From positions 434,001 to 498,000 of the forward strand of contig NZ_SDPW01000001.1 of assembly GCF_004135645.1 (NCBI RefSeq): a stretch of DNA of 64,000 bases, in the 5' to 3' direction. Shown piece by piece: positions 1 through 64,000 of this stretch (position 1 is the first letter of the stretch; the number at the start of each line of letters is the position of its first letter). The notes under the pieces were generated by a model that saw only the letters and a list, made by a program, of their open reading frames with translations, was not told the origin of the DNA and ran no database searches. Source of the DNA: Senegalimassilia faecalis (lineage in GTDB: Bacteria; Actinomycetota; Coriobacteriia; Coriobacteriales; Eggerthellaceae). A program made the position numbers and the translations under genes.

Positions 1-678
1 GAACCCACCGTCATTTATATGGAGCGGCCGCTCAAAGCAGCCAGCCACACCATCCATATCGAGGTGCCGCCCAACCCGTTTTGGGCATCCATCGGACTGT
101 CTGTTACACCACTCCCGCTTGGCTCCGGTGTACAATACGAGAGCCGGGTTTCGCTGGGATACTTGAACCAGAGTTTTCAAAACGCTGTCAGGGATGGTAT
201 CCGTTACGGGCTGGAGCAGGGCTTGTTCGGCTGGAACGTAACGGACTGTAAGATTTGCTTTGAATACGGGCTTTATTACAGTCCGGTCAGCACGCCGGCG
301 GACTTCCGCTCATTGGCCCCGATTGTATTGGAACAGGCATTGAAGGAATCAGGGACGCAACTGCTGGAACCTTATCTCTCCTTCACCCTCTATGCGCCCC
401 GGGAATATCTTTCCAGGGCTTATCATGATGCACCGAAATACTGTGCCACCATCGAAACGGTCCAGGTAAAAAAGGATGAAGTTGTCTTTACTGGCGAGAT
501 TCCCGCCCGCTGTATACAGGCATACCGTACTGATCTGGCCTTTTACACCAACGGGCAGAGCGTATGCCTTACAGAACTGAAAGGGTATCAGGCCGCTGTC
601 GGCAAGCCAGTCATCCAGCCCCGCCGTCCAAACAGCCGCCTGGACAAGGTGCGCCATATGTTTCAGAAGGTAATGTAA
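1..678 (+). CDS. tet(W): Ribosomal-protection tetracycline resistance protein, C-terminal part
   Basis: This is the C-terminal third of a Tet(M)/Tet(O)/Tet(W)-type GTPase that displaces tetracycline from the ribosome. The reading frame is open from base 1, so the start and the GTPase domain lie outside the window. Visible landmarks are [42 protein letters not shown] and the end [20 protein letters not shown], which correspond to the EF-G-like domains IV/V of the family. From memory the residues match Tet(W) better than Tet(M) or Tet(O). Only the family is certain, and a mosaic tet allele is possible. The stop codon is followed immediately by a recombinase remnant, so the gene sits at a rearranged junction. 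Confidence 0.9.
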
Positions 679-878
679 AGATACCTACCGTCAACGCCGA
701 GAAATTTATGGGCATTGTCCGCAAGCACCTTGCCTTTGAAGAACTGACCCCCACTCTCTTGCGGGAAATGATCGAGAAAATTGTGGTGCATGAGTGCAGC
801 TATGATGAGAACGGCACCCGCAGGCAGGACATTGAGATTTATTACAGCTTTGTCGGCAAGATTGACTTGCCCGAATAA
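678..878 (+). pseudogene. C-terminal remnant of a large serine recombinase (DUF4368-type tail)
   Basis: About 66 codons ending at the stop at 876-878 match the tail of TndX/TnpX-type large serine recombinases, with [17 protein letters not shown] and IEKIVVHECSYDENG visible. The resolvase catalytic domain and the zinc-ribbon DNA-binding region are absent. The frame runs backwards into tet(W) without a plausible start of its own. I read it as debris left when an element carrying or flanking tet(W) recombined. It is non-functional. Confidence 0.75.
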
Positions 879-886
879 CCGCCCGA

Positions 887-919
887 CCTATCCGACACAA
901 TGGCCAAGTGTCGGATAGG
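887..919. repeat. 12-bp perfect inverted repeat after the recombinase remnant
   Basis: CCTATCCGACAC (887-898) and GTGTCGGATAGG (908-919) are perfect complements around a 9-nt loop. A run of T begins 11 nt further on. It could be a weak terminator for tet(W) and the remnant, or an element end. Confidence 0.55.
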
Positions 920-939
920 AACGGCAAAATTTTTTGCAC

Positions 940-1494
940 TTCTATTGCTTCTTTATCACACATAAGCAAACGGACGTGTCGCGCAGCACCGTAGCCGTTC
1001 CGCGCAACGAAAAGCCTCACCGCCAGCGATCTCGTGCGCACATCGGCCGCAAGCGGCACGGGAGAGGCCGTCCCGATTAGGGTAGCGGCGCCGCGACTCG
1101 GAAACGCGCCTCCGTCCTCCACGCGACGTCCCGACGTAACCCTCGCGAGCGCCCCGGCAACCGCCGACGGGCCGCATCCCATGCCCGGAGGGTCTCGGCG
1201 CCCATGGCCGGTTCCATGCCGCACGCCTCCGCCCCTCCGACCCGAAACCCGCCCCGGCGCTCCTTGGACGCGCAGGGTCGCACGCCGGCAGGCGGCCCGC
1301 AAGGGCCGCGACACTTTTTCGGGTTCTTCGCCCCATGCGCTGCGCGCGCGAACAACGCGAAAAACTGACGTCGGGAGATTTCTACAACCACGTCCGACTT
1401 CGCTTCCTCCCTTGCCGGCACGCCCGCGCTGCATGCGACTCACGCGACGCAAGGCACGCCACAGGGGCGGGCCTCAGAGTCTAAGGAGCAAGAC
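940..1494 (+). other. Leader region without a supported gene
   Basis: Open frames exist on both strands but are arginine/proline-rich and mutually overlapping, as expected of GC-rich non-coding DNA. None has a convincing ribosome binding site or family resemblance. The stretch contains one clear intrinsic terminator (1292-1319) and ends in the yraN ribosome binding site AAGGAG. I see it as an untranslated leader or spacer at the edge of the conjugative element. Confidence 0.5.
1292..1319 (+). terminator. Intrinsic terminator upstream of yraN
   Basis: GCGGCCC (1292-1298), loop GCAA and GGGCCGC (1303-1309) are followed by GACAC and TTTTT. It would stop readthrough from the tet side about 175 bases before yraN, or act as an attenuator if transcription starts upstream. 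Confidence 0.7.
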
Positions 1495-1857
1495 ATGAAC
1501 GACATGAAGGAAAAGGCGATGGGCGTGGTCAAGGCCTTCCTCGAGCGCAAGGGCTACGAGATCGTCGACGAGGCCTGGCAGGGGCCCGAGGGTATCGGCG
1601 GGATCGACCTCGTGGCGGTGGACGAGGACGGGACCCTGGTGTTCGTCGACGCCACGGCCCGGATCGGGACGGACGGCTTCCCCGAGGCCCACAGGGCGCG
1701 CGGGCTGCGCGAGGCGCTGGCGGCGACGTGGCTCGCCGGCAACGGCGACGACTACGCCGACACCCCGGTCCGCTTCGACGAGGTGGCGATGATGGTCGTC
1801 AAGGAGAACCGCGCGCTCCTGCGCCACCACGTCAACGCTTGGGGTTCATGTGTCTAA
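1495..1857 (+). CDS. YraN/UPF0102-family endonuclease-like protein, 3' end replaced by a transposon
   Basis: The N-terminal half carries the family pattern: a helix, KGYEIVDEAWQ, then GGIDLVAVDEDGTLVFVDA. These are the D and E/D-x-K-like positions of the Holliday-junction-resolvase-related nuclease fold, here with D in place of the usual E-x-K. The start at 1495 has AAGGAG 9 bases upstream. The frame is native up to the codons HHVN (ending 1836). The last residues AWGSCV come from the inserted element. The severed native tail (CFGEMEPLS, stop at 6585-6587) lies 4.7 kb away after the same 9-bp core. Small YraN-like genes are often carried by ICEs; the cellular role here is unknown. Confidence 0.7.
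   Translation: MNDMKEKAMGVVKAFLERKGYEIVDEAWQGPEGIGGIDLVAVDEDGTLVFVDATARIGTDGFPEAHRARGLREALAATWLAGNGDDYADTPVRFDEVAMMVVKENRALLRHHVNAWGSCV
1828..1836 (+). repeat. Left junction core (CACGTCAAC) of the recombinase-trio element
   Basis: CACGTCAAC at the end of intact yraN coding sequence is repeated exactly at 6549-6557. The spacing (4721 bp) and the reading-frame continuity across the two copies identify this as the crossover core of a tyrosine-recombinase element. Confidence 0.75.
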
Positions 1858-1880
1858 GACGTTTGCCATTTGCGCAAACA

Positions 1881-1910
1881 CGTGCTGGACGCTCGAAAGC
1901 GTCCAGCACG
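1881..1910 (-). terminator. Hairpin ending the transposase operon
   Basis: A perfect 13-bp stem (CGTGCTGGACGCT, loop CGAA, AGCGTCCAGCACG) sits 8 bases beyond the stop of the tnpC-like gene. The following T run is short, so termination strength is uncertain. Confidence 0.65.
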
Positions 1911-1917
1911 TGCCGCC

Positions 1918-2346
1918 CTAGCGCATTGTGACCACATTCGGGGCCTGTGGAGTCGACCTCGATTTCGCAACTCGCTTGAGTTCCTCGTTCTCCATCCTGA
2001 GAAGCTCCATCTCGGCCAGCTGGGCCACGAGCATCAGCTTCTGCTCCTCCAGCTCTCTGACTCTGTCCGCGAGCTCGGTCAGCCGCCGTGAGCCGTCTCC
2101 TCGGGATTTCTTTGATGCTCGGTCGGGGACGGCTTCGAGTGCCTGAAGACTCTGGATACGCACCTTGACATAATCATTGCCGTACAAAGACGACCTGCTC
2201 AGGCCCGACTCCCTGGCAACGGCGGCGAAGGTTATCCTCTCGCCTCGGCCTTTGAGGGTCTCTATGGCGGCTTCGGCTCTGGTCCTGGTCTCTTCGGCCC
2301 TCGATGCGGCGTGCGCCCTGATGCCCTCGGTGTTCCTATTGTTCAT
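1918..2346 (-). CDS. tnpC: TnpC-like DUF6262 transposition accessory protein
   Basis: This is the last gene of the recombinase operon. The first ATG giving a compact protein is at 2346 (MNNRNTEGIRAHAASRAEET), overlapping the end of the preceding recombinase by 11 bases. The N-terminal half has a helix-turn-helix-like stretch (ITFAAVARESGLSRSSLY). The C-terminal half is a predicted coiled coil (LTELADRVRELEEQKLMLVA). Both are typical of DUF6262 proteins found beside Tn554-type recombinases, where TnpC helps set insertion orientation and efficiency. At 142 residues it is close to the Tn554 TnpC length. Confidence 0.8.
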   Translation of the reverse strand: MNNRNTEGIRAHAASRAEETRTRAEAAIETLKGRGERITFAAVARESGLSRSSLYGNDYVKVRIQSLQALEAVPDRASKKSRGDGSRRLTELADRVRELEEQKLMLVAQLAEMELLRMENEELKRVAKSRSTPQAPNVVTMR

Positions 2347-3835
2347 TGACCTGCTCCTCCAAATCTCTGACGAGGGGCTCAAGATGAGCGCGCTTCGCGT
2401 ACTGGCGTTGCCATTCGCGCTCCCGCCCCAGCGCCTTCAGGCGAGACATCTCCTCTTCGATGAGGTCGAGCTCTCGCTTGAGGACGGGGTAGAAGCGCTT
2501 CTCGGTCACGTAGTTCGGGCAATTGTAGAAGAAGCAGCTCTCACCCTTCGAGCAGGGGCCGCGGCGCAGGTCGTATAGGCAGACGCCCGTCGGCAGAGGG
2601 TTGAAGCTCATGGAGTCCGCAAGGGAGGCAATGACGTCCTCGACGCTCTCCTCGGCCCTGGCCTTGAGCTCTTTGGCCACCGCGGCCCTTATCTGCCTCG
2701 CCCGCTTGCCCGCAATCGTGGAGTCGGGCGACAGTATCGCTTTGCCCCATGCGCTGCGCAGGTCCTCTCGGCTGAGCTGAAGGTAGTGCGCCGTCATGTC
2801 TATGGAGACGTGGGCGTAGTGTTCCATGATGAACGCCAGAGGGATGCCCTGCATGACCAGCGACCGCACGAACGTGGTCCTGAACATGTGGGGGTGTATG
2901 GCGGGCTTGCCGCCGGCATCGGTTATCGACCAGCGCAGGCAGAAGCGCTTCAACCTGTTCGCGACGTCGGACGCCGTCATTCTCTTTACCTTGCCCCTGA
3001 CGGGCCGCACGAACAGCGGGCCCTCGGAAGCGGGATTTCGCTTCTCGAGCTCCCTCACCGCGTCGACGACAAGGCTGTTGACCAGTATCCTGTGCGGGGT
3101 TGGGCCCTGCTTGACGGTCTTTGAGATCAACACCTCCATGGTGTGCATGCCGGCGGGCGCCTGCTCTATGCAGCCCCTCTCTATCGTGACGACCTCGCTG
3201 GCTCTTAGCCCTGTCTGGCTGAGGATGATTATCAAGGATTTGCTTATCGTGTCTTCCTCCATGAGGGCGCACTCGAGAACGCGCTCCATGGTGTCGTCCG
3301 GTATCACCTTGGTCTTCTTGTGGGGCGGGTCCCCCTTTGGCCACTCGGGCCGGGCCTTTACTGCGGCCATGTTGACGCTTTCGGGAACGTCCCAGCCCCG
3401 CAACTGGCCGATTCTTATGATCTCGTCTGCCACTTGGAGAACGTGAACCTGGGTGGCTGGCTCGATTCCGCAGGAGGAAAGCCAGAGGGGCAGGCCAAGT
3501 ATGTCGTGCTCGTCGAGGTCCGATAGCCTGTCCGCACCCATCACGGTGCAGTATCCGAAGAGCCTCAAGATGTTGCTCCTCATCGACGTCACGGTTGATG
3601 CCTTGACGCGTCCGAGCTTCCAGTAGGCGTAGTGCCGCCATACTTCCCGGAGCCCGGGCTCGGCAACGGCGGTGAAGTCTATCTTCCTGCGATGGCCTTG
3701 GACCCAGTCGGGCGTAAGGTCCGTCAGGTCCCATACGTCGTCGCGGAACCGAGATCTCCCGACCTCCGGGTTCCACTCGGTCTCGGCTCGCTCGTTCTTC
3801 TGCGCCGGCAGGATGTCAATTGCGATGGCCTCCAT
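2336..3835 (-). CDS. Tyrosine recombinase (third of trio, TnpB-like)
   Basis: A 499-residue phage-integrase-family recombinase. An N-terminal SAM-like DNA-binding region (about residues 70-180) precedes the catalytic domain. Catalytic-type residues are the Arg in TGLRASEV, His and Arg in HPHMFRTTF, His in EHYAHVSIDMT and the nucleophile Tyr in AHYLQL. The C-terminus is Cys-rich (GVCLYDLRRGPCSKGESC, then NCPNY), as in Tn554 TnpB-type proteins, suggesting a zinc-binding tail. Its start directly abuts the previous stop, consistent with coupled translation. It is expected to act with the other two recombinases in strand exchange at the CACGTCAAC core. Confidence 0.88.
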   Translation of the reverse strand: MEAIAIDILPAQKNERAETEWNPEVGRSRFRDDVWDLTDLTPDWVQGHRRKIDFTAVAEPGLREVWRHYAYWKLGRVKASTVTSMRSNILRLFGYCTVMGADRLSDLDEHDILGLPLWLSSCGIEPATQVHVLQVADEIIRIGQLRGWDVPESVNMAAVKARPEWPKGDPPHKKTKVIPDDTMERVLECALMEEDTISKSLIIILSQTGLRASEVVTIERGCIEQAPAGMHTMEVLISKTVKQGPTPHRILVNSLVVDAVRELEKRNPASEGPLFVRPVRGKVKRMTASDVANRLKRFCLRWSITDAGGKPAIHPHMFRTTFVRSLVMQGIPLAFIMEHYAHVSIDMTAHYLQLSREDLRSAWGKAILSPDSTIAGKRARQIRAAVAKELKARAEESVEDVIASLADSMSFNPLPTGVCLYDLRRGPCSKGESCFFYNCPNYVTEKRFYPVLKRELDLIEEEMSRLKALGREREWQRQYAKRAHLEPLVRDLEEQVNEQ

Positions 3836-5260
3836 CTACATCGCCTCCAGTTGCCTTATCAGGGCCTCTAGCAGATCGGCTGTCGCCTGGAGGTGCTGGC
3901 GGTAGTGCTCGCCGTAGGCGGCGCCCGCTTCCATGTCGGCCCTGATGCCGGCCAACCGCTCCCTGTGGGCATCCAGAAACTCCGGCGTGGTAACGAACCT
4001 CGCGCAGGTCAGGCATCGGCCTGACTGCATGAGCCTGCTGCAGACCTCGCCGTCGCTAAACGGCTTCGCGCAGTACCCATCCGAGAGGAGGGCCTTCGTG
4101 TCGCCGTTCTCGGCGAGCCACGCACGCTCATCCGCCGTCAGGGCATCGGTCTGCCTCGCGCCCACCGGCCGCAGCTCGGAGAAGGCCTTCGCCATGGCGG
4201 GGTCCTTCACTTTGGCGTAGTAGCCCTTGGTGGTGGAGGCGAAGGCGTGGCCCATAACCTCCTTCACGACGACTAGGTCGACACCCTTGGAAACCATGTC
4301 GGTGGCGAGCGTGCGTCTGAAGGAGTGAACGGTGAGGCTGGCGATGCTGCCGTCTTGCTCCCTGATCTCGTGCCTCTCCGCGAACTTCTTGAGCCAGGCC
4401 CGCATGAGATGGGACCGTATGCGCTTGCATGCGTACGAGCGGTGGGGGTCCTTGAAGACCATCAGGAAGCCACGGTCCTTCTCCGGCATCTCCCTGCGGG
4501 CCTCCTCGGTCAGCTCGGCGATCCGGGAGACGGCTGCGACGCACTGCGGGGACGCCGGGATCGGCTTCCTCTGAACGCCGTTCTTGAGGTCGAACCACTC
4601 GATCATGTGCCCGTTGACGGGGTGCTTGCTCACGCAGTCTACCCTGAGATTCTCGAGCTCGCTGGCGCGCATGCCTGTGCTCTCGAGGATGAGTATGGCG
4701 TTGCGCAAGATCTCGTTCTTCTCGTTCGGAAGGGCTGTGTTGACTTGGGCGACCACGTCGTCGGACAGGTAATCGATGTCGCGGGTCTGGTTGATGCCGA
4801 GGAACTCGCAGCCCTCGTACAGGGCCGTCTGCGCGATGCTCTCGGGCCTGTTCACCTGGAGCCAGCAGACGATGCTCCTGATGTCCTTGAATATGCTGTA
4901 TTGGCTCCTGTAGCCCAGGGGCCTGCCCTCCCTGTAGGAAATCGCGGACGCAAGGTAGGAGCGGAAGCCATCCATTAGCTGGGGGGTTAGGTCGCGCAGG
5001 TCGTCGACGCCGCTCGACTTCAGGTAGTCTGCGAAGTAGCGGGCGTTCCTGCAGTGAGTGGCTACGCTTCTCGCGCTCACGGTCCTGGCCGTGTAGCACG
5101 TCCATGCATAGTCTCCGACGGCGCGCCTGACCTGGTCGGGCAGCTGGTCAAGGGTGAACCCGAACCTCTTGCCGCAGGACGCGGATTCCGGCCTCGTCTC
5201 GACGAGAACCCATTGGCCGCTCCTCGGCCTGGTCCTCGAGGGGGTCAGCTCTGCGGGCAT
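3836..5260 (-). CDS. Tyrosine recombinase (second of trio, TnpB-like)
   Basis: The start ATG at 5258-5260 overlaps the preceding recombinase by 16 bases. The upstream extension of the open frame is only a shadow of that gene. The 474-residue product carries Arg in STGMRASELENL, His/Arg in VHSFRRTLATD, His in VMGHAFASTTKGYYAKV and the Tyr nucleophile in the same block. A Cys-rich tail (YCAKPFSDGEVC, then GRCLTCARF) again suggests a zinc site. It is clearly related to but distinct from the downstream recombinase, as expected for a trio in which each protein has its own role. Confidence 0.88.
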   Translation of the reverse strand: MPAELTPSRTRPRSGQWVLVETRPESASCGKRFGFTLDQLPDQVRRAVGDYAWTCYTARTVSARSVATHCRNARYFADYLKSSGVDDLRDLTPQLMDGFRSYLASAISYREGRPLGYRSQYSIFKDIRSIVCWLQVNRPESIAQTALYEGCEFLGINQTRDIDYLSDDVVAQVNTALPNEKNEILRNAILILESTGMRASELENLRVDCVSKHPVNGHMIEWFDLKNGVQRKPIPASPQCVAAVSRIAELTEEARREMPEKDRGFLMVFKDPHRSYACKRIRSHLMRAWLKKFAERHEIREQDGSIASLTVHSFRRTLATDMVSKGVDLVVVKEVMGHAFASTTKGYYAKVKDPAMAKAFSELRPVGARQTDALTADERAWLAENGDTKALLSDGYCAKPFSDGEVCSRLMQSGRCLTCARFVTTPEFLDAHRERLAGIRADMEAGAAYGEHYRQHLQATADLLEALIRQLEAM

Positions 5261-6324
5261 GACATCACGCTCCTCTCCCAGTAGGATTCCAACGCCTCGC
5301 AGGCGCGCTTGCTGGAGAGGTGGGTGTAGCGATCGGTGGTGGACGCGTGGGCATGCCCCAAGAGGAGCTGCCTCACCGCGACGTCGACGCCCGCCTCGGC
5401 TAGGTTCGTGTTGAACGTGTGCCTCAGATCGTGGAAGCCGAACGATATGCCCGTCTTCTCGCGTATGCGGGTCAGGGAGTCGTAGGCGGCGTTGTAGGTA
5501 AGCTTGCGCCCGCGCCACGGCCCGTGGTCGGCCACGAACAGGAAGTCGTGGTCGGTAGCGATGTCGGCTCTCCCGCCGATTATGTAGGCGTCGATGAGCT
5601 CCAGGCACCTGAGCGGGACGTACAGGTCGCGCCGCTTCCCCTTTGACTTGATGTTTTCTACGACGGAGACGGGGGCGAACTGGTCGGGAATGGGTATGGA
5701 GCCGATCTGGAGGTCGAGGGCCTCCTGGATCCTGGCGCCGGTCATGTACAGCAGCGAGAGCAGGAGCTTGTCGCGTTCGCTATTGGCGGCGTCCAGTATG
5801 GTGGACATCTCCTCGTCGGTGACGATGCGGACGCGCCTGGGGCTCTCTTTGACCTTGAAGACGCCCTGGACGGTCCTGCTGTCTCTGCGAGCGTGGTGGA
5901 GCATGCCCTTGTGCATGCCGGGCGGCATAGCCACCGCCTGGGAGAGAACGGGGTTGAGTTCGACGGCCCCCAGTAGCTCGCACCAGCCGTAGAAGCCCTT
6001 GAGCGTGCTGAGCATCCTGTTGATGGTCGACCCGCAGCGCACGCTCTCCAGGTAGAGGACGAGGGCGTCGGGGTCATTTGACTGCAAATAGGCCTTGTAC
6101 TCGTTGATGGTGGAGGGCGTGGCCTCGTCGTAGGCGTAGCCCTTCTGGGAAAGGAAGACCCAGTAGGTTTTGAGGTCCTGGGCGTAGGACGCGAGAGTGC
6201 TGGGGGCCCGGTTCTTCAGCCTCAGGAACTCGAGGTACCTGAAGACGGGCCGCACGGGGGCCATGCGGTCGTCCAAGAGGATGACGCGCGGGCTTCCGTG
6301 CACGGCGACTGTGTGCAGCTCCAT
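5245..6324 (-). CDS. tnpA: Tyrosine recombinase (first of trio, TnpA-like)
   Basis: This is the promoter-proximal recombinase. The ATG at 6322-6324 has an excellent site (AGGAAGGAG, 5 bases away), so the longer open frame upstream is rejected. At 359 residues it matches Tn554 TnpA (about 360). The core-binding domain includes APSTLASYAQDLKTYWVFL. The catalytic domain shows Arg in MTGARIQEALDL, His/Arg in FHDLRHTFNTNL, and GHAHASTTDRYTHL with the Tyr nucleophile. It starts the operon of trio plus tnpC. Confidence 0.9.
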   Translation of the reverse strand: MELHTVAVHGSPRVILLDDRMAPVRPVFRYLEFLRLKNRAPSTLASYAQDLKTYWVFLSQKGYAYDEATPSTINEYKAYLQSNDPDALVLYLESVRCGSTINRMLSTLKGFYGWCELLGAVELNPVLSQAVAMPPGMHKGMLHHARRDSRTVQGVFKVKESPRRVRIVTDEEMSTILDAANSERDKLLLSLLYMTGARIQEALDLQIGSIPIPDQFAPVSVVENIKSKGKRRDLYVPLRCLELIDAYIIGGRADIATDHDFLFVADHGPWRGRKLTYNAAYDSLTRIREKTGISFGFHDLRHTFNTNLAEAGVDVAVRQLLLGHAHASTTDRYTHLSSKRACEALESYWERSVMSCPQS

Positions 6325-6524
6325 GTTGCTCCTTCCTGTCGTACGGGTGTCTTCGACGCTGGCCCGTCCGTTTGCCCAGGTTGGAGCTGGGGTGACCGCG
6401 GCCTTGCGCCTCGGACACAATCTAGAAGATAAGAGCGGGAGCCGCCGCTCGAAGGTATTAATAAAAACACGTTTGAAACATGCCCTGAGCTGGGCATATG
6501 AATCAGAAAGACAAGGTGAACGTC

Positions 6525-6587
6525 ATGAACAAAACAACCTACAGATATCACGTCAACTGCTTCGGCGAGATGGAGCCGCTCTCCTAG
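6525..6587 (+). CDS. 20-codon junction ORF carrying the severed yraN tail
   Basis: ATG at 6525 follows AAGGTG. The first eight codons are transposon DNA; after the 9-bp core the frame reads CFGEMEPLS and stops. The tail is the native end of yraN. The transposon thus supplies a start and possible ribosome binding site in frame with the cut-off host codons. Whether the peptide is made or matters is unknown. Confidence 0.45.
   Translation: MNKTTYRYHVNCFGEMEPLS
6549..6557 (+). repeat. Right junction core (CACGTCAAC)
   Basis: An exact copy of 1828-1836. The sequence to its right continues the yraN frame, so the 4.7 kb between the copies is the insertion. Confidence 0.75.
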
Positions 6588-6595
6588 GCGGCGCG

Positions 6596-6624
6596 CCCGG
6601 CCCCGGGCTCCCGGGGCCGGGTTT
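6596..6624 (+). terminator. GC-rich terminator after yraN tail
   Basis: CCCGGCCCCGGG (6596-6607) and CCCGGGGCCGGG (6610-6621) are perfectly complementary and followed by TTT. It begins nine bases after the native yraN stop, so it is probably the original yraN terminator. Confidence 0.65.
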
Positions 6625-6642
6625 CCCCGAAACTCGGCCCCT

Positions 6643-6721
6643 GTACCACGAAAGCGTACATATCCGTACGTTTTCGTGGTACACTCCGCTTGTCGGACAA
6701 ATCCGTACGATTTTGTCCCGA
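6643..6721. promoter_or_regulatory. Two nested palindromes upstream of parA (operator or centromere candidate)
   Basis: Palindrome 1 (6643-6682) has arms GTACCACGAAA and TTTCGTGGTAC, with CGTAC/GTACG repeated inside. Palindrome 2 (about 6691-6721) has arms GTCGGACAAAT and ATTTTGTCCCGAC around CCGTACG. Both share the core TCCGTACG and lie 71-149 bases before the parA start. Such arrays upstream of parAB usually bind ParB, ParA or a repressor. The second palindrome contains TTTGTCC/GGACAAA half-sites resembling the 15-bp palindrome found in the transfer genes. Confidence 0.5.
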
Positions 6722-6791
6722 CGCTCCGAGACTCGGGGCGCGCCGGACCGGATGCGGCGAGGCGCGCCCCACGCTAGAGAGGACGCGACCC

Positions 6792-7556
6792 ATGCGCACG
6801 ATAGCCATTTCCAACTACAAGGGCGGCGTCGGCAAGACGACGACCGCCGTGAACCTGGCGGCCATCTTCGCCGCCCGGGGCCTTCGGACCCTGCTCGTCG
6901 ACCTCGACCCGCAGGCGTCGGCCACCGACTTCTTCGGCCTCTACGACCGGGCCGCCTCCGAGCGGCGCACATCGGTCGAGCTGCTCTACGGCGGCGCGCC
7001 CGTGGAGGAGATCGCCTACGCCGCCGGGGAGAACCTCGACGTGGTGGCCTCGACCATCGACCTCGTCGACCAGAACGAGATGCTCCTGCGCGAGCAGCGC
7101 CTCAAGTTCGCGCTCGACGACGCCTCGGGCTCCTACGACGTCTGCCTCATCGACTGCAGCCCCGTGATGCGCAGGCTCGCCTTCAACGCCTACCTCGCCG
7201 CCGCGGAGGGCGGCATGGTCGTCATCCCCGTGAAGCTCGACTCCACCGTGATGCGCGGCACGGCGCTCACCGTGGAGGCGACGCGCTCAATCGCGGACGC
7301 CCTGCGCATGCCCACGCCCAGATGGAAGATACTGCGCACCTGCGTGCCCGGCCGCATGACCAACGCCGAGACCACGGGCGCGGCCGTGCTCGACGGGTTC
7401 TTCCCAGACGAGCAGTTCGAGACGGTCATACACGCGAGCAGCAAGGTCTGCGAGGGCAGCTGGCAGTGGAAGCCGGTGGCCGCCTTCGAGCCGGGGAGCC
7501 GCCCCGCGCGCGACTACGAGGCCCTCGCCGACGAGGTGTACCGTGAGCTCGCCTAG
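6792..7556 (+). CDS. parA: ParA-family partition ATPase
   Basis: A 254-residue ATPase of the ParA/Soj family for segregation or maintenance of the extrachromosomal ICE form. The deviant Walker A motif YKGGVGKTTTAVNLA is at residues 8-22, LLVDLDPQASATDFF follows, and CLIDCSPVMRRLAF is the Walker B region. The start at 6792 is chosen because the motif begins seven residues in and GAGAGG precedes it; the longer frame to 6690 runs through the palindromes. The 3' end overlaps parB by 14 bases, so the two are translationally coupled. Confidence 0.9.
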   Translation: MRTIAISNYKGGVGKTTTAVNLAAIFAARGLRTLLVDLDPQASATDFFGLYDRAASERRTSVELLYGGAPVEEIAYAAGENLDVVASTIDLVDQNEMLLREQRLKFALDDASGSYDVCLIDCSPVMRRLAFNAYLAAAEGGMVVIPVKLDSTVMRGTALTVEATRSIADALRMPTPRWKILRTCVPGRMTNAETTGAAVLDGFFPDEQFETVIHASSKVCEGSWQWKPVAAFEPGSRPARDYEALADEVYRELA

Positions 7557-8499
7557 CCAGGTGGCCGCGGGATTCACCATCACGGGGCTCCTCGACGGCG
7601 CGTCCCGCACCCGCGGGCGCTACCCGGTGTCCGAGATCGCGGTGGCCGACATCGCCGACCACCCGGCGAACGCCGCGTACTCCATGGACCCGGCCGGCAT
7701 AGCCGAGCTCGCCGAGTCGATACGCCAGGACGGCCTCACCGACCTGCCGCTGGTGCGCAAGGTCGGAGACGGCTCGTGGCAGATGGTCTCCGGGCACCGC
7801 CGCAAGGCCGCCTACGCGCTGCTCGCCAAGGACGACCCCGCCTACGAGAGGATGCCCTGCCGCGTGATAGAGGGCATCGACGACGAGCGGGCGGTGACGC
7901 TGCTCCACGCCGCGAACTACTTCACCCGCGCGCTCACCGTGACCGAGCGCGCCGCCGCGACCGAGGCGCTCAGGGGCGACGCCGTGCGCCTGCGCTCCGA
8001 GGACCCGTCGCTTTCCGGCATGCGCGTCGACGACGTGAAGGCCGCCATCATCGAGCGGCAGACGGGCCGCAAGGTCTCCGGCAAGACCATCGCGCGCGAG
8101 GAGAGGCTTGCCCGCAGGATCGCCGAGGACCTCTCGCCCGAGTGGGCCGCCGAGGCCGACCGAGGCAACCTCAGCGCCGAGGCGGTGCGCTCGCTCGCGG
8201 GCATGCCGAAGGAGCGCCAGGCGGAGATGCACGCCGCGATGGAGCCCTGGCGGCGCACCAAGCGGGAGCTCTCCGACTACGTGAGGAGCGAGAGCAAAAC
8301 GCAGGCCGGCCCCGACGGGCGCATCGCGAAGGCCGCGAGGCTCGTGGCCGACTTCCTCGAGAGCCCGCCCGAGAGCCCGAGCGCTGCCGACCTCTCGCTG
8401 CTGCGGGAGATGGCGCTCATGACCGCGCCCTACGCGGAGGCGGGCGCAGGAGCCCGGAAGGTCCGAAGAAGGGCCTCGCATTCGAAATCCAGCAAGTAG
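7543..8499 (+). CDS. parB: ParB-like DNA-binding partition protein
   Basis: The GTG start at 7543 lies inside the end of parA. The 318-residue product has the ParB N-terminal domain (ELAESIRQDGLTDLPLV, then the nucleotide-binding SGHRRKAAYALL) and a helix-turn-helix region (KVSGKTIAREERLARRIAEDL). ParB-type proteins are CTPases that load at parS sites near the operon; the palindromes at 6643-6721 are the obvious candidate sites. The C-terminus is basic. An IS21 element begins 42 bases after its stop. Confidence 0.88.
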   Translation: MSSPSQVAAGFTITGLLDGASRTRGRYPVSEIAVADIADHPANAAYSMDPAGIAELAESIRQDGLTDLPLVRKVGDGSWQMVSGHRRKAAYALLAKDDPAYERMPCRVIEGIDDERAVTLLHAANYFTRALTVTERAAATEALRGDAVRLRSEDPSLSGMRVDDVKAAIIERQTGRKVSGKTIAREERLARRIAEDLSPEWAAEADRGNLSAEAVRSLAGMPKERQAEMHAAMEPWRRTKRELSDYVRSESKTQAGPDGRIAKAARLVADFLESPPESPSAADLSLLREMALMTAPYAEAGAGARKVRRRASHSKSSK

Positions 8500-8500
8500 C

Positions 8501-8534
8501 CTATGGCGTCCGACATCGCGTCGGGCGTCCATAG
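8501..8534 (+). terminator. Imperfect hairpin after parB
   Basis: CTATGGCGTCCGAC and GTCGGGCGTCCATAG pair with one bulge and one mismatch immediately after the parB stop. There is no T run within the preserved sequence; the IS insertion begins a few bases later and may have displaced it. Confidence 0.45.
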
Positions 8535-8536
8535 CA

Positions 8537-8541
8537 CTTGG
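8537..8541 (+). repeat. IS21 target duplication, left copy (CTTGG)
   Basis: CTTGG flanks the element on the left and recurs directly after its right end (10832-10836). Five bases is within the usual IS21 range. Confidence 0.8.
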
Positions 8542-8646
8542 TGTTAGCGTCAATATATTTTTCACCATTTTCACCAACGTATTTTCGCCAATCGCGCCAA
8601 CGCGGATGCGCCGGATTCGCCAACGCTGATGCGCCGCTTCCGGCGT

Positions 8647-9435
8647 CTAGGCGCCCTCCTCCTTCCCGTCCTCACCGCCGATGGATACGTCCTTCAGGCG
8701 ATATGACCGTCCCGTTATCTTGATCATCGCGCAATGGTGGCAAAGCCTGTCGGCCACCGCCGAGGCCGTGACGTTGCTGCCGAACACGTCGCCCCACCTG
8801 CCCACCGGCACGTTGGTCGTGACGATGGTCGACCGCTTGAGCGCGTAGCGCCTGTTGACCAGCTGGAACAGCAGGTCGGCGCCCTCCTTGCCGATGTCGA
8901 GGTAGCCGAGCTCGTCTATTATCAGCAGGCTGCAGTGCTCGTAGAACCGCATCCTGCGCGCCAGCGCCTCCTTCGCCGAGGCGTGCTTGAGGTCCTCGAC
9001 CAGCCTCGAGCAGTCGGCGAAGTACACCTGCTTGCGGGCCATCACCGCCTCGTGGCCTATGGCTATCGACAGGTGGGTCTTGCCGACGCCCGGGCTGCCG
9101 ACGAGCACGACGTTGTCGCCGCGGTCGATGAACTCGAGCGTGGCCAGCTGCTCGACCAGCCCGCGCGGCACGCTCGGCTGGAAGCCCCAGTCGAAGTCGG
9201 CCAGCGTCTTTATGTAGGGGAAGTTGGCCATCCTCGTGCGGCGCTCGTCGTCGGCGCGCCGCTTGAGGGCTATCTGGGCGTCGGTGAGCTCGAGCATGGC
9301 GTCGACCAGGCTCTTCCTCCCGTCGGCGACGAGCCTGACGTACTCGGGCACCGACGACGCCATGCCCTCGAGCCCCAGCTCCTCGAGGTTGGCCGCCAGG
9401 CGGTTGAGGGGGCTGGCCTGCACGGCGGCGCTCAC
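8647..9435 (-). CDS. istB: IS21 transposition helper ATPase
   Basis: A GTG start at 9433-9435 overlaps the istA stop (GTGA), the usual IS21 arrangement. The 262-residue AAA+ protein has Walker A GSPGVGKTHL, Walker B LLIIDELGYLDIGKEGADLL and the IstB family end region (AVADRLCHHCAMIKITGRSYR). It is related to DnaC and regulates IstA target choice and strand transfer. The long open frame running on to 10779 is an artefact of the opposite codon phase in istA. Confidence 0.93.
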   Translation of the reverse strand: MSAAVQASPLNRLAANLEELGLEGMASSVPEYVRLVADGRKSLVDAMLELTDAQIALKRRADDERRTRMANFPYIKTLADFDWGFQPSVPRGLVEQLATLEFIDRGDNVVLVGSPGVGKTHLSIAIGHEAVMARKQVYFADCSRLVEDLKHASAKEALARRMRFYEHCSLLIIDELGYLDIGKEGADLLFQLVNRRYALKRSTIVTTNVPVGRWGDVFGSNVTASAVADRLCHHCAMIKITGRSYRLKDVSIGGEDGKEEGA

Positions 9436-10670
9436 AGCGAGCCCCCTATCGAGTCGAGCAGGCCGAGGTTGGCCGCGGCGGCCGCCTCGATGTCGCCGGC
9501 GGCGTCGCCGAACCACCGCTTGCCGGCCATGGCCTCGGCGTAGTGCGCCGGGTCGTAGGCCGGCCCGCCCGCCACGTGCGTCGCCACCAGCTCGCCGCCG
9601 ACGTAGCAGTCCATCGCGCCGCCGGGCATGCAGACGATGCGGGCGGGCCTGCCGATGCAGCGCCTGGGCACCGACATGGGCTCGCCGTGCGCGCTCACCA
9701 GCATCGTGGCCGGCACCCTGGCCACGCGCACCACGTCGCCCATCGCCTCCTCGAGGGCGCGCAGGTTGCCGACGGGCAGCAGCGCGTCCTTCTCCTCCAT
9801 GAACAGCGCGGAGGGCGGCAGCCCCGTGGTCTCGTTGGGCTCGGAGTTGCTGGCGTCCTCGATCCGCGCGACGATCTCGTCGATATCGTCCCAGCCGTCG
9901 AAGTCGCCCTGGTAGGCCATGAGCCGCGACAGGAAGCGGTTCGACGACTCGACCTTGCCCTTCGTCTGGGGGCTGCGCGGGCGGCACAGCTTCAGCTCGA
10001 AGCCGGCGGCCTTGGCGAACTCGTATGCGCGCTGGACCTTGAGGCGCCTGCCGCCCTTGATCGTCACCAGGGCGGACATGTTGTCCGTGACCCACTCGCG
10101 CGGCACGCCGCCGAGCCTCGCGATCGTGGCGTACATGCACCTGACCAGGTCGTCGGTCGTCCTGGTCCTCGACCGGATGAATATGTGCCTGCGGGAATGG
10201 CCCAGCGTCGCCGCGAACACGTTGAACTCGAACAGCTCGCCGTCGCGGTTTGCCATCTTGACGGACTCCTTCCAGTCGAACTGCAGCTGCAGTCCGGGCG
10301 GCGTCTCGAAGCGCGGGTGCGGCTCCGGGCCCCCGGAGGCCCCGACGGCGATGCCGTTCTTGCGCATGAACTGGGTGAAGGCGTTGTAGCCGGCCAGGTC
10401 CTCGCCGGGATACCTGTGCAGCAGCCACTCGTGGATGCCCTTCTTGGTGACTCCCGGCAGTTGCGCCTTGGCTGCCACCTCCTCGATGTGCGCGTCGAAC
10501 GAGCCCGCCCTGTCGCCGCGCCCGTCGTGGGGCCGCCCGCCCTCGGCCCTCCAGTACGACGCCACGGTGTGCCTGTCCTTGCCGTAGCGCTTCGCTATGT
10601 CGCTGAAGTTGGGCTTTATGCCCGCTTCCCTGTACATGTCCAACTCTCCGATCAGGTTCTTCTCCGCCAC
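9432..10670 (-). CDS. istA: IS21 DDE transposase
   Basis: A 412-residue transposase. The N-terminal helix-turn-helix is FSDIAKRYGKDRHTVASYW. Likely DDE residues are Asp in LQLQFDWKES, Asp in EWVTDNMSAL and Glu in SPQTKGKVESSNRF. The C-terminal beta-barrel follows. The length is in the usual IS21 range, so the gene looks intact. Confidence 0.93.
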   Translation of the reverse strand: MAEKNLIGELDMYREAGIKPNFSDIAKRYGKDRHTVASYWRAEGGRPHDGRGDRAGSFDAHIEEVAAKAQLPGVTKKGIHEWLLHRYPGEDLAGYNAFTQFMRKNGIAVGASGGPEPHPRFETPPGLQLQFDWKESVKMANRDGELFEFNVFAATLGHSRRHIFIRSRTRTTDDLVRCMYATIARLGGVPREWVTDNMSALVTIKGGRRLKVQRAYEFAKAAGFELKLCRPRSPQTKGKVESSNRFLSRLMAYQGDFDGWDDIDEIVARIEDASNSEPNETTGLPPSALFMEEKDALLPVGNLRALEEAMGDVVRVARVPATMLVSAHGEPMSVPRRCIGRPARIVCMPGGAMDCYVGGELVATHVAGGPAYDPAHYAEAMAGKRWFGDAAGDIEAAAAANLGLLDSIGGSL

Positions 10671-10831
10671 GGCCCGCTCCTCCCGAAAGCATCGTTCGCT
10701 CGTCGATCGAAGCGTAAGTCCCGGCGTTGGTGGAAATGGTGAAAATGCGTTGGCGCAAATGGCGGGATTGCGTTGGCATGATTGGTTATTGAGCGTTGGT
10801 CAAAATGGTTGTTTTTACAGTAGCGCTAACA

Positions 10832-10836
10832 CTTGG
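10832..10836 (+). repeat. IS21 target duplication, right copy (CTTGG)
   Basis: Direct copy of 8537-8541, adjoining the CGCTAACA terminus. Confidence 0.8.
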
Positions 10837-11004
10837 GGACCGGGCGGCCTCGGACCCGTCATGCCGCGGGCCGTTGGGGAGCCCGCTTACGCGAGGCCCG
10901 GTCCCAGAGGCGGCGCCCGAGCCGGGCCGCCGCCTGCGGGGGATCCCCCGCGCCCCTAGAGAGACGCGCCCGCCGCGCGGCGGGCCCGAGGAAAGGAATC
11001 CGCC
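10837..11004. other. Non-coding segment before mobC, candidate oriT
   Basis: This 168-bp GC-rich segment lies directly upstream of the relaxosome genes, the usual position of oriT for MobC/MobA systems. It contains inverted repeats such as GCCCGG/CCGGGC, and, read on the minus strand, CGTAAGCGGGCTCC, which only loosely resembles known MOBP nick regions. The mobC ribosome binding site GAGGAAAGGA is at its right end. No nick site can be assigned from sequence alone. Confidence 0.35.
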
Positions 11005-11451
11005 ATGGAAGAGGAAGCCGGCGTCGCCAAAGGCAAGGAGCGCCGCGTCACGTTCCGCATGGAGGGAGGCGACTACGACGCGCTCTGCGAGCGGTGCGAG
11101 CGCGCCGGCCTCAGCAAGTCGGAGTACCTGCGTTACCTCGTGCGCATACCGTTGTCGACGGAGGCCAACGCGGGAGACGAGCACCGCATACTCGTGGACC
11201 GCAGGGCCCTGTGGGCGATGTCGCGCGAGCTCACGAAGTGGGGCTACCACTACAACCAGGCCGTGCACGCGATGAACCTCATCATCTTCCACGCCCGCCA
11301 TGGGCGCGTCGACCGCGACCTCGTGGCGGAGAGCGTCCCTACGATCGAGCGCGAGCTCGCCGACGTGAACGCCGCGGCCCGCGAGATGGCGGCCGAGCTC
11401 GGGCGCATCGGAGCCGACTCGCTCGTGGAGGGGTCGCCATGCCGATCCTGA
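11005..11451 (+). CDS. mobC: MobC-like relaxosome accessory protein
   Basis: A 148-residue protein with a ribbon-helix-helix-like N-terminus (RRVTFRMEGGDYDALCERCE, then SKSEYLRYLVR) and the MobC-type LTKWGYHYNQAVHAMNLIIF segment. MobC proteins bind oriT and open the DNA for the relaxase. A strong site (GGAAAGGA) precedes the ATG. Its 3' end overlaps the relaxase start by 13 bases, so the two are co-translated. Confidence 0.88.
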   Translation: MEEEAGVAKGKERRVTFRMEGGDYDALCERCERAGLSKSEYLRYLVRIPLSTEANAGDEHRILVDRRALWAMSRELTKWGYHYNQAVHAMNLIIFHARHGRVDRDLVAESVPTIERELADVNAAAREMAAELGRIGADSLVEGSPCRS

Positions 11452-12710
11452 AGCCGATAAGCGGCCACGGCGCGACCGGAGGCATCCGCCGCTACCTCGA
11501 GAAGGGAGGCCGCGCCCTCGCGCGCGACCTGTTCAACCTGAGCTACGACGAGCGCGACGCCGGCGCGCTGGGAGACGAGGCCAAGGAGGCCTGCGCCTGG
11601 GACGCCGAGATGGACGCCACTCGCGCCGCCTTCGGCACGGACGCACCCTGGAGGGGAAAGCCCGCGCGCACGTTCAAGCACTTCGTGCTCTCGCCGGACC
11701 CCGGCGACGACATCGACCTGGCTGCGCTGCGCGAGCTCGCGTGCTCGTGGGCGCTCAAGCACTTCGGCGACCACGAGATCGCCATCGTCTACCACGACGA
11801 CAACGCCCGCGGCATACCCCACGCGCACATCGTAGTGAACAACGCGAACCTCCGCACGGGCTACCGCATGCAGACCCAGCACCCCGAGGACCTCAACCGA
11901 GACCTTCAGGACATGGCCCGCGAGCGCGGGCTGTCGGGCCTCTCCAACGACCGGGCGCCAGAATCGCCGTCGAAGGCGCGAGGGCGCGCCGGCGCGGGCG
12001 GGCCCAGGAGTCGCAGGAGCGTCTACCTGGGCCGTGCCGAGAAGGAGATCATGCGCTCTGGCGGCTACTCGTGGGTCGGCGACATCCGCGCCCGCGTCGC
12101 GCTCGCCAAGACCACGGCGCGCGACGAGGCGGAGTTCCTCGGCATCCTCGACGCCCTGGGCGTGCACGTCGCCGACAACTCGGCCAAGGCGAGGCGGGAC
12201 GACTGGGTGTTCAGCCTGGCAGAGGAGCCGTCCAAGAAGGTCAGCGGCGAGCGCCTGGGGTTCGTCTACGGCAAGGAGATGCTCCGCCGGCGGTTCGAGC
12301 GCGAAGGCGCCTACCGCCCCACGGACGCGAGCACCGCGCGCATCCGCGAGGCCGCCGAGCGGGCCCTCGAGCTCAACGACCTCTCGGAGCTGAGCAGGCT
12401 CTCCTCGGCGCTCGAGACCTGCGCGAAGTTCGACGTCGAGTCGATCGAGGAGTTCGGTCTCAGGATGGCGACGCTCGAGCGCCGCGGCCAGGCGGGCGGC
12501 GAGGGGTACCGCCGCCTCGAGGCTGCGCGAGCCTACATAGCGGAGAACGGCCTCATGCCCCTCAAGACCCGCTACGGGAACGGCGACAAGCGCGGCGAAG
12601 CCGGCGACAACCAGCGCGGCAGCCGGCATGAGGACGAGCAGCAGCGCATCCTCGCCGCCGAGCGGCAGCGGGCCCAGCAGGACCAGCGCAGGGAGAGGGG
12701 CCGGAGATGA
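11439..12710 (+). CDS. mobA: MobA/VirD2-family conjugative relaxase
   Basis: The ATG at 11439 overlaps mobC. The 423-residue product begins MPILKPISGHGATGGIRRYL, which includes the likely nicking Tyr. Motif III with the metal-binding histidines is GIPHAHIVVNNANL near residue 125. The relaxase domain occupies about the first 200 residues; the remainder is helical and charged, ending in a Gln/Arg-rich tail. It should nick oriT, remain bound to the 5' end and be carried through VirD4 (29752-31569). The long frame starting at 10833 is a shadow of mobC. Confidence 0.92.
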   Translation: MPILKPISGHGATGGIRRYLEKGGRALARDLFNLSYDERDAGALGDEAKEACAWDAEMDATRAAFGTDAPWRGKPARTFKHFVLSPDPGDDIDLAALRELACSWALKHFGDHEIAIVYHDDNARGIPHAHIVVNNANLRTGYRMQTQHPEDLNRDLQDMARERGLSGLSNDRAPESPSKARGRAGAGGPRSRRSVYLGRAEKEIMRSGGYSWVGDIRARVALAKTTARDEAEFLGILDALGVHVADNSAKARRDDWVFSLAEEPSKKVSGERLGFVYGKEMLRRRFEREGAYRPTDASTARIREAAERALELNDLSELSRLSSALETCAKFDVESIEEFGLRMATLERRGQAGGEGYRRLEAARAYIAENGLMPLKTRYGNGDKRGEAGDNQRGSRHEDEQQRILAAERQRAQQDQRRERGRR

Positions 12711-13261
12711 TGGTGAGGATAGAGTACGAGGGCGGCAGGACGACGCTGTTCGACACGCTCTCGTTCACGGAGGGGTCGCCGTTCTCCGGCGCGAACATGC
12801 TCACGGAGTTCGAGCTCGAGATGCGTGAGGTGCCCGAGAAGGGGCTTTGGCTCACGGCGAACTGGCACCAGGTGCGCGACGACTGGCGCGCCGACGCGCC
12901 CGCGGACGGCATCCCGGCCGCACGCAGGTCCCGCGGATGGCGCTTCATGCTTGCCTCGGAGGCCGAGCTCGGGCGAGCCCGGCGCGTCCTGCTCGACGGC
13001 GACGAGGCGTTCGCCCGGGTGCGGGGATACCTGTGCGACGCGGCCGCGATCGGCGCCTGCTACCGCGAGCACGTGGGTCCTCCCTCAAAACCGCTGAAGT
13101 CGCAGATAAAGGAGCTGCAGCGCGCGCTGGGGAGGGCGGAGGTCCCGGGCGTGCCCGACGAGCTGGCGAGGCTGCTCGCGCAAGAGAAGGAAGAGGGCGC
13201 CGAGGATGGTGCCCGCAAGGTCAAGGAAGATTGGGGTGACGTCGATGAAGAGGCTTGGTAG
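12707..13261 (+). CDS. Conserved-looking ICE protein of unknown function
   Basis: An ATGA overlap with the relaxase stop shows translational coupling. The 184-residue acidic protein starts MMVRIEYEGGRTTLFDTLSF and has no motif I can assign. A C-terminal helix (LKSQIKELQRALGRAEVPG) and charged tail follow a mixed alpha/beta region. Its position suggests an accessory role in DNA processing or element regulation, which is inference only. Confidence 0.7.
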   Translation: MMVRIEYEGGRTTLFDTLSFTEGSPFSGANMLTEFELEMREVPEKGLWLTANWHQVRDDWRADAPADGIPAARRSRGWRFMLASEAELGRARRVLLDGDEAFARVRGYLCDAAAIGACYREHVGPPSKPLKSQIKELQRALGRAEVPGVPDELARLLAQEKEEGAEDGARKVKEDWGDVDEEAW

Positions 13262-13340
13262 GTTCCTCAAGGCGGCGCTTAAGGTCACGCTGGGCTTTTT
13301 CGTCTGGCTGTTCCGCGCCGTGTTCAAGTGGGTGATGTAG
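13245..13340 (+). CDS. 31-residue predicted membrane peptide
   Basis: ATG at 13245 lies inside the end of the previous gene, with GGGGTGA 5 bases upstream. The product is MKRLGRFLKAALKVTLGFFV followed by WLFRAVFKWVM, a positively charged N-terminus leading into one hydrophobic helix. The intrinsic terminator follows four bases after the stop, so it is the last gene of the mob operon. The function is unknown; a peptide of the same length closes the transfer operon at 19033-19128. Confidence 0.6.
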   Translation: MKRLGRFLKAALKVTLGFFVWLFRAVFKWVM

Positions 13341-13343
13341 TAA

Positions 13344-13368
13344 GAGGCGGGCAATTGCCCGCCTCTTT
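13344..13368 (+). terminator. Terminator of the mob operon
   Basis: GAGGCGGGCAA and TTGCCCGCCTC form a perfect stem, followed by TTTGTCTTT. Confidence 0.85.
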
Positions 13369-13375
13369 GTCTTTC

Positions 13376-13843
13376 CTAATCTGTCTGATCGTCGATGAGC
13401 CAGCAGTCGGTCCCATCAGTGAGCAGCGTCCTGGCTGACCGGGATACCGCCGCGATGCGTTGGATTTTGCCTTTTCGATCTTCGGCCTCGGACCTCAGCT
13501 TCGACTCTCCGGAGCGTAGGCTCGCGCGCATCTCAACCTTAGCTTCGAGGAGTTGCTCTTTTGCAGCGGCTCTGGGGGTCTGAGAGACCAGCCTCTTGAG
13601 GGCGTTTCCCTGGGCTCCGCGAGGAAGCGCGATGGGCGTCCCTTTCATGCCCCCGATCTTCATCTCCATGAGCGCTGCGAGGACCTGCCTCTTTTTCAGA
13701 AAGCCCTGAGATTTGTCCAGGATCCGCTGTTCTTCGATGAGGGCGCTGCGGTCGTCCATGCTGCCGTCGTAGTACATGCGCGTCATGGCGAGCGCCGACA
13801 GGGCCTGGAGGCACCCCCCCCCTTCGAGGCCTTTTGTCTCCAT
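13376..13843 (-). CDS. Unknown protein downstream of the msr(D)-like gene, with a G9 tract near its start
   Basis: The 155-residue product from ATG 13843 begins METKGLEGGGCLQALSALAM, where EGGG is encoded by a run of nine G. The rest is helical and charged (LEAKVEMRASLRSGESKLRS, then CWLIDDQTD). I recognise no family. A second ATG at 13865, six bases after the msr(D)-like stop, opens a different frame that would join this one if the G tract changed length. The gene may therefore be phase-variable, or the annotated start may be wrong. It is the third gene of the mef/msr transcription unit. Confidence 0.5.
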   Translation of the reverse strand: METKGLEGGGCLQALSALAMTRMYYDGSMDDRSALIEEQRILDKSQGFLKKRQVLAALMEMKIGGMKGTPIALPRGAQGNALKRLVSQTPRAAAKEQLLEAKVEMRASLRSGESKLRSEAEDRKGKIQRIAAVSRSARTLLTDGTDCWLIDDQTD

Positions 13844-13871
13844 TCTGGGAATATATCCTGCTCATTTAGGG

Positions 13872-15341
13872 TTATTCGCGCTGAAAGATTTTGACTAGCT
13901 TGGTGTCCTTTATTTCGTAAATAATGTCTGCGACGTTCTCGACCAGCCTCTTATCGTGGGAGACGAACACTATCGTTCCGGCATAGGCGCTCATCATCTG
14001 CTCGAGGGCTTCGGCGCTCTTGATGTCCAGGTAATTTCCAGGCTCGTCCATGAGCAAGATGTTGTATCTGCCCAGCAGCATCTTCGCGAGCAGCAGCTTG
14101 ATGACTTCGCCTCCCGAGAGAACGCCAACGTCCTTTGCCAGGTCACGCGGTCCGATTCCCATAGAGGCGAGGACGCTTCGGATTTCGGTCATGCTGTACT
14201 CGCAACCATCCTGCATGAACGAGATCGCAGACTGACGGGCGTCGAACTTGTAGCCTGTTTGCTCGAAGTAACCGATCTCTGCCTTGGGAGAGATGTTGAT
14301 ACCGTCGGCGCGTCGAGCGATTGCCTTCAGCAAGCTGGTCTTTCCTGTACCGTTGCCACCGGTGATGGCCACTTTGGCACCGAGCGGTATCTCGAATTTC
14401 GCGTGGTCATAGAGCATGCAGTTGCCGAAGCTCAAGCTGAAATCGTCTGCCGAGATGGGAAATTTACTATGCAGTTCCAGGGCCTTGCTTTGGCGGAACC
14501 GCACGGTGCGAATGCTGTCGGGGGCCTCAATCCCTTCGAGCGCTTCGAGGCGCTTCTCCATGTCCTTAGCCGCCTGGTACATCCTCTTCTGTTTGGTGCC
14601 GGTTGCTTTCTGATGCCCCAATCGACCTGCATACTCGTTGCTTTTCTTTGCGCCCTTCTGCTTGGCGTCGACCTGCCGTGCTTTTTTCCGTTGTTTTTCG
14701 ATGGCGGCTTCAAGGCGCTCGCGCTCGCGCATCGCCTCTTCGTATCGAGCCGCCTGAACTTTGCGCTCTTCTTCTTTCTGTCGCAGATAGTCGGTGTAGT
14801 CACCCCAGAATTCGGAAATACCGCCGTCTTTGAGCTCCCAGATCTTGTCCACTACCTGATCGAGAAAATAACGGTCATGGCTCACAATGAGAAGGGCTCC
14901 ATCAAATGCCTTGAGTTGTCCGACGAGAAGGCTGATGCCGTCTTGGTCGAGGTGGCTCGTAGGCTCATCAGCAAAGATCGCGCTTGCATGCTGGGAGAGC
15001 GCAGAGGCAATCTTGGCGCGTGTTTCCTCTCCGCCGCTCATCGTCTCTTGCGCCACTCCGGCGACGTTGAGACGGGAGAGCATCTCACCACTGTCCTGAG
15101 CCGCATCAAGGTCGAGTTCATCGAGTTGGCCGATGAGGGCAATGCTGCCGAAGCGCCTGACGTCGGCGTCCGCAATGGTAAGATTGCCGCTCAGAATTTT
15201 AAGCAGGCTGGTTTTGCCTGCGCCATTGTCTCCCACCAAGCCGATGCGATCGTAGGAGTAGATTTCCAACTCTTCGATATCCAGGATATCGCGGCCGGCA
15301 TATTCCAAAAAGATGTCTTTAGCTTTGACTATGAGTTCCAT
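13872..15341 (-). CDS. ABC-F ribosomal protection protein, Msr(D)-like
   Basis: A 489-residue ABC-F ATPase with no membrane segments. Two nucleotide-binding domains are visible: Walker [13 protein letters not shown] and [12 protein letters not shown], signatures [13 protein letters not shown] and [13 protein letters not shown], and Walker [13 protein letters not shown] and [12 protein letters not shown]. They are joined by a charged linker ([20 protein letters not shown]). It aligns by eye along its length with Msr(D), which expels macrolides from the ribosome, and the length (487-489) agrees. The gene lies 261 bases downstream of a mef-like gene, the same order as mef(A)-msr(D). The second Walker B has GN where Msr(D) has SN. 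I place it as a divergent msr(D) homologue; the exact drug spectrum is unknown. Confidence 0.85.
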
Positions 15342-15602
15342 AGGTTGAACCGCCTTTTGTGTATTAGCCTTTTACTGGAAGCGCAGCCATGCCAAAAAAG
15401 ATTGCTCACGTCGATTTTTCGCCTTTGCCCAATTGCCGGCGCGAGCGTTTTGACCTTGCGCAAGCCGGCAAATCCGAAAATGATAGTTGGCGACGAATAA
15501 GGAGCGCGATGTGGGATGTCGGTGCAATACCTCGTCGTCGCAAGGGCTTGAAGGCTGACGCGTGAACCGATGGCTGCTGCCTCTTTTTTTCGAATACTTG
15601 GG
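15342..15602 (-). other. mef-msr intergenic spacer
   Basis: 261 bases without a supported gene. It contains an imperfect hairpin (GCCGGC arms at about 15433 and 15469) and ends in an AAAGGCGG ribosome binding site for the msr(D)-like gene. In mef(A)-msr(D) operons this gap contains a leader peptide; I could not identify one here with confidence. Confidence 0.4.
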
Positions 15603-16889
15603 CTATTGAATCCGCCCGGTATCTCTTTTCCCCACGTTTCGGACGCTCGGAGCAAGCAGCATAGCCATCGCAAGCAGTACCATGGTCGCTCCAGAGCCGA
15701 CAAACCATAACGGAGCTCCAAGCAGATCCGCAAAAACGGAGGGGGCCGCGAGGCCCATGGGCATGGCCCACGCCATGATGGTTCCGTAGAGGCCGAAAAC
15801 GCGGCCTAGGTACTCAGGAGGTATCTGCTCCTGCATAAGGGCAGTCTGGGTTCCCGCGTACAACGGGGAGCATGCGCCCATAAGAAAGCTCACCGGCAGG
15901 AAAGCAGCGAACAATGACGGGCCGAGCGATCCGGATACGATTGCGGCAATGCCGAAGCCGGCAATCGCGGCGACCATGGTGAACGACCTATTGCGGAACC
16001 CTCCCGTAACCGCCAAGATGCCGGACCCAGCCAGCATGCCTGCAGAAAAAAGGATTTCCGCCAAAGCGGCATCCCCCGTGCTACCGCCAAAATGCCCCAA
16101 GGTCATTATTGGGAACAATGCCGCGAGCGGAGAGAACGCGAAAGCGAAGACGAACCCGCACCAAAGAAGGGCGAGCAGCCCCCTGTACCCCCTAGTCAGC
16201 TTGTAGCCGTCCGAAATCTCAGAGAAGAGCTCTCGAACCTTATTGGAAAAGGGCAAGCTGCGGTCGGCTTCGTCGAGTCCCCCTGCGTCTATCTGTGCGG
16301 CGAGGACGGCTAAAGAAGCGAAAAGCGCTCCCAGCACGTCGAGGACAATCATAGCGGTAATGCCCGCCACGGGATAAATCACTGCTGCAAGCGCGGCGCC
16401 AAGAATGTATCCGCCGGACTGAATCGCCTGAGTCACCCCCGATAGGCGAACGAGATGCTCTGGCGGGGCGAGATGGGGCGTGAGAGATTGGGAGGCTGGC
16501 GTGTAGAACGAAGTGCCAACTGCACGGAGAAACAGGGCGATGAGAATTAGCCATGCAGGTAAGCTGCCGGCCAACGAGGCAATCGTCAAGGCGGCGCCCA
16601 CCGCGGCAATGAAGAGGTCGGTGCCGATGAGGACACGTTTCAAAGGCAGTCTGTCGACAAGGGCGCCCGCAAGGATTCCGAACAAAGCAATCGGCAGAAA
16701 GCCTGTCAGCGATGCTAAGGAGAGGAGAGAAGACGACCCTGTCGTGAGGGCGAGATGCCAAATAAGACCCATTTGGAGAATCGAACTCGTCAATGTCGAA
16801 ACGAGCTCCCCGCCCCATACGAAACAAAGCTTGAATTGCCATGAATGGCACAGCAGAGCAGACCTGCCCCGAGAGGTTTCAAATATCAT
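15603..16889 (-). CDS. Mef-like MFS macrolide efflux transporter
   Basis: A 428-residue, 12-helix major facilitator protein. Family landmarks are LVSTLTSSILQMGLIWHLAL, the GALVDRLPLKRVLIGTDLFI loop, RAVGTSFYTPASQSLTPHL, and QTALMQEQIPPEYLGRVFGL near the C-terminus. All correspond position by position to Mef(A)/Mef(E). The ATG at 16889 gives an N-terminus a little longer than Mef(A) (about 405 residues); the upstream TTG extension runs into the attenuator and is rejected. It should pump macrolides out by proton antiport and work with the downstream ABC-F protein. Codon use is GC-rich, so the gene is adapted to a Coriobacteria-like host. Confidence 0.85.
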   Translation of the reverse strand: MIFETSRGRSALLCHSWQFKLCFVWGGELVSTLTSSILQMGLIWHLALTTGSSSLLSLASLTGFLPIALFGILAGALVDRLPLKRVLIGTDLFIAAVGAALTIASLAGSLPAWLILIALFLRAVGTSFYTPASQSLTPHLAPPEHLVRLSGVTQAIQSGGYILGAALAAVIYPVAGITAMIVLDVLGALFASLAVLAAQIDAGGLDEADRSLPFSNKVRELFSEISDGYKLTRGYRGLLALLWCGFVFAFAFSPLAALFPIMTLGHFGGSTGDAALAEILFSAGMLAGSGILAVTGGFRNRSFTMVAAIAGFGIAAIVSGSLGPSLFAAFLPVSFLMGACSPLYAGTQTALMQEQIPPEYLGRVFGLYGTIMAWAMPMGLAAPSVFADLLGAPLWFVGSGATMVLLAMAMLLAPSVRNVGKRDTGRIQ

Positions 16890-16919
16890 GGTTATGTCCA
16901 ATCGTGAAATGGCGTGCAG

Positions 16920-16949
16920 AAAAACAGCGCGACGCCACAACAGCGCCGC
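16920..16949 (-). terminator. Intrinsic terminator in the mef leader (attenuator)
   Basis: Read on the minus strand: GCGGCGC, a 7-nt loop and GCGTCGC (one G-U pair), followed by GCTGTTTTT. It lies between the leader peptide stop and the mef start. An alternative pairing GCGCC (16956-16960) with GGCGC (16943-16947) would break it, the classic antiterminator arrangement. Confidence 0.7.
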
Positions 16950-16952
16950 TTT

Positions 16953-16988
16953 CTAGGCGCTCATCCACGTGCGGAAAAGACCAACCAC
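16953..16988 (-). CDS. 11-residue mef leader peptide
   Basis: AGGAGG six bases upstream of GTG 16988 starts the ORF MVGLFRTWMSA, which stops at 16953 just before the attenuator hairpin. Position and size match leader peptides that sense macrolide-stalled ribosomes. A shorter alternative (MSWLVFSARG from GTG 16993) has its start too close to the Shine-Dalgarno. It lacks the +x+ motif of the known Mef leader, so the stalling residue is unknown. Confidence 0.55.
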   Translation of the reverse strand: MVGLFRTWMSA

Positions 16989-17028
16989 GACACCCCTCCT
17001 TTGTTAATTCGGTCTGGCAAACCATGTA

Positions 17029-17058
17029 ATATTAACGAGGCTTGAGTTTGCCTGTCAA
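17029..17058 (-). promoter_or_regulatory. Sigma-70-type promoter of the mef-msr operon
   Basis: On the minus strand TTGACA (17053-17058) and TAATAT (17029-17034) are separated by 18 bases. Transcription would start near 17020, about 20 bases before the leader ribosome binding site. Confidence 0.75.
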
Positions 17059-17232
17059 GAATCGACCATCGGAAAGGGCAATCCTCTCTGGCCATTCGAT
17101 TCCTTTTGTATCTATGGCTGCATTTACGTTATGTGGTTATTTATTTCGTTAGAATTCCCAAGCAAAACGCTTTTATGCACCATGTCTGCGCAAGCGAGAA
17201 AAGCCATTTCTAAGCCTCGGTCCACGAAAATG

Positions 17233-18212
17233 TCAACTTGGCTTTTCATTGAGCCGATACTTCCAACACCGCTGAAAACGAACCAAACGCGTAGCTCTTG
17301 CGTGTCCGCAACTCGCACCATCAAAGTATGCAAGCATCCTGATGAGCAGGATAGCCTCTGATCGTCTGTATCTCAATTCGGAACAAAGATCCTGGGAAAA
17401 AGGGGATGCGGCGCCGAACGCGAACAATGTGTGTACGCTGTCGAGAAATGAGGCGCGCGCCGAGAAACCGGTGGTCCATACTCCACGCCGCACCCCCAAC
17501 TGAGCCTCGTAGGATTGGACCTCTTTAAGCAACGGTTCGAGGTCTTTTTCGCGCTCAGCGGCGTCCCTGGCCTTGTCTTCGATGCCGGCGAGTTGCTCGG
17601 TAATCCAATCGATTACCTGACCGACGTCGTTGTACCTGCCCTCGATCTCGTTTCTTGCCGCCTGTCGTGCCTCGGCGGGCTTTTGGAGGTAATCGTCATG
17701 AAGGGCTGCGTAGGTCCTAGCGATGTCCAGGGCGTTTTTGACCTTCGCCCTCTGGTCGCCGGCGATCATGGAGGCGATCGATTCCAGCTTGGCGTCGATG
17801 CACTGGAGGCTGTCGCTGATTTCGGTCATGTACGCCTGACCGACAACCATCGCCGCTGCGGCAAGGCCGACGCTGGCGATCTGTGCGGGGCTGACCCCAG
17901 CGGCTTTGAGGGAGACGTCGCCGCTCAGGCGACCTTTCGGGTCTCGGACGAGGGCCCTTACCGCTTCCGGATCCTTCTTCGAGGCGACGAGGTCCTTAAA
18001 GCTGTAGCCTTCGGGAACCTCGACTTTGTAGAGCTGTTTTCCTCGACGAGGTCTATGACGTCCGAGGCGAGGCCGAGAATGGCGTCCGCCCGCTCTCCGA
18101 TGCCGACGTTGTTCTCTTTGCCCGCATCGGCGTTCGCGACGAGCCTGATGTTCTCCAAGTCCTCGACGGGAACGACCTCGACGCTGATTGGCGCAAGTTC
18201 TTTGTCGCTCAT
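17233..18212 (-). pseudogene. Frameshifted gene of unknown function with a central hydrophobic segment
   Basis: Two frames join into one protein. The first part starts MSDKELAPISVEVVPVEDLE at 18212 and runs to DVIDLVEE. After a one-base shift near the A4 run at 18037-18040 the other frame continues GKQLYKVEVPEGYSFKDLVA, then AGVSPAQIASVGLAAAAMVV, and a coiled-coil region. The hydrophobic stretch could span a membrane or pack against one. The C-terminal 80 residues lack similarity in composition to the rest and may contain a second shift. It is paired with the gene upstream (11-base gap). I do not recognise a named domain. Confidence 0.55.
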
Positions 18213-18223
18213 GCTCTTAGCGC

Positions 18224-18883
18224 CTATCTCGCCTCATCGGAACGCGCCAGGACGTCCCATTTGTTGTACGAGCCCTCGGCCTGAAGATCCCTGACGAGGG
18301 CCTCATAGCGGGTCTCGAGGTCTTTCTCCTCACACGGGAAGAGCAGAATCATCATTGGTCTTTTGAACTTGAAGTCAGCGTAGACGTCGATGTTGCCGAA
18401 ACCGCAAAGCTGTGTGTATATGCTGAAGCCCATGGATTTGCCGCAACCGACATAGACGTCCTCGTAGGCGGAAGGGTCTTTCTCTCGTGCCGATTTCATC
18501 GTGACGACGGCGTAGCAGCCGGCGATCGCCATGTACCCATCGCTGAGGTCGGCTTCGCTGGAGACGTTGTTCTCGAAGTTCTCGAAGAAATCTTTTGCGG
18601 AGATCGGCGGAAGCGAGCTTGCCACGGCCTTCTTGCGGGATGCCTCGAGTGACTTTTGCTGCTCCTTCTTGTCTTTGATTGCCCGACCCTTTGAAAGGAA
18701 TGAGTCCCTGGCTTCTCCCAGGCTATCTGCCGCCTGCTTCCCCCTTTGCTGCCCCCAGTCGATCAGAGCGGGCCCGTATTTGTTCACAGCGGGCTCAACG
18801 AAGGGCAGAACGTCTTTTCCGATGTCGATGGCCCTTTTGACGTCTTGCAGCTTAATCTTTCCCAATTGCGTACCTCTATTCAT
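18224..18883 (-). CDS. GIY-YIG-like domain protein (tentative)
   Basis: A 219-residue protein from ATG 18883. The N-terminal 90 residues are charged and helical. The C-terminal half contains GCYAVVTMKSAREKDPSAYE, VYVGCGKSMGFSIYTQL and GNIDVYADFKFKRPMMILLF, a spacing reminiscent of GIY-YIG nucleases (Gly-x-Tyr followed by a Tyr-x-Gly). This resemblance comes from memory of similar Firmicutes proteins and is not certain. It forms a two-gene unit with the frameshifted gene downstream. The ribosome binding site is weak. Confidence 0.5.
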   Translation of the reverse strand: MNRGTQLGKIKLQDVKRAIDIGKDVLPFVEPAVNKYGPALIDWGQQRGKQAADSLGEARDSFLSKGRAIKDKKEQQKSLEASRKKAVASSLPPISAKDFFENFENNVSSEADLSDGYMAIAGCYAVVTMKSAREKDPSAYEDVYVGCGKSMGFSIYTQLCGFGNIDVYADFKFKRPMMILLFPCEEKDLETRYEALVRDLQAEGSYNKWDVLARSDEAR

Positions 18884-18962
18884 GGACAACCGGAAGCTTA
18901 TCGAGAAGCAGCCGGCAGCGTCTTGTTTCTATCAAGTGCGTAAATTATCTCACCACATGCAA

Positions 18963-18994
18963 GACCCCTTGCCGAGATATAGCGGCAAGGGGTC
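18963..18994 (-). terminator. Hairpin at the end of the transfer operon
   Basis: GACCCCTTGCCG and CGGCAAGGGGTC form a perfect 12-bp stem with an 8-nt loop, 39 bases beyond the last small gene of the operon. There is no strong T run. Confidence 0.6.
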
Positions 18995-19032
18995 GAAGGG
19001 CCATATTCGGTTGTAGTTTCGATCTGCAAGTC

Positions 19033-19128
19033 CTAGTCTCGGTCGTCGTCGCCGGCTGCGCAGCAGGCGTAGGCCGTGAGCGTGAGGAGCCCCATGAGGA
19101 GCCCTATTCCGAAGGGCGCGAATCCCAT
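19033..19128 (-). CDS. 31-residue membrane peptide ending the transfer operon
   Basis: ATG 19128 has a near-perfect site (GGAGGTGG) and overlaps the sortase 3' end. The product starts MGFAPFGIGLLMGLLTLTAY and continues ACCAAGDDDRD, one hydrophobic helix with two cysteines and an acidic tail. The strong ribosome binding site argues for expression. Function unknown. Confidence 0.65.
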   Translation of the reverse strand: MGFAPFGIGLLMGLLTLTAYACCAAGDDDRD

Positions 19129-19835
19129 GTTTCCACCTCCTTCGCGTAGACCACGGTGCGGGAGTTGCTCGTCTGGTAGCTGCACGTCACGAAGGCCCAG
19201 GCATGCGCGATGTCCGCCGAATCTTCCAGGACGACCTCGCACTGGGACAATTTGTCCCCGAGGTAGGCGTCGAGCTCCGCAGCGCCGGCGAAGTTGGTCC
19301 GCTTGCCCTCTGAGCTCGCGTCGACCACGTCAGCCGCGAAGACCTCGAGCTCGATCGCATTCTCGCGGGTGTAGACCCGGATGGTGCGGTGCCCCTCGGC
19401 GAAACCGCGCGACGAGTATTGCGCGAGCGGCGCGAACATAGTGCCGTCGGACATGTGGTGCCCGTAGACGATGACGAGCGGGCTCTCGGCGCCCTGCGCG
19501 CACCCGGCGTCGATGTAGGGAGCGCCCCACGCTGATCTTTCGCCGCCGGCGTCGTGCGTGAGGTAGAAGTCGGGCGATTCGGGCCGGCCCTGGACGATCG
19601 GGTAGTCGACGGTCGTGCCCGGCACGCGCACCCAAGCGACGACGGAGGCGGGAAGGGCGTCCCAGTCGATGCCGCCTCCCGTCTCTTGAGCCTCCATTGC
19701 CGCATCCTTTTCCGCAGCAGGCGCCTCGTGCACCCCGTACGGGTTCCTCTCGGGCAGCGGCAGGACGGCGAGCGCCGCCAGCGCCAGCAACGCCACGGCA
19801 ATGGCGAGTGCCGTGGCGGCTTTCCCTTTGTTCAT
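19104..19835 (-). CDS. srtB: Class B-type sortase
   Basis: A 243-residue transpeptidase with an N-terminal signal anchor (about residues 7-27). Catalytic residues are the His in VIVYGHHMSDGTMF, the Cys in AFVTCSYQTSNSRTVVYA and the Arg in that same block, the TLxTC spacing of sortase B. It should anchor the large surface protein encoded immediately upstream. The ATG at 19835 is preceded by GGGGGAGG lying in one arm of a hairpin (19838-19859). The codons at 19244-19258 contain the 15-bp palindrome shared with two other transfer genes. Confidence 0.92.
   Translation of the reverse strand: MNKGKAATALAIAVALLALAALAVLPLPERNPYGVHEAPAAEKDAAMEAQETGGGIDWDALPASVVAWVRVPGTTVDYPIVQGRPESPDFYLTHDAGGERSAWGAPYIDAGCAQGAESPLVIVYGHHMSDGTMFAPLAQYSSRGFAEGHRTIRVYTRENAIELEVFAADVVDASSEGKRTNFAGAAELDAYLGDKLSQCEVVLEDSADIAHAWAFVTCSYQTSNSRTVVYAKEVETWDSRPSE
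19244..19258. repeat. 15-bp palindrome copy 1 (in sortase gene)
   Basis: GGGACAATTTGTCCC, an odd palindrome around a central T, encoding DKLSQ on the minus strand. Identical copies occur at 26342-26356 and 28348-28362. Confidence 0.8.
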
Positions 19836-19837
19836 GT

Positions 19838-19859
19838 CCTCCCCCGTTCGCAGGGGAGG
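19838..19859 (-). promoter_or_regulatory. Hairpin containing the sortase ribosome binding site
   Basis: On the minus strand CCTCCCC, TGCGAACG and GGGGAGG pair perfectly and the right arm is the Shine-Dalgarno. It would hide the site unless opened, for example by translating ribosomes. Confidence 0.5.
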
Positions 19860-19907
19860 CCCCGGGCGGGCGCCCAGGGCCTCCGGTTCGGTATCGATGC
19901 GGCGCCG

Positions 19908-22649
19908 CTACTCTTCCGGCTCTTCGGCAGGCTCTTCGGCTGCCGCGTCCTTGCTTGCGCCGGCCGTCTTGCGCTTGCGGTACGCGAGCACTCCGCCCGC
20001 GCCCGCCGCAGCTGCTAGAGCGATGCCTGCGGCCACGGCGTAGCCGGTGGCGTCGGGGGCGTCGGCCCCGGTCTTGGCGTAGGGCTCCTCGGGCACCTCG
20101 GGCGTGTCGGGGTTGTCCACGACGACGCTCTGCTCGGCGGAGTCGATGTCCTCGTGGGTCGCAACGACGTTGCCGGCGGAGTCCAGGACCTTCTCGAAGA
20201 CGACGAGCTCGTCTCCCTCGGCCAGGCCCTCGGTGTCGAACTCGAAGGTCACCTCGACGGTGCCGGAGGGCGCCTCTGGCTCGAAGGGCGTGCGCGCGGT
20301 CACCTCGTTGCCGTCCTTGTCGAGGAACGGCTCTCCGGTGCCCTTGTCCATGAGCGTGCCCACGGCGATGTAGGTCTCGCCGGGGACGAGGCCCTTGTAG
20401 GCCACCGTGTCGACGACCTTTGCCTTGCCGGCCTCGATGACCTGGTCGCCGTCGGCGGCGTCGGCCGCCTGGGTGCCCACCTCGACGGCGACGTGGACGG
20501 TCTGGCCCTCGTCGGAGAGGTCCGCGTGCGACGCCACCTCGGCGCCGTCCTTGCGAAGGCTCTCGAACACGACCAGGTCGCGGCCGCCGAGCAGGCTCGC
20601 GTCGAAGGAGATCTCTACGTCCTGGCTGCCCGTCGAGAGCGCGGGCGCGAACTCGGCCTTGGCCCCCACGGGCTTGCCCGAGGCATCGGTCACGGGCTCG
20701 CCGGTCGCCTTGTCGACGAGGGTTGCCGAGAGCTCGTATTCCTCGCCGGCCTTCAGCCCCTCGTAGGCCACCGCGTCGACGACCTTGGCCTCGGCGTCGG
20801 CCGAGACGTCCTTGTCGCCGTCCGCCCCGTCCTTTGCTGTGGTGGAGATGCGCGGGCCCTCCTGGTCGTCAAGGCCCATCCACACGGCCTTGGCCACCGT
20901 CGAGTCGCGCTCGATCCAGAAGCTCCTGGTGATGAGCTCGAGGCCCTCGTTGGCCTCGCAGCGCAGCTCGGTCATGGTGTAGGCGCCGTACGGCAGTGCC
21001 GCCAGCGAGTCGTCGACCGGCGCCGAGGAGCCGTCCTCGCCGAGCGAGAACCAGATGCCGGCCTTCGGGTCCATGTCGGCGGCAGCAATCGGGCCCTCAT
21101 GGCCGAGCAGGGCGTCGTTGGCGTTGGTGTCCCTCGAGTGCCTGTTCCAGCTGCTCGCGGTGGACGCGTCGCCGTTGCGGTCCGTCACCAGCACGTGCGT
21201 CTCGCCGGTGGCCGCGTTCTCGATGGCGAACGGGACCATGAGGCCGGCGTTGTCGGTCTCGCTCTTCTTGGAGAGCTCGAGGTCGTTGCGCACCACCTGG
21301 TCGCGGAACTCGAGCGCGGCGCCGTCCGCGGAGGCGCTCACGATCTCGCCGCCGGTGCGGACCTCGAAGGTGCGGGGCTCGCCGTCGGTCAGTAGGTAGC
21401 TCCCGTTCGTCGCCGTCTCCCGCACGTCGTAGGTTCCGTACGGCAGTGCGTCGGCCGCGGTCTGCGCGGTGTAGGCGCCGGCCTCGTCGTTCCATGCGGT
21501 GGTCAGCGTGGCCACGGCTTCGCCCGGCTCGTGCCATTCGCCGTCAACGAGGACCTTGTGCGCCGAGCGGTTCGTGACGGTGAACTCGATCCCGTCGAGG
21601 CCGGGGTGCTCGCCAGGCGCCTCCTTGTGGCCGCTGCCCGCGAGCGCCTCGGACGCCTGCAGCTCCTTGTCGGACTTGGTCACCTGCACGCCGCCGCGGA
21701 AGACCTCGTCGGTCACGGGGTCGCCCGTGAGGTCGCGCACCTCGCCGGCCTTCACGGTGAACGCGACGGAGGCGTCGCTGGCGTCGTAGCCCTCGGGCGC
21801 TCCGGACTCGACGATGCGATAATTGCCTGCGGGAAGTGCGTCGGCGCCGGTCGCGGCGACGTGCGATCCGTTCTCGGGCGCGGTCTTGATCGTGGCGCAG
21901 ACCTCTCCGTCGGCGTAGTACTTGCCGCCGACCAGCACGTACCGGCCGGTCTCGTTAACGACGGAGAAGCTCGCGCCGTCGAGCGAGGCGTCGCCCTGGG
22001 GCTCTGCGCCCGCCTCGGAGTCCTCTTTGGCGACCTTGACGCCGCCTGCGGACCAGCTGAAGCTCACGAGCGTCTGTGAGCCGCCGCCGGTCCTGACGCA
22101 GAACGCCTCGAACCCGGCGGAGACCCTGCCGGCGCCCGCCTTCATCTTGGCGAAGGTCCCGCCGATCAGCTCGGATTTCGCCCAGGAGGCGAACTCGGCG
22201 CTCGTGCCGTGCGTGGCAGCCGACTCGGACCCAGAGTAGGCGTAGGCGATGAGCACATGGCTCGCCGCGGCGTACTTCGCGTCGTCCCAGCCGCCGCCGT
22301 CGTACCAGCTGCCCGGGAACATCGACGCGTCGAAGCCGGGAGAGCCGAACGAGTACCAGATCGCCGCTGTCACGTCGTCGCTCGGCACGGGGCTCGTCGA
22401 GTAGGAGCCCGGCGCGGGCGTCGGGGACGAGGGCTCGGCGCAGTAGGCGATGTTCCCGTCGGCGCTCATCCACGTGGTGGCGAAGCCGCCGTAGGGGATC
22501 TTGCCGCCGACGGACACGTCTACCGTGCTCGGCGCGGCGTAGGCGGGCGAGGCCGCCACGGAGGCGAGCAGCGCCCCCGCCGCCAGGATGAGCGCCATGG
22601 CGCATCGGAGGAGCTTTTCCTGCAGGGTGCAGTCTTTCGCTGCGTTCAT
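19908..22649 (-). CDS. Sortase-anchored surface adhesin with SpaA/VaFE repeats
   Basis: A 913-residue secreted protein. A signal peptide (about residues 1-39, ending ASPAYA) precedes an N-terminal domain with YCAEPSSP. Two or three SpaA/prealbumin-like domains follow (for example ADALPAGNYRIVESGAPEGY and ADALPYGTYDVRETATNGSY). Two VaFE-type repeats follow them (VVDAVAYEGLKAGEEYEL and VVDTVAYKGLVPGETYIAV, each ending VVFE). The sorting signal is YAKTG (residues 857-861), then a hydrophobic helix and RKRK. An acidic tail follows the usual end. These domains carry isopeptide bonds in related proteins. Beside sortase in a transfer operon it is probably a mating-pair adhesin. YAKTG differs from canonical LPXTG, which may match the adjacent class B sortase. 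Confidence 0.9.
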   Translation of the reverse strand: MNAAKDCTLQEKLLRCAMALILAAGALLASVAASPAYAAPSTVDVSVGGKIPYGGFATTWMSADGNIAYCAEPSSPTPAPGSYSTSPVPSDDVTAAIWYSFGSPGFDASMFPGSWYDGGGWDDAKYAAASHVLIAYAYSGSESAATHGTSAEFASWAKSELIGGTFAKMKAGAGRVSAGFEAFCVRTGGGSQTLVSFSWSAGGVKVAKEDSEAGAEPQGDASLDGASFSVVNETGRYVLVGGKYYADGEVCATIKTAPENGSHVAATGADALPAGNYRIVESGAPEGYDASDASVAFTVKAGEVRDLTGDPVTDEVFRGGVQVTKSDKELQASEALAGSGHKEAPGEHPGLDGIEFTVTNRSAHKVLVDGEWHEPGEAVATLTTAWNDEAGAYTAQTAADALPYGTYDVRETATNGSYLLTDGEPRTFEVRTGGEIVSASADGAALEFRDQVVRNDLELSKKSETDNAGLMVPFAIENAATGETHVLVTDRNGDASTASSWNRHSRDTNANDALLGHEGPIAAADMDPKAGIWFSLGEDGSSAPVDDSLAALPYGAYTMTELRCEANEGLELITRSFWIERDSTVAKAVWMGLDDQEGPRISTTAKDGADGDKDVSADAEAKVVDAVAYEGLKAGEEYELSATLVDKATGEPVTDASGKPVGAKAEFAPALSTGSQDVEISFDASLLGGRDLVVFESLRKDGAEVASHADLSDEGQTVHVAVEVGTQAADAADGDQVIEAGKAKVVDTVAYKGLVPGETYIAVGTLMDKGTGEPFLDKDGNEVTARTPFEPEAPSGTVEVTFEFDTEGLAEGDELVVFEKVLDSAGNVVATHEDIDSAEQSVVVDNPDTPEVPEEPYAKTGADAPDATGYAVAAGIALAAAAGAGGVLAYRKRKTAGASKDAAAEEPAEEPEE

Positions 22650-22661
22650 CTTTCCGCCTCC

Positions 22662-23120
22662 CTATCTCTCGACGCTTCGCTGTGCGCGGGGCGCCTCGTG
22701 CTCGGTAGCGCGGCTCGCCTGGCGGGCGTGCTCGGCGCGCTCCGCGAGGTAGCGCGAGCGCCCTGCGTCAACGGCCTCTTTGAGCTGCGCCGGCATGACC
22801 TTCACGGTGTCCTTGACCGCGCGTCCGCCCTCGTCGAGCTCGGGCTGGCCGTCCGGGCCCATCACCGTCTTCCTCAGCCACACCTCGCGGTTCGCGAGCA
22901 GCGGTATGTCCCGGAAGTCGGCCCCCTTGAAGCGGCTCTCGTTAACGAACATGGGGCTGAACTCGTAGCCTCCCACGTCCATGCCGTCGACGACGGTGCC
23001 CTTGGGAAGGGTCGCCGAGTTGAAGGTCCTGGCCTCGCCGGTCGCGCGGTCGGTGTACTCGATGCCCTCGCGCACGAAGCTCTTGTGCAGCGAGAGGTAC
23101 ACGTTCTTCCTCTCTTCCAT
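22662..23120 (-). CDS. Conserved conjugative-element protein of unknown function
   Basis: ATG 23120 has a strong AAAGGAGG site, so the short upstream extension is rejected. The 152-residue soluble protein starts MEERKNVYLSLHKSFVREGI and contains GTVVDGMDVGGYEFSPMFVN and DIPLLANREVWLRKTV. I recall similar proteins in many Firmicutes and Actinobacteria ICEs, always in transfer operons, but cannot name a function. It may bind DNA or DNA-protein intermediates, which is inference. Confidence 0.7.
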   Translation of the reverse strand: MEERKNVYLSLHKSFVREGIEYTDRATGEARTFNSATLPKGTVVDGMDVGGYEFSPMFVNESRFKGADFRDIPLLANREVWLRKTVMGPDGQPELDEGGRAVKDTVKVMPAQLKEAVDAGRSRYLAERAEHARQASRATEHEAPRAQRSVER

Positions 23121-23229
23121 GTCTTTCCTCCTTTTCGTTTTCAATCGGTCCTTGTCTTCATCCGCCGGGACGCGTGCCCCGGCGCGGCGCCCCTATCTCA
23201 TGGCGACCGCCCCCTTCCTCGCTTTTCCG

Positions 23230-24231
23230 CTAGAAGCCGCTCACGATGTCGCGCGCCCAGGAGCCGCTTTTCACGAGGGCCAGGATGAGCAGCACGCACA
23301 TGGCCAGGTACTGCAGCGCGTAGGTGAGCCCGTTCGCGACCGCGTCGGCCGGGGTGCCCGTCCCGGGGTTCGCCCCGGTGAGCCCGCCGAGCACGAGCGG
23401 GAACGATATGAGCAGCACGAGGATGATGACGCCGGCGATGCAGACCGCCCCGAAGCTCTTCAGGTAGCCAAGGCCTATCTGGCGCGTGGCGTCCATGCCG
23501 AGGAACGCCAGCGGGATCGGGGCGAACGCGGCCATGATGTAGAGCTGGAGCGCGCGGGCCCAGCAGACCACGAGGGCGACGACGTAGGCCGCCAGCACCA
23601 CGACCCAGCTGATGAGGCTCACGACGAGCATGGCGATGAGCGACGGGATGTCGTCGTCGGTGGTGACGACTGACACCTCGGGCAGGTCGAGCGCGCCACC
23701 GGCGCCGAAGAGCGCCTCGACTCGGTCGATGGCGAGCCCGCAGACCTCGTAGATCGACGCCATCAGGTCGAAGCTGTTCTGTATGAGGAACAGGAACACG
23801 GCGAAGAACACGAGGAGGAACACGACCTCCTTGACGCCGGGAAGGCTCTGGCTGCCGTCCATGCGCTGGGATATCTCGATGAGCTTCAGGGTGAAGACCA
23901 GGCCGAGCACCCCGCACCCGATCGGCAGGATGGCAACCTGCCATACGCCCCGGGCGACGTCGTGCATGGTCAGGTCGCTCGAGCTCGTGAGCATGTGCGC
24001 GAAGTCGGCCGAGAGGATCCCGTTCGCGCCGATCGACCCGAGCACGCCCGTCTGCGCCTTGAACATCCAGTTGCAGCAGTCGCGCAGAAGGCCGCACAGC
24101 CAATCGTTGACGTCCCCGGCTATGTCGGCGTATGCCGGCTGCGCGGGGACGAGCAGGAGCGCGCAGAGGGCGAAGGCGGTCGCGGCGGAGACGGCGAAGA
24201 CCCTTCGGCGTCGCGATTCAAGCGCCCGCAC
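23230..24231 (-). CDS. TrbL/VirB6-like polytopic channel protein
   Basis: A 333-residue membrane protein from GTG 24231, which follows the previous stop after 2 bases with GGAGG upstream. It has an N-terminal signal-like helix and cleavage-like AQPAYA, then about six hydrophobic helices, for example EVVFLLVFFAVFLFLIQNSF and ISWVVVLAAYVVALVVCWA. The conserved-looking ALQLYIMAAFAPIPLAFLGM resembles TrbL/VirB6 family inner-membrane components of type IV secretion. It probably forms the channel with the PrgI and VirB4 proteins. The much longer frame to 24750 is a shadow of the upstream gene. Confidence 0.85.
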   Translation of the reverse strand: MRALESRRRRVFAVSAATAFALCALLLVPAQPAYADIAGDVNDWLCGLLRDCCNWMFKAQTGVLGSIGANGILSADFAHMLTSSSDLTMHDVARGVWQVAILPIGCGVLGLVFTLKLIEISQRMDGSQSLPGVKEVVFLLVFFAVFLFLIQNSFDLMASIYEVCGLAIDRVEALFGAGGALDLPEVSVVTTDDDIPSLIAMLVVSLISWVVVLAAYVVALVVCWARALQLYIMAAFAPIPLAFLGMDATRQIGLGYLKSFGAVCIAGVIILVLLISFPLVLGGLTGANPGTGTPADAVANGLTYALQYLAMCVLLILALVKSGSWARDIVSGF

Positions 24232-24233
24232 GG

Positions 24234-24953
24234 CTACATCGCCTCCAGCGAGCCGCTGCGCGAAACCACGGTGACCACCGTCGAGGCGGGGTCGTCGAGC
24301 GTGAAGGTCGTCGACGCGACGTTCCAGGCGTAGTCGAGCCACACCTCCTTGTCCCAGGTGGCTCCCGTCGCCTGCGGGGACACCTTCGCCGCCTTCCCGG
24401 CGACGGCCTCCTCGATGGCGGCGACGTCCGCGCCCAGCGCCTCGGAGAGGCGGTCGTCGGTGCCGGTCACGGAGAACGCTCCGTCTTGCGCCTTCTGGGG
24501 CACGTAGGCCTGCGTCAGGAGGTCGCAGGCCAGGGTGCGGGCGTCCCCGCCGCCCGAGACCTGGATGAGCGACAGGCCTCCCGCCTTGTCGCCGGTTCCC
24601 TTGACGTCGATGGGCACGCTGAGCACGCCGCCGGCCTCGGAGGGCTCCTCGGCCGAGAAGAACCAGGCGCGCTCGGTGCCGTCCGCGCTCTCCACCATGG
24701 CGCCCTCGACGATCCGCAGCGTGGCGGTCGGGTCGTCGGCGCCCGTCCACGCGGTGTTCCAGAGCGCCTCGGCGCCCGATGTCGCCTTTCCAGTCTCCGA
24801 GCCAGTGCCTTCAGGGGCGCCGGCCATCGCGGGCGGCGCCAGCTCCTGGGGGCTTTCCTGCGGGGCGATGGCGCAGCGCGCCGCGCCCGCGCCGAGCGCC
24901 ACGGTGAGCGCGCCTGCCGCGACGGCGGCCATGACCCTTGACTTTCCCTGCAT
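24234..24953 (-). CDS. Exported conjugation-associated protein, unknown family
   Basis: A 239-residue protein with an N-terminal signal (MQGKSRVMAAVAAGALTVAL). A Cys at about residue 27 follows GAGAAR, which is not a good lipobox. The mature part is mixed alpha/beta (FSAEEPSEAGGVLSVPIDV, then LLTQAYVPQKAQDGAFSVTG). Its position between the channel protein and the cell-wall hydrolase suggests a periplasm-facing or wall-facing component of the mating channel, perhaps a VirB8/TcpC-like role, but no motif confirms this. Confidence 0.65.
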   Translation of the reverse strand: MQGKSRVMAAVAAGALTVALGAGAARCAIAPQESPQELAPPAMAGAPEGTGSETGKATSGAEALWNTAWTGADDPTATLRIVEGAMVESADGTERAWFFSAEEPSEAGGVLSVPIDVKGTGDKAGGLSLIQVSGGGDARTLACDLLTQAYVPQKAQDGAFSVTGTDDRLSEALGADVAAIEEAVAGKAAKVSPQATGATWDKEVWLDYAWNVASTTFTLDDPASTVVTVVSRSGSLEAM

Positions 24954-24962
24954 TGGTTTCTC

Positions 24963-26564
24963 CTATCTCGCGGTGAGCGCGCAGCTGAAGCTGCCGATGC
25001 CGCTCGCTATGCGGCACACGTCGCCCGTTCGCGGCTCGTGTATGTACCTGTCGTCGCCGATGTAGATGGCAACGTGGCCCGAGCGGTAGAGGATGTCGCC
25101 GGGCTTCGCCTCCGAGAGCGGTATGCGCCTGAGCTCCTCGTACTGGGAACCCGTGTAGTGGCTTATGCGGATGCCCGCCTGCGCGTAGCAGTACTGCGTG
25201 AGCCCGCTGCAGTCGAGCGCCTTGCCGGGGGTCGAGCCTCCCCACACGTAGGGCACGCCGAGCTGGCTGTACGCCGCCTCGACGATCGCGTTCCCGTTCG
25301 CGGCCGGGTCCTTCAGGTCCTCGACCGTCATGGAGTCGAGCCTGTAGAGGCCCCATTGCGCCATGATCGACTTCAGGGACTCGACGTAGGACGAGTCGGT
25401 CGCCCAGCCGGCGTCCTTGAGCCCCTCGGCCATCCTGTCCGAGTCGTGCCTCTCGATCGCCTCGCGGATGAGGGCGTTGCCCGAGTAGCGCTCCGCCTGC
25501 AGGAAGACCCTGCTGCGGAAGCGGATGCACTTGGCGTCGCCGGCGAAGCGGATGAAGCTCGCCGTGATCTGGGTGTGCTCGCCGGGCACGTACTCCTCGC
25601 TGGTGGCCCAGTTCGCCTTGCCGGCCACCTCGGGGCAGCCCGCGTAGCCCGACCACCACTTCATGCCGAAGAGGTTGTGGTCGCGCTCTGCGAGCTGGCT
25701 CATGCGGTCGCCCTGGCCGGACTCCTGGATGATCTGCGCGATGGTGCAGCCCGCCGGGTGCCCGTACTCCTCCTGGCACTCGAGCGCCGCCTCGACCATC
25801 TCGTAGGTGATGTAGGGCGGCAGCCCCTCGAGGCCCTGCTTGGAGGCTGCGTCGTCCCAGAAGCCGAACAGCGCGCTCAGCAGCTGCGCGACGGCGAGCG
25901 CGCAGGCGACGAAGGCCACGATACCGGCCACCGCCCCGAGCAGGGCGGGCGCCGCGCCCGAGACCGCGCCCGCGATCGCGGAGGCGGCGCCCTTCGACCC
26001 CGCGGCTCGGGCCGCCTCGCCCGACGCCTGCGCGGCCGCCTGGGCCGCCTGGTGCTTGGCCGGGGCGGTCGCGCCGGCTGCCTCGGGGCCGCGCGCGCCT
26101 CCCTTGGGGGCGCCGAGCGCGGTCGCCGCCTTGCGGCTGCCCCGGGCGGCTTTCTTCGCCTTCCTCTGCCGAAGCCCTCCCGCGGCCTTCTTGGCCGCAC
26201 GCCCCGCGTCGTACATGCCCGAGGCGCCCTCGAGCTCCTCCGAGTCGTCGAATTGGGAGACTGCCTCCCGGGCGATCGCCAGCTTCGCCGCATCGACGCG
26301 CGAGCGCATCGCTGCCGCCGCGCGCCGGTTTCCGGCGGGTTGGGACAATTTGTCCCCGAGCCCGCCTTCCGTCGCGTCGGGCCTGGAGGGGCGCTCCTTC
26401 GCCGTTGCGGCGGGGCCTCCCGCCTCGTCGGGCGGGCCGGCTCCCTCCGAGACGTTTCCCAGGGCGTCGCGCTCGGTCTCCGCGACGTCGCCCGCGGTGA
26501 GCACGTCGCGGCGCCGCGCCCCGACCACCTCGAGCATCCCGCCGCCCTCGCTCGGGCCGGCCAT
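24963..26564 (-). CDS. Bifunctional peptidoglycan hydrolase, VirB1/NlpC-P60 type
   Basis: ATG 26564 lies just after the virB4 stop with GGAGGAATAGGA upstream. The 533-residue protein has a long Ala/Lys-rich cytoplasmic N-terminus (about 230 residues) and one membrane helix (LLGAVAGIVAFVACALAVAQ). A glucosaminidase/lysozyme-like domain follows (QIIQESGQGDRMSQLAERDH, NLFGMKWW). The C-terminal NlpC/P60 domain has catalytic Cys in GKALDCSGLTQYCYA and His in YRSGHVAIYIGDDRYIHEP. It would open the cell wall for the mating channel. Codons at 26342-26356 contain the shared 15-bp palindrome (DKLSQ). Confidence 0.9.
   Translation of the reverse strand: MAGPSEGGGMLEVVGARRRDVLTAGDVAETERDALGNVSEGAGPPDEAGGPAATAKERPSRPDATEGGLGDKLSQPAGNRRAAAAMRSRVDAAKLAIAREAVSQFDDSEELEGASGMYDAGRAAKKAAGGLRQRKAKKAARGSRKAATALGAPKGGARGPEAAGATAPAKHQAAQAAAQASGEAARAAGSKGAASAIAGAVSGAAPALLGAVAGIVAFVACALAVAQLLSALFGFWDDAASKQGLEGLPPYITYEMVEAALECQEEYGHPAGCTIAQIIQESGQGDRMSQLAERDHNLFGMKWWSGYAGCPEVAGKANWATSEEYVPGEHTQITASFIRFAGDAKCIRFRSRVFLQAERYSGNALIREAIERHDSDRMAEGLKDAGWATDSSYVESLKSIMAQWGLYRLDSMTVEDLKDPAANGNAIVEAAYSQLGVPYVWGGSTPGKALDCSGLTQYCYAQAGIRISHYTGSQYEELRRIPLSEAKPGDILYRSGHVAIYIGDDRYIHEPRTGDVCRIASGIGSFSCALTAR
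26342..26356. repeat. 15-bp palindrome copy 2 (in wall hydrolase gene)
   Basis: GGGACAATTTGTCCC, identical to 19244-19258 and again read as DKLSQ in the gene frame. Confidence 0.8.
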
Positions 26565-26566
26565 TC

Positions 26567-29044
26567 CTATTCCTCCGCCTCTCGCGCCGCCCGGCGCATC
26601 TCGCGCTCGGCGACCTCTGCGGGCTTGGTGCTCCACAGGTCGTAGAGCGGGCCTTTAGGGAAGTCGTCGGTGATGGGCACGCGGATCCCCGCGCTGATGA
26701 GCAGCCCCTCGCCGGGCTTGACGGCGTCGCCGATGTAGCCGCGCTCCGTGGCGGAGAGCTGGAGCATCTCCGCCCACGCGTCGAGGTCGGCGGTGGACTG
26801 CTTGTGCAGCAGGAAGAACTCGGAGTTGAGCACCATATCGCGGGCCTCGGCGTTGGCCAGCATGTGGCTCGTGTTCTGGCTGATGCCGGTGCAGATGAGG
26901 CCGAACTTGCGCCCCTCGCGCCACAGGCGGGCGAAGTACTCGACCACCGTCGGGTGAGCGAAGAGGCTCTGCACCTCGTCGATGTAGAGCCAGGTGTAGT
27001 TGGGGCGCGGCGGCGTGACCATCACGCGGTTGCGCACCATCTCGAGCGCCGTGATCATGCCGAACACGCGCATGTTCTGGCCGAGGCCGTGCATGTCGAT
27101 GTTGGTGATGCGGTTGTCGAGCGCCACGTTGCTCTGGCCGTTGAAGAAGGAGAACGCGCCCTTCACGTAGCGCTCGTAGCGCAGCGCGATGTCGGCGGCC
27201 TCGGGCTCGGGCTGAGCGAGCAGCGCCGCGTGGAAGTCGCCGAGCGTGGGCAGGCGGCCGTCCCTCGCGCACTCCCGGTACGCCTCGCCGACGCAGCGCG
27301 CGATGATCGAGCGGTCGCGCTCCGGCAGGCCCTCGCGGCCCTCGGCCATGAGCGCGCTCGAGAGCGCGAGCACCGCGTCGGTCTTGTACGCGAGCTTGGC
27401 GGCGTCGGCGCGGTCCGCGACGTCGGCGGTGTCGAGGGGGTTGAGCACCGCCGAGCATCCCGGGGCGAGCTCGACGTTCGCGCCGCCGAGCGCTCCCACG
27501 AGGTTGCCGTACTCGCCGGCCGGGTCGAAGATCACGACCTCGTCCTCGGGGTGCGCGAGCACGGTGTTGGTTATCTCGCGCTTGACCGAGAAGCTCTTGC
27601 CCGAGCCGGGCTTGCCGCACACGAAGCCCATGGGGCTCGCCAGGCGCTTGCGGTCGCACAGCACCAGGTTCCCGCTCTCCTTGGACTGCCCGTAGTAGCC
27701 TCCGCCCGCCTCGTCGAGGCTCTGGCTGGCGAAGGGCATCTGCATGGCCACCTGCCCCGTGGTGAGGTAGCGGCTCACGGTGACGTGGTTGTCCCCGAGC
27801 GGGAGCACCGAGTTGAGAGCCTGGCGCTGGCGGAAGTGGAGCGGCTCGAGGCCGATCGTGCAGCCCTGCGCGACGCTCGTCACCTGCTGGACGCGGCGGT
27901 CGAGCTCCTCGAGGCTGTCGGCCCAGGTGTAGACGAGGCCCGTGTAGACGAACAGGCGCTCGGACTTGTTGCGCAGGAAGTCGAGCAGCTCCTCGGCCTC
28001 CTCCTTCGAGAAGCGCAGCTCGGGCGGCAGGATCTGGTAGTCGTAGCCCTTCTTCACGGCGCTCATCTGCTCGTCGATGATCTCCTTGTCCATCCAGTCG
28101 ATCTGGCGCTTCACGAGCGCGAGCGCCTCGCTCTGCGCGATGGGCTGCACGTGCAGCGTCACGTTGAGCGGCAGCGGCAGGTCGATGATGGAGGCGAGGT
28201 AGGTCTCCTCGATGACCGACCCGAAGCTGCGCACGGCGAGCACCGCGCCGTAGCGCCCGTCGCTGCAAAAGCAGTCGGACCTGCCCTCGGGCTTGAAGTC
28301 GAGCGTGGAGGGCATGACGAAGTCCTTCGTGCGCGCGCCAGACGTCGGGGACAATTTGTCCCAGGAGAACTCGAAGCGCGACCCCGGGCGCAGCTGCCCC
28401 TGCAAAAGCTCGAGCCTCTCGGCGCCGTCGAGGGCGCGCGACGAGCAGCGTATGCGCGCGAGGGTCTGCTCCACGTCGCCCCGGATGCGCGCGAGCTTGG
28501 GCACCGCGGCGTCGACGTCGTCGGCGCCCACGGCGTAGGTCAGGTAGCGGTGGCGCACGAGGTTCGAGACGCCCTCGCGCATCTTGTCGTTGAGGATCCG
28601 GTTGTACTCTTCGGCGAGCCCGGCGGTGGCGCGCTCCCCGGGCTCGAAGAAGACCTTGCGGCCGACCTCGTCGGCGGGGATGGGCGCGTTCACGACCTGG
28701 AGCTGCACGTGGGAGTCCGCCGGGAAGTAGTTGAACAGCGAGCTCATCACGGTGAAGGCCGTCTCGCGCGCCTCCTTGCGCGCGGACTGGTAGCTGATGT
28801 CGGAGAACTCGACCGTCTGGCTGAACACCCCGGGCATCACCTGGGCGATTCCGTCCCTGTACATGGCGTCGTAGCCGACGTAGGCGGCCATCTCGCGCGA
28901 GCGGTCGCGCTCCCGGCGGCGCCTCTGCCGCTCGGCCTCCGCGCCCTTCGAGGCGTCCTTGCGCCCGCCCGTGCCGCCGAGGAGCAGCCCGAGGGTGCTC
29001 GGGCGCTTCGGCCTATTCTCCTTGTTGGTTCTTGCTCGGCTCAT
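26567..29044 (-). CDS. virB4: VirB4-family conjugation ATPase
   Basis: An 825-residue ATPase that powers assembly of the type IV mating channel. Walker A GKPGSGKSFSVKRE is at residues 477-490 and Walker B in NYTWLYIDEVQSLFAH near residue 690. NTSHMLANAEARDMVLNSEF is a typical C-terminal block. The N-terminal CagE/TrbE-like domain occupies about residues 50-400. The start overlaps prgI by 32 bases, so the pair is coupled. The 15-bp palindrome occurs at 28348-28362, encoding DKLSP. Confidence 0.95.
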   Translation of the reverse strand: MSRARTNKENRPKRPSTLGLLLGGTGGRKDASKGAEAERQRRRRERDRSREMAAYVGYDAMYRDGIAQVMPGVFSQTVEFSDISYQSARKEARETAFTVMSSLFNYFPADSHVQLQVVNAPIPADEVGRKVFFEPGERATAGLAEEYNRILNDKMREGVSNLVRHRYLTYAVGADDVDAAVPKLARIRGDVEQTLARIRCSSRALDGAERLELLQGQLRPGSRFEFSWDKLSPTSGARTKDFVMPSTLDFKPEGRSDCFCSDGRYGAVLAVRSFGSVIEETYLASIIDLPLPLNVTLHVQPIAQSEALALVKRQIDWMDKEIIDEQMSAVKKGYDYQILPPELRFSKEEAEELLDFLRNKSERLFVYTGLVYTWADSLEELDRRVQQVTSVAQGCTIGLEPLHFRQRQALNSVLPLGDNHVTVSRYLTTGQVAMQMPFASQSLDEAGGGYYGQSKESGNLVLCDRKRLASPMGFVCGKPGSGKSFSVKREITNTVLAHPEDEVVIFDPAGEYGNLVGALGGANVELAPGCSAVLNPLDTADVADRADAAKLAYKTDAVLALSSALMAEGREGLPERDRSIIARCVGEAYRECARDGRLPTLGDFHAALLAQPEPEAADIALRYERYVKGAFSFFNGQSNVALDNRITNIDMHGLGQNMRVFGMITALEMVRNRVMVTPPRPNYTWLYIDEVQSLFAHPTVVEYFARLWREGRKFGLICTGISQNTSHMLANAEARDMVLNSEFFLLHKQSTADLDAWAEMLQLSATERGYIGDAVKPGEGLLISAGIRVPITDDFPKGPLYDLWSTKPAEVAEREMRRAAREAEE
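28348..28362. repeat. 15-bp palindrome copy 3 (in virB4)
   Basis: GGGACAATTTGTCCC, identical to the two other copies, read as DKLS in the same codon phase. Confidence 0.8.
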
Positions 29045-29438
29045 AGAGCTCGGCTCCTTTCTTCCTTGCCCTGCGCCTCGCGCGCCGCCCCGGGCGGCCC
29101 GGGCGCGGCGCGCCCTCGGGCAGGCTCCCGGCGAGGCAGGGCTCGTACGCGAGCAGCTGCGGGGAGAGCTCGTGGGCCGCCAAAAGCGGCAGCAGCTCCT
29201 CGGCGCGCATGCCGAAGGGACGCCAGAACCCGGCGAGCCAGAACGGCATGCTGCAGAGCATGATCGGGAAGGCCGCGTCCGCGACGTCTGCGTGCAGGCC
29301 CAGGTGGACGAAGGCCGCAGCCCCGACGGCGCTGCCGAAGCCGAGCGACACGCATGCGAGCGTGCGCAGGCTCATCTTCCCGACGATCTTCTCCTCGTAC
29401 TCCCCGATGTCCTTCTGCACCGGTATCCGGAGCGCCAT
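29013..29438 (-). CDS. prgI: PrgI-family (VirB3-like) membrane protein
   Basis: A 141-residue protein starting MALRIPVQKDIGEYEEKIVG, the PrgI signature. Two adjacent hydrophobic helices follow (ACVSLGFGSAVGAAAFVHLG and FPIMLCSMPFWLAGFW) with a basic C-terminal tail. PrgI proteins recruit the VirB4 ATPase to the membrane and are always encoded next to it, as here. Confidence 0.88.
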   Translation of the reverse strand: MALRIPVQKDIGEYEEKIVGKMSLRTLACVSLGFGSAVGAAAFVHLGLHADVADAAFPIMLCSMPFWLAGFWRPFGMRAEELLPLLAAHELSPQLLAYEPCLAGSLPEGAPRPGRPGRRARRRARKKGAELYEPSKNQQGE

Positions 29439-29450
29439 CCGCGACGCCCC

Positions 29451-29666
29451 CTATGCCGGCAGCCAGGACGTGTCCAGCTGCCCGAAGTAGACCGACGCGG
29501 CGATGATGATCGCGCCGCCGGCGATGGTGGATATGGCGGTCGCGATCTGCGGGCCGCCCTGCTGCTCCCTGATGGCCAGGCCGAGCGAGACCGCGCCCCA
29601 GACGACCAGGAAGCCGCCGAGGAAGGTCACGCAGCCCGACACGAGCTTGATGACGTTTGCGAGCAT
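29451..29666 (-). CDS. Small two-helix membrane protein, VirB2/TrbC-like pilin candidate
   Basis: 71 residues with two hydrophobic segments (VTFLGGFLVVWGAVSLGLAI and ATAISTIAGGAIIIAASVYF) around a short polar loop. ATG 29666 has AAAGGAGAG upstream. Position directly before PrgI matches the small TrbC/VirB2-type or Maff2-type proteins in Gram-positive ICEs. The name is by position and topology only. Confidence 0.75.
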   Translation of the reverse strand: MLANVIKLVSGCVTFLGGFLVVWGAVSLGLAIREQQGGPQIATAISTIAGGAIIIAASVYFGQLDTSWLPA

Positions 29667-29708
29667 GCTGCTCTCCTTTGCTTTCGGTTGACGATGTTCC
29701 TTGCTGCT

Positions 29709-29730
29709 CCTCCCCCCGCGGCGGGGGAGG
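29709..29730 (-). promoter_or_regulatory. Intercistronic hairpin after virD4
   Basis: CCTCCCCC and GGGGGAGG pair perfectly around a 6-nt loop, 21 bases after the virD4 stop. It has no T run. It resembles the hairpin before the sortase gene (19838-19859) and may stabilise or process the mRNA. Confidence 0.5.
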
Positions 29731-29751
29731 CCCGCGCCCTCCGCGGCCCCG

Positions 29752-31569
29752 TCACGAGTTACCTTCCTTCTGCCTGCGGTACTCTGCGAAGTCGAACGGG
29801 CCTTGGCGCGCGGCCTCCTCGAGCAGGCGCGAGCGCGGGTGGCGCTCGAGCCGGTACTTCCGGTCCATGAGCGGCATGCACCCGTTCACGAGCACGAGCG
29901 CGTCCTCGCGCGGCATGCGCGCCACCTCGGCGGGCTGTATGAGGTCGCGCTCGGAGATGCCGCGGTTCACGGTCCGGGTCCAGCCGGCGCCCCGCGAGTC
30001 GCTCTGCGTCTCGCTCGCCACCGTCTGCTTGCCGGCCATCTTGCTGATCTCCTCGTTGGTCTCGTTCGCCTTGCCGCCCAGGTAGAGCAGCGTGTCGCAG
30101 GCGTTCACGATGGTCTCGGCGTTGTTGTCGCCGTAGGTCTCCTTCAGCTGCGAGAGCGACTGGGCGATCATCGAGACGGCGATGTTCCTGCTGCGGGTGA
30201 CGGCGATGGTCCGCTCGAAGTCGGGTATGCGCCCGATGTTGGCGAACTCGTCGAAGACGAAGTGCACCGTCGTGGGCAGCGAGCCGCCGTGCGCCTCGAG
30301 CGCCTCGGCGCAAAGCGCGCTCACGGCCGTATCCATGAGCAGGGCGAACAGGAAGTCGAAGGTCGAGTCGGTGTCGCTCATCGACGCGAAGAGCGCGACC
30401 TTGGCGCCCTCGTCGCCCATGTGGGCGAGGTCGAGCTCGTCTTTGGAGGTGAGGTCGCGCACGGCGCGGATGGACAGCGGCTTCAGGCGGACGTTGCAGC
30501 TCGAGAGCATCGACTTCATGGTGTCGCCGGCGGCCACGCGGAACTCGCGGTAGCTCGCGAGCGCGAAGTCGTCGGGGGGCGCCGGCTCGCGGACCTTGAC
30601 CCACTCCCACGCGCCGTCCTCCTCGGCGAAGCCGCGCAGCGATCCGCCCTCCGCCGAGGCGCCGCCGCGCCTGACGTAGCGCTCGCCTGTCTCCAGCTCG
30701 CGGAACACCATGTCGAGCGGGCTCATGTAGCCCGGGTCGTCGCGGGCGTCGGCGAGCGAGAGCAGCGTGAGCAGCCCGTCGAGGTTCCGGTCGGCGGGCT
30801 CGCAGTGCATGACGAGGTAGGCCGTGAGCGCGGTGTAGACCAGCCGCTCGGCCTTCTCCCAGTAGGGGTCGCCCTTGTGGTCGGCCTCGCCCTCGGTGTT
30901 GGCGACGATGCCGCGGGCGAAGCGGATGACGCCGGCCTCGTCGCGTATGTAGGCTATGGGGTTGAAGCGCATGGAGCGCGAGAAGTCGATGGTGTCGAAC
31001 GCGCGGATCTCGTAGCCGAGCTCCGCCAGCGCGCCGCCCATCTCGCGGATGAGCGTGCCCTTCGGGTCGGTCACGAAGAAGCTGGCGTTGGCCTGCAGGA
31101 GGTTCGGCTTGACGTAGTAGCGCGTCTTGCCGGTGCCGGGTCCTCCAACCACGAGCACGTTGTCGTTGGTGTCGGTGGAGAGGTCGAACCTGCGGCTCAC
31201 GAGGCGGATGCGCGCGTTGTCGGTGAGGATGATGTTGTTGTCGGGGTCCTTGGGGTCGCCGAAGGGCGCGATGTCCTTGGGCATGGCCCACCTGGAGCTC
31301 CCGTGCTCCTCGCCGTCGCGCCGGGCCCCTTTGGTCCCCAGGGAGCGCGCCCAGGCGAGGAGCACGCCGCACGCGCAGGCGGTCCCGGCGCACAGGGGAA
31401 GCGCCTCCGCGGAGAAGACATGTCCCGCGCGGAGCGCCGCGGGGATCGCCGCCATGGCGGCCTCCGGGTCGATGATCGGGTTCGCGCCCGACGCCGCGAG
31501 GGCCGCGGCCGCGAAGTCTCCCGCGGCGAACGCCGCCGCGGCCAGAGCGGCCGCCGCCTGCCACCTCAT
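29752..31569 (-). CDS. virD4: VirD4/TraG-family coupling protein
   Basis: ATG 31569 overlaps the PcfB-like stop (ATGA). The 605-residue coupling ATPase has two or three N-terminal membrane helices, Walker A VVGGPGTGKTRYYVKPNLLQ and FFVTDPKGTLIREMGG as Walker B-like strand. The TraG block is HFVFDEFANIGRIPDFER, then MIAQSLSQLKETYGDNNAET. It should take the relaxase-DNA complex from MobA to the channel. The frame upstream to 33168 is a shadow of other genes. Confidence 0.95.
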   Translation of the reverse strand: MRWQAAAALAAAAFAAGDFAAAALAASGANPIIDPEAAMAAIPAALRAGHVFSAEALPLCAGTACACGVLLAWARSLGTKGARRDGEEHGSSRWAMPKDIAPFGDPKDPDNNIILTDNARIRLVSRRFDLSTDTNDNVLVVGGPGTGKTRYYVKPNLLQANASFFVTDPKGTLIREMGGALAELGYEIRAFDTIDFSRSMRFNPIAYIRDEAGVIRFARGIVANTEGEADHKGDPYWEKAERLVYTALTAYLVMHCEPADRNLDGLLTLLSLADARDDPGYMSPLDMVFRELETGERYVRRGGASAEGGSLRGFAEEDGAWEWVKVREPAPPDDFALASYREFRVAAGDTMKSMLSSCNVRLKPLSIRAVRDLTSKDELDLAHMGDEGAKVALFASMSDTDSTFDFLFALLMDTAVSALCAEALEAHGGSLPTTVHFVFDEFANIGRIPDFERTIAVTRSRNIAVSMIAQSLSQLKETYGDNNAETIVNACDTLLYLGGKANETNEEISKMAGKQTVASETQSDSRGAGWTRTVNRGISERDLIQPAEVARMPREDALVLVNGCMPLMDRKYRLERHPRSRLLEEAARQGPFDFAEYRRQKEGNS

Positions 31570-32117
31570 CTCCCGGGCCCCTCGATATGCCGCGGGCCGC
31601 GGTCCCGGCCGATGCCCCGGCTGTGGGCCCTCGACGCCTCGCGCGCACGCTCGGCGCGCTCGGCCAGCCGCTCGGGCGCCTGGCGCCCCTCGGCTATCTC
31701 GGAGAGCCGCTCCCTTGCGCGCTCGGCGGCCTTTCCCGTCTCTTGCTCGAGCTGGCGGAAGGCCTCGTCGACCTCGGGGGCGTCCTCCACCTTGAAGAGC
31801 AGCCAGTCGCGGCCCTCGCCGGGGATGATGTGGTGCTCGACCGACGCGGCGCGCAGCTTGTCGGAGACGACCTCCTTGATCGTCGCGTACTCGGGAAGCC
31901 CAGAGAGCTCCTCGAGGCTGAGCTTCGCGTAGGTCGGCACGCCGTCGGCCGCGACGGCCTCGGCGCGCCCGCCGGCGATGGTCCCGCGGATTCCCGCGAG
32001 GCGCTCGGAGAGCTCCCTCGCGCTGCGCGCCATTGCCTCGGCGCCGGCCTCCTGGCCGATCCTCAGCATCCAGTCGAGCAGCTTGCCGCCCGCCTCGTCC
32101 CCGTAGTCGCTCGCCAT
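31566..32117 (-). CDS. PcfB-like (DUF3801) coupling-protein partner
   Basis: A 183-residue helical protein, MASDYGDEAGGKLLDWMLRI at the start, with GVPTYAKLSLEELSGLPEYA and VEHHIIPGEGRDWLLFKVED in the middle and a charged C-terminus. PcfB of pCF10 has this layout and assists the coupling protein and relaxase. Overlap with virD4 supports that assignment. Confidence 0.75.
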   Translation of the reverse strand: MASDYGDEAGGKLLDWMLRIGQEAGAEAMARSARELSERLAGIRGTIAGGRAEAVAADGVPTYAKLSLEELSGLPEYATIKEVVSDKLRAASVEHHIIPGEGRDWLLFKVEDAPEVDEAFRQLEQETGKAAERARERLSEIAEGRQAPERLAERAERAREASRAHSRGIGRDRGPRHIEGPGR

Positions 32118-32174
32118 CCCGCGCCTCCCTTCCAGTCGAGATGAAAAAGGGGCGCCTTCGCGCCCCGGTCGTCC

Positions 32175-32708
32175 CTATTCGGCCCCGACGGCCCTCTCGC
32201 GCGCCATGGGCGCGCGGGCTTCCTGCCCGGCGTGCGCGCGGCTCGCCTCGCGGGCGGACGCGGCGCGCTGCGCCAGCGGCTCGGGCGCCTTCTCGTGCAG
32301 ATGGGCCCACTCGCCGCTGCGGCACTGCTCCGGCGTCGCCTCGCACATGTCGCGCATGGCGCGCTCGAACCGCTCGGGCTCCTGGGCGATGGCGCCGAAG
32401 CTCCAGCTCTCGAAGCCGGTCCACGCGTCGCCGTCGCGCTTGAGCGTCCACCACTCGTCGCCGCCGTTCACCTGCTGGATGAACGCGAGGTCGCGGTAGC
32501 AGAACCCCTGGCGTATGGCCCAGTTGCCCGAGCCGAGCGCCTCGCGGAGCCTGTCGACGCTCTCCGTGCGGGAGAACTCGTAGGGGTACTCCTCGAGGAA
32601 CGGGTCGTCCTGCCAGTCGAAGCCGCCGACCTTGAGCCAGCCGTTCTCCTGGCACTTCTCCACGAGCCCGTCGTGCTCGCGGCCGGTTATCCTCTCGAAG
32701 CCGTCCAT
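32175..32708 (-). CDS. Unknown ICE protein
   Basis: ATG 32708 follows GGCGGAGGG. The 177-residue product starts MDGFERITGREHDGLVEKCQ, includes FDWQDDPFLEEYPYEFSRTE and GFCYRDLAFIQQVNGGDEWW, and ends in an Arg/Ala-rich tail resembling those of its neighbours at 22662 and 31566 (RAASAREASRAHAGQEARAP). The shared tail style suggests common evolutionary tinkering in the operon. No family is recognised. Confidence 0.65.
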   Translation of the reverse strand: MDGFERITGREHDGLVEKCQENGWLKVGGFDWQDDPFLEEYPYEFSRTESVDRLREALGSGNWAIRQGFCYRDLAFIQQVNGGDEWWTLKRDGDAWTGFESWSFGAIAQEPERFERAMRDMCEATPEQCRSGEWAHLHEKAPEPLAQRAASAREASRAHAGQEARAPMARERAVGAE

Positions 32709-32860
32709 GGGCCCTCCGCCTTTCGTTTGTTGCTTGGCGGGCGGCGTCCTCGCGATGGGGGCACGGTGCGAGTCGGAGCAGGCGTGCGTGCCGGCGCGTC
32801 GGCGCCGCCCAAGACGTGTATAGCGATTTCGATTGCGGCGGCGACCGAGGATGCCCGCGA

Positions 32861-32880
32861 TGGGTCGAGCTGGGTCGAGC
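32861..32880. repeat. Perfect 10-bp tandem repeat (TGGGTCGAGC x2), operator candidate
   Basis: Two exact head-to-tail copies with one-turn spacing, in the 201-base gap between the DnaC-like gene and the unknown gene at 32175-32708. The same tandem occurs at 34891-34910 and, degenerate, at 42956-42980. Confidence 0.6.
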
Positions 32881-32909
32881 CGTCCGCGCCTCCACGGGAA
32901 GCGCACAAG

Positions 32910-33698
32910 CTAACCGCGCCGGCGCCTGTCCCTTCCGCCCAGGTAGACGGGCCTGCAGGTCTGGGAGATCCTGCTCGCGATCGCCTCTGCCGTTACGCGC
33001 TCGCCGCGCCTCGCGAGCCTGTCCGCCAGCGCGCCGGGCGCGTAGTTCGACGTGACGATGGTCGGGCGCATGTCCTCGTAGCGCGCGTCGAGCACGCTGA
33101 ACACGGTGCCGACGGACCATTCCGTCGCGTCCTCCTTGCCGAGATCGTCGAGCACGAGGACGTCGCACTTGGCGTACCGCGCGACGGCGGCCTCGGTGCC
33201 GCCCTCGTCGAACGTGGCCTTCACGCGCTCGAGCATGCCCTTGGCCGTCGTGAAGGCGACGTCGTAGCCGGCCTCGGCGAACAGCCTGGCCATGGCGGAG
33301 GCGGCGTGCGTCTTGCCGGCGCCGACGCCCCCGTGTATGTAGAGCCCGGCGCCCCCGTTGCCCGCGAACGAGGCGATGTACTCGGCGAACTCGGGGCGGT
33401 CGGCCTCGGCGGCCCAGTAACGCCTGGGGATGCCCGCGCGCAAGAGCGCCTTCTCCCGGCGGGCGGCCTCATCCTTGGCGGCGAGGGCCGCGCGCCTTCG
33501 CGCCTCGGCCTCCCGCTCGCGGGCCGCGCCCTCGCACGGGCAGGGGGCGGCGGAGACCCAGGCGACCTTTCCCGCCAGCGCCGCGCCGAGCGGATCGAGG
33601 GCGGCGCCGCAGTGCGGGCACGCCCTCGGCTCCGGCTCGTCGAAGGAGAGCCCGGCCGCCCGGGCCTGCTCCAGGGTGATGAGTCCCGCTCGGTCCAT
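32910..33698 (-). CDS. DnaC/IstB-like helicase loader ATPase
   Basis: ATG 33698 follows AAGGAAGGGG. The 262-residue protein has an N-terminal Cys cluster (ACPHCGAALDP, then CPCEG) like DnaI/DnaC-type loaders. The AAA+ domain has Walker A IHGGVGAGKTHAASAM, Walker B KCDVLVLDDLGKEDATEWSV and sensor TIVTSNYAPGALADRL. It lies next to a replication-initiator-like gene and probably loads host helicase during autonomous replication of the excised element. Confidence 0.85.
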   Translation of the reverse strand: MDRAGLITLEQARAAGLSFDEPEPRACPHCGAALDPLGAALAGKVAWVSAAPCPCEGAAREREAEARRRAALAAKDEAARREKALLRAGIPRRYWAAEADRPEFAEYIASFAGNGGAGLYIHGGVGAGKTHAASAMARLFAEAGYDVAFTTAKGMLERVKATFDEGGTEAAVARYAKCDVLVLDDLGKEDATEWSVGTVFSVLDARYEDMRPTIVTSNYAPGALADRLARRGERVTAEAIASRISQTCRPVYLGGRDRRRRG

Positions 33699-33712
33699 CG
33701 GGCGCCCCTTCC

Positions 33713-34228
33713 TTATCTTCTGAAGTCCTTGTTGTCCCTTTTGCTTATTGGGTGGCATATCGTCAGGGGTTTGCCTGACATCTCGTCAGGGGTTCGGGCT
33801 GCGAACCCTGACGGTTCGTCACCCTTGTTCGCGGCGAACCCTGTCATTTCGTCACCCTTTCGCGCCGGGAACCCTGACGAACCGTCAGGGGTTGCCAGCG
33901 CTCCGGGCGGCAGCCTCTCGCGCACGATGCGGTACCGCTTGGTGGCGTGCCCGCGTGCCGGGGCGTGCATGCCGCACTCCTCGATGAGGCCCCGGTCGAG
34001 CAGGTCGCGGATGGCGCGGTGGACGCTGCGCTCCTGCACGTTGAGGAATCGGGCCAGGCCGCCCTTGCTCTCGAAGTAGCCGCACCCGGCGTCGCAGAAG
34101 CCGAAGATGCGCGCGTAGACGAGCAGGGGAAGGCCGGAGAGGCCCAGGTCCGCCATCATGAAGTGCCGTACCGTCGTGAACTCGCGCGGGGAGGGGCCGT
34201 CGCGCCCCTTCGGGCCTGTGGCCGCCAT
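33713..34228 (-). CDS. Winged-helix replication initiator-like protein
   Basis: ATG 34228 follows AAGGGGC, so the N-terminal shadow extension is dropped. In the 171-residue product residues 10-110 form a helix-turn-helix domain (MADLGLSGLPLLVYARIFGF, then GLARFLNVQERSVHRAIRDL), as in RepA_N/phage initiator N-terminal domains. The C-terminal part is an 11-residue repeat (pattern GDExSGFAARx) encoded by 33-bp DNA repeats. Together with the DnaC-like gene 14 bases downstream it looks like a replication module. Confidence 0.7.
   Translation of the reverse strand: MAATGPKGRDGPSPREFTTVRHFMMADLGLSGLPLLVYARIFGFCDAGCGYFESKGGLARFLNVQERSVHRAIRDLLDRGLIEECGMHAPARGHATKRYRIVRERLPPGALATPDGSSGFPARKGDEMTGFAANKGDEPSGFAARTPDEMSGKPLTICHPISKRDNKDFRR
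33803..33901. repeat. 33-bp iteron-like repeats inside the initiator gene
   Basis: GAACCCTG occurs at 33803, 33836 and 33869, exactly 33 bp apart (three helical turns), and TTCGTCACCCTT at 33815 and 33848. The reverse-oriented CGTCAGGGGTT appears at 33761, 33784 and 33883. Candidate origin. Confidence 0.6.
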
Positions 34229-34233
34229 CGGCG

Positions 34234-34482
34234 CTAGCCCCTTCTGGGCGAGCCGACGATGCTGTTCCGCTCGACCCATGCGACGAGCTCGTCGTGCAGC
34301 ACGATGCCGTCGCGCGTCTTGCCGCCGATGTAGCGGATCGGGAACGGGTCGTCGGGGTCCTTGGCGAGCCGGTACATTGCGTCGCGGCTGATGCGCAGCA
34401 TCGCGCACGCCTCGTCGGCGCCGAATATCGCGTTGGTCGATGCGATGAGCCTCACCTGGCTCCTGCTAATGCTCTTGGTCAT
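34234..34482 (-). CDS. Excisionase-family helix-turn-helix protein
   Basis: An 82-residue MerR-like/excisionase DNA-binding protein: ATNAIFGADEACAMLRIS-type layout, seen as FGADEACAMLRISRDAMYRL, then a wing (FPIRYIGGKTRDGIVLHDEL). The Shine-Dalgarno AAAGGAG sits in the loop of a CCTCGAG/CTCGAGG hairpin. A truncated copy exists at 42367-42537. Its role could be control of excision or of the transfer operon. Confidence 0.75.
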   Translation of the reverse strand: MTKSISRSQVRLIASTNAIFGADEACAMLRISRDAMYRLAKDPDDPFPIRYIGGKTRDGIVLHDELVAWVERNSIVGSPRRG

Positions 34483-34560
34483 GGTCGTCCTCGAGCTCCT
34501 TTCGTCTCGAGGCTCCCTCGCGTGCCCGGCCGCGGGCGGCTCCCGGGGCGGTCGCCGCCG

Positions 34561-34779
34561 TCATTTTCTCCCGCTCCTCGACTCGATGTAGGCGTCCACT
34601 GACGCCCTCGACACCAGGAGCTTCCTTCCGAGCCTGTACGAGTCGACCTCGCCCGACCAGATGAGGTCGTACGCCTTGCTTCGGCTCGCCCCCATGTACT
34701 CCTGCATCTCGATCACCGTCATCCACTCGTCGCGGCCCCGGTTGCTCTCGGGTGCCGCGCATTTCGTAGCGTGCGCCAT
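34561..34779 (-). CDS. Small excisionase-type DNA-binding protein, copy 1
   Basis: ATG 34779 follows GGAGGAG. The 72-residue protein has the excisionase fold: MTVIEMQEYMGASRSKAYDL (helix-turn-helix) and SYRLGRKLLVSRASVDAYIE (wing). It is the first gene of the transfer transcription unit. The second copy (42616-42834) differs at several positions, mostly at the N-terminus. Confidence 0.8.
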   Translation of the reverse strand: MAHATKCAAPESNRGRDEWMTVIEMQEYMGASRSKAYDLIWSGEVDSYRLGRKLLVSRASVDAYIESRSGRK

Positions 34780-34848
34780 GGCTCCTCCAATCTTTCCGCG
34801 CGATGCGTCTGCGCGGTCTCGCGTGCGTTTTCGTCTGCGCGACGATTG

Positions 34849-34866
34849 AACCGCCTGATTGCGGTT
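34849..34866. repeat. Inverted repeat upstream of copy 1 control gene
   Basis: AACCGC, 6-nt spacer and GCGGTT, conserved in both copies of the module. Possible operator. Confidence 0.5.
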
Positions 34867-34890
34867 GGTGCGCACGACGGGAGCAGAGAC

Positions 34891-34910
34891 GGGTCGAGCT
34901 GGGTCGAGCT
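34891..34910. repeat. 10-bp tandem repeat (GGGTCGAGCT x2), operator candidate
   Basis: Exact tandem duplication, followed by a partial third unit GGTCG. It lies 112 bases before the small DNA-binding gene and matches 32861-32880. Confidence 0.6.
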
Positions 34911-34974
34911 GGTCGTGCCTTCACGAAATGGCCATGAGCCGCGTGCTTTAGCTGCGAGCTAAGTCCCTGAAAAG

Positions 34975-34998
34975 TAAAAGGCGCCCATGCGGGCGCCT
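34975..34998 (-). terminator. Intrinsic terminator on the minus strand, copy 1
   Basis: AGGCGCCC, loop, GGGCGCCT, then TTTTAC on the minus strand. No gene precedes it within several hundred bases, so it probably ends a non-coding transcript. Conserved in the second copy near 43044-43063. Confidence 0.7.
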
Positions 34999-35241
34999 GC
35001 CTAGTAGCTGGAGTTGTTCAGTTTTGGTTGGAATGCTTCTCTTCCGCGGTGCTGTCGTCCGGGGTCCGGCATCTGTCGTTCGCCTCTTTTGTCGTGTTTG
35101 ATGTTGCGTGTTCTGCGAGCGACCTTGCGCGGGCCTGCCGGCCCGTTGCCCCAGGTGCACCCGGGTAAATGGTACCCACCCGCTGGGACACAGAGACTGC
35201 GGGAGGGCCGTCTGGGCAGGCTGGGATGGACGAGCGGGCGT
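34979..35241 (-). ncRNA. Candidate small RNA conserved in both module copies
   Basis: This segment and its counterpart near 43044-43306 are about 88% identical, have no convincing gene, and end in the same minus-strand terminator. The one shared open frame shows mostly amino-acid-changing differences, so it is not under coding constraint. A GGGCC/GGCCC hairpin inside keeps its stem while its loop varies. The 5' end is not defined. Confidence 0.35.
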
Positions 35242-35634
35242 CGACGGCTCGATTAGGGCTTCTCCGTTACCCTGCAGCTGTTCTCGGTCGCCCGAACGAC
35301 AATATCGCCGAGGTCCGCCACGCCCTCGTCGAGCTGAACGACTTGAGGCCAGACCTCGCGGACATTCTCGCACCGCTCTCGTTGACTAAGTGCCCATCAG
35401 GATCGAATCGTTCCGGGCTTGATTCTGGGCTAAGGCAATATTCGCGACAGCGCTCACTTTCCAGTAGATTCGCGTTGTCGTTCCGGGATTTAGGAGAATT
35501 TCTCTCAGTGAAATCGGATATACCGCATCCATTATTCCGGGCTTCTCAGTTCTGTCATTGACCCAGGTATCACCCGTCTCCTATAGCGAGTGAATATAAA
35601 AATAGGGCAGAGTCGCTTGCGCAAGTCCGCCCCT
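35242..35634. other. Intergenic region without supported gene
   Basis: Unique DNA between the repeated module and the Abi gene. Short frames exist, but none has a ribosome binding site or family resemblance. Confidence 0.5.
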
Positions 35635-35651
35635 AAAACCGTGAAGGTTTT
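35635..35651 (-). terminator. Weak hairpin after the Abi_2 gene
   Basis: AAAACC, GTGAA, GGTTTT, 12 bases beyond the stop. Confidence 0.35.
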
Positions 35652-35663
35652 GCTATCTGCAGG

Positions 35664-36626
35664 CTATTCTACCAACCCGAGCGATTCTGTCAACCTGCGA
35701 AGGAACTCGAGCGCGGAGCGAGCTGCGGCGTCGGGCCCCTTGTCGGGCAGCGCCTCGGTTTCGCCGTCGGCCCTGGCGAACATCTCGGCGAGCTCGGATG
35801 CGGCGCGCGAGCGCGAGGAGCCCTCGGGTACCAGGCCGGAGTGCGCCACGAGCACGGTCGCGACCTCCTGCATGGCCGTGTTCCCCATCCACTTCCTCCT
35901 GGTCGCCTTGGGAATTCCCACGGCGGCGACCCTTCGGGAGACGCCGCTGGACGCCGAGCCCCGGGCGGCGCCCCTCTCGGCGAAGCAGTTGATCAGGCAC
36001 GAGCCGTGCGCGGCGCAGTTGCGGACGGACTTCACGCGCTTGAGATCGTAGTGGGAGGCCTCGAGCCGCCTGTCGCCCCATCGCCTGGCGCAGAAGCGCA
36101 CGAAGTCGATGAGGGTGCCGAACGAGGTGAGCTCAAGGAAGGCCCAGGCAGGCATGTCGCCGGAGTACTTCGCGTAGAGGCTCGAGCTGTAGGGGCTGCG
36201 GCCGCTCATCTTGAGCTCGCGCAGGCGGTACTCCCTGTTTGCAGTGGTAAGCGATGCCATGTAGTCGGCCACGATGGCGTAGCCGTCCTCTCCGCGGTCC
36301 TCCATCTCGCGAAGCAGTGTCACCTTCTGGAAATGCTCGATGTCGAGCGTCATGCCGAGCAGGGCGTGGCGCAGCTCCTGGTCGAGCGCCGCGAGCAGGC
36401 GCAGCTGGCCGAAGTCGAGGTCTACGTAGCGGCCGTCGCGCGGGCCTCCCTCGTATTTCGAGAAGAGTTTGCGGTAGGATGCGAGCTTGAAGAAGTTGCA
36501 CTTGTCGCGCAGGTAGTCCGCGGCCTCTTCCTCGGAACACAGCTCGAAGGCTACGCCCTTCTGCTTGAGGTGCTCTATCTGCTGCTCGATCGTGAGGATC
36601 GGCTTCCTATCGTGGGGTTCGGCCAT
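35664..36626 (-). CDS. Abi_2 family (AbiD/AbiF-like) abortive infection protein
   Basis: A 320-residue protein with AGGAG before its ATG. Family blocks are ILTIEQQIEHLKQKGVAFEL, FFKLASYRKLFSKY, LDQELRHALLGMTLDIEHF and AKYSGDMPAWAFLELTSFGT. The block VKSVRNCAAHGSCLINC contains R-x4-H, the HEPN ribonuclease-type motif seen in AbiD/F proteins. Such genes abort phage infection by RNA damage. It opens the defence block and is transcribed alone. The C-terminal 90 residues are less conserved in character. Confidence 0.85.
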   Translation of the reverse strand: MAEPHDRKPILTIEQQIEHLKQKGVAFELCSEEEAADYLRDKCNFFKLASYRKLFSKYEGGPRDGRYVDLDFGQLRLLAALDQELRHALLGMTLDIEHFQKVTLLREMEDRGEDGYAIVADYMASLTTANREYRLRELKMSGRSPYSSSLYAKYSGDMPAWAFLELTSFGTLIDFVRFCARRWGDRRLEASHYDLKRVKSVRNCAAHGSCLINCFAERGAARGSASSGVSRRVAAVGIPKATRRKWMGNTAMQEVATVLVAHSGLVPEGSSRSRAASELAEMFARADGETEALPDKGPDAAARSALEFLRRLTESLGLVE

Positions 36627-37131
36627 GCTCGGTCTCCTGTCATTGATTTGAGAATCCTATTCTACCAGCATGTTTGCCCTGAATCCTGAAGGCCCGTTCG
36701 CCAACTCATAAGCAAGCCACCTGAGACTACTCACTTTGTTCACGAATGGCGAAGACCTGCGACCTGGGGTTTTGCAAATGGCGCGCAAGCCACCCGCGTT
36801 AATTCACTTGCGATTGCAGCTGGCGGCTTGCAGGCAAAAGGGCGGTTGAGTTTCAAAACGGGCGTTTTCGGCGCCATCGAGCCTCCAAAGGCGACCCGCC
36901 GCGCACTTTGGGACAAAAACAAAAACTCAAAGCCCTGAGTTTGAAAAAAGTTTTTGAGGTTGTCCCAACTTTTGTCCCCGAAGCCGACGAAACGCGACAT
37001 CGCGTCATTCGGCGGCACGCGTTCCGTGTCGATGCCGAAAACTGGGTGTAACTGGAATGACGGGACGGCAGAACCAAAGCCATCGAGTGGGAATAACGGA
37101 AAAAGGTAGCGAAACACAAACCAGCAGGTGG
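36627..37131. other. Degenerate intergenic mosaic
   Basis: No intact gene. Contains repeats of GGGACAAAA/TTTTGTCCC type and AACTGGAATGACGGGACGGC, which recurs at about 52345. Similar debris lies at 46620-46900. It looks like a dispersed, decayed host repeat. Confidence 0.45.
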
Positions 37132-37167
37132 AAATCCCTCACGTTCCTGTGAGGGATTTCTTTTTTT
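37132..37167 (+). terminator. Strong intrinsic terminator
   Basis: AAATCCCTCAC, GTTCCT, GTGAGGGATTT, then C and seven T. Its gene is no longer recognisable. Confidence 0.85.
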
Positions 37168-37321
37168 GCGAAGTTTGGTGCAAGAATGGTGCAACAGGAC
37201 GAAGTCCCCGATTCTGTTGCACCACTTTTGGAAAGGTGGTTTTGGAGATGGCGAGAGACACAGTAAGAACTACTCACAGCATCACGATTTTGTACGTTCA
37301 AGCTTCGTGATGGCGTCATCT

Positions 37322-37759
37322 TTATTCATATCGCACTTCATTCCCGTCTCGCCCGTCAACCTCTTTCAACCTCAACAGCCAGCGTCTCATGCTCCCGTCC
37401 TCAAAGAAGCCGAGCAATGCTCCATCGCAGAAGCGTTCTGCTCTCACGGCTCCGAGCAGAAGCGCCATCACCGCCTGGCCGTCAAGTTCCGATACATCTG
37501 CCCCAGACATTGCTTGGCTGCTCCACTCGAGTCCGTTGCGTTCAAGTATGTCGTGGTAATGCGTGAGCTCGTACTCGGGATGCTCGTCGACGAAGTCGTA
37601 GATTGCCTGTTCAACGTCAGCAACCGTCGTTCCGTAATTCACGTAGGGCATCTTGATTGGGTCGTTCATGGTGCCCTTGCTCTCTCGGTCTACAACCCAG
37701 TTGCCAAATCCCTCGGCATTCTCAATCGCAGGCAGATGTTTTGTCAGGCTCTCAAACAT
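37322..37759 (-). CDS. DUF6508-like protein of the McrBC operon
   Basis: ATG 37759 overlaps the mcrC stop, with GAGGCGG upstream. The 145-residue protein starts MFESLTKHLPAIENAEGFGN and contains PYVNYGTTVADVEQAIYDFV, LTHYHDILERNGLEW and LLGAVRAERFCDGALLGFFE, the pattern of DUF6508. Its function is unknown. Overlap with mcrC suggests it belongs to the restriction unit, perhaps as an accessory or regulator. Confidence 0.65.
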   Translation of the reverse strand: MFESLTKHLPAIENAEGFGNWVVDRESKGTMNDPIKMPYVNYGTTVADVEQAIYDFVDEHPEYELTHYHDILERNGLEWSSQAMSGADVSELDGQAVMALLLGAVRAERFCDGALLGFFEDGSMRRWLLRLKEVDGRDGNEVRYE

Positions 37760-38837
37760 AAGCCGCCTCTGTTGAGAAATGAGCTTCAGCAATACCGTCG
37801 AGCTGCAAACGTATTGTCTCGAAGGGCTGGTTCAGGTCCAATGTCCTCACGCTTATCTGGTTACCGCTCATCTGATACACACCATCAGGCTGCACGTCTT
37901 CGTCGGTCTTGGCGTAGAGCAGCATGCCCGACACGCTATGCTGGTCGTGAGTGCTGGCGAGCTCCGCTTCCTTGTTCTTCACGTAGGTGAAGATCTGGTA
38001 CAGGTTTCCGGAGTGGACGCTTCGCTTGTCGAACTGCTGTTGCGTCGTGTGACTGTAGTACTTCGCGTCGATGATGAGGACGGTCCTGCCTCGTGTGAGC
38101 GTTATGTCGGTGTGCATGGCGGGGAGCATATCGCCGAAGCCGTCGTCGAGTGCCCAGCTGATGTACGGCGCCCCTGCGGAAAGCTCTGGGTGCTCACGTC
38201 TGTAGTACTCGAGGATGAACTTCTCGTACAGGTGGCTCATTCGCTGCTCGTCGAGGAAGTCCATCATGCGGAGACTCCCGCTCTCCCGCGTCTGGAGAAG
38301 GCCCTTCGCGACCAGCCAGCACACGTTCATGAGCATGCGATAAGTCTGGTTGTTCCGGTCGAAGCGCATGTGCCAGTCTTCGCCCGAAAGGTTCACGTCT
38401 TCCACGTCCACGAAGTACGGAAGCAGCCGTCTAAGTGCCTTCTTGCGCGCCTTGTCGATGTCCGAGCGAATCAAGAGCATGATCGTCGCCTTGAGGATGC
38501 GGTTCATGTGAGTGTCCGTGCTGAACTCGTCGTAGCTGCAAATCAGCTGCCTGCGCAGAATTGAGCGCGTCTTCAAGGACTCGGACAGCTCAATCTTGCC
38601 CCTCGGTGAGGAGAGCATATCCTTGCGGTCGATGTACTCTCGGCCAAGACCGCGCTTGAGCTGCAGGCTCACGCCCCGTGACAGTATCTCGGCGAGGAGG
38701 TCGGCGGTGTTGTCGAACTCCTCGGCTGCGATGTCGCGGTAGCCCTGCCCTTGCAGCGTCTGGAACGCATAGGCGAGCATGTGGTAGATGTTCTGTATCC
38801 GGATCACCGGATTGACCTGCGCAACTTGCCGGCCCAC
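37752..38837 (-). CDS. mcrC: McrC-like nuclease subunit
   Basis: A 361-residue protein. The N-terminal region (PVIRIQNIYHMLAYAFQTLQ) is typical of McrC/5-methylcytosine restriction subunits. The PD-(D/E)xK nuclease centre is MHTDITLTRGRTVLIIDAKY (Asp, then D-A-K). The start overlaps mcrB by 34 bases, so both are coupled. It should cut DNA when activated by the McrB motor. Confidence 0.88.
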   Translation of the reverse strand: MGRQVAQVNPVIRIQNIYHMLAYAFQTLQGQGYRDIAAEEFDNTADLLAEILSRGVSLQLKRGLGREYIDRKDMLSSPRGKIELSESLKTRSILRRQLICSYDEFSTDTHMNRILKATIMLLIRSDIDKARKKALRRLLPYFVDVEDVNLSGEDWHMRFDRNNQTYRMLMNVCWLVAKGLLQTRESGSLRMMDFLDEQRMSHLYEKFILEYYRREHPELSAGAPYISWALDDGFGDMLPAMHTDITLTRGRTVLIIDAKYYSHTTQQQFDKRSVHSGNLYQIFTYVKNKEAELASTHDQHSVSGMLLYAKTDEDVQPDGVYQMSGNQISVRTLDLNQPFETIRLQLDGIAEAHFSTEAAYV

Positions 38838-40993
38838 TCGTCGACCTTGGTGGGCTCGTCGAACCAGTACTCGCGCAACATCGGCACGAGCTCGTAGTTG
38901 ACGATTGCTGAGAGCTTATCGTCCGTCACGTCGTCCGGGGACATGCGGCAGAAGTAGCTATGGCCGATGCAGAAGCCGTCTCCCAGCGACTCGTCGGACG
39001 CGATCGCCTCGTTCAGCTTCACGACGCAAGAGATGAGCCTATCGAACTTCTCGCTGGCAAGTCCCTCCTGATAGGCGATGAAGCTCTCCGTGCCGAAGGC
39101 GGGACGGAGGTCGAAGAACGCGAAGCGGCGGCGCAGGGCGTAGTCGAGCATGGCGAGCGAGCGGTCCGCTGTGTTCATCATTCCAATGAGGTATACGTTG
39201 CTCGGGACGTAGAACAGCTCGTGCGAGTAGAGGAGCTGCAGCGTGTTCCTGGGCCCGCGCTTGTCGTTCTCGATGAGCATGAACAGCTCGCCGAAGATCT
39301 TCGAGAGGTTGCCACGGTTGATTTCGTCGATGATGAAGAAGTAGTCGTTGTCAGAATCGTCCTTCGCATTCTTGCAGAAGTTGTAGAACGCGCCCTTCTC
39401 GAGGTCGAAGCCCTGCGCGTTCGGACGGAACCCCTCTATGAAGTCCTCGTAGCTGTAGCTCTGGTGGAACTGCACCATCATCACACGCTCGGCGTCCTTC
39501 ACGCCCATCATGGAGTAGGCCAGGCGCTTTGCGGCGAAGGTCTTGCCCACGCCCGGGGCACCCTGCAGGATGATGTTCTTCTTCGCGCGCAGGGCGTTGA
39601 CGAGGGCCCTGTAGTGCTCGCCGTCCATGTAGACCTCCGAGAGGAAGTCCTCAGACGTGTACGCTGGGTATTCAACCTCCTCCGTGTCTTCCTCGACTTC
39701 GCCGCCCTCGTCCTCGAAGAACGAGTTGAGCTTCTCAACGAGGTCGGGATAGGCGGTGATGTCCGTCAGGGTCTTCACGGCGAGGAGGTTTTCCGTGTGC
39801 CACTCTCCTCTGTTCGTCCAGCGTACCCTGCGGATGTTCGGATAGGAGTCGCCATTTTCGTCGAATTGGTAATCCCCCTCAACGATGCCGCGACCAATAA
39901 TCACGCTGCGGCCCCGCTTAGCAAAGACAACGTCGCCCGGCTTGATTTCGCGCGAGAACTGCCAGAGCGCGAGCGCAGAGTTCTTCTGCGAGTACTTGCT
40001 ACTGTACAGGGTGCGCAGGTTCTTGCGGATGTCTTCCTTGCTGGCGTATTTCTCGACGTTGCCGAGCTTACTCCAGCCGACGCCCATTACGCCACGTGCG
40101 TAGAAGTCATCCCACCTCGCGGCACCGTCTCCCGGGGAGTAGGTCCAGTAATGTGTGGTCTTGACCCCCTCGTCTCCAAGGGAATTTTCTTCCGCCTTCT
40201 CGGCTGCAGCCTTCTCGGCGACCTTCCTCTCACGGTTGACGCGCTCAGACTCCACGAAGGCGGCAGCCGTCAGCGAGGGGAAGTCTGCATACGAGCACTC
40301 TTCGCTTCCGAGCTCCGACTTGATGGTGTCGCAAATGGCGAGGTAGCGATCTCCGTCATGAACTGGCGAGTCCTTCTCCTTCGGCACTATGCCGGCGATG
40401 GTGGTGCCAGCCTTTGCGACGTCGGCCATGAACCAGCGGTTGCGCGAGTCCAGGCTGATGAAGTTGTAGGGCCTCGCCCAGTAGAGGCCCATGGTGAGCT
40501 TCCAGCCAAGTGTGAACTGGATGACGGTGGTATCGAATGCCTCGACGAAGGCCTTCCGGGTTTCCTCGTTGTCGTCGGCGGCCAGTGCAAGTTCGGCCTC
40601 GAAAACGTGCCAAAGGTTATCGATGTCGTGCTCGCCGCGACGTTCGTCGTTGGCGAAGGCATAGAAGGTCGCGTTGAGGTTGTTGAGCACGGGGATGCCC
40701 TCGAAGTCCGTGGGCTGATCTGCCCCAATGTCGAACACCTCGGCGATGCCGGCGATGATCTTTTGCCGGTTTGCGTCTGTGATGCCCTTGTTGAAGAGGC
40801 CGAAGACGGTGAACGGATCGATGTCTTGGAGCTCATCTGCCTCAAGCTTAGGGAGACTCATCCCGGTCGATTCATAGACAGTTGCTAGCTTGTTTATCAG
40901 ATCGTCGCGCCTGTCTCGATAGGTCAGCAGCTTGTCAGATAACTCTTTATAAAAGCTAATCCAAGTAAATTTTGTGCTGGTCATTATAGTCAC
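38804..40993 (-). CDS. mcrB: McrB-like AAA+ GTPase with an EVE-type reader domain
   Basis: A 729-residue protein. The N-terminal 270 residues are helical. A PUA/EVE-like domain follows (HYWTYSPGDGAARWDDFYAR, GDVVFAKRGRSVIIGRG), a fold that reads modified bases. The C-terminal McrB motor has Walker A ILQGAPGVGKTFAAKRLAYS, Walker B FFIIDEINRGNLSKIFGELF and the signature MNTADRSLAMLDYALRRRF. With McrC it would restrict DNA carrying a modified base. The GTG at 40991-40993 or ATG at 40984 could be the start; both have weak sites. It overlaps the truncated methyltransferase frame by 38 bases. Confidence 0.9.
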   Translation of the reverse strand: MTIMTSTKFTWISFYKELSDKLLTYRDRRDDLINKLATVYESTGMSLPKLEADELQDIDPFTVFGLFNKGITDANRQKIIAGIAEVFDIGADQPTDFEGIPVLNNLNATFYAFANDERRGEHDIDNLWHVFEAELALAADDNEETRKAFVEAFDTTVIQFTLGWKLTMGLYWARPYNFISLDSRNRWFMADVAKAGTTIAGIVPKEKDSPVHDGDRYLAICDTIKSELGSEECSYADFPSLTAAAFVESERVNRERKVAEKAAAEKAEENSLGDEGVKTTHYWTYSPGDGAARWDDFYARGVMGVGWSKLGNVEKYASKEDIRKNLRTLYSSKYSQKNSALALWQFSREIKPGDVVFAKRGRSVIIGRGIVEGDYQFDENGDSYPNIRRVRWTNRGEWHTENLLAVKTLTDITAYPDLVEKLNSFFEDEGGEVEEDTEEVEYPAYTSEDFLSEVYMDGEHYRALVNALRAKKNIILQGAPGVGKTFAAKRLAYSMMGVKDAERVMMVQFHQSYSYEDFIEGFRPNAQGFDLEKGAFYNFCKNAKDDSDNDYFFIIDEINRGNLSKIFGELFMLIENDKRGPRNTLQLLYSHELFYVPSNVYLIGMMNTADRSLAMLDYALRRRFAFFDLRPAFGTESFIAYQEGLASEKFDRLISCVVKLNEAIASDESLGDGFCIGHSYFCRMSPDDVTDDKLSAIVNYELVPMLREYWFDEPTKVDEWAGKLRRSIR

Positions 40994-41435
40994 TGCCTAT
41001 CTTGTGCCTCTGCCGAGGCGCCTTGCTTTCAATGTCTTTCCATATGCGTCTACATGCGCGACGGGTATCTTCATCGAATCTAAGTATACCAACGAGTATC
41101 TCTGCATCAATGTAATCCAATGCTTCGTCGATATTGCGCCCATTTCTTACTACTCCGTCAATTACGCTGATAACGTTTCTTTTTAGCTCGGGATTAATGT
41201 TCAATAGACCGGTATTGAGAACATGGATATTGCCAACTTCCTTGGGCAGAATCTCAAGCACACCGCCCCTATAGCTTCTGCCGCAAAGCTCCGTGAATGC
41301 GAACGCAATGCTGTTGTAATGGGCTATAATTGCAAGCCCCGGGTCAATGCCACCCCTGAATTTCATCCTATGTATGGTGTCAGTTGATATTGCACCGCAC
41401 CGATTAAGAACAAGCTTGGGATAGAGATTATTCCG
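40956..41435 (-). pseudogene. C-terminal fragment of an adenine-type DNA methyltransferase
   Basis: The frame contains KLVLNRCGAISTDTIHRMKF and FAFTELCGRSYRGGVLEILP, blocks found near the C-terminus of N6-adenine methyltransferases of type II systems. The catalytic NPPY and SAM-binding motifs are missing. Upstream the frame runs into a hairpin repeat (41458-41490) that is unrelated, so the 5' part was lost by rearrangement. It directly precedes mcrB, suggesting it was once part of the same restriction-modification operon. Confidence 0.65.
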
Positions 41436-41457
41436 ATACAATAATAAAATGCCAGAT

Positions 41458-41490
41458 AGTGGGCACGGTTTAATCGAATCCGTGCCCACT
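41458..41490. repeat. Dispersed hairpin element, copy 1
   Basis: AGTGGGCACGG, 11-nt loop with AATCGAAT, CCGTGCCCACT. Nearly identical to 46942-46975 including the flanking AGATAG and CTGCT. Confidence 0.7.
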
Positions 41491-41627
41491 GCTTTATGCG
41501 GAGCGATGATGGTGGCCGGTGCTCGCGATATTATTGCTTGCGTTTCGGCTTCCGCTGCTTGAGGCGCGTCTTTTGGGGTTCCTCGCCAGAGGAGAACTGA
41601 CCGTTCCTTGCGAAACCGCGAGACCAG

Positions 41628-42302
41628 CTATATCCGCTTGCTGCGGGCTTGCTTGAGCCAGTTCCTCTTGAAAGAGCCGATACCGCCGAAGAACTTGTTG
41701 TACGTCTCACCGTTCTCCTTGGCCTCGTACTTGACCAAGGCAAGTTCGATAGTGCAGAGGTAATCCGCCACTTGCTCGAGGCGGTAGTCGGCCATCGAGG
41801 TCTTGCGGCGTCGGACGACCCCTTTTGAGAGGACCTTGCCCACCGAGCGGCCGAGCGCCTGCTTGACAATGTCCTGACCGTTGTCGTAACAGACCTTCAC
41901 ATCGTCGAAGGGCTGGAAGAAGCCCAGGTGTTCAATCATGGCGGAGGAGATGTCGCGCCCCATGCGCTCCATTAGCCTTGCCAGGTCTTCAAACTGGCTG
42001 CGGCGGTAGACGAACGTGATATAGGAAATGGGAAGTTTGCGGACGAACGAGGAGAAATAGGCGAGCATCACCTTGCGCTGCTCGATGTTAAGAAACTCAT
42101 AATCCTTGTGCCCGTTCATGAGAGGCTCGGGGTGAAACGGAATGTTTGGGAGGTCGGCCCCGGCAAGCTTGGCCTCATAGCCCGTGACCGCCTCGGCGAT
42201 GCTGTCTGCCCGGTCGTGGAAGACGAGTGTGAGCAGATAGTAGCGAGCTTTGCCGCCGCGGTCGCCGCTCTCGTCGACGAAGATGCTGAGTTCCTTGGCC
42301 AA
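41628..42302 (-). CDS. DUF3800 protein
   Basis: A 224-residue protein with the DUF3800 start (LSIFVDESGDRGGKARYYLL; the D-E-S-G acidic pair) and later acidic positions (VCYDNGQDIVKQALGRSV, MADYRLEQVADYLCTIELAL). The family has an RNase H-like fold and is frequent in mobile and defence regions. The start is the TTG at 42302, preceded by AGGAG seven bases away. It is the last gene before the second copy of the ICE control segment. Confidence 0.8.
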   Translation of the reverse strand: MAKELSIFVDESGDRGGKARYYLLTLVFHDRADSIAEAVTGYEAKLAGADLPNIPFHPEPLMNGHKDYEFLNIEQRKVMLAYFSSFVRKLPISYITFVYRRSQFEDLARLMERMGRDISSAMIEHLGFFQPFDDVKVCYDNGQDIVKQALGRSVGKVLSKGVVRRRKTSMADYRLEQVADYLCTIELALVKYEAKENGETYNKFFGGIGSFKRNWLKQARSKRI

Positions 42303-42325
42303 TGGGGACTCCTAATGGAATGGAT

Positions 42326-42353
42326 AAAAAAATAGCCGGGGGACTCCCCCGGC
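42326..42353 (-). terminator. Strong terminator on the minus strand
   Basis: GCCGGGGG, AGT, CCCCCGGC followed by TATTTTTTT on the minus strand. It ends any transcript from the duplicated control module before the DUF3800 gene. Confidence 0.8.
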
Positions 42354-42366
42354 ACTTGGAGGTAGC

Positions 42367-42537
42367 TCAATAAGCCACCAATAACCTTATAACATGCGCT
42401 GGCGGTGAATGCAAGGGGGCGAGCCGGTACATGGCGTCGCGGCTGATGCGCAGCATCGCGCACGCCTCGTCGGCGCCGAATATCGCGTTGGTCGATGCGA
42501 TGAGCCTCACCTGGCTCCTGCTAATGCTCTTGGTCAT
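42367..42537 (-). pseudogene. Truncated copy of the excisionase-family gene
   Basis: The first 40 residues equal those of the gene at 34234-34482 (through DAMYRLA). The frame then enters unrelated sequence and stops after 16 codons, so the wing is lost. It marks the left edge of the duplicated segment. Confidence 0.75.
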
Positions 42538-42615
42538 GGTCGTCCTCGAGCTCCTTTCGTCTCGAGGCTCCCTCGCGTGCCCGGCCGCGGGCGGCTCCCG
42601 GGGCGGTCGCCGCCG

Positions 42616-42834
42616 TCATTTCCTGCCGCTCCTCGACTCGATGTAAGCGTCCACTGACGCCCTCGACACCAGGAGCTTCCTGCCGAGCCTGTACGAGTCG
42701 ATCTCTCCCGACCAGATGAGGTCGTACGCCTTGTTTCTGCTCGCCCTCATGTACTCCTGCATCTCGATCACCGTCATCCATTCGTCGCGGTCCTGGCTTC
42801 CCTCGGGCGCGGCGCATTCGGCTGCGCGTGCCAT
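42616..42834 (-). CDS. Small excisionase-type DNA-binding protein, copy 2
   Basis: 72 residues from ATG 42834 with a GGAGGAACC site. The helix-turn-helix reads MTVIEMQEYMRASRNKAYDL and the wing SYRLGRKLLVSRASVDAYIE. The changes G-to-R and S-to-N in the recognition region distinguish it from copy 1, so the two proteins may bind overlapping but not identical sites. Confidence 0.75.
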   Translation of the reverse strand: MARAAECAAPEGSQDRDEWMTVIEMQEYMRASRNKAYDLIWSGEIDSYRLGRKLLVSRASVDAYIESRSGRK

Positions 42835-42955
42835 GGTTCCTCCAATCTTCCCGTGCGGCACCGCGCGAGCACCCCGCACGGCACCGTGTCCCTTTTCGTC
42901 TGCACGACGATTGAACCGCCTGATTGCGGTTGGCGTGTCCGACGGGAGCGGAGAC

Positions 42956-42980
42956 GGGTCGAGGTAGGTCGAGCTGGTCG
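42956..42980. repeat. Degenerate copy of the tandem operator repeat
   Basis: GGGTCGAGGTAGGTCGAGCT with one-turn spacing plus GGTCG, in the same place relative to copy 2 as 34891-34910 is to copy 1. Confidence 0.5.
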
Positions 42981-43306
42981 GGTCTTCACGAAACGGCCAT
43001 GAGCCGCGTGCCTTAGCTCGCGGCTAAGTCCCTGAAAAGTAAAAGGCGCCCATGCGGGCGCCTGCCTAGTAGCTGGAATTGTTCGGTTGTGGTCGGAATG
43101 CTCGTATTCCGCGGTGCTGTCGTCCGGGGTCCGGCATCTGTCTTTCGCCTCTTCTGTCGTGTTTGATGTTGCGTGTTATGCGAGCGACCTTGCGCGGGCC
43201 TGACGGCCCGTTGCCCCAGGTGCACCCGGATAAATGGTACCCATCCGTTGGGACATGGGCACCGCGGGAGGGGCGTCTGGGCAAACTGGAGCGGACGAGC
43301 GGGCAT

Positions 43307-43627
43307 CGGTTTGTCAATCAGTGTGCTTTCTTGCGCAACGCTACAACTGGTTTTCGTTGTTTGAGCTGATAGTTTGCTTGCGCTCACCATGGCAATCAAA
43401 TGAAAGTGGTAATGATCAATACTTGATTTGACCGGATAGCATAGCGATGATTCTCTAAGTAGCCAAAACGATGGGATAATGTTCAGTATTAACTTAGATG
43501 GGAGGACGTCTTTCGACTGATGCGTTGATGAAAGCGTTCTCAACGTATCAGTCGATTGGTGCCACCCACATGAACGAAATGAAGAGGTTGTTTGTCGGGC
43601 ATAGGGAATCGATAGGATGGCGCATAG
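43307..43627. other. Intergenic region, AT-richer
   Basis: No gene supported. GC content drops here, marking the start of a different accessory segment. Confidence 0.5.
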
Positions 43628-45182
43628 ATGATCGTAGTAGACGGACGAACCGATAGAGAAAAACTTTTCGAGCTATTAAAGTCTGGCGGTGAATGCAGCG
43701 AGCTCGATTTTAAGGAGACGCTAGATTTTTCCAAGAAGATCGATGAGCTCGATTTTGTAAAAGACGCTGTTTCGATGTGCAACCGTTATCCCGGTGGTTA
43801 CATCGTCATTGGGGTGGACGATGATGGAAATCCATCGGCTAGAGCTGAAGATACCAACTGGACGCAATTTGATGGCGCGGTCTTAACAGACAAAATAAGA
43901 AAATATGTTCAGGCGCCTTTGACCGCCATCTCCCAATTACATGAGGTTGATAGACACACATACTGTTTGGTTTGCCTGTTAAGCCTCGAAGACGGGCTTC
44001 TCGTTCCTTTTTCAAAGCTCGGACAAACAGTAGATGGCAAAGGTCGTCAAATTGTCGTGTTTCGCGAGGGCGAAATAGTTAGGCGCGACGGAGCTCAGAA
44101 TCGGCCCATTGAGTATACACAGTGGGCAGAAATATTGAAGCAGCACGATGCTTGCGTGAGGAAAGACGAGAGCAAACGAATGGATATTCTCGTGGACAAT
44201 ATAATCGCCGTTCTTGGAGAGAAGGGCAAAACGCCGCCTCTCGTCTACGGAATGGATGAAGAAGCGCTTGTGCACTCGCTCGAAGCTTGCTTCGAGCAAA
44301 AGGAGAATGAGAAGCTTTCTCGCTTCATTTTTCAGGTCGCTGCAGAGTTTCACGATGATGCAGATGCGATCAACGGCCTTGCCGGCATCGGGGCCTATGC
44401 CCTTAGCTATTGCAACGACGCGATATTTGAGAAGGCGGCGGATGCTCTCTACGACTGCTACGCCGCAATTGATGATAGTAAGGCGGATTCTGCCTCAAAA
44501 AAGCCTAGCTGTGGCGGTTGCTTGTTACGAATTGGGCGCACAGCTGGTTCGCATGAAAAGATGGGACCTAATTGCCCCCTTCGTCAACCGTCAATCTCCA
44601 TCTCCTTCGCACTTCATATATGCATCCTGGATACGAGACTGCCAGGTTAGGGCCGTGAACGCCGGGCTTTTCAACGAAGCCGGCTCGGGGATGATGATTA
44701 CAGTTGCCTTAGACAACGCCACGAATCACCCGATTGTGGCACCGGATTGCGGACTAAATATGGGCAGTAACGCTTCGGCGCATGAGAGATACCTCGATCT
44801 CCTATGCTCCTTTGACTTCCTTTACTGCTTATGCGTATTTGTTGCAGGGGTGGGCACTGGTCTCGCATATCCCGCCTGTTGCTTCTATTCCGAAAATCGT
44901 ATCTCTAATGTTGCCTCGCAAATCCTAGGAGGTGATCCAAAGGCACGAAGAGAGCTCCTCCCCGACGATGATGATGACAAGATTGCCATGTGTCTAAGGG
45001 AGCTTTATCGGCTTGCGAGCAATGAATCGCTTCAGAAGGATAGCAAATTTTACTGGGGATTCGATCCTTCTCGTGTGCTCAGGAAGTTCTTGCAGGATCA
45101 TCCCGAGCAATCAGATGAGCAGCCTCCCGACATGTTCAGCTACAACAATCCTGATAGAGACCCTAATAACACGAGCCATTGA
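43628..45182 (+). pseudogene. AlbA_2/Schlafen-like domain protein, frameshifted
   Basis: ATG 43628 follows AGGATGG. The first 290 residues carry the AlbA_2 (Schlafen-related, nucleic-acid-binding) pattern: GGECSELDFKETLDFSKKID, KDAVSMCNRYPGGYIVIGVD, then a helical C-terminal region. The frame ends early at 44650, while a second frame continues the protein (LAVAVACYELGAQLVRMKRW to 45182). The switch is at the A6 run 44498-44503, where removing one A restores one protein of about 517 residues. It could be a genuine inactivating slip or a sequencing error. Probably a phage-defence or stress protein. Confidence 0.65.
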
Positions 45183-45276
45183 GGTCCTTCGTGTGGGAGG
45201 TGTTCGGATAAAGTTGATAATCAAGGATATAATTTGAACACGAAATTGAGCAGCAAATATATAAAGGAGAATATGG

Positions 45277-45879
45277 ATGAAGCTGTTTTTATGTTCGCAC
45301 TTTTCAAGTGTAGGAAGTTTGATAAAAGAAGAAATTGATAACAAAAAAGTCGCATTTATTCCAACAGCATCGCTGCGTGAAGGCTACACCGGTTATGTCG
45401 GCTCGGCTCGAAAGCTATTTAATAAACTGGGAGCAGCCGTAACTGAAATTGATATTTCAACGGAGGCTTATTCAACGATACAATCTGTTTTTGAAGATGC
45501 GGACGTGATATATTTTACTGGTGGAAATTCTTTCTTTCTTATGGACCAGCTCCGTAAAACGGGAACGGATAAGCTGTTGAAGAAAGAATTGGCAAAGGGA
45601 AAACTGATGATCGGTGAATCGGCAGGTGCGATTATATGCGCTCCTACCATCCAATATATTGTACAAATGGATGAAAAGCCGGAGGACTACTCACAAGAAG
45701 ATGATGCAGGGCTTGATTTGATTGATTTCTATGTTCTTCCGCATTATCTTACAGCACCATTTAAGAAAGTTACCGAGAAAATAATGACTGAGTTTTCGGA
45801 TTTGAATCTATGCCCAATTAACAACCGTCAGGGAATTGTAATTGATGGTGAAGGTTCAAAGGTTATTTGCAAAGACTAA
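45277..45879 (+). CDS. Peptidase S51 (dipeptidase E)-like protein
   Basis: A 200-residue protein of the class I glutamine-amidotransferase-like fold. KVAFIPTASLREGYTGY and VIYFTGGNSFFLMDQL precede the nucleophile Ser in MIGESAGAIICAP; His may be in FYVLPHYLTAPF. AAAGGAG precedes the ATG. The gene is much lower in GC than its surroundings and looks like a recent Firmicutes import. It stands alone. Confidence 0.85.
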   Translation: MKLFLCSHFSSVGSLIKEEIDNKKVAFIPTASLREGYTGYVGSARKLFNKLGAAVTEIDISTEAYSTIQSVFEDADVIYFTGGNSFFLMDQLRKTGTDKLLKKELAKGKLMIGESAGAIICAPTIQYIVQMDEKPEDYSQEDDAGLDLIDFYVLPHYLTAPFKKVTEKIMTEFSDLNLCPINNRQGIVIDGEGSKVICKD

Positions 45880-46712
45880 TTTGAAAATTCAAGTTTGTCG
45901 AACTGATAAAATCCCTTTAGGAACTAAAGGGCGCACTTCTATACTCTCCTATCGGGAGTATGTGCGTCCTGCGGAGCTTCATTCCCGGTCAGCAGGAGAA
46001 ACCTGCACGACCGAGAATGTTTCGTCACTTCGTTCCGTCAAGGAAGCTACACTCCCTTGCGACGCTTGTGCGTCTATCCCTTGTGGACTTGCTGTCCGCG
46101 AACAGCAAGTGAAAATACAGCGTCAAGGCTTCGCACGTAGCTATCGAATCCGGGATGCTGTCCGATTGGTCGTGCACGACGACGGGCGTACAATAGGTGG
46201 AAACCAACAAGAACCTGCCCTCCATGCCAACTCCGCCACCTGACGTGATGGGCGATCCGATTGCTCTTCTGGATTGCCTTGAGAAGAACGCTGGCGGAAT
46301 CACCGAGCAGGACTCCAAGGGGACTGCATTTCTTCATGTGGTTCCTATTGGCAAACCCCGCCCCCCAGTTGGAAGCCATCTTAGGCATATCAGCCTTGGA
46401 GACGATGTTGTGACTCATATCGGCCAGTCTTCGCTCGACGGAGCCGGCGTTTACGTCAGCGCCGAGTTCGGGAGCGCATTGAGGTCATTCGCATTTCCCC
46501 ATGCATTTGAAAGCGAAACCGTTGAACTCTTGGGTGAATAAGCCGCCTGCGACGATTCTTTCGGTCATCGCTCTTGTGTATCCCTCATGACCTGCGGAAA
46601 TGCAAGACGTTAAAGCCACTGGCCACGATTCACTTCGCTAAGCAAGCGCCAAAGAGGGAAAACAACCGTTTTGGCATCCCCTTCGAGCGGTTCCGGACCT
46701 CAAAGCCTTGCC

Positions 46713-46735
46713 ATTTTTGTCCCCGGGACAAAAAT
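46713..46735. repeat. Palindrome ATTTTTGTCCC-C-GGGACAAAAAT
   Basis: 11-bp perfect arms around a single C. The arms contain the same TTTGTCCC half-site found in the transfer-gene palindromes. Confidence 0.6.
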
Positions 46736-46941
46736 GAAACTGCGGGCTTGCGGTTTCGAAATAGTTTGCGAATTTGCCCCAGGGTTTGTCCCAAACGCGT
46801 GCGCGAGGACACGCGGAGGGATTCGGCGGCAAGGTGGACAAAACCGACAACCAAACTAGACCCAATTGGAATGGCGCCGCGACAAACGAGCATGAAAGAG
46901 TGAATAGAACAGACGTTCGATATAATATTATAGTATCAGAT

Positions 46942-46975
46942 AGCGGGCACGGTTTCAATCGAATCCGTGCCCGCT
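46942..46975. repeat. Dispersed hairpin element, copy 2
   Basis: AGCGGGCACGG, 12-nt loop, CCGTGCCCGCT. The arm change T-to-C relative to copy 1 is matched by A-to-G in the partner arm, keeping the stem. Confidence 0.7.
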
Positions 46976-47061
46976 GCTGTATGTGTGTCCTTGCGCGCCC
47001 AATATGCGCCGTAAAAGCCGTCTTCATCAACGTCAAAGTGAATGCGCTTTATTTTTGCTTC

Positions 47062-47891
47062 TCAAAATCTTATTTTCACGATTTGCATTTTCATCCCGTT
47101 GTCACCGACCCTTGCGAGAAACCGGAAAAAGCCGCTGACAGAAGGATCTCTCAAATCGTTGTAGCCCAGCATATAGCCGCGACTTGTGACCTGCAGACGG
47201 CTGCTCCACGTGCCGATTTCCTTGGCGGCATCCGAAACCGCAAAATATGCCCCCACATCCTTGATTTTTGCAGTCTTTAGCCATGTTTTTGCGATCATCT
47301 TTACTGCCGTCCGATTGGCAGCATCAAAGACCAGCACACCGCCGGGAAAAGCGTCCGCCATCCCCCGCACCAGTTCCCGGACCTGCTGGGCAGAAAGTAA
47401 TAGAACACCCCGGAGGCAAAGAACACCGCCCCACCGGAGGCGTCGATTTTGCCGAACCATGCGGCGTCTTTCAAGTCGCAGGGGATATTTTGTTCCCGAT
47501 CCCCGGCGGGCAGTAGCTGCTGCCGCAAGGCAATCACATCAGGGAAGTCCAGATTGTAGATCTTGCATCTACCGTTGTCACAGGTTCTGCCGGTGTTGTC
47601 CAGCCCGCAGCCCAGATTGACCACCGCCGCATTGGGGTGGCCTTTCAGGTAATCCCGCACCTCGAAAGCAAGATCACCCTGCCGCATGGCCACCTCCAGC
47701 GCACCGAAGCGCTGCATCAGGCTGCGGGAGTTTTTCTCTGCCTCTGAAAAGTCGTAGTCGATCTGGTCGAGCAGGCGAACCGCTGTTTCGTCCCTGTAAA
47801 GGTTCGGGTACAGCTCCGTACACAGCTTTCGGGAATACAGCGGGAGGATCAGCGTCTCCTGCACGGTGTTTTTCTCACTTTTGCATTTCAT
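47062..47891 (-). pseudogene. PPM/LCM-type methyltransferase, copy A, frameshifted
   Basis: Starts MKCKSEKNTVQETLILPLYS (AGGAAGGA upstream) with SAM-binding AAVVNLGCGLDNTGR. After GGAVFFASGVFYYFL the frame fails; the rest (RELVRGMADAFPGGVLVFDA to the end) continues in another frame. Comparison with the intact copy B at 56473-57315 shows one missing base near 47388-47392. The family resembles leucine carboxyl/polyketide O-methyltransferases. Inactive unless the shift is a sequencing error. Confidence 0.75.
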
Positions 47892-48006
47892 AGGTTCCTT
47901 CCTCAGTGAATAAAAACTGTCATAATTGCCGCCAGCACAGCCGCTATGGCCGTCATGCCTATCGCCATGCGCAGGATGGATGCGAAAATGCCCGTGCTCG
48001 ATGCCC

Positions 48007-48612
48007 CTACTTCCGCGCCGTGACGCAGAGCCACTTTCCCTTTTTGCGTATCTGCACCTCGTGAAAGCCCGCCTGCTCCAGACACGCCTTCAATTCAATG
48101 TCCTTGTAGATGGTCATGCCGCCGATGATCCGCGTCCACCTCTCGTCCTTGTCCGTATCGCCATTGCTCTCGTTGCAGATAAGAACTGTCCCGCCCGGCT
48201 TCAGCGTCCGCCGGACCTCACGGAAGCATCGGGGCAAATCAGGCCAGAAATAGACGGTCTCAAAGGCCGTGGCGGCATCGAAGCAGCTATCCTCAAACGC
48301 CATATCCGCCACGCTGCCTTGCAGAACGGCGCAACGCCCCTCCTGAATTGCAGTTCGGTTGAGCTTCCTGGCCTTCTCCACGCTGACGGGCGAATAGTCG
48401 ATGCCCTTGACGACGCCATGCGGGCATTTTTCCAGCAGCCGTTTTATGTTCGCCCCGCCGCCGCAGCCGCAATCCAGCACCTTGGCGTTTGGCGCAAGTC
48501 GTAGAAATCGAAGTCCCCACCGCGCCACAGGGCTGTAGCCCAGGTTCATCATGGCAACCATAAGTTTTCCGCCGAGGCCCACGGGCTTGCGGGTGTTTTC
48601 AAAGAACGACAT
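48007..48612 (-). CDS. Class I SAM-dependent methyltransferase, copy A
   Basis: A 201-residue methyltransferase starting MSFFENTRKPVGLGGKLMVA. SAM motif I is KVLDCGCGGGANIKRLL, followed by KGIDYSPVSVEKARKL, FDAATAFETVYFWPDLPRCF and LKPGGTVLICNESNGDTDKD. Copy B (57644-58249) is the same length and intact. The start overlaps the upstream methyltransferase by 14 bases. The substrate is unknown; co-occurrence with two other methyltransferases suggests small-molecule or metalloid/thiol methylation, which is inference. Confidence 0.88.
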   Translation of the reverse strand: MSFFENTRKPVGLGGKLMVAMMNLGYSPVARWGLRFLRLAPNAKVLDCGCGGGANIKRLLEKCPHGVVKGIDYSPVSVEKARKLNRTAIQEGRCAVLQGSVADMAFEDSCFDAATAFETVYFWPDLPRCFREVRRTLKPGGTVLICNESNGDTDKDERWTRIIGGMTIYKDIELKACLEQAGFHEVQIRKKGKWLCVTARK

Positions 48613-49228
48613 CTAGCCCCTCCGATTTCGTGCATTCCGCATATGTCAACGGGAACGAGGCCTTCAGCACCGCGCTTTTCTGCACCGCCCAGCCGTTTTG
48701 ACGCAGGAAACGCAGGTATTCCTCGCTTGTCCACCTGCTGTGGAGGGGGAATCCCGCCATGCTCATGAAAAAGGCTTTTGCCTTGCCGGAAACCGAGTTC
48801 CCCGCGTGGGTGAAGGTTGGCGCGATGAGCACGCCGTCGTCCTTCAGCACCCGCCTGATTTCTTGCAGGGCCTTTTCCGGATGCGGCACTATATGAAGCG
48901 CGTTGGACGCGATCACCACTTCGAAGGACTTCTGTGCATAGGGCAGGCGGAACATATCTTGTACGGAAAAGTGCAGCTTTGCGGATTGATTGTCCTGTTT
49001 TGCTTCAAGGATCATCTTTGCAGAGGCGTCCGTAGCCTCGATGTGCGCCGCCGCATTCACGATGCTCTTTGCGATAAGCCCCGTGCCGGTGGCAACCTCC
49101 AGCACGGTTTTTTCTTTCACCACCGGCCTGATCAGCCCATACATCTTCTCATACGCCGCCCGGTCGTTTCGCATGAAACGGTCGTACCGACCGGCATTCT
49201 TGTCCCAGAAGCCCTTGCGTTCGTGCAT
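48599..49228 (-). CDS. UbiE-like SAM-dependent methyltransferase, copy A
   Basis: A 209-residue protein starting MHERKGFWDKNAGRYDRFMR. SAM motif I is VLEVATGTGLIAKSIV, then HIEATDASAKMILEAKQDN and VVIASNALHIVPHPEKALQE. It is the first gene of cassette A and intact, whereas the copy B equivalent has a stop after codon 10. It probably methylates a small thiol or quinone-like substrate, but nothing in the sequence decides this. Confidence 0.88.
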   Translation of the reverse strand: MHERKGFWDKNAGRYDRFMRNDRAAYEKMYGLIRPVVKEKTVLEVATGTGLIAKSIVNAAAHIEATDASAKMILEAKQDNQSAKLHFSVQDMFRLPYAQKSFEVVIASNALHIVPHPEKALQEIRRVLKDDGVLIAPTFTHAGNSVSGKAKAFFMSMAGFPLHSRWTSEEYLRFLRQNGWAVQKSAVLKASFPLTYAECTKSEGLDVVL

Positions 49229-49529
49229 GGCTATCGCCCCCCAATCAGTTAGAGCTATCTAACTGTAGCGCATAAATCGCACAGTAAGGGGAGACCAGCT
49301 TCAATTTCTCGACAAAGACGCATCTCTCCGGCTTTCGCTTATAGCGGCGCGATTCAGACACTAGGCTGGAGCTGAAGAAGGAGCTTGGCGGACAGGTAGG
49401 TCGATACTGGTTCCCGGAACGGTGATCCAGCCAATTACGCCAGGGCTCTAGTCATGCAGGCAAACCCAATCCATGACGGGAAATCGGTCCTTTTCTCCAG
49501 CTCGACGTCTTTCGCGCGCGACGGGTTAA
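49229..49529. other. Spacer upstream of methyltransferase cassette A
   Basis: No gene seen. The promoter of cassette A should lie here (minus strand), but I cannot point to convincing boxes. Confidence 0.4.
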
Positions 49530-49769
49530 TGTGACTGGCGGGATTCCCTGCGCGAAGCCGTTGTCGCCACCGCCTCCAGGCGCGGTTCACTCGGCAAGAT
49601 GGGCGACTACGAGGCCGTGCTCGGCGAGGTCGGAAGATCAGATATGATGCGGGGCGTCTGGTCCTCTTGCGTCTCGGCATCGCCCTATGCGGAAGGCGTC
49701 GATTTCGAAGAAGCGGTCGATTCGGCCATCGAGCTCGCAAGGCTTTCGGGGCTTGACGATTTGGACTGA
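49530..49769 (+). pseudogene. C-terminal gene remnant of unknown type
   Basis: An open frame without a start codon after a stop at 49527-49529, reading GDYEAVLGEVGRSDMMRGVW, then SPYAEGVDFEEAVDSAIELA and stopping at 49769. Composition is typical host protein, so it is a real but truncated gene. Confidence 0.45.
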
Positions 49770-49850
49770 TGGAGGCGAGAAGCCCCTCACCGCGCCAATA
49801 CCAGACGATTGCGCTATAGGCATCTCTCCGACCCTTTAATCACCCCTTTT

Positions 49851-50050
49851 CAAGCCACCCGCTACGAACCCCGGCGGAAACCAGGGAGTGATTAAGGGAG
49901 CGACTTGCGGTTTCGGGAATCAATTGAGTCATTCCCGAAATCGCGAATCAAGGGGCTGATTCGCCCAAGTTGCGCACGAATCAGCCCTTAGGCGGTACGA
50001 CGCGACACGCATCGGCAGCACTCGGATTGGATTAGTCACTGAGCGGGAAT
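49851..50050. repeat. Dispersed intergenic repeat, copy 1
   Basis: About 200 bp sharing blocks (CAAGCCAC, CTACGAACCCC, CGCGAATCAAGG, CTGATTCGCC, CACTGAGCGG) with 54510-54710. Confidence 0.6.
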
Positions 50051-50125
50051 AGTAAATTCCTTGGTTATGGGGGTATAAGTCATACATCTGATAACAAATA
50101 CCCCAGCAAACCTCTCATTTGATAT

Positions 50126-50153
50126 ACTAGCTCTAATGAAGATTGGAGCTAGT
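50126..50153 (+). promoter_or_regulatory. Inverted repeat covering the ribosome binding site of an AAA_14 gene
   Basis: ACTAGCTC and GAGCTAGT around 12 bases; the right arm holds the GGAG site and ends at the start codon. Confidence 0.5.
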
Positions 50154-51386
50154 ATGCGTTTGTTCCCTCGTGAAAACTATCTGAAGAAAATCCGCGGCTT
50201 CTACCATGACGATGGGATGATCAAGGTCATCACCGGCGTCCGTCGCTGCGGCAAGTCCTGCCTCATGCAGTGCATCGCCGATGAGCTGAGAGCCGGAGGC
50301 GTCGATGACGAGCACATCGTCTTTTTCGACCTGGACCGATACGGGTACCGATCCGTCAAGGCCCCAGAACAGCTCGAGGCCCTCATCGAGCCCCTGCTCG
50401 CTATCTCGGGAACGAAGTACCTTTTCATCGACGAGGTGCAAAACGTCGAGGGTTTCGAGGACGTGCTCAACGGGTTTCGCACCGAAGGCGGCTTCTCTAT
50501 CTTCATCACCGGGTCGAACTCCTACCTGCTTTCAGGCGAACTAGCCACGAAGCTAACCGGGCGCTATATCGAATTCGAGATGCAGACGCTGGACTTTGGC
50601 GAGTATTGCCAGATGAAGCGCTTTTTGGGACTGCCCGTGAGCCCGAACCCGGTCGCGGAGTTCGACGCCTACATCCTCGAGGGCGGTTTTCCGAAAGCAA
50701 TGGATTACCCCCAGCTCGCCGACAAGCGCGCTTACGTTGCCGCGGTAATCCAGGAAATCTTCGAAAAGGACATCCGCAGGCGCGTGAAGATCAAGAACGT
50801 CTCCGTGTTCAACCAGGTGCGCGACTACGTCATCAACAACTTCGGCGCCACCACGTCGCTTGCGAACATCCAATCGGACCTCGAGAGCAAGCAGGGCGTG
50901 AAGATCAAACGCGAGACGCTCGCGCGATACCTCCAGATCCTCGAAGACGCGAAGATCGTCAGCAAGTGCGCCCGCTTCGACCTGAAGTCGCGAAAATCGC
51001 TGCGAGGCGAGCAAAAGTACTACCTGGCAGACCTGAGCTTCTACTTCGCCCTCAACACCGACAACCGCATCAACTACGGGCCCGTGCTGGAGAACATCGT
51101 CTATCGCTACGCTCTCGCACAGGGTTGCAAGGTCAGCGTCGGACGCATCGGAAAGCTGGAATGCGACTTCATCCTCAGAAACCCAGAGATGGGCTACGCA
51201 TACGTTCAGGTGACAATGACCATCATGGCCGACCGGTCCACCGAGGAGCGCGAATACCGGCCCTTCACCCAGATCAAGGACAACTATCCCAAGTACCTGC
51301 TTACGCGAAGCGACCCCATCCAGCAGCGCGATGGCATCATCCATGCCAACATTCCCGAGTTCATGCAGGAAGGGAGGACCTTCTGA
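50154..51386 (+). CDS. AAA_14/DUF4143 ATPase (first)
   Basis: ATG 50154 (MRLFPRENYLKKIRGFYHDD) follows GGAG; the ATG 18 bases earlier has no site. The 410-residue protein has Walker A VITGVRRCGKSCLMQ, Walker B TKYLFIDEVQNVEGFEDVLN and the family block FITGSNSYLLSGELATKLTG. The C-terminal DUF4143 domain (PVLENIVYRYALAQGCKVSV, then LECDFILRN) has a PD-(D/E)xK-like pattern. These ATPases are abundant in gut anaerobes and their function is unclear; some resemble toxin- or transposition-related switch proteins. Intact. Confidence 0.88.
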   Translation: MRLFPRENYLKKIRGFYHDDGMIKVITGVRRCGKSCLMQCIADELRAGGVDDEHIVFFDLDRYGYRSVKAPEQLEALIEPLLAISGTKYLFIDEVQNVEGFEDVLNGFRTEGGFSIFITGSNSYLLSGELATKLTGRYIEFEMQTLDFGEYCQMKRFLGLPVSPNPVAEFDAYILEGGFPKAMDYPQLADKRAYVAAVIQEIFEKDIRRRVKIKNVSVFNQVRDYVINNFGATTSLANIQSDLESKQGVKIKRETLARYLQILEDAKIVSKCARFDLKSRKSLRGEQKYYLADLSFYFALNTDNRINYGPVLENIVYRYALAQGCKVSVGRIGKLECDFILRNPEMGYAYVQVTMTIMADRSTEEREYRPFTQIKDNYPKYLLTRSDPIQQRDGIIHANIPEFMQEGRTF

Positions 51387-51493
51387 GCGAGATGGAGATT
51401 GGTTGTTGACGAGCGGCGCAATAGATAGCGGCGTCGGCTTCAAGTGGAACTGGCGCCGCTGCTGTATATGGTTTGTCTTGCTGCAAATGGCGA

Positions 51494-51913
51494 TCAATGC
51501 CCTCGATGCTTCTGCTTGCGCTTCAACTTCCGCTGCTCGAAGCGCGCCTCCGCCTCATCCGCGCGACGCTGGCTTCTTGCTTGAGCCGATTCCCGCTTCA
51601 TCGTCTCCTGCTGATTCGCGAGCGCCTGCTGCGCCTTGGGGCTCATCGCCGGCCGTTTAAGGGCTTTCGCTGCCTCGCGGGCGCGTCGCTTGGGGTTCTT
51701 CGCGGGCCTGCTCGCCTCGGTCGAATCGTGACCGAAGAACGCGAGCTTCGCCCATTTGCTTGTAACGAGTTGCAGGATCTCCTCATCGGACGGCTCCGCG
51801 CCGAAGACGATGCGGGCGGCGCCGTGCCTTCCGTCCTCGACGTGCTCCGCCAGCCCGACCCAAAACTGGCCGTCGTGAAATACGGTCAGGGCGGACGACA
51901 CGCTGATCTGCAT
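51494..51913 (-). CDS. yjdF: YjdF family protein
   Basis: ATG 51913 (MQISVSSALTVFHDGQFWVG) follows AAAGGAGGAACC. Conserved blocks are FHDGQFWVGLAEHVEDGRHG, ARIVFGAEPSDEEILQLV and a long basic coiled-coil tail (RSQRRADEAEARFEQRKLKR). The 139-residue length fits YjdF. In Firmicutes this gene is typically controlled by the yjdF riboswitch, which senses aza-aromatic compounds, and the leader here looks structured. The protein's biochemical role is not established. Confidence 0.88.
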   Translation of the reverse strand: MQISVSSALTVFHDGQFWVGLAEHVEDGRHGAARIVFGAEPSDEEILQLVTSKWAKLAFFGHDSTEASRPAKNPKRRAREAAKALKRPAMSPKAQQALANQQETMKRESAQARSQRRADEAEARFEQRKLKRKQKHRGH

Positions 51914-52046
51914 GGCTGGTTCCTCCTTTATGTAGATGACCATGCAGAGAAGGGACAACCAAGGAGGCAGGTTACTGATGCGGACTCCCGCACGCCCACG
52001 ACTACCCGACGGGGACTGTGTTTTCATCTCTGGTGCCCGCATTGTA
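51914..52046 (-). ncRNA. Structured leader of yjdF, candidate yjdF riboswitch
   Basis: A TACAAT -10 box at 52041-52046 (minus strand) places the transcript start near 52034. The 120-nt leader begins GGGCACCAGAGATGAAAAC, contains a firm hairpin TGCGG-GAGT-CCGCA (51979-51992) and complementary short segments on both sides, and ends in the ribosome binding site. I could not verify the published consensus from memory. Confidence 0.5.
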
Positions 52047-52127
52047 GCACGCGCAAATGCGCGCGGACATCGCTGCCGACATGGCGCGACCGGGATTCGC
52101 TCCTTCGACGCATCCTGGCGTGTATTG

Positions 52128-52178
52128 CCTTCTCGGTTTCGGAACTTTAAAACTATTCGAGTTTCGAAACCGAGAAGG
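52128..52178. repeat. 14-bp perfect inverted repeat
   Basis: CCTTCTCGGTTTCG and CGAAACCGAGAAGG around 23 bases, AT-rich in the middle. Upstream of yjdF; may be a divergent operator or element end. Confidence 0.55.
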
Positions 52179-52211
52179 AGCGGATGATGACTTGGGTAGA
52201 CCGCAATAGGT

Positions 52212-52310
52212 ACACTGTGCGACGGCTTTGAAAAAGTCGTAAACAGCATTCATGCACTCAGCGGAGGGGATATCTACCTTACGGGGTCGAACGCCGTCTT
52301 CCTGGAGCTG
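52212..52310 (+). pseudogene. Fragment of an AAA_14/DUF4143 ATPase
   Basis: The frame reads TLCDGFEKVVNSIHALSGG and then DIYLTGSNAVFLEL, matching the segment CESFEKAINSLHAREKYSIF-VTGSNAF of the intact gene at 52774-53982. The rest of the protein is absent. Confidence 0.7.
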
Positions 52311-52701
52311 ATGAGGCGAGGCTGCGAGACGACGCGGGAAACCGGGGGCAACTGGAATGACGGGACGGCGGAACCAGAAACATTTTGCTCGCTGGACCCC
52401 GACGCCTTTGCCGAGGCCGTGGCGCTTGTGGGTGACGGGGGCTTCCTCTGGGCGGGTCCGTGCTGTCCATGCGCGCGCTCGCCCTCGTCGATCCGCGTTC
52501 GGTATCCATGGCGACGCCTCTTTCGCCCAATGGACAATAGGATTACCAGGAATCGATGTAAACGCATTTGCATTTGTGCGGAAAAGCTACCCGCAATTGG
52601 GGTCCCCAAGGGCTTCCAAAAGCCCTGCCCGTCTCGTGATGATTGCCTAAGCAAGCGCGGTTCTCCGTTTTGACTGATGCAGCAATAGGTCAAAGCGGTA
52701 T
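52311..52701. other. Degenerate region between ATPase fragment and gene
   Basis: No gene supported. Contains AACTGGAATGACGGGACGGC shared with 37045-37070. Confidence 0.4.
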
Positions 52702-52740
52702 AATTCCCCAAAATCAAAAGATTTTGAATTTTGGGGAATT
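52702..52740. repeat. 39-bp palindrome before the second AAA_14 gene
   Basis: AATTCCCCAAAAT (52702-52714) and ATTTTGGGGAATT (52728-52740) are perfect complements and the inner CAAAA/TTTTG also pair. A copy follows the gene at 53968-54004. Confidence 0.75.
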
Positions 52741-52773
52741 GCCGATCATTAAGCACTATCAAAGGGGCCAACC

Positions 52774-53982
52774 GTGAAGCTCATAGAACGTTCGACATAC
52801 CTTTCGGAGATGATGGAGCTAGTCGACACTCCCGATATCAAGGTCATCACAGGCGTCCGCAGATCTGGCAAGTCGAAGCTCATGGAGGCATTGGCGAAAA
52901 AGATTTTGGAGCAGCAGCTCGATGCCAACATCATCCACATCAACTACAACCTGACCGACTTCGAAAGCCTCATGGATTATCGGGCGCTGGAATCCTACGT
53001 GGAGGACCACTATGCGCCCGAACATCGAAATTACCTGCTCGTCGACGAGGTGCAGATGTGCGAGTCCTTCGAGAAGGCCATAAATAGCCTGCATGCCAGG
53101 GAGAAGTACAGCATATTCGTCACTGGATCGAACGCCTTCCTTCAAAGCAGCGACTTAGCGACCTTGTTCGTGGGCAGGACGTACGAGATTCCCGTTTACC
53201 CGTTTTCGTTCAGCGAGTACCTTGAATACTATCCGTCCCAAAACATCTATAGCAGCCTGACCGGCTACATAGCGGAAGGCGGCATGGCGGGCTCGTTCTT
53301 ATACAAAACGGAAGAGCAGAAGCGCCGCTACATCAACTCCGAAGTTCTGAACGCCCTGGTGGTTCGCGATATCGTCAGCAAGTACAAGGTGAAGAACGAG
53401 CAGCTGCTTCATGCTCTTATCGACTACCTTATGGACAACGTCGGGAACCTGACATCGTTGCGCTCCATCGCCGACACCCTCAGGTCAAATAGGACGAAAG
53501 CCGACCACAAGACGATTGGCAAATACGTCGATGCGCTATGCAAGGCCTTCGCTTTCTACCGTATTCGTCGCTACGACATCCGTGGGAAAAGATACCTAAG
53601 GTCGGAGGATAAATATTACCTTGTCGACCAAGGGTTTCGGTTCGCGCGCCTTGGAACCAAGAACATGGACTACGGCCGCGTGCTGGAAAACATCGTTGCC
53701 ATCGAGCTCCTGCGCCGCGGCTACGAGGCTTACGTCGGCGTGCTATACAAGAAGGAAATTGACTTCGTTGCGATTAAGCAGGGCGAGAAGCTCTATATCC
53801 AGGTTGCGAACGATATATCGGAGGAGCGGACGTTCGAGCGCGAGGTGTCCCCATTATTGGCGATAAAAGACGCATATCCGAAAATTCTGATTGCGCGCAC
53901 CTATCAGCCTGAATATCAGCACGAGGGAATAAGGATCGTGGACGCTGCCGAATGGTTGAGTAGAGCTATTCCCCAAAAATGA
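52774..53982 (+). CDS. AAA_14/DUF4143 ATPase (second)
   Basis: A GTG start at 52774 with AAAGGGG upstream. The 402-residue protein has Walker A VITGVRRSGKSKLMEALAKK, Walker B NYLLVDEVQMCESFEKAINS and FVTGSNAFLQSSDLATLFVG. The C-terminal DUF4143 domain has VLENIVAIELLRRGYEAYVG and EIDFVAIKQGEKLYIQVAND (D, then x-Q in the nuclease-like position). It is related to but distinct from the ATPase at 50154. Matching palindromes flank it, the second overlapping its last codons (AIPQK), which suggests autoregulation or a small mobile unit. Confidence 0.88.
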   Translation: MKLIERSTYLSEMMELVDTPDIKVITGVRRSGKSKLMEALAKKILEQQLDANIIHINYNLTDFESLMDYRALESYVEDHYAPEHRNYLLVDEVQMCESFEKAINSLHAREKYSIFVTGSNAFLQSSDLATLFVGRTYEIPVYPFSFSEYLEYYPSQNIYSSLTGYIAEGGMAGSFLYKTEEQKRRYINSEVLNALVVRDIVSKYKVKNEQLLHALIDYLMDNVGNLTSLRSIADTLRSNRTKADHKTIGKYVDALCKAFAFYRIRRYDIRGKRYLRSEDKYYLVDQGFRFARLGTKNMDYGRVLENIVAIELLRRGYEAYVGVLYKKEIDFVAIKQGEKLYIQVANDISEERTFEREVSPLLAIKDAYPKILIARTYQPEYQHEGIRIVDAAEWLSRAIPQK

Positions 53983-54004
53983 AAAAACTTCAATTTTGGG
54001 GAAT
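53968..54004. repeat. Palindrome at the end of the second AAA_14 gene
   Basis: ATTCCCCAAAAAT (53968-53980) and ATTTTGGGGAAT (53993-54004), same arms as 52702-52740; it spans the stop codon. Confidence 0.7.
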
Positions 54005-54509
54005 ATGCGCCTTTACGACGGACGTATTTTTGCCATCAAGTGAGGCGATGTAAATTCCAAGTGCGCTCCCAGGCCCGTGATGTGAGTCTTCAATGCGAAT
54101 TTGGAAGTCAGATTCATGTTTATCACCTCATTTATCACTTCAGTCGATTCTGCCATTGAGGTGATAAATGGGGTGATTAGAACAGTCGATGTTGGACGAA
54201 TCAGATGCGGTGCGACTCTCCGAGGTACCGGGGAAATCTCAATGATCGGCGTTCATTGCAGCGAGAGGGACCCCGCATTCCTTGCGGGCGAAGGGTCGAT
54301 TTTCGGAGGCTCGGCGGCTACGAAACGTTAATCGCCTCGGATACCCGTATGTGCGTCTCGTCGTTCGAGCCGATTACATACGGCTACGTCTACGGAGGGG
54401 ACATCGCCCGATGCTCGGTCGACGACTGCCTGGAGGAAAACCCCGCACCTTGCGATGTTGCGGTTTAACAATCCGCATGCATGCAAAGCATGCTCGAATC
54501 ACTCGTTTT
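54005..54509. other. Intergenic region with no supported gene
   Basis: Short frames on the plus strand (54101-54468) lack ribosome binding sites and family resemblance. Confidence 0.4.
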
Positions 54510-54710
54510 CAAGCCACTTGCTACGAACCCCGTTGAAAACACGGAATGGCCAAAGGCCCAACCTGTGGTTTCATGAAGCGGTTGAGTCACTCCCAAAACC
54601 GCGAATCAAGGCCCTGATTCGCCAAAATCTCACACGAATCAACCCCTTGACGGCATGACAACGGCACGAGATGACAGCACGCGAATTCGCTTAATCACTG
54701 AGCGGAAATA
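54510..54710. repeat. Dispersed intergenic repeat, copy 2
   Basis: Counterpart of 49851-50050. Both copies lie next to AAA_14 genes. Confidence 0.6.
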
Positions 54711-54753
54711 ACCAGCGACTATTCTGGAGAAGCCGTCCATCACTATTCTCTCG

Positions 54754-54906
54754 ATGACACGAGCCGTCATCAGCAAACAGAATAAGGTAAAGCCACTCAG
54801 AGTTTTTGAACTTGGGGAACAAGCAAGGCGCGGTAAACTTATTAGGGTAGCCCGTGGCGTTTATCGCATTCCTGTGTGGCCGCACCAAGAAGCTTGTACG
54901 AAGTGA
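54754..54906 (+). pseudogene. AbiEi-like antitoxin N-terminal fragment
   Basis: A 50-codon frame: KPLRVFELGEQARRGKLIRV followed by ARGVYRIPVWPHQEACTK. The pattern G-K-L-x-R-V-x-R-G-V-Y-x-x-P is typical of the winged-helix N-terminus of AbiEi/type IV antitoxins. The remainder and the AbiEii toxin are missing. Confidence 0.5.
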
Positions 54907-54920
54907 AACAGCATTCTTGT

Positions 54921-55700
54921 TTATCCTAGCGCCATATCCAGCGCCATCATGATGCTAAAGCCCGCAGCAAAGGCAAGCGTGCCAAGGTTGGAATGTTTGC
55001 CTTGGGACATTTCCGGAATCAGCTCCTCTACCACCACATACAGCATGGCTCCTGCGGCAAAGCTCAGCAAATACGGAAGAGCCGGGACAATCAAACTTGC
55101 GCCGAGAATGGTCAGCACAGCGCCGATTGGCTCCACGACTCCGGAGAGCACACCGCTAAGAAAAGCCCGTCCCTTGCTCTCCCCCTCCGCACGGAGCGGC
55201 ATAGATATAATCGCCCCCTCCGGTAAGTTCTGAATGGCGATTCCCAACGACAGAGCAAGCGCTCCTGCCGCTGTGATCTGCGCCGTGCCGGACAGCAGCC
55301 CTGCGTAGACCACGCCCACGGCCATTCCCTCCGGGATATTATGCAGCGTCACCGCCAGCACCATCATGGTCGTCTTTTGCAGCCGGCTTTTCGGTCCCTC
55401 GGTTTGGTTACTTCTTGCGTGCAGATGGGGAATCAGATGGTCCAGCCCCAGCAAGAATAAAATGCCGATCCAGAAGCCGACAAACGCCGGCAAAAACGCC
55501 AGCTTCCCCATCCACGCCACCTGCTCGATGGCCGGGATCAGCAGACTCCAGACGGAGGCCGCCACCATCACTCCCGCAGCAAATCCGATCAGGACGCGCT
55601 GCACGGCGTCGCTGAACTGCCTTCGCATAAAGAAAACGCAGGCGGCGCCCAAAGATGTACCCAGAAACGGAATCAGAACGCCATAAACGGTTTGACTCAT
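54921..55700 (-). CDS. ZIP-family metal transporter
   Basis: A 259-residue membrane protein with eight predicted helices. The metal-binding helix motif is VTLHNIPEGMAVGVVYAG and a second is AIQNLPEGAIISMPLRAE; a His-rich loop (LDHLIPHLHAR) lies between helices 3 and 4. It resembles ZupT/ZIP zinc importers. Its ATG overlaps the stop of the ATC-hydrolase gene (ATGA), so it is the last gene of that operon. Confidence 0.9.
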   Translation of the reverse strand: MSQTVYGVLIPFLGTSLGAACVFFMRRQFSDAVQRVLIGFAAGVMVAASVWSLLIPAIEQVAWMGKLAFLPAFVGFWIGILFLLGLDHLIPHLHARSNQTEGPKSRLQKTTMMVLAVTLHNIPEGMAVGVVYAGLLSGTAQITAAGALALSLGIAIQNLPEGAIISMPLRAEGESKGRAFLSGVLSGVVEPIGAVLTILGASLIVPALPYLLSFAAGAMLYVVVEELIPEMSQGKHSNLGTLAFAAGFSIMMALDMALG

Positions 55701-56356
55701 GCAGTTGGCTGCCTTTCACCCGTATGTCCCTTTTTCTTGTATCCGCAGTCGCAGTAAGGCCCGCCGCTTGCCAGCGTATACTGCCGCACGAAGTCCGTCG
55801 CGCCGCTCGCTTCGCTCATGGTGTAGTCAAGGCGACACAGCGCGGGCATTAAATCGTACAGCCCCAGCTCCTTCATCAGCACGCAGATACCGCACTTCGT
55901 AAAGCGTCCCTCATAGCCGCTGCCGTCCGGGTATTCAATGAAGTCCATGTTCCACGAATAGGGATTCCGGTCGGCGGCTCTCAGTGCGGCGGCCGCCTTC
56001 ATGCCCGCGATATCCTTGGGCGTGAACTTCGACTTGCCACTTTGACGGCAGAACCACTTCATTGGCGGCGTCATCATGGCGTTAGCGTAGTAGACGGTCA
56101 ACCGCTCCACATCCGGGCGCTTCGACATGGAGAGAATGAACGCGCCGATCATCGCGCAGTTCACGAGGTTCATTTTGAAACGGTCGCCTTTTTCAAACTC
56201 TGGCAGTTCATGGATAATCGCCTTGTATCTCGGCTTCGCCTTTTTCGTGATGGCTTTTGCAGTGTCCTCATCACAGCCGAATACTACCGTCAACTGCTTT
56301 CGAAACGACAGCGCAAACAGTGCCCACATGCCGAAAGGCATTCCAATGTATTTCAT
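55697..56356 (-). CDS. L-2-amino-thiazoline-4-carboxylic acid hydrolase family protein
   Basis: A 219-residue protein of the ATC-hydrolase family: KYIGMPFGMWALFALSFRKQ, YYANAMMTPPMKWFCRQSGK, FTKCGICVLMKELGLYDLMP and ALCRLDYTMSEASGATDFVR, ending in a Cys motif GGPYCDCGYKKKG. The Cys placement is typical. Known members open the thiazoline ring in cysteine synthesis in pseudomonads; in gut bacteria they accompany methyltransferases and the substrate is unknown. It is translationally coupled to the ZIP gene. Confidence 0.82.
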   Translation of the reverse strand: MKYIGMPFGMWALFALSFRKQLTVVFGCDEDTAKAITKKAKPRYKAIIHELPEFEKGDRFKMNLVNCAMIGAFILSMSKRPDVERLTVYYANAMMTPPMKWFCRQSGKSKFTPKDIAGMKAAAALRAADRNPYSWNMDFIEYPDGSGYEGRFTKCGICVLMKELGLYDLMPALCRLDYTMSEASGATDFVRQYTLASGGPYCDCGYKKKGHTGERQPTA

Positions 56357-56472
56357 CGCACTATATCCTTAAATTCTCCGATTCTTTTCATTTCCCGAAG
56401 TGGAATCAATCCGAGTACCAGAACCAGCGGATAACCGGCAGATGCCAGCGATGAGCTTCCATTATTTCCTAC

Positions 56473-57315
56473 TCATTTTCTGCCTTCGAACCCGATCTTC
56501 ACGATCTGCATCTTCATCATTTCGTCACCGACCCTGGCGAGAAAACGGAAGAAGCCGCTCACGGATGGGTCGCGAAGGTCGTTGTAGCCCAACATATAGC
56601 CGCGGCTCGTGACCTTCAAGCGGCTGTCCCATGCGCCGATTTCTTTGGACGCGTCCGAAACGGCGAAATACGCACCCACATCCTTGATCTTCGCACCCTT
56701 GAGCCATGTCTTGGCAATCATCTTCACCGCCGTCCGATTCGCAGCGTCAAATACAAGCACACCGCCGGGGAAAGAGTCCGCCATGCGCTGCACCAACGCC
56801 TTGACCTGCTCCGTTAGAAAGTAATAGAACACGCCGGAGGCGAAGAATACCGCGCCACCGGACGTATCGATTCTTGTAAACCATTCGGTATCATTCAAAT
56901 CACAGGGGATGTTCTCCTCCCGTTCTCCGACGGGCAGCAGCTCATTTCGCACGGCAATGACCTCGGGAAAATCCAAATTGTACATCTTGCAGCTGCCGTT
57001 GTCGCAGTTTCTTCCGGTGCTGTCCAGCCCGCAGCCCAGATTGACCACCGCTGCATTGGGGTAGCCTTTCAGGTAATCCCGTACCTCAAAGGCAAGGTCG
57101 TTCTGCCGCATGGCCACCTCCAACGAACCGAAACGCTGCATCAGGCTGCGGGATTTTTTCTCCGCCTCAGAAAAATCGTAGTCGATCTCGTCAATCAGGC
57201 GAACCGCTGTTTCGTCGCGGTAGAGATTCGGGTATAGTGCTGAGCAGACCTTCCGCGCATACAGCGGAATGATCAGCGTTTCCTGTACGGTGTTTTTCTC
57301 GATTCTGTATTTCAT
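56473..57315 (-). CDS. PPM/LCM-type SAM methyltransferase, copy B (intact)
   Basis: ATG 57315 (MKYRIEKNTVQETLIIPLYA) matches the start of copy A. The 280-residue protein has SAM motif AAVVNLGCGLDSTGRNCDNG, then MYNLDFPEVIAVRNELLPVG and GGAVFFASGVFYYFLTEQVK, and ends LARVGDEMMKMQIVKIGFEG. It belongs to the leucine carboxyl/O-methyltransferase-like family. It is the intact version of the frameshifted gene at 47062-47891. It is followed by the ATC hydrolase and ZIP genes. Confidence 0.88.
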   Translation of the reverse strand: MKYRIEKNTVQETLIIPLYARKVCSALYPNLYRDETAVRLIDEIDYDFSEAEKKSRSLMQRFGSLEVAMRQNDLAFEVRDYLKGYPNAAVVNLGCGLDSTGRNCDNGSCKMYNLDFPEVIAVRNELLPVGEREENIPCDLNDTEWFTRIDTSGGAVFFASGVFYYFLTEQVKALVQRMADSFPGGVLVFDAANRTAVKMIAKTWLKGAKIKDVGAYFAVSDASKEIGAWDSRLKVTSRGYMLGYNDLRDPSVSGFFRFLARVGDEMMKMQIVKIGFEGRK

Positions 57316-57415
57316 GGGTATCACTCACTTTCTGATAAGTGGCAGTTTCGGCATGGCCTCTTTGCGCCCCATGGCTTTTCTCCGCGTTTCAATCATCACA
57401 CGACCGCTTCTGGCC

Positions 57416-57632
57416 TCATTTCTCCAAAATCTCCGCGATTTTCGCAAAGCCCTCTTTTGACTCCTTGAAAATCGGCAGCATACAGTAGCAATGCACCATC
57501 TTCGGGCGAGCAAACACCGTATAGGGGACATTTGCCCATTTGCAGGCTTCCTCATAATCCGGCAAAGTGAACGCCTTTTTCGCGCCGGAGAGCCTATAAG
57601 CCCTGTGCAGGATGGATGCAAAAAATGCTCAT
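57416..57632 (-). pseudogene. Small frameshifted gene inside cassette B
   Basis: ATG 57632 with AGGAGGTC upstream. Removing one base from the A6/T6 run at 57620-57625 gives a 71-residue protein starting MSIFASILHRAYRLSGAKKA, then EEACKWANVPYTVFARPKMV and ending EGFAKIAEILEK. Copy A retains only the IFASIL start region. Function unknown. Confidence 0.55.
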
Positions 57633-57643
57633 GCTTGACCTCC

Positions 57644-58249
57644 TCATTTCCGCGCCGTGATGCACAGCCAACTTTTCTTTTTGTGTATCTGCACCTCGTG
57701 AAAGCCCGTCTGCTCCAGATACGCCTTTAATTCAATGTCTTTGTAGATAGTCATGCCACCGATGATCTCCGTCCACTTCTCATCCTTGTCCGTATCGCCG
57801 TTGCTTTCGTTGCAGATGAGAAAGGTCCCGCCGGGCTTCAGCACCCGATAGACCTCCCAGAAGCACCGCGGCAAATCAGGCCAGAAATAGACGGTTTCAA
57901 AAGCCGTGACCGCATCGAAGGACGCATCCGTAAAATCCATACGTTCCACGCTGCCCTGGCATACGGCGCAGCGTCCATCCCGAATGGCACGCCGATTCAG
58001 TTTTTGGGCCTTCTCCACGCTGATGTCGGAATAATCAATACCCTTGACAATCCCCCGCGGGCAGCTCTCCAGCAGCCTTTTTATGTTTGCCCCGCCGCCG
58101 CAGCCGCAATCCAGCACTTTGGCATCCGGCACAAGTTCCAAAAAATGAAATCCCCACTGCGCCACGGCACTGTGCCCAACGTTCATCATGGAAACCATGA
58201 GTTTCCCGCCAAGGCCCACGGGTTTGCGCGTGTTTTCAAAGAACGACAT
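57644..58249 (-). CDS. Class I SAM-dependent methyltransferase, copy B
   Basis: A 201-residue paralogue of 48007-48612: MSFFENTRKPVGLGGKLMVS, KVLDCGCGGGANIKRLLESC, FDAVTAFETVYFWPDLPRCF. Intact, same length and same neighbours as copy A. Both copies differ at scattered positions, so they diverged before or independently of the cassette decay. Confidence 0.88.
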   Translation of the reverse strand: MSFFENTRKPVGLGGKLMVSMMNVGHSAVAQWGFHFLELVPDAKVLDCGCGGGANIKRLLESCPRGIVKGIDYSDISVEKAQKLNRRAIRDGRCAVCQGSVERMDFTDASFDAVTAFETVYFWPDLPRCFWEVYRVLKPGGTFLICNESNGDTDKDEKWTEIIGGMTIYKDIELKAYLEQTGFHEVQIHKKKSWLCITARK

Positions 58250-58250
58250 A

Positions 58251-58865
58251 TCACACCTCCGATTTTGCGCACTCTGCGTAAGCTAGCGGGAACGAGACTT
58301 TCAGCACGGTGCTTTTCTGCACCATCCAACCGTTTTCCCGCAGAAATGCCAGATATTCTTCGCTCGCCCACTTGCTGTGCAGCGGAAAGCCCGCTAGCTT
58401 CATGAAAAACCCTTTGACCTTTCCGAAGAAAGAGTTATCCGCATGGGTGAAGGTCGGCGCAACCAGAACGCCATCGTCCCTTAGCACCCGGCGAATTTCG
58501 GAGAGAGCCTTCTCCGGCTCCGGCACAATATGCAGAGCATTGGCCACAATGATCACGTCAAAGCTTTCGTCGGCATAAGGGAGATGAAACATATCCTGCA
58601 CGGAGAAATGCAGCTTGGCGGATCGGTTGTCCCGCCGCGCTTCCGCGATCATCTCCGGCGACGCATCCGTAGCCTCGATATGATTGGCGCTGCTCACGAT
58701 ATTTTTCGCAATCAACCCCGTACCGGTAGCCAGCTCCAGCACGATTTTTTGACACACCACAGGACGCAGTAATTCATACAGCTGCGTATAGACCGCCGCA
58801 TCCTTGCGCATGAAGCGGTCGTATCGCCCAGCTTATTTGTCCCATAAATTTTGACTTTTCTTCAT
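58251..58865 (-). pseudogene. UbiE-like methyltransferase, copy B, interrupted by a stop codon
   Basis: From ATG 58865 the frame reads MKKSQNLWDK and then TAA (58833-58835), where copy A has Asn (WDKNAGRYDRF). After the stop the same frame continues AGRYDRFMRKDAAVYTQLYE and the full methyltransferase domain (VLELATGTGLIAKNIV). Internal initiation at MRKDAAVY (58811) would give a 186-residue protein lacking the N-terminal helix. Confidence 0.7.
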
Positions 58866-59070
58866 CGCTCTATCCTCACGGCGACATGTTAGGCCGCTAT
58901 AACTCATATACATGATATTAATGGTTAGATGAGGTTAACCACAACCCTTTTAGTTGCCGTCAATGCTTTTGCGCAAATTAGCCAGCCGCCGGTACAGCTA
59001 CTCCTTGAGAAACACCACACGCTGTACTTGCGCACAACGGAATCGGGCGCAAATTTCAAAAGTTATTTCG

Positions 59071-62016
59071 TTACAGGATCTTGCGCATCTCCTGCACAAG
59101 GTCGGCAATCACAATGGGCTTGGACAGGAAACCGTTCATGCCGCTTTCCAAGGCGTTGCGGCGGTCCTCATCAAAGGCGTTCGCCGTCATGGCAAGAATG
59201 GGAATGCCTGCCAAAGCGGGGTTTCCCAGTTCGCGGATGCGGCGGGTGGCAGCGTATCCGTCCATAATGGGCATCTGCACGTCCATCAGCACCAAATCGT
59301 ACCGCCCCGGCGCTGCAGTGCTGACCTTTTCCACGGCGATGGCGCCGTTTTCGGCGGTATCGACCTCAAGGCCGTAGGCGTTCAGGATCTCCTCAGCGAT
59401 CTCGCGGTTCAGCTCGTTATCCTCGGCAAGCAGGATATGCTTGCCCTTGAAGCCGGTGGCATTTTGAGGCAATATGCCCTGTTCCTCCTTCGCCTGTTTC
59501 TGCCCGATGGCGGTCATCAGCGTGTCGCGCAAGTCGGACATGAACATCGGCTTGGAGCAGAACGCCGTGACACCGGCTGCCTTTGCCTCCACCTCGATGT
59601 CGGACCAGTCATAGGCGGTCAGGATGATAATGGGCGCATCGTCGTGCAGGGCGCGAATCTGGCGGGTCACCTCGATGCCGTTCATGTCCGGCAGGCGCCA
59701 GTCGATAATATAGGCTTTGAAGGTGTCGCCCATCTCGAGGGACTGCCGTGCGCGCAGCACGGCCTCCTTGCCGGAAAGCGTCCATTGGGCGCGCATTCCC
59801 ACCTTGACCAGCATCTTGGTCACGGCGTCGCAGGTGTTGAAGTCGTCGTCCACCACCAGCGCCTTCAGCCCTTCCAGCTCGGCGATTTTTACTTCCTTGC
59901 GGTGGTTAGCCTGCGCGCGCAGCGGCACGCGGACGATAAATTCAGAGCCTTTTTCCGGCGCGGACTGCACCTCGATGGTGCCGCCCATCATATCTACGAT
60001 GTTTTTTGTAATGGCCATACCCAGCCCGGTACCCTGTATTCTGCTTACCGTTGAGGAGCGCTCGCGCTCAAAGGGTTCGAATACCTTTTTGGCAAAATCC
60101 GAGTCCATGCCGATGCCGCTGTCTTTGACGCGGAACTCATACTGCTCGCAGCCGCCGACTTTATCGGCAAGCTGGCGCACCCGCACCGTTACCGTGCCGC
60201 CCGCGGGGGTGAACTTGATGGCATTGGACAAAAGGTTCATCAGGATCTGATTCAGCCGGGTCTTGTCGCAATAGACGTCCTCGTCGGTAACGTCTATCGC
60301 GTCCATATACAATCCCAGCTGCTTTGCGTAGATCTGACCGCTGACGATGGTTTTAATATCGTGCAGCACATCGGACAGATTGACCTCGGTTTCGTCCAGC
60401 TGTATTTTTCCGCTTTCGATGCGGCTCATATCCAAGATGTCGTTGATGAGCGAGAGTAGGTGGTTGCCGGAGGCAAGGATCTTGGCAAGGTAGTCCCTCA
60501 CGCGCTCCTTATCGTTCAGATTGCTGACCGCCAGCGTGGTAAAGCCGATGATGGCGTTCATGGGTGTGCGGATATCATGGGACATGCTGGAAAGGAAGGT
60601 GCTCTTGGCGCGGTTGGCGTTTTCGGCGGCGGCAACGGCATCCGAAAGCGCCTGGTTCACCTGCTTGTCGGCGGTGCGGTCGGACAAAACCAGAATGTAC
60701 TTGGTTTTGCCCTCGACCTCGCTGCCCATGGCAACCACATGGAACCAGCGCCGTTCCCCCGTTTGCTGATGGGTATATTCCATATCCCATTCGCGCTGCT
60801 CGCCGCCGGCGAGTCCCGCCAGATAGTTTTTGACAGGTTCGACGGCATCCTTCGGGAGCAGCATGGCCAGCGTACCGACATTTTCGCGCACGCTCTCCTG
60901 CGTCAGACCCAGCAAGCGTTCCATGTTCGGGCTAATATAATCTGTCTTGTAGGTTTTTGCATCTAGCATCAAAAAGACATCGTCCACGTTCCGGGACAGC
61001 TTCCGGAACAGCTCTTCGCGGTACAAGATTTCGGTATTCTTGCGGCGCAGTTTGACGCGGCCCCTGTTAATAACCAGCAGAATGGCCATGAGCGAAAGAC
61101 CGCCTGCAATGCCCGCGATAATCTGGACCGTTCTCTGCCAAAGCTGATTCATGCTGGCATTGACGACATCCACGGGGACAAGTTCCACCAAGATCCAGTC
61201 CTGGATGCCTGTACTTTCGTACGCCAGATAGTATCTTGTGCCGCCCAGCGTTACCTCATAGTTTCCGCTGGCGCCTTTTGCAAAATCGTCGGCAAGGCCT
61301 TGTATCTGCGCCTCGGTGAGGTCGGAATGCTCGCGCAGCACTGCAAGCAGGTTATAGATGCTTTGCTCGCTCTCCGCGATCTTTTCGATCACGACCTGTC
61401 CATTCGGGTAGATGGTATAGATGCTGGCAGTTCCGCTGAACGCCGAATTGCCCACGGCTTTCATCACATCGTCGTTGTAACGACTGATGGCAATGGCATC
61501 GTAGGAAAATCCGCGGTAGACGCCCTTTGTTTCGGGGCAGATAAACACCAGCGTCGGCTTCTGCCCGGGCAAGGCTGCGTTCATCACAACGTCGTTCTGA
61601 TCGGCAAGCATCTCGTCAAGGTTGCTCTGCAAACCAAGATAGCCCGTTTCCCCGCGAGGCGTCATATAGTTGCCGTCATAAGAAAGAAAGTAAAATTCGG
61701 CAAAGCCAAGCTCCTGCTTTGCGGATTCCAGATACATCTGAACCCCGTCATCGTCGGGGTTGCTGTCCAGAAAGCCGTTCCACAAATGCAGATAGGAGAT
61801 GTTTTGGTTGGCGATCATGGTCAGCATGCTGTTGGATTTATGCACAACTTCCTCTAAATGCGAGGTGCTCTCTTCGTAGACGGTCTTGGACACAAACGAA
61901 AGGTACTGCACGCCAAGGCCGATAAAGCACGTTATCGTCAGCAAAACGGCGGCAGCGGTCAGCCCTTTGCGCGGTAAGTGCCGTGTTCTTTTGGTTTTGC
62001 GCTTGTCTACTTCCAC
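59071..62016 (-). CDS. Hybrid sensor histidine kinase with two receiver domains
   Basis: A 981-residue membrane kinase. GTG 62016 overlaps the end of the upstream lipoprotein gene by 10 bases, with GGAG eight bases away. An N-terminal helix ([19 protein letters not shown]) and a second near residue 300 bound an extracytoplasmic dCache-like sensor. A PAS domain follows ([20 protein letters not shown]). The dimerisation block has the phospho-His in [20 protein letters not shown], and the ATPase domain has [13 protein letters not shown] and [18 protein letters not shown]. Receiver 1 has VVDDDF and [12 protein letters not shown]; receiver 2 has LAEDNE and [16 protein letters not shown]. There is no DNA-binding output in the window. 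Confidence 0.93.
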
Positions 62017-63887
62017 GCCGCTTGCTCCAACGTAATGTAGCTTTCCGGCGCGGCAAGCACCACGCCGCCGTCGGAAAGCGCCTTGCTCCAGAGGTCTTTG
62101 ACCGTGTCCTCCCCGCGCTCAAACGCGTGGGGCTCGTCCTGTTGCAACGGTGCCATCTGCTTTTCCGTTGCCAGGCAGGTCACGGTAACGGTGTCATCGT
62201 CTCGCAGGGCCTTTCCGTCGCGGGTAACGCCGGTCAGCTCGTAGCTGCCGCCGTTCTCTTTTACCTGCACGGCAATGCCACTGACCACCGGCAGGGAGCC
62301 GCGGTTGAACGGGGTAAAGCCGCCCTCGCACCCTTCTACAAAGGCGCGCAGGGCGTCCTTTAGCTCGGCGCCCGTCATGGTTCGTTGGTACGACAAAAGC
62401 CCGTTGGGCATGATCATGGCGCGCGCCGTTGTTTGGGTATAGTCGGCCTGCAGCACGCTGCCGGTAAAGCTGCTGGCGGCTGCCACCAGCACGTCGGTGC
62501 CGTAAAGGCCGCGCAGCGTGTTCGCCATAACCGAGAAGGACGCATTGCCGCCGTTTTCGTGGAACACGTTGGAATAGGCGTTTTCGCTGCTCAGCACAGT
62601 ATCGCCCGTGTCGGGCGTTTCCCCTGACAAAAGACCAGCATTGAACGCGCTGTAGGCTTGCGCGGCGTCATACTTGCCCGTAATCATTTTGGAAACCACA
62701 TCCTGCGAGATGGCGAAGAAATCGTTGGAGGCGATGCGGATATACATATGGTTTTCTTCCACCACCGAGCGCACATCCTCCATGGTGTCGGACAGGCGGT
62801 AGTCGACGTTTTGGCTGTAGCTGAGCAGGTCCTGTCCTTCTGCGAGAATCTGCTCCTGCGCGTCCTGCGACAGCATAACGTTCAAAACCTGCATCGCCTT
62901 TGCGCGCCGCGCGTCGTTCTGCTCTAAATCACGGTTCAGCGCCACCTGGAAGTAGGGCGTGGTCATCAGCCACTTTTCACCGTTTTGGCCAAAGAGTGGC
63001 AAAAAGGTTGCGTCGATGCCCTGGTCTTGGAACATCTTTACGCCGGCAGAGCTGCCAAAGTACATGGCAAGCTGTCCGTTGCCGAACATCTCGGTCACGT
63101 CATCGTAATTGAGCTCTAGATCGGCCGCGGTAAGACCCGTGTCCTGAATGAACTGCTCCATGCGCTCGAAGTTGCCCGGCCACACGGTGTCGTCCAGCCC
63201 GACGCGGGCATCGTTGGCGGGGTCGCTATAGGCGGTGCGCCATTTGCGTCCGTCTATGGTCGTAAGCTCGGAGGCAGAAAGCCCCTGCAGCGTTTCCATG
63301 CAGGTGTAGTCGTACTCATAATCGGCGGTATAGCCGCGGATGCCCGCTTCCTCAAAGGCCTTGCAGGCTGCGACAAAGCCGGCGTAATCGTTGGGCAGCG
63401 GGATACCGTACTGCTCAAATAGGTCGCGGTTGACCACAAGGCCGTGGGAATCGGCGCATACGGGCAGCCAGTTTACGCTGCCGTCCTCATTTTTGAAGTT
63501 GTTGAGGTAGGTGTTGTAGATGGCACCAGCCTCGTTGGTGGCGGCAAGGTCCATCAGGCTATCCTTTAAGGGGGCGGCGTCGTGCAGGGAGAAACGGCAG
63601 CAGGTGATAATGTCCGGCAAACCGCCGTTTTGCTGCAAGAACTTATAGAAGTCCAAATCGTTGTTGCCGACGATGAACTCAATGTTTACATCCGGCAGCT
63701 GCGCCTGCACATAGGGGGCGTACTTCTCGTACAGGTTGGCGGTCCACAGGTATACCTGAATGGTCTCGGAATCCTCCTGCTTCTGCGTCGATTCGGCGCC
63801 CTTTTCGGCGCAAGCGCTCAGCAGGGATATACCCAGCACCGTGGCAGCAAGCAGGGCAAAAACCTTGTAAAGCCGTTTCTTCTGCAT
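62007..63887 (-). CDS. Solute-binding lipoprotein fused to a 5'-nucleotidase C-terminal domain
   Basis: A 626-residue lipoprotein with lipobox [13 protein letters not shown] near residue 26. Residues about 40-410 form an ABC-type sugar-binding fold ([52 protein letters not shown]). Residues about 440-600 look like the 5'-nucleotidase C-terminal domain ([60 protein letters not shown]). No permease genes are adjacent; instead it is coupled to the histidine kinase, so it is probably a ligand-sensing partner. This domain pairing is unusual. Confidence 0.85.
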
Positions 63888-63912
63888 GCGATCCCTATCC
63901 TCACGACCCGAA

Positions 63913-63941
63913 GACAGCCTGCTCGTATCCGGCAGGCTGTC
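63913..63941. terminator. Hairpin upstream of the lipoprotein gene
   Basis: GACAGCCTGC and GCAGGCTGTC around 9 bases, 25 bases before the gene. It may end a transcript from outside the window or act in the leader. Confidence 0.5.
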
Positions 63942-64000
63942 TGGGCTTTCTCTCCATCAGCGCATTCCTAAGGAAATCAAGTTAATCCTGAATATGCGTT

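Follow-up and report, generated by a model that had tools for sequence, protein, structure and literature searches.

An apparently intact McrBC locus in Senegalimassilia faecalis with DUF6508 as a probable third component

McrBC and GmrSD are known readers of base modifications. In E. coli K-12 the McrBC pair carries a DUF3578 reader, according to the available part of PMC7641849, and the CoCoNuT systems, an NxD branch of McrBC, are marked by a shortened NxD signature in the portion of PMC11090510 at hand. For GmrSD, the extra domains given in the available part of a survey (PMC4619093) are DUF4268, DUF4357 and DNA_binding_1, and not DUF6508. Here we describe a locus in a stretch of 64,000 nt from Senegalimassilia faecalis (contig NZ_SDPW01000001.1, GCF_004135645.1; hereafter the window), where a sequence-only reading of positions 37322-42302 had proposed an McrBC-type unit. 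From the comparisons below, the locus is probably an intact type IV (modification-dependent) McrBC unit of which DUF6508 is a genuine third part.

On the minus strand, a methyltransferase stub, mcrB, mcrC and DUF6508 follow one another in that order, and the successive frames overlap (Table 1). The gene described earlier as a DUF6508 gene coupled after mcrC is indeed one, since it matches PF20118 (51.4 bits, cut-off 23.6, profile 7-126 of 129) and its start runs 8 nt into the end of mcrC. The DUF3800 gene within the range of the earlier reading, which left it unnamed, is a gene of its own, and an Abi_2/AbiD gene lies downstream of DUF6508 in the same cargo as McrBC. The defence cargo is bracketed by two direct repeats of about 0.9 kb each, 90.1% identical over 892 positions, and the McrBC locus is probably carried as cargo on mobile DNA. 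A 66-bp palindromic repeat, at the first copy of which the methyltransferase stub starts, has a second copy at 46918-46983. Against plasmid records, McrC matched 142, every one at less than 60% identity, and the cargo DNA gave one short match (67.5%) against phage records, inside mcrB.

Table 1. Features of the McrBC locus and its surroundings in the window.
Feature	Position	Strand	Size and evidence
Direct repeat copy 1, small HTH_17 gene region	34363..35243	.	HTH_17 1.4e-11
Abi_2 / AbiD-type protein	35664..36626	-	PF07751 1.6e-18; PADLOC AbiD 1e-22
Fourth-gene stub	37282..37329	-	15 codons; first 11 align with relatives
DUF6508	37322..37759	-	145 aa from ATG at 37759; PF20118 1.3e-13
mcrC	37752..38837	-	361 aa; NF007277 8.1e-131; PF10117 2.2e-35
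mcrB	38804..40993	-	729 aa; AAA_5 8.5e-24; PDB E. coli McrB 3.2e-88
Eco57I-type N6-adenine methyltransferase C-terminal stub	40956..41489	-	177-aa frame; M_Eco57I_C 7.3e-7
66-bp palindromic repeat, copy	41434..41498	.	hairpin z-score -3.65
DUF3800 protein	41628..42302	-	224 aa; PF12686 5.4e-6, 27.6 bits vs cut-off 21
Direct repeat copy 2, excisionase-like HTH_17 gene	42418..43308	.	HTH_17 1.1e-12; TIGR01764 excise 8.7e-12

The McrB, McrC and DUF6508 frames are all complete in the window, and the proposed McrBC-type unit was borne out by the NF007277 and PF10117 matches of McrC and by the match of McrB to its E. coli counterpart. McrB consists of an N-terminal region, an uncertain reader slot at about residues 273-446 (39656-40177) and an AAA+ GTPase at 444-724, the stretch over which the PDB sequence search found E. 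coli McrB; it carries the motifs GAPGVGKT and IIDEINRGN and an NTAD (NxxD) signature within MNTADRS. McrC matches NF007277 from residue 9 (436 bits against a cut-off of 338) and, by reading of its sequence, has the D...DAK motif. Its start was taken at the first GTG, which gives an overlap with mcrB of 34 nt, and a later GTG would give a shorter protein and an overlap of 4 nt. As in known McrBC enzymes, McrB would form a ring that translocates DNA at the expense of GTP, and McrC would cut it.

The same reading had also placed an EVE domain in front of the McrB motor, and our data lean against this. The slot has no Pfam match to EVE with the limit set at E 10 (where the HMMER filters remove most matches above about 0.1), its hhalign probability against the EVE-matching domains of the class is 1.6%, and PDB sequence and profile searches with it gave no match of note. 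The AlphaFold2 model of McrB, built from 12 sequences, has a mean pLDDT of 59.5 and lies mostly below 50 in the slot, for which it is of no use, and a search of 18 related slots returned a single weak PUA match (0.05). However, those McrB proteins of the class that do match EVE (L183, L184 and L188) share the N-terminal region with the window protein and have their EVE match at the equivalent slot position, PADLOC PDC-S02 models match the window slot at 6.9e-18, and EVE-McrB is the commonest EVE fusion in defence in the available part of PMC7641849. That a true EVE domain in McrB reads modified bases, with DUF6508 merely helping, is a real possibility, if somewhat short of an even one.

The truncated adenine-type methyltransferase reported before mcrB was confirmed by M_Eco57I_C (profile 147-239 of 283) and by PADLOC MTase_II (9.6e-34, profile 398-534 of 539). 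The stub is the C-terminal quarter of an Eco57I-type enzyme, the catalytic N-terminal three quarters being absent, and its end overlaps the mcrB start. It found no other match in the host genome and no relative in a scan of viral contigs. L050 and L051 (DNA 96.6% identical) hold a shorter, frameshifted piece of the methyltransferase, and no match to it was found upstream of mcrB in L016, L017, L052 and L053. As a current partner of McrBC the methyltransferase was therefore ruled out, given that only the C-terminal part is left and that it is shorter still in L050 and L051; judged by sequence, it is a relic and plays no part today. It is also dispensable, since five of the six relatives that lack an intact copy, all with sequence upstream of mcrB, keep McrB, McrC and DUF6508 at full length, which fits what is expected of a type IV enzyme.

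At the other end of the operon, five relatives (L050, L051, L069, L070 and L072) carry a fourth gene, a DpnII-MboI-type nuclease of 264-270 aa (PF18742 at 2e-41 for the L069 product), and the DNA homology to it ends in the window at 37297/37298. Both accessory genes are truncated, at 37298 and at about 41450, direct repeats border the cargo, and mcrB is interrupted in one close relative (L053), all of which would suit a decaying remnant that restricts nothing any more. Nevertheless, mcrB, mcrC and DUF6508 of the window are full length, overlapping and intact in their motifs, and their proteins are 94-97% identical to those of two genomes from a different family within the same taxonomic order, so that we regard such a remnant as very improbable. 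The trimming in the window hits the accessory genes and spares the nuclease. Loss of the methyltransferase had been taken to mean either that only foreign modified DNA is targeted or that the system is being dismantled, and this alternative is answered in part: accessory genes were trimmed, the nuclease was kept and the methyltransferase is dispensable.

The class (396 genomes) has 37 DUF6508 places, 31 of which were examined as loci and the other six by coordinates only, and eight of the 37 touch mcrC (seven) or are fused to it (one, in G218). For a wider set we took the best 80 of 137 relatives, ranked by similarity to the DUF6508 of the window; counts were made on the 56 non-redundant loci that remained of 91 DUF6508 loci at 85% identity, and McrC lies within 6 kb or is fused in 12 of these 56. 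Six wider-set loci (L069, L070, L071, L072, L078 and L097) are the records in G320, G309, G305, G025, G104 and G218, respectively, and are not independent of them. McrC occurs less than 1 kb from DUF6508 in eight loci (7.46 per 100 kb) and at 6-10 kb in one (0.35 per 100 kb), a density about 20-fold lower, from small counts.

Seen from McrC, with neighbours read from the matches for which a locus was at hand, 13 other full-length loci among the matches listed from the 396 genomes have at least 69% identity to that of the window; DUF6508 follows mcrC in all five at 86% or above and in the single locus at 74%, and the seven at 69-80% (L026-L028 and L030-L033) are without it, which means that DUF6508 is not essential to McrBC. 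These figures could be read to mean that DUF6508 is a defence-island hitchhiker without a role in restriction, whose place next to mcrC is a chance feature of one successful mobile lineage: the seven adjacent cases of the class are not independent, because their McrC proteins are related (at least 74% identity to that of the window), McrC relatives at 77-80% do without DUF6508, and most DUF6508 genes in the two sets are located elsewhere than McrC (29 of 37 places in the class, 44 of 56 in the wider set). But the drop in McrC density away from DUF6508 speaks against this, and DUF6508 recurs beside McrC proteins that are divergent from that of the window (61-62% identity in L104, L111 and L113, 50% in L107 and L119, 49% in L097), as well as beside those of L126 and of L076 and L086 (23-24%) and of L100 (Pfam 1.2e-48), with the gene order either way round. 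In the L097 case, from Collinsella ihumii, the two are fused, with DUF6508 C-terminal (PF10117 5e-30 and PF20118 1e-6); this and the G218 fusion are one case, since their coordinates agree. In the DUF6508 tree, the McrC-linked rows need 10 changes, at least five of them forced by well-supported branches (the alignment for tree and fold comprised the 56 loci and L151, minus eight with a stop in the tblastn stretch, plus the window, or 50 rows). With the link recurring across genera and divergent McrBC systems and one fusion, the incidental adjacency that the first reading had allowed for is unlikely, and we consider the hitchhiker explanation correspondingly improbable.

As a component, DUF6508 could bind the McrC side of the complex, given its C-terminal fusion to McrC in one relative, and might, as an adaptor or reader, determine the time or place of McrBC action. 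In its AlphaFold2 model (pLDDT 91.6) the domain is small and helical, and its sequence has a conserved RAERFCDG-like motif. Foldseek with this model gave meaningless best values (E 1.4 in PDB, E 0.47 in BFVD), and the best VIA-align scores (Z 5.5 for the CheA3 P1 domain and 5.1 for the HepT mutant 6m6w) fall within the background range for helical models, hence we make no claim of fold. A search of 50,697 phage records with the protein found nothing at E 1e-5. Our literature search found no paper that names DUF6508, and the string PF20118 returned only papers on alginate epimerases, judged by title.

A first functional lead for DUF6508 comes from its fusions. Full reversal of ADP-ribosylation is the work of three superfamilies, ARH, Macro and NADAR; how the mark is removed from nucleic acids is a field of its own and a fast-moving one. 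DUF6508 is fused to GmrSD (by Pfam in L089, by local profile in L090 and L091), to ARH and Macro (by Pfam scan of single frames) and to NADAR; 13 of the frames joining it to other sequence were Pfam-scanned singly and the rest were covered by local profiles or totals. Because of these fusions we tentatively propose that, in the course of a phage attack, DUF6508 would most likely respond to nucleic acid or protein that has been ADP-ribosylated or has received some other modification derived from NAD. More speculatively still, DUF6508 may be the recognition module of an unnoticed ADP-ribose-linked defence network, which delivers McrBC or GmrSD nucleases, or ARH, Macro or NADAR removers, to nucleic acid with ADP-ribose or an NAD-derived mark. 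If so, the McrBC of the window would sense ADP-ribosylation, either by itself or in addition to a modified base, and the fusions invite a test of whether type IV restriction and ADP-ribosylation form one antiphage circuit; our literature search found no paper that treats type IV restriction together with ADP-ribosylated DNA. Within the host genome nothing speaks for the ADP-ribose reading: neither ARH nor NADAR is matched there, and the one Macro match lies about 0.8 Mb from the locus; the operon holds no ARH, Macro or NADAR gene and no ADP-ribosyltransferase was identified beside the locus.

DUF6508 might instead be a docking or control subunit, and not a reader, that tethers ADP-ribose hydrolases to restriction enzymes and so undoes their inactivation by phage ADP-ribosyltransferases, or that keeps the nuclease off until a phage transferase modifies it. 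Hydrolase, DUF6508 and type IV enzyme do occur together in L127, L144 and L153-L155, and in L176 a GmrSD_N-like gene (2.6e-7, under the curated cut-off) stands before a DUF6508-NADAR gene. Yet the lack of ARH and NADAR matches in the host genome also weighs against a docking subunit, we know of no transferase target, and we hold this role to be rather unlikely.

Compared with the described systems, the window locus shares with the ARH, Macro and NADAR hydrolases a DUF6508 domain that is fused to them in relatives, but has none of them itself. GmrSD, also fused to DUF6508, is a DUF262/DUF1524 enzyme of another family. Membership in CoCoNuT was ruled out by the NxxD signature of the window McrB. 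The order of N-terminal region, reader slot and GTPase is that of the EVE-McrB fusions in the available part of PMC7641849, but the slot of the window is without an EVE match by Pfam or profile comparison. In contrast to E. coli McrBC, the DUF3578 reader is replaced here by another slot, and DUF6508 overlaps mcrC. The E. coli K-12 system is nonetheless alike in its AAA+ GTPase with the NxxD signature and in the McrC nuclease subunit next to mcrB, and an McrBC relative, L054, follows type I RM genes, as in the E. coli branch described in the portion of PMC11090510 at hand.

The defence block of the window, enclosed by a pair of direct repeats (34363-35243 and 42418-43308; 90% identity across 892 positions), contains an McrBC-type unit with mcrB and mcrC both present, as the sequence-only reading had proposed. 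The GTPase part of McrB matches that of E. coli McrB (3e-88) and carries the motifs GAPGVGKT, IIDEINRGN and NTAD. The methyltransferase stub, mcrB, mcrC and the DUF6508 gene overlap each other, and translation is therefore probably coupled along the four genes, which also bears out the proposed coupling of DUF6508 after mcrC. As a whole, that earlier reading is partly confirmed.

Genes of the block between 43308 and 34363, in order of transcription (window coordinates)
Feature	Coordinates	Strand
DUF3800 gene	42302-41628	-
Eco57I-type adenine methyltransferase, C-terminal stub	41489-40956	-
mcrB	40993-38804	-
mcrC	38837-37752	-
DUF6508	37759-37322	-
15-codon stub	37329-37282	-
Abi_2/AbiD gene	36626-35664	-

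The part that gained no support is the EVE reader, whose slot would lie N-terminal to the GTPase at about residues 273-446 of McrB. No EVE match was found in Pfam up to an E-value of 10, either in the window McrB or in 18 related slots (one of which gave a weak PUA match, 0.05), hhalign of the slot against the EVE-matching domains of the class gave 1.6%, and the McrB model is poor in this region. Among 197 genomes of the class Coriobacteriia EVE occurs at six places, five of them upstream of an McrC place on the same strand and in frames of 704-818 aa, and the McrB proteins of three EVE-matching loci (L183, L184 and L188) have an N-terminal region in common with that of the window (38-40% overall identity). 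The slot may hold a divergent PUA-like reader, or a different domain swapped into the same place.

The adenine-type methyltransferase ahead of mcrB is truncated, as had been noted, and is a relic: the stub retains profile positions 398-534 of 539 only, at its C-terminal end. In two relatives whose loci are 96.6% identical in DNA to 37298-41230 the piece is even shorter, its homology stopping at 41230, and has a frameshift; the four others whose sequence extends upstream of mcrB (L016, L017, L052 and L053) gave no match to the stub. Full-length mcrB and mcrC are present in L016, L017, L050, L051 and L052, and the mcrB frame is interrupted in L053. The start of the stub coincides with a 66-bp palindromic repeat (41434-41498), a second copy of which, 85% identical, lies at 46918-46983; of the family's 138 genomes, 4 have the repeat, including the one that the window comes from. 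At 37297/37298 the window departs from three relatives inside the gene left as a 15-codon stub, which in L069, L070 and L072 encodes a 264-270-aa DpnII/MboI-type nuclease (PF18742, 2e-41 in L069). Full-length methyltransferase-like proteins of 572 aa, to whose C-terminal part the window's stub is 40% identical, are found in two loci, L112 (6094-7812) and L117 (5263-6981), at a distance of about 4 kb from DUF6508.

Is the presence of DUF6508 beside McrC incidental? Among 396 Coriobacteriia genomes, DUF6508 occupies 37 places in 36 genomes, and McrC matches, weak ones counted, occur in 58 genomes. DUF6508 lies directly behind mcrC in seven genomes, and in an eighth (G218) both share one 487-aa frame, leaving 29 of the 37 places without an adjoining McrC. 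The seven cases are moreover related among themselves: of the 30 McrC loci returned, DUF6508 is downstream in seven, namely the window's own, every one of the five others that reach 86% identity and a single one at 74%, and seven other loci at 69-80% identity are without it. A wider set (the best 80 of 137 relatives from a genome scan and 11 viral-contig loci, 56 after reduction at 85% identity) likewise has 44 loci without McrC, and 12 with McrC fused or within 6 kb (L069, L072, L074, L078, L086, L097, L100, L104, L107, L118, L126 and L144). However, McrC is concentrated close to DUF6508, with eight loci under 1 kb (7.46 per 100 kb) against one at 6-10 kb (0.35 per 100 kb), and the gene order varies: DUF6508 is behind mcrC in the window clade, L107/L119, L100 and L126, before mcrB in L104/L111/L113 and L076/L086, and fused to McrC in L097 of Collinsella ihumii, by coordinates the same place as G218. 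The McrC label, carried by 13 rows in a tree built from 50 DUF6508 domains, requires 10 changes, at least five of them forced by well-supported branches; shuffled labels require 11.8 on average, and 59 of 500 shuffles were as low as observed. The label is therefore scattered and not confined to a single clade, and repeated association of DUF6508 with McrC is the simplest reading. The unit is an McrBC variant in which DUF6508 is most likely a true third component.

The genes that follow differ among relatives. DUF6508 is followed in L052 and L053 by a pair, a zinc-ribbon-like protein (called from Pfam matches below cut-off in L053, the protein start being also read in L052) and a second protein, which in L052 is PADLOC PDC-M14B with 276 aa and has a similar counterpart in L053; in McrBC relatives without DUF6508, mcrC is followed by a DUF1016/YhcG nuclease (L054) or DUF6998 (L055). 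The slot behind mcrC is thus variable, and one clade keeps DUF6508 there as its constant third gene. In L054 (6428-11435) hsdM and hsdS (Pfam) lead directly into mcrB, the stop and start codons overlapping, and therefore form an hsd-mcrBC operon, which frames of the related loci L055 and L056 resemble.

The setting of the block is probably that of mobile cargo. Each direct repeat contains a small HTH_17 gene, the second of which also matches an excisionase model, and the entire cargo could be lost if the two repeats recombined. On one side lie a HerA/DUF87 ATPase, an NlpC/P60 protein with glucosaminidase and a large thioester/T-Q adhesin, a conjugation-like set that may be conjugative; the adhesin (19908-22649, 913 aa) has thioester, T-Q ester-bond and SpaA domains. 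GC content, about 0.70 before 34000, is down to about 0.55 at the cargo and changes little from there up to the window end, so that composition marks a single border. The 3.9 kb at 37298-41230 are 96.6% identical in DNA to loci in two genomes that belong to another family of the same taxonomic order, and the McrBC-DUF6508 unit has probably moved between families. Immediately outside the second repeat is a Schlafen/AlbA_2 gene (43628-44650, + strand), and a block of about 2 kb with a methyltransferase-like gene is present in two copies (47072-49210 and 56495-58847), 77-82% identical in DNA and about 9.5 kb apart.

DUF6508 is not named in the literature searched. Its model (pLDDT 91.6, pTM 0.84) is mostly helical with two short strands, and no convincing match was found among the solved or viral structures compared. 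The invariant columns of 50 sequences, including G19, P38, Y68, R106, A107, F110, C111 and G113, are identical in the copies linked to McrC and in those linked to ADP-ribosylglycohydrolase (ARH), Macro or GmrSD, which suggests one common binding role; NADAR-fused copies are outside this alignment, and their match to the Pfam profile covers at most its C-terminal two thirds. DUF6508 is fused to ARH in L087 (7e-35) and L122 (1e-37) by Pfam and in L134, L146 and L153-L155 by local profile; to Macro in L151 (6e-26) and L124 (1e-25); to GmrSD with DUF4268 in L089 (Pfam), L090 and L091 (local profile); and to NADAR in L175 (5e-45), L176 (4e-44), L178 (4e-38), L177 (local profile) and L182 (6e-9, NADAR spread over two frames). 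Scanned singly, 10 of 13 fusion frames have a Pfam partner (ARH 2, Macro 2, NADAR 4, McrC 1, GmrSD with DUF4268 1), and L092, L096 and L161 have none; beyond these partners only HD_4 was matched, weakly, in L182 (20.7 bits, under its cut-off). In L153-L155 GmrSD is also found upstream of ARH-DUF6508, no more than about 3 kb away, a GmrSD_N-like gene (2.6e-7, under the curated cut-off) precedes DUF6508-NADAR in L176, and L144 has ARH, McrB, McrC, a gene matching an L121-derived seed and DUF6508 all inside 6 kb. Nmad3 gave one Pfam match among the neighbours. Two protein families without Pfam matches (about 226 and 335 aa; L125 9319-9990, L131 10395-11402 and relatives) flank DUF6508 on one side or the other in several loci, the C-terminal part of the former also terminating several ARH-DUF6508 fusions, and DUF7662-like proteins recur next to it in L082, L092, L117, L120 and L142 (Pfam match shown for L117).

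The signal suggested by these fusions would be ADP-ribosylation. DUF6508 could be a reader of ADP-ribosylated nucleic acid, or could be the link between restriction enzymes and the mark-removing machinery, for instance undoing a phage-made inactivation. The window's genome has no match to ARH or NADAR and a single Macro match far from the locus, so DUF6508 would act there without a partner hydrolase in cis. In McrBC systems McrB acts as a GTP-specific motor, and McrC is the nuclease that partners it (PMC7680126); DUF6508 would join the McrC side of this complex and set when or where it acts. The wider pattern, in which DUF6508 accompanies McrBC, GmrSD and ADP-ribose enzymes, merits a bench test.
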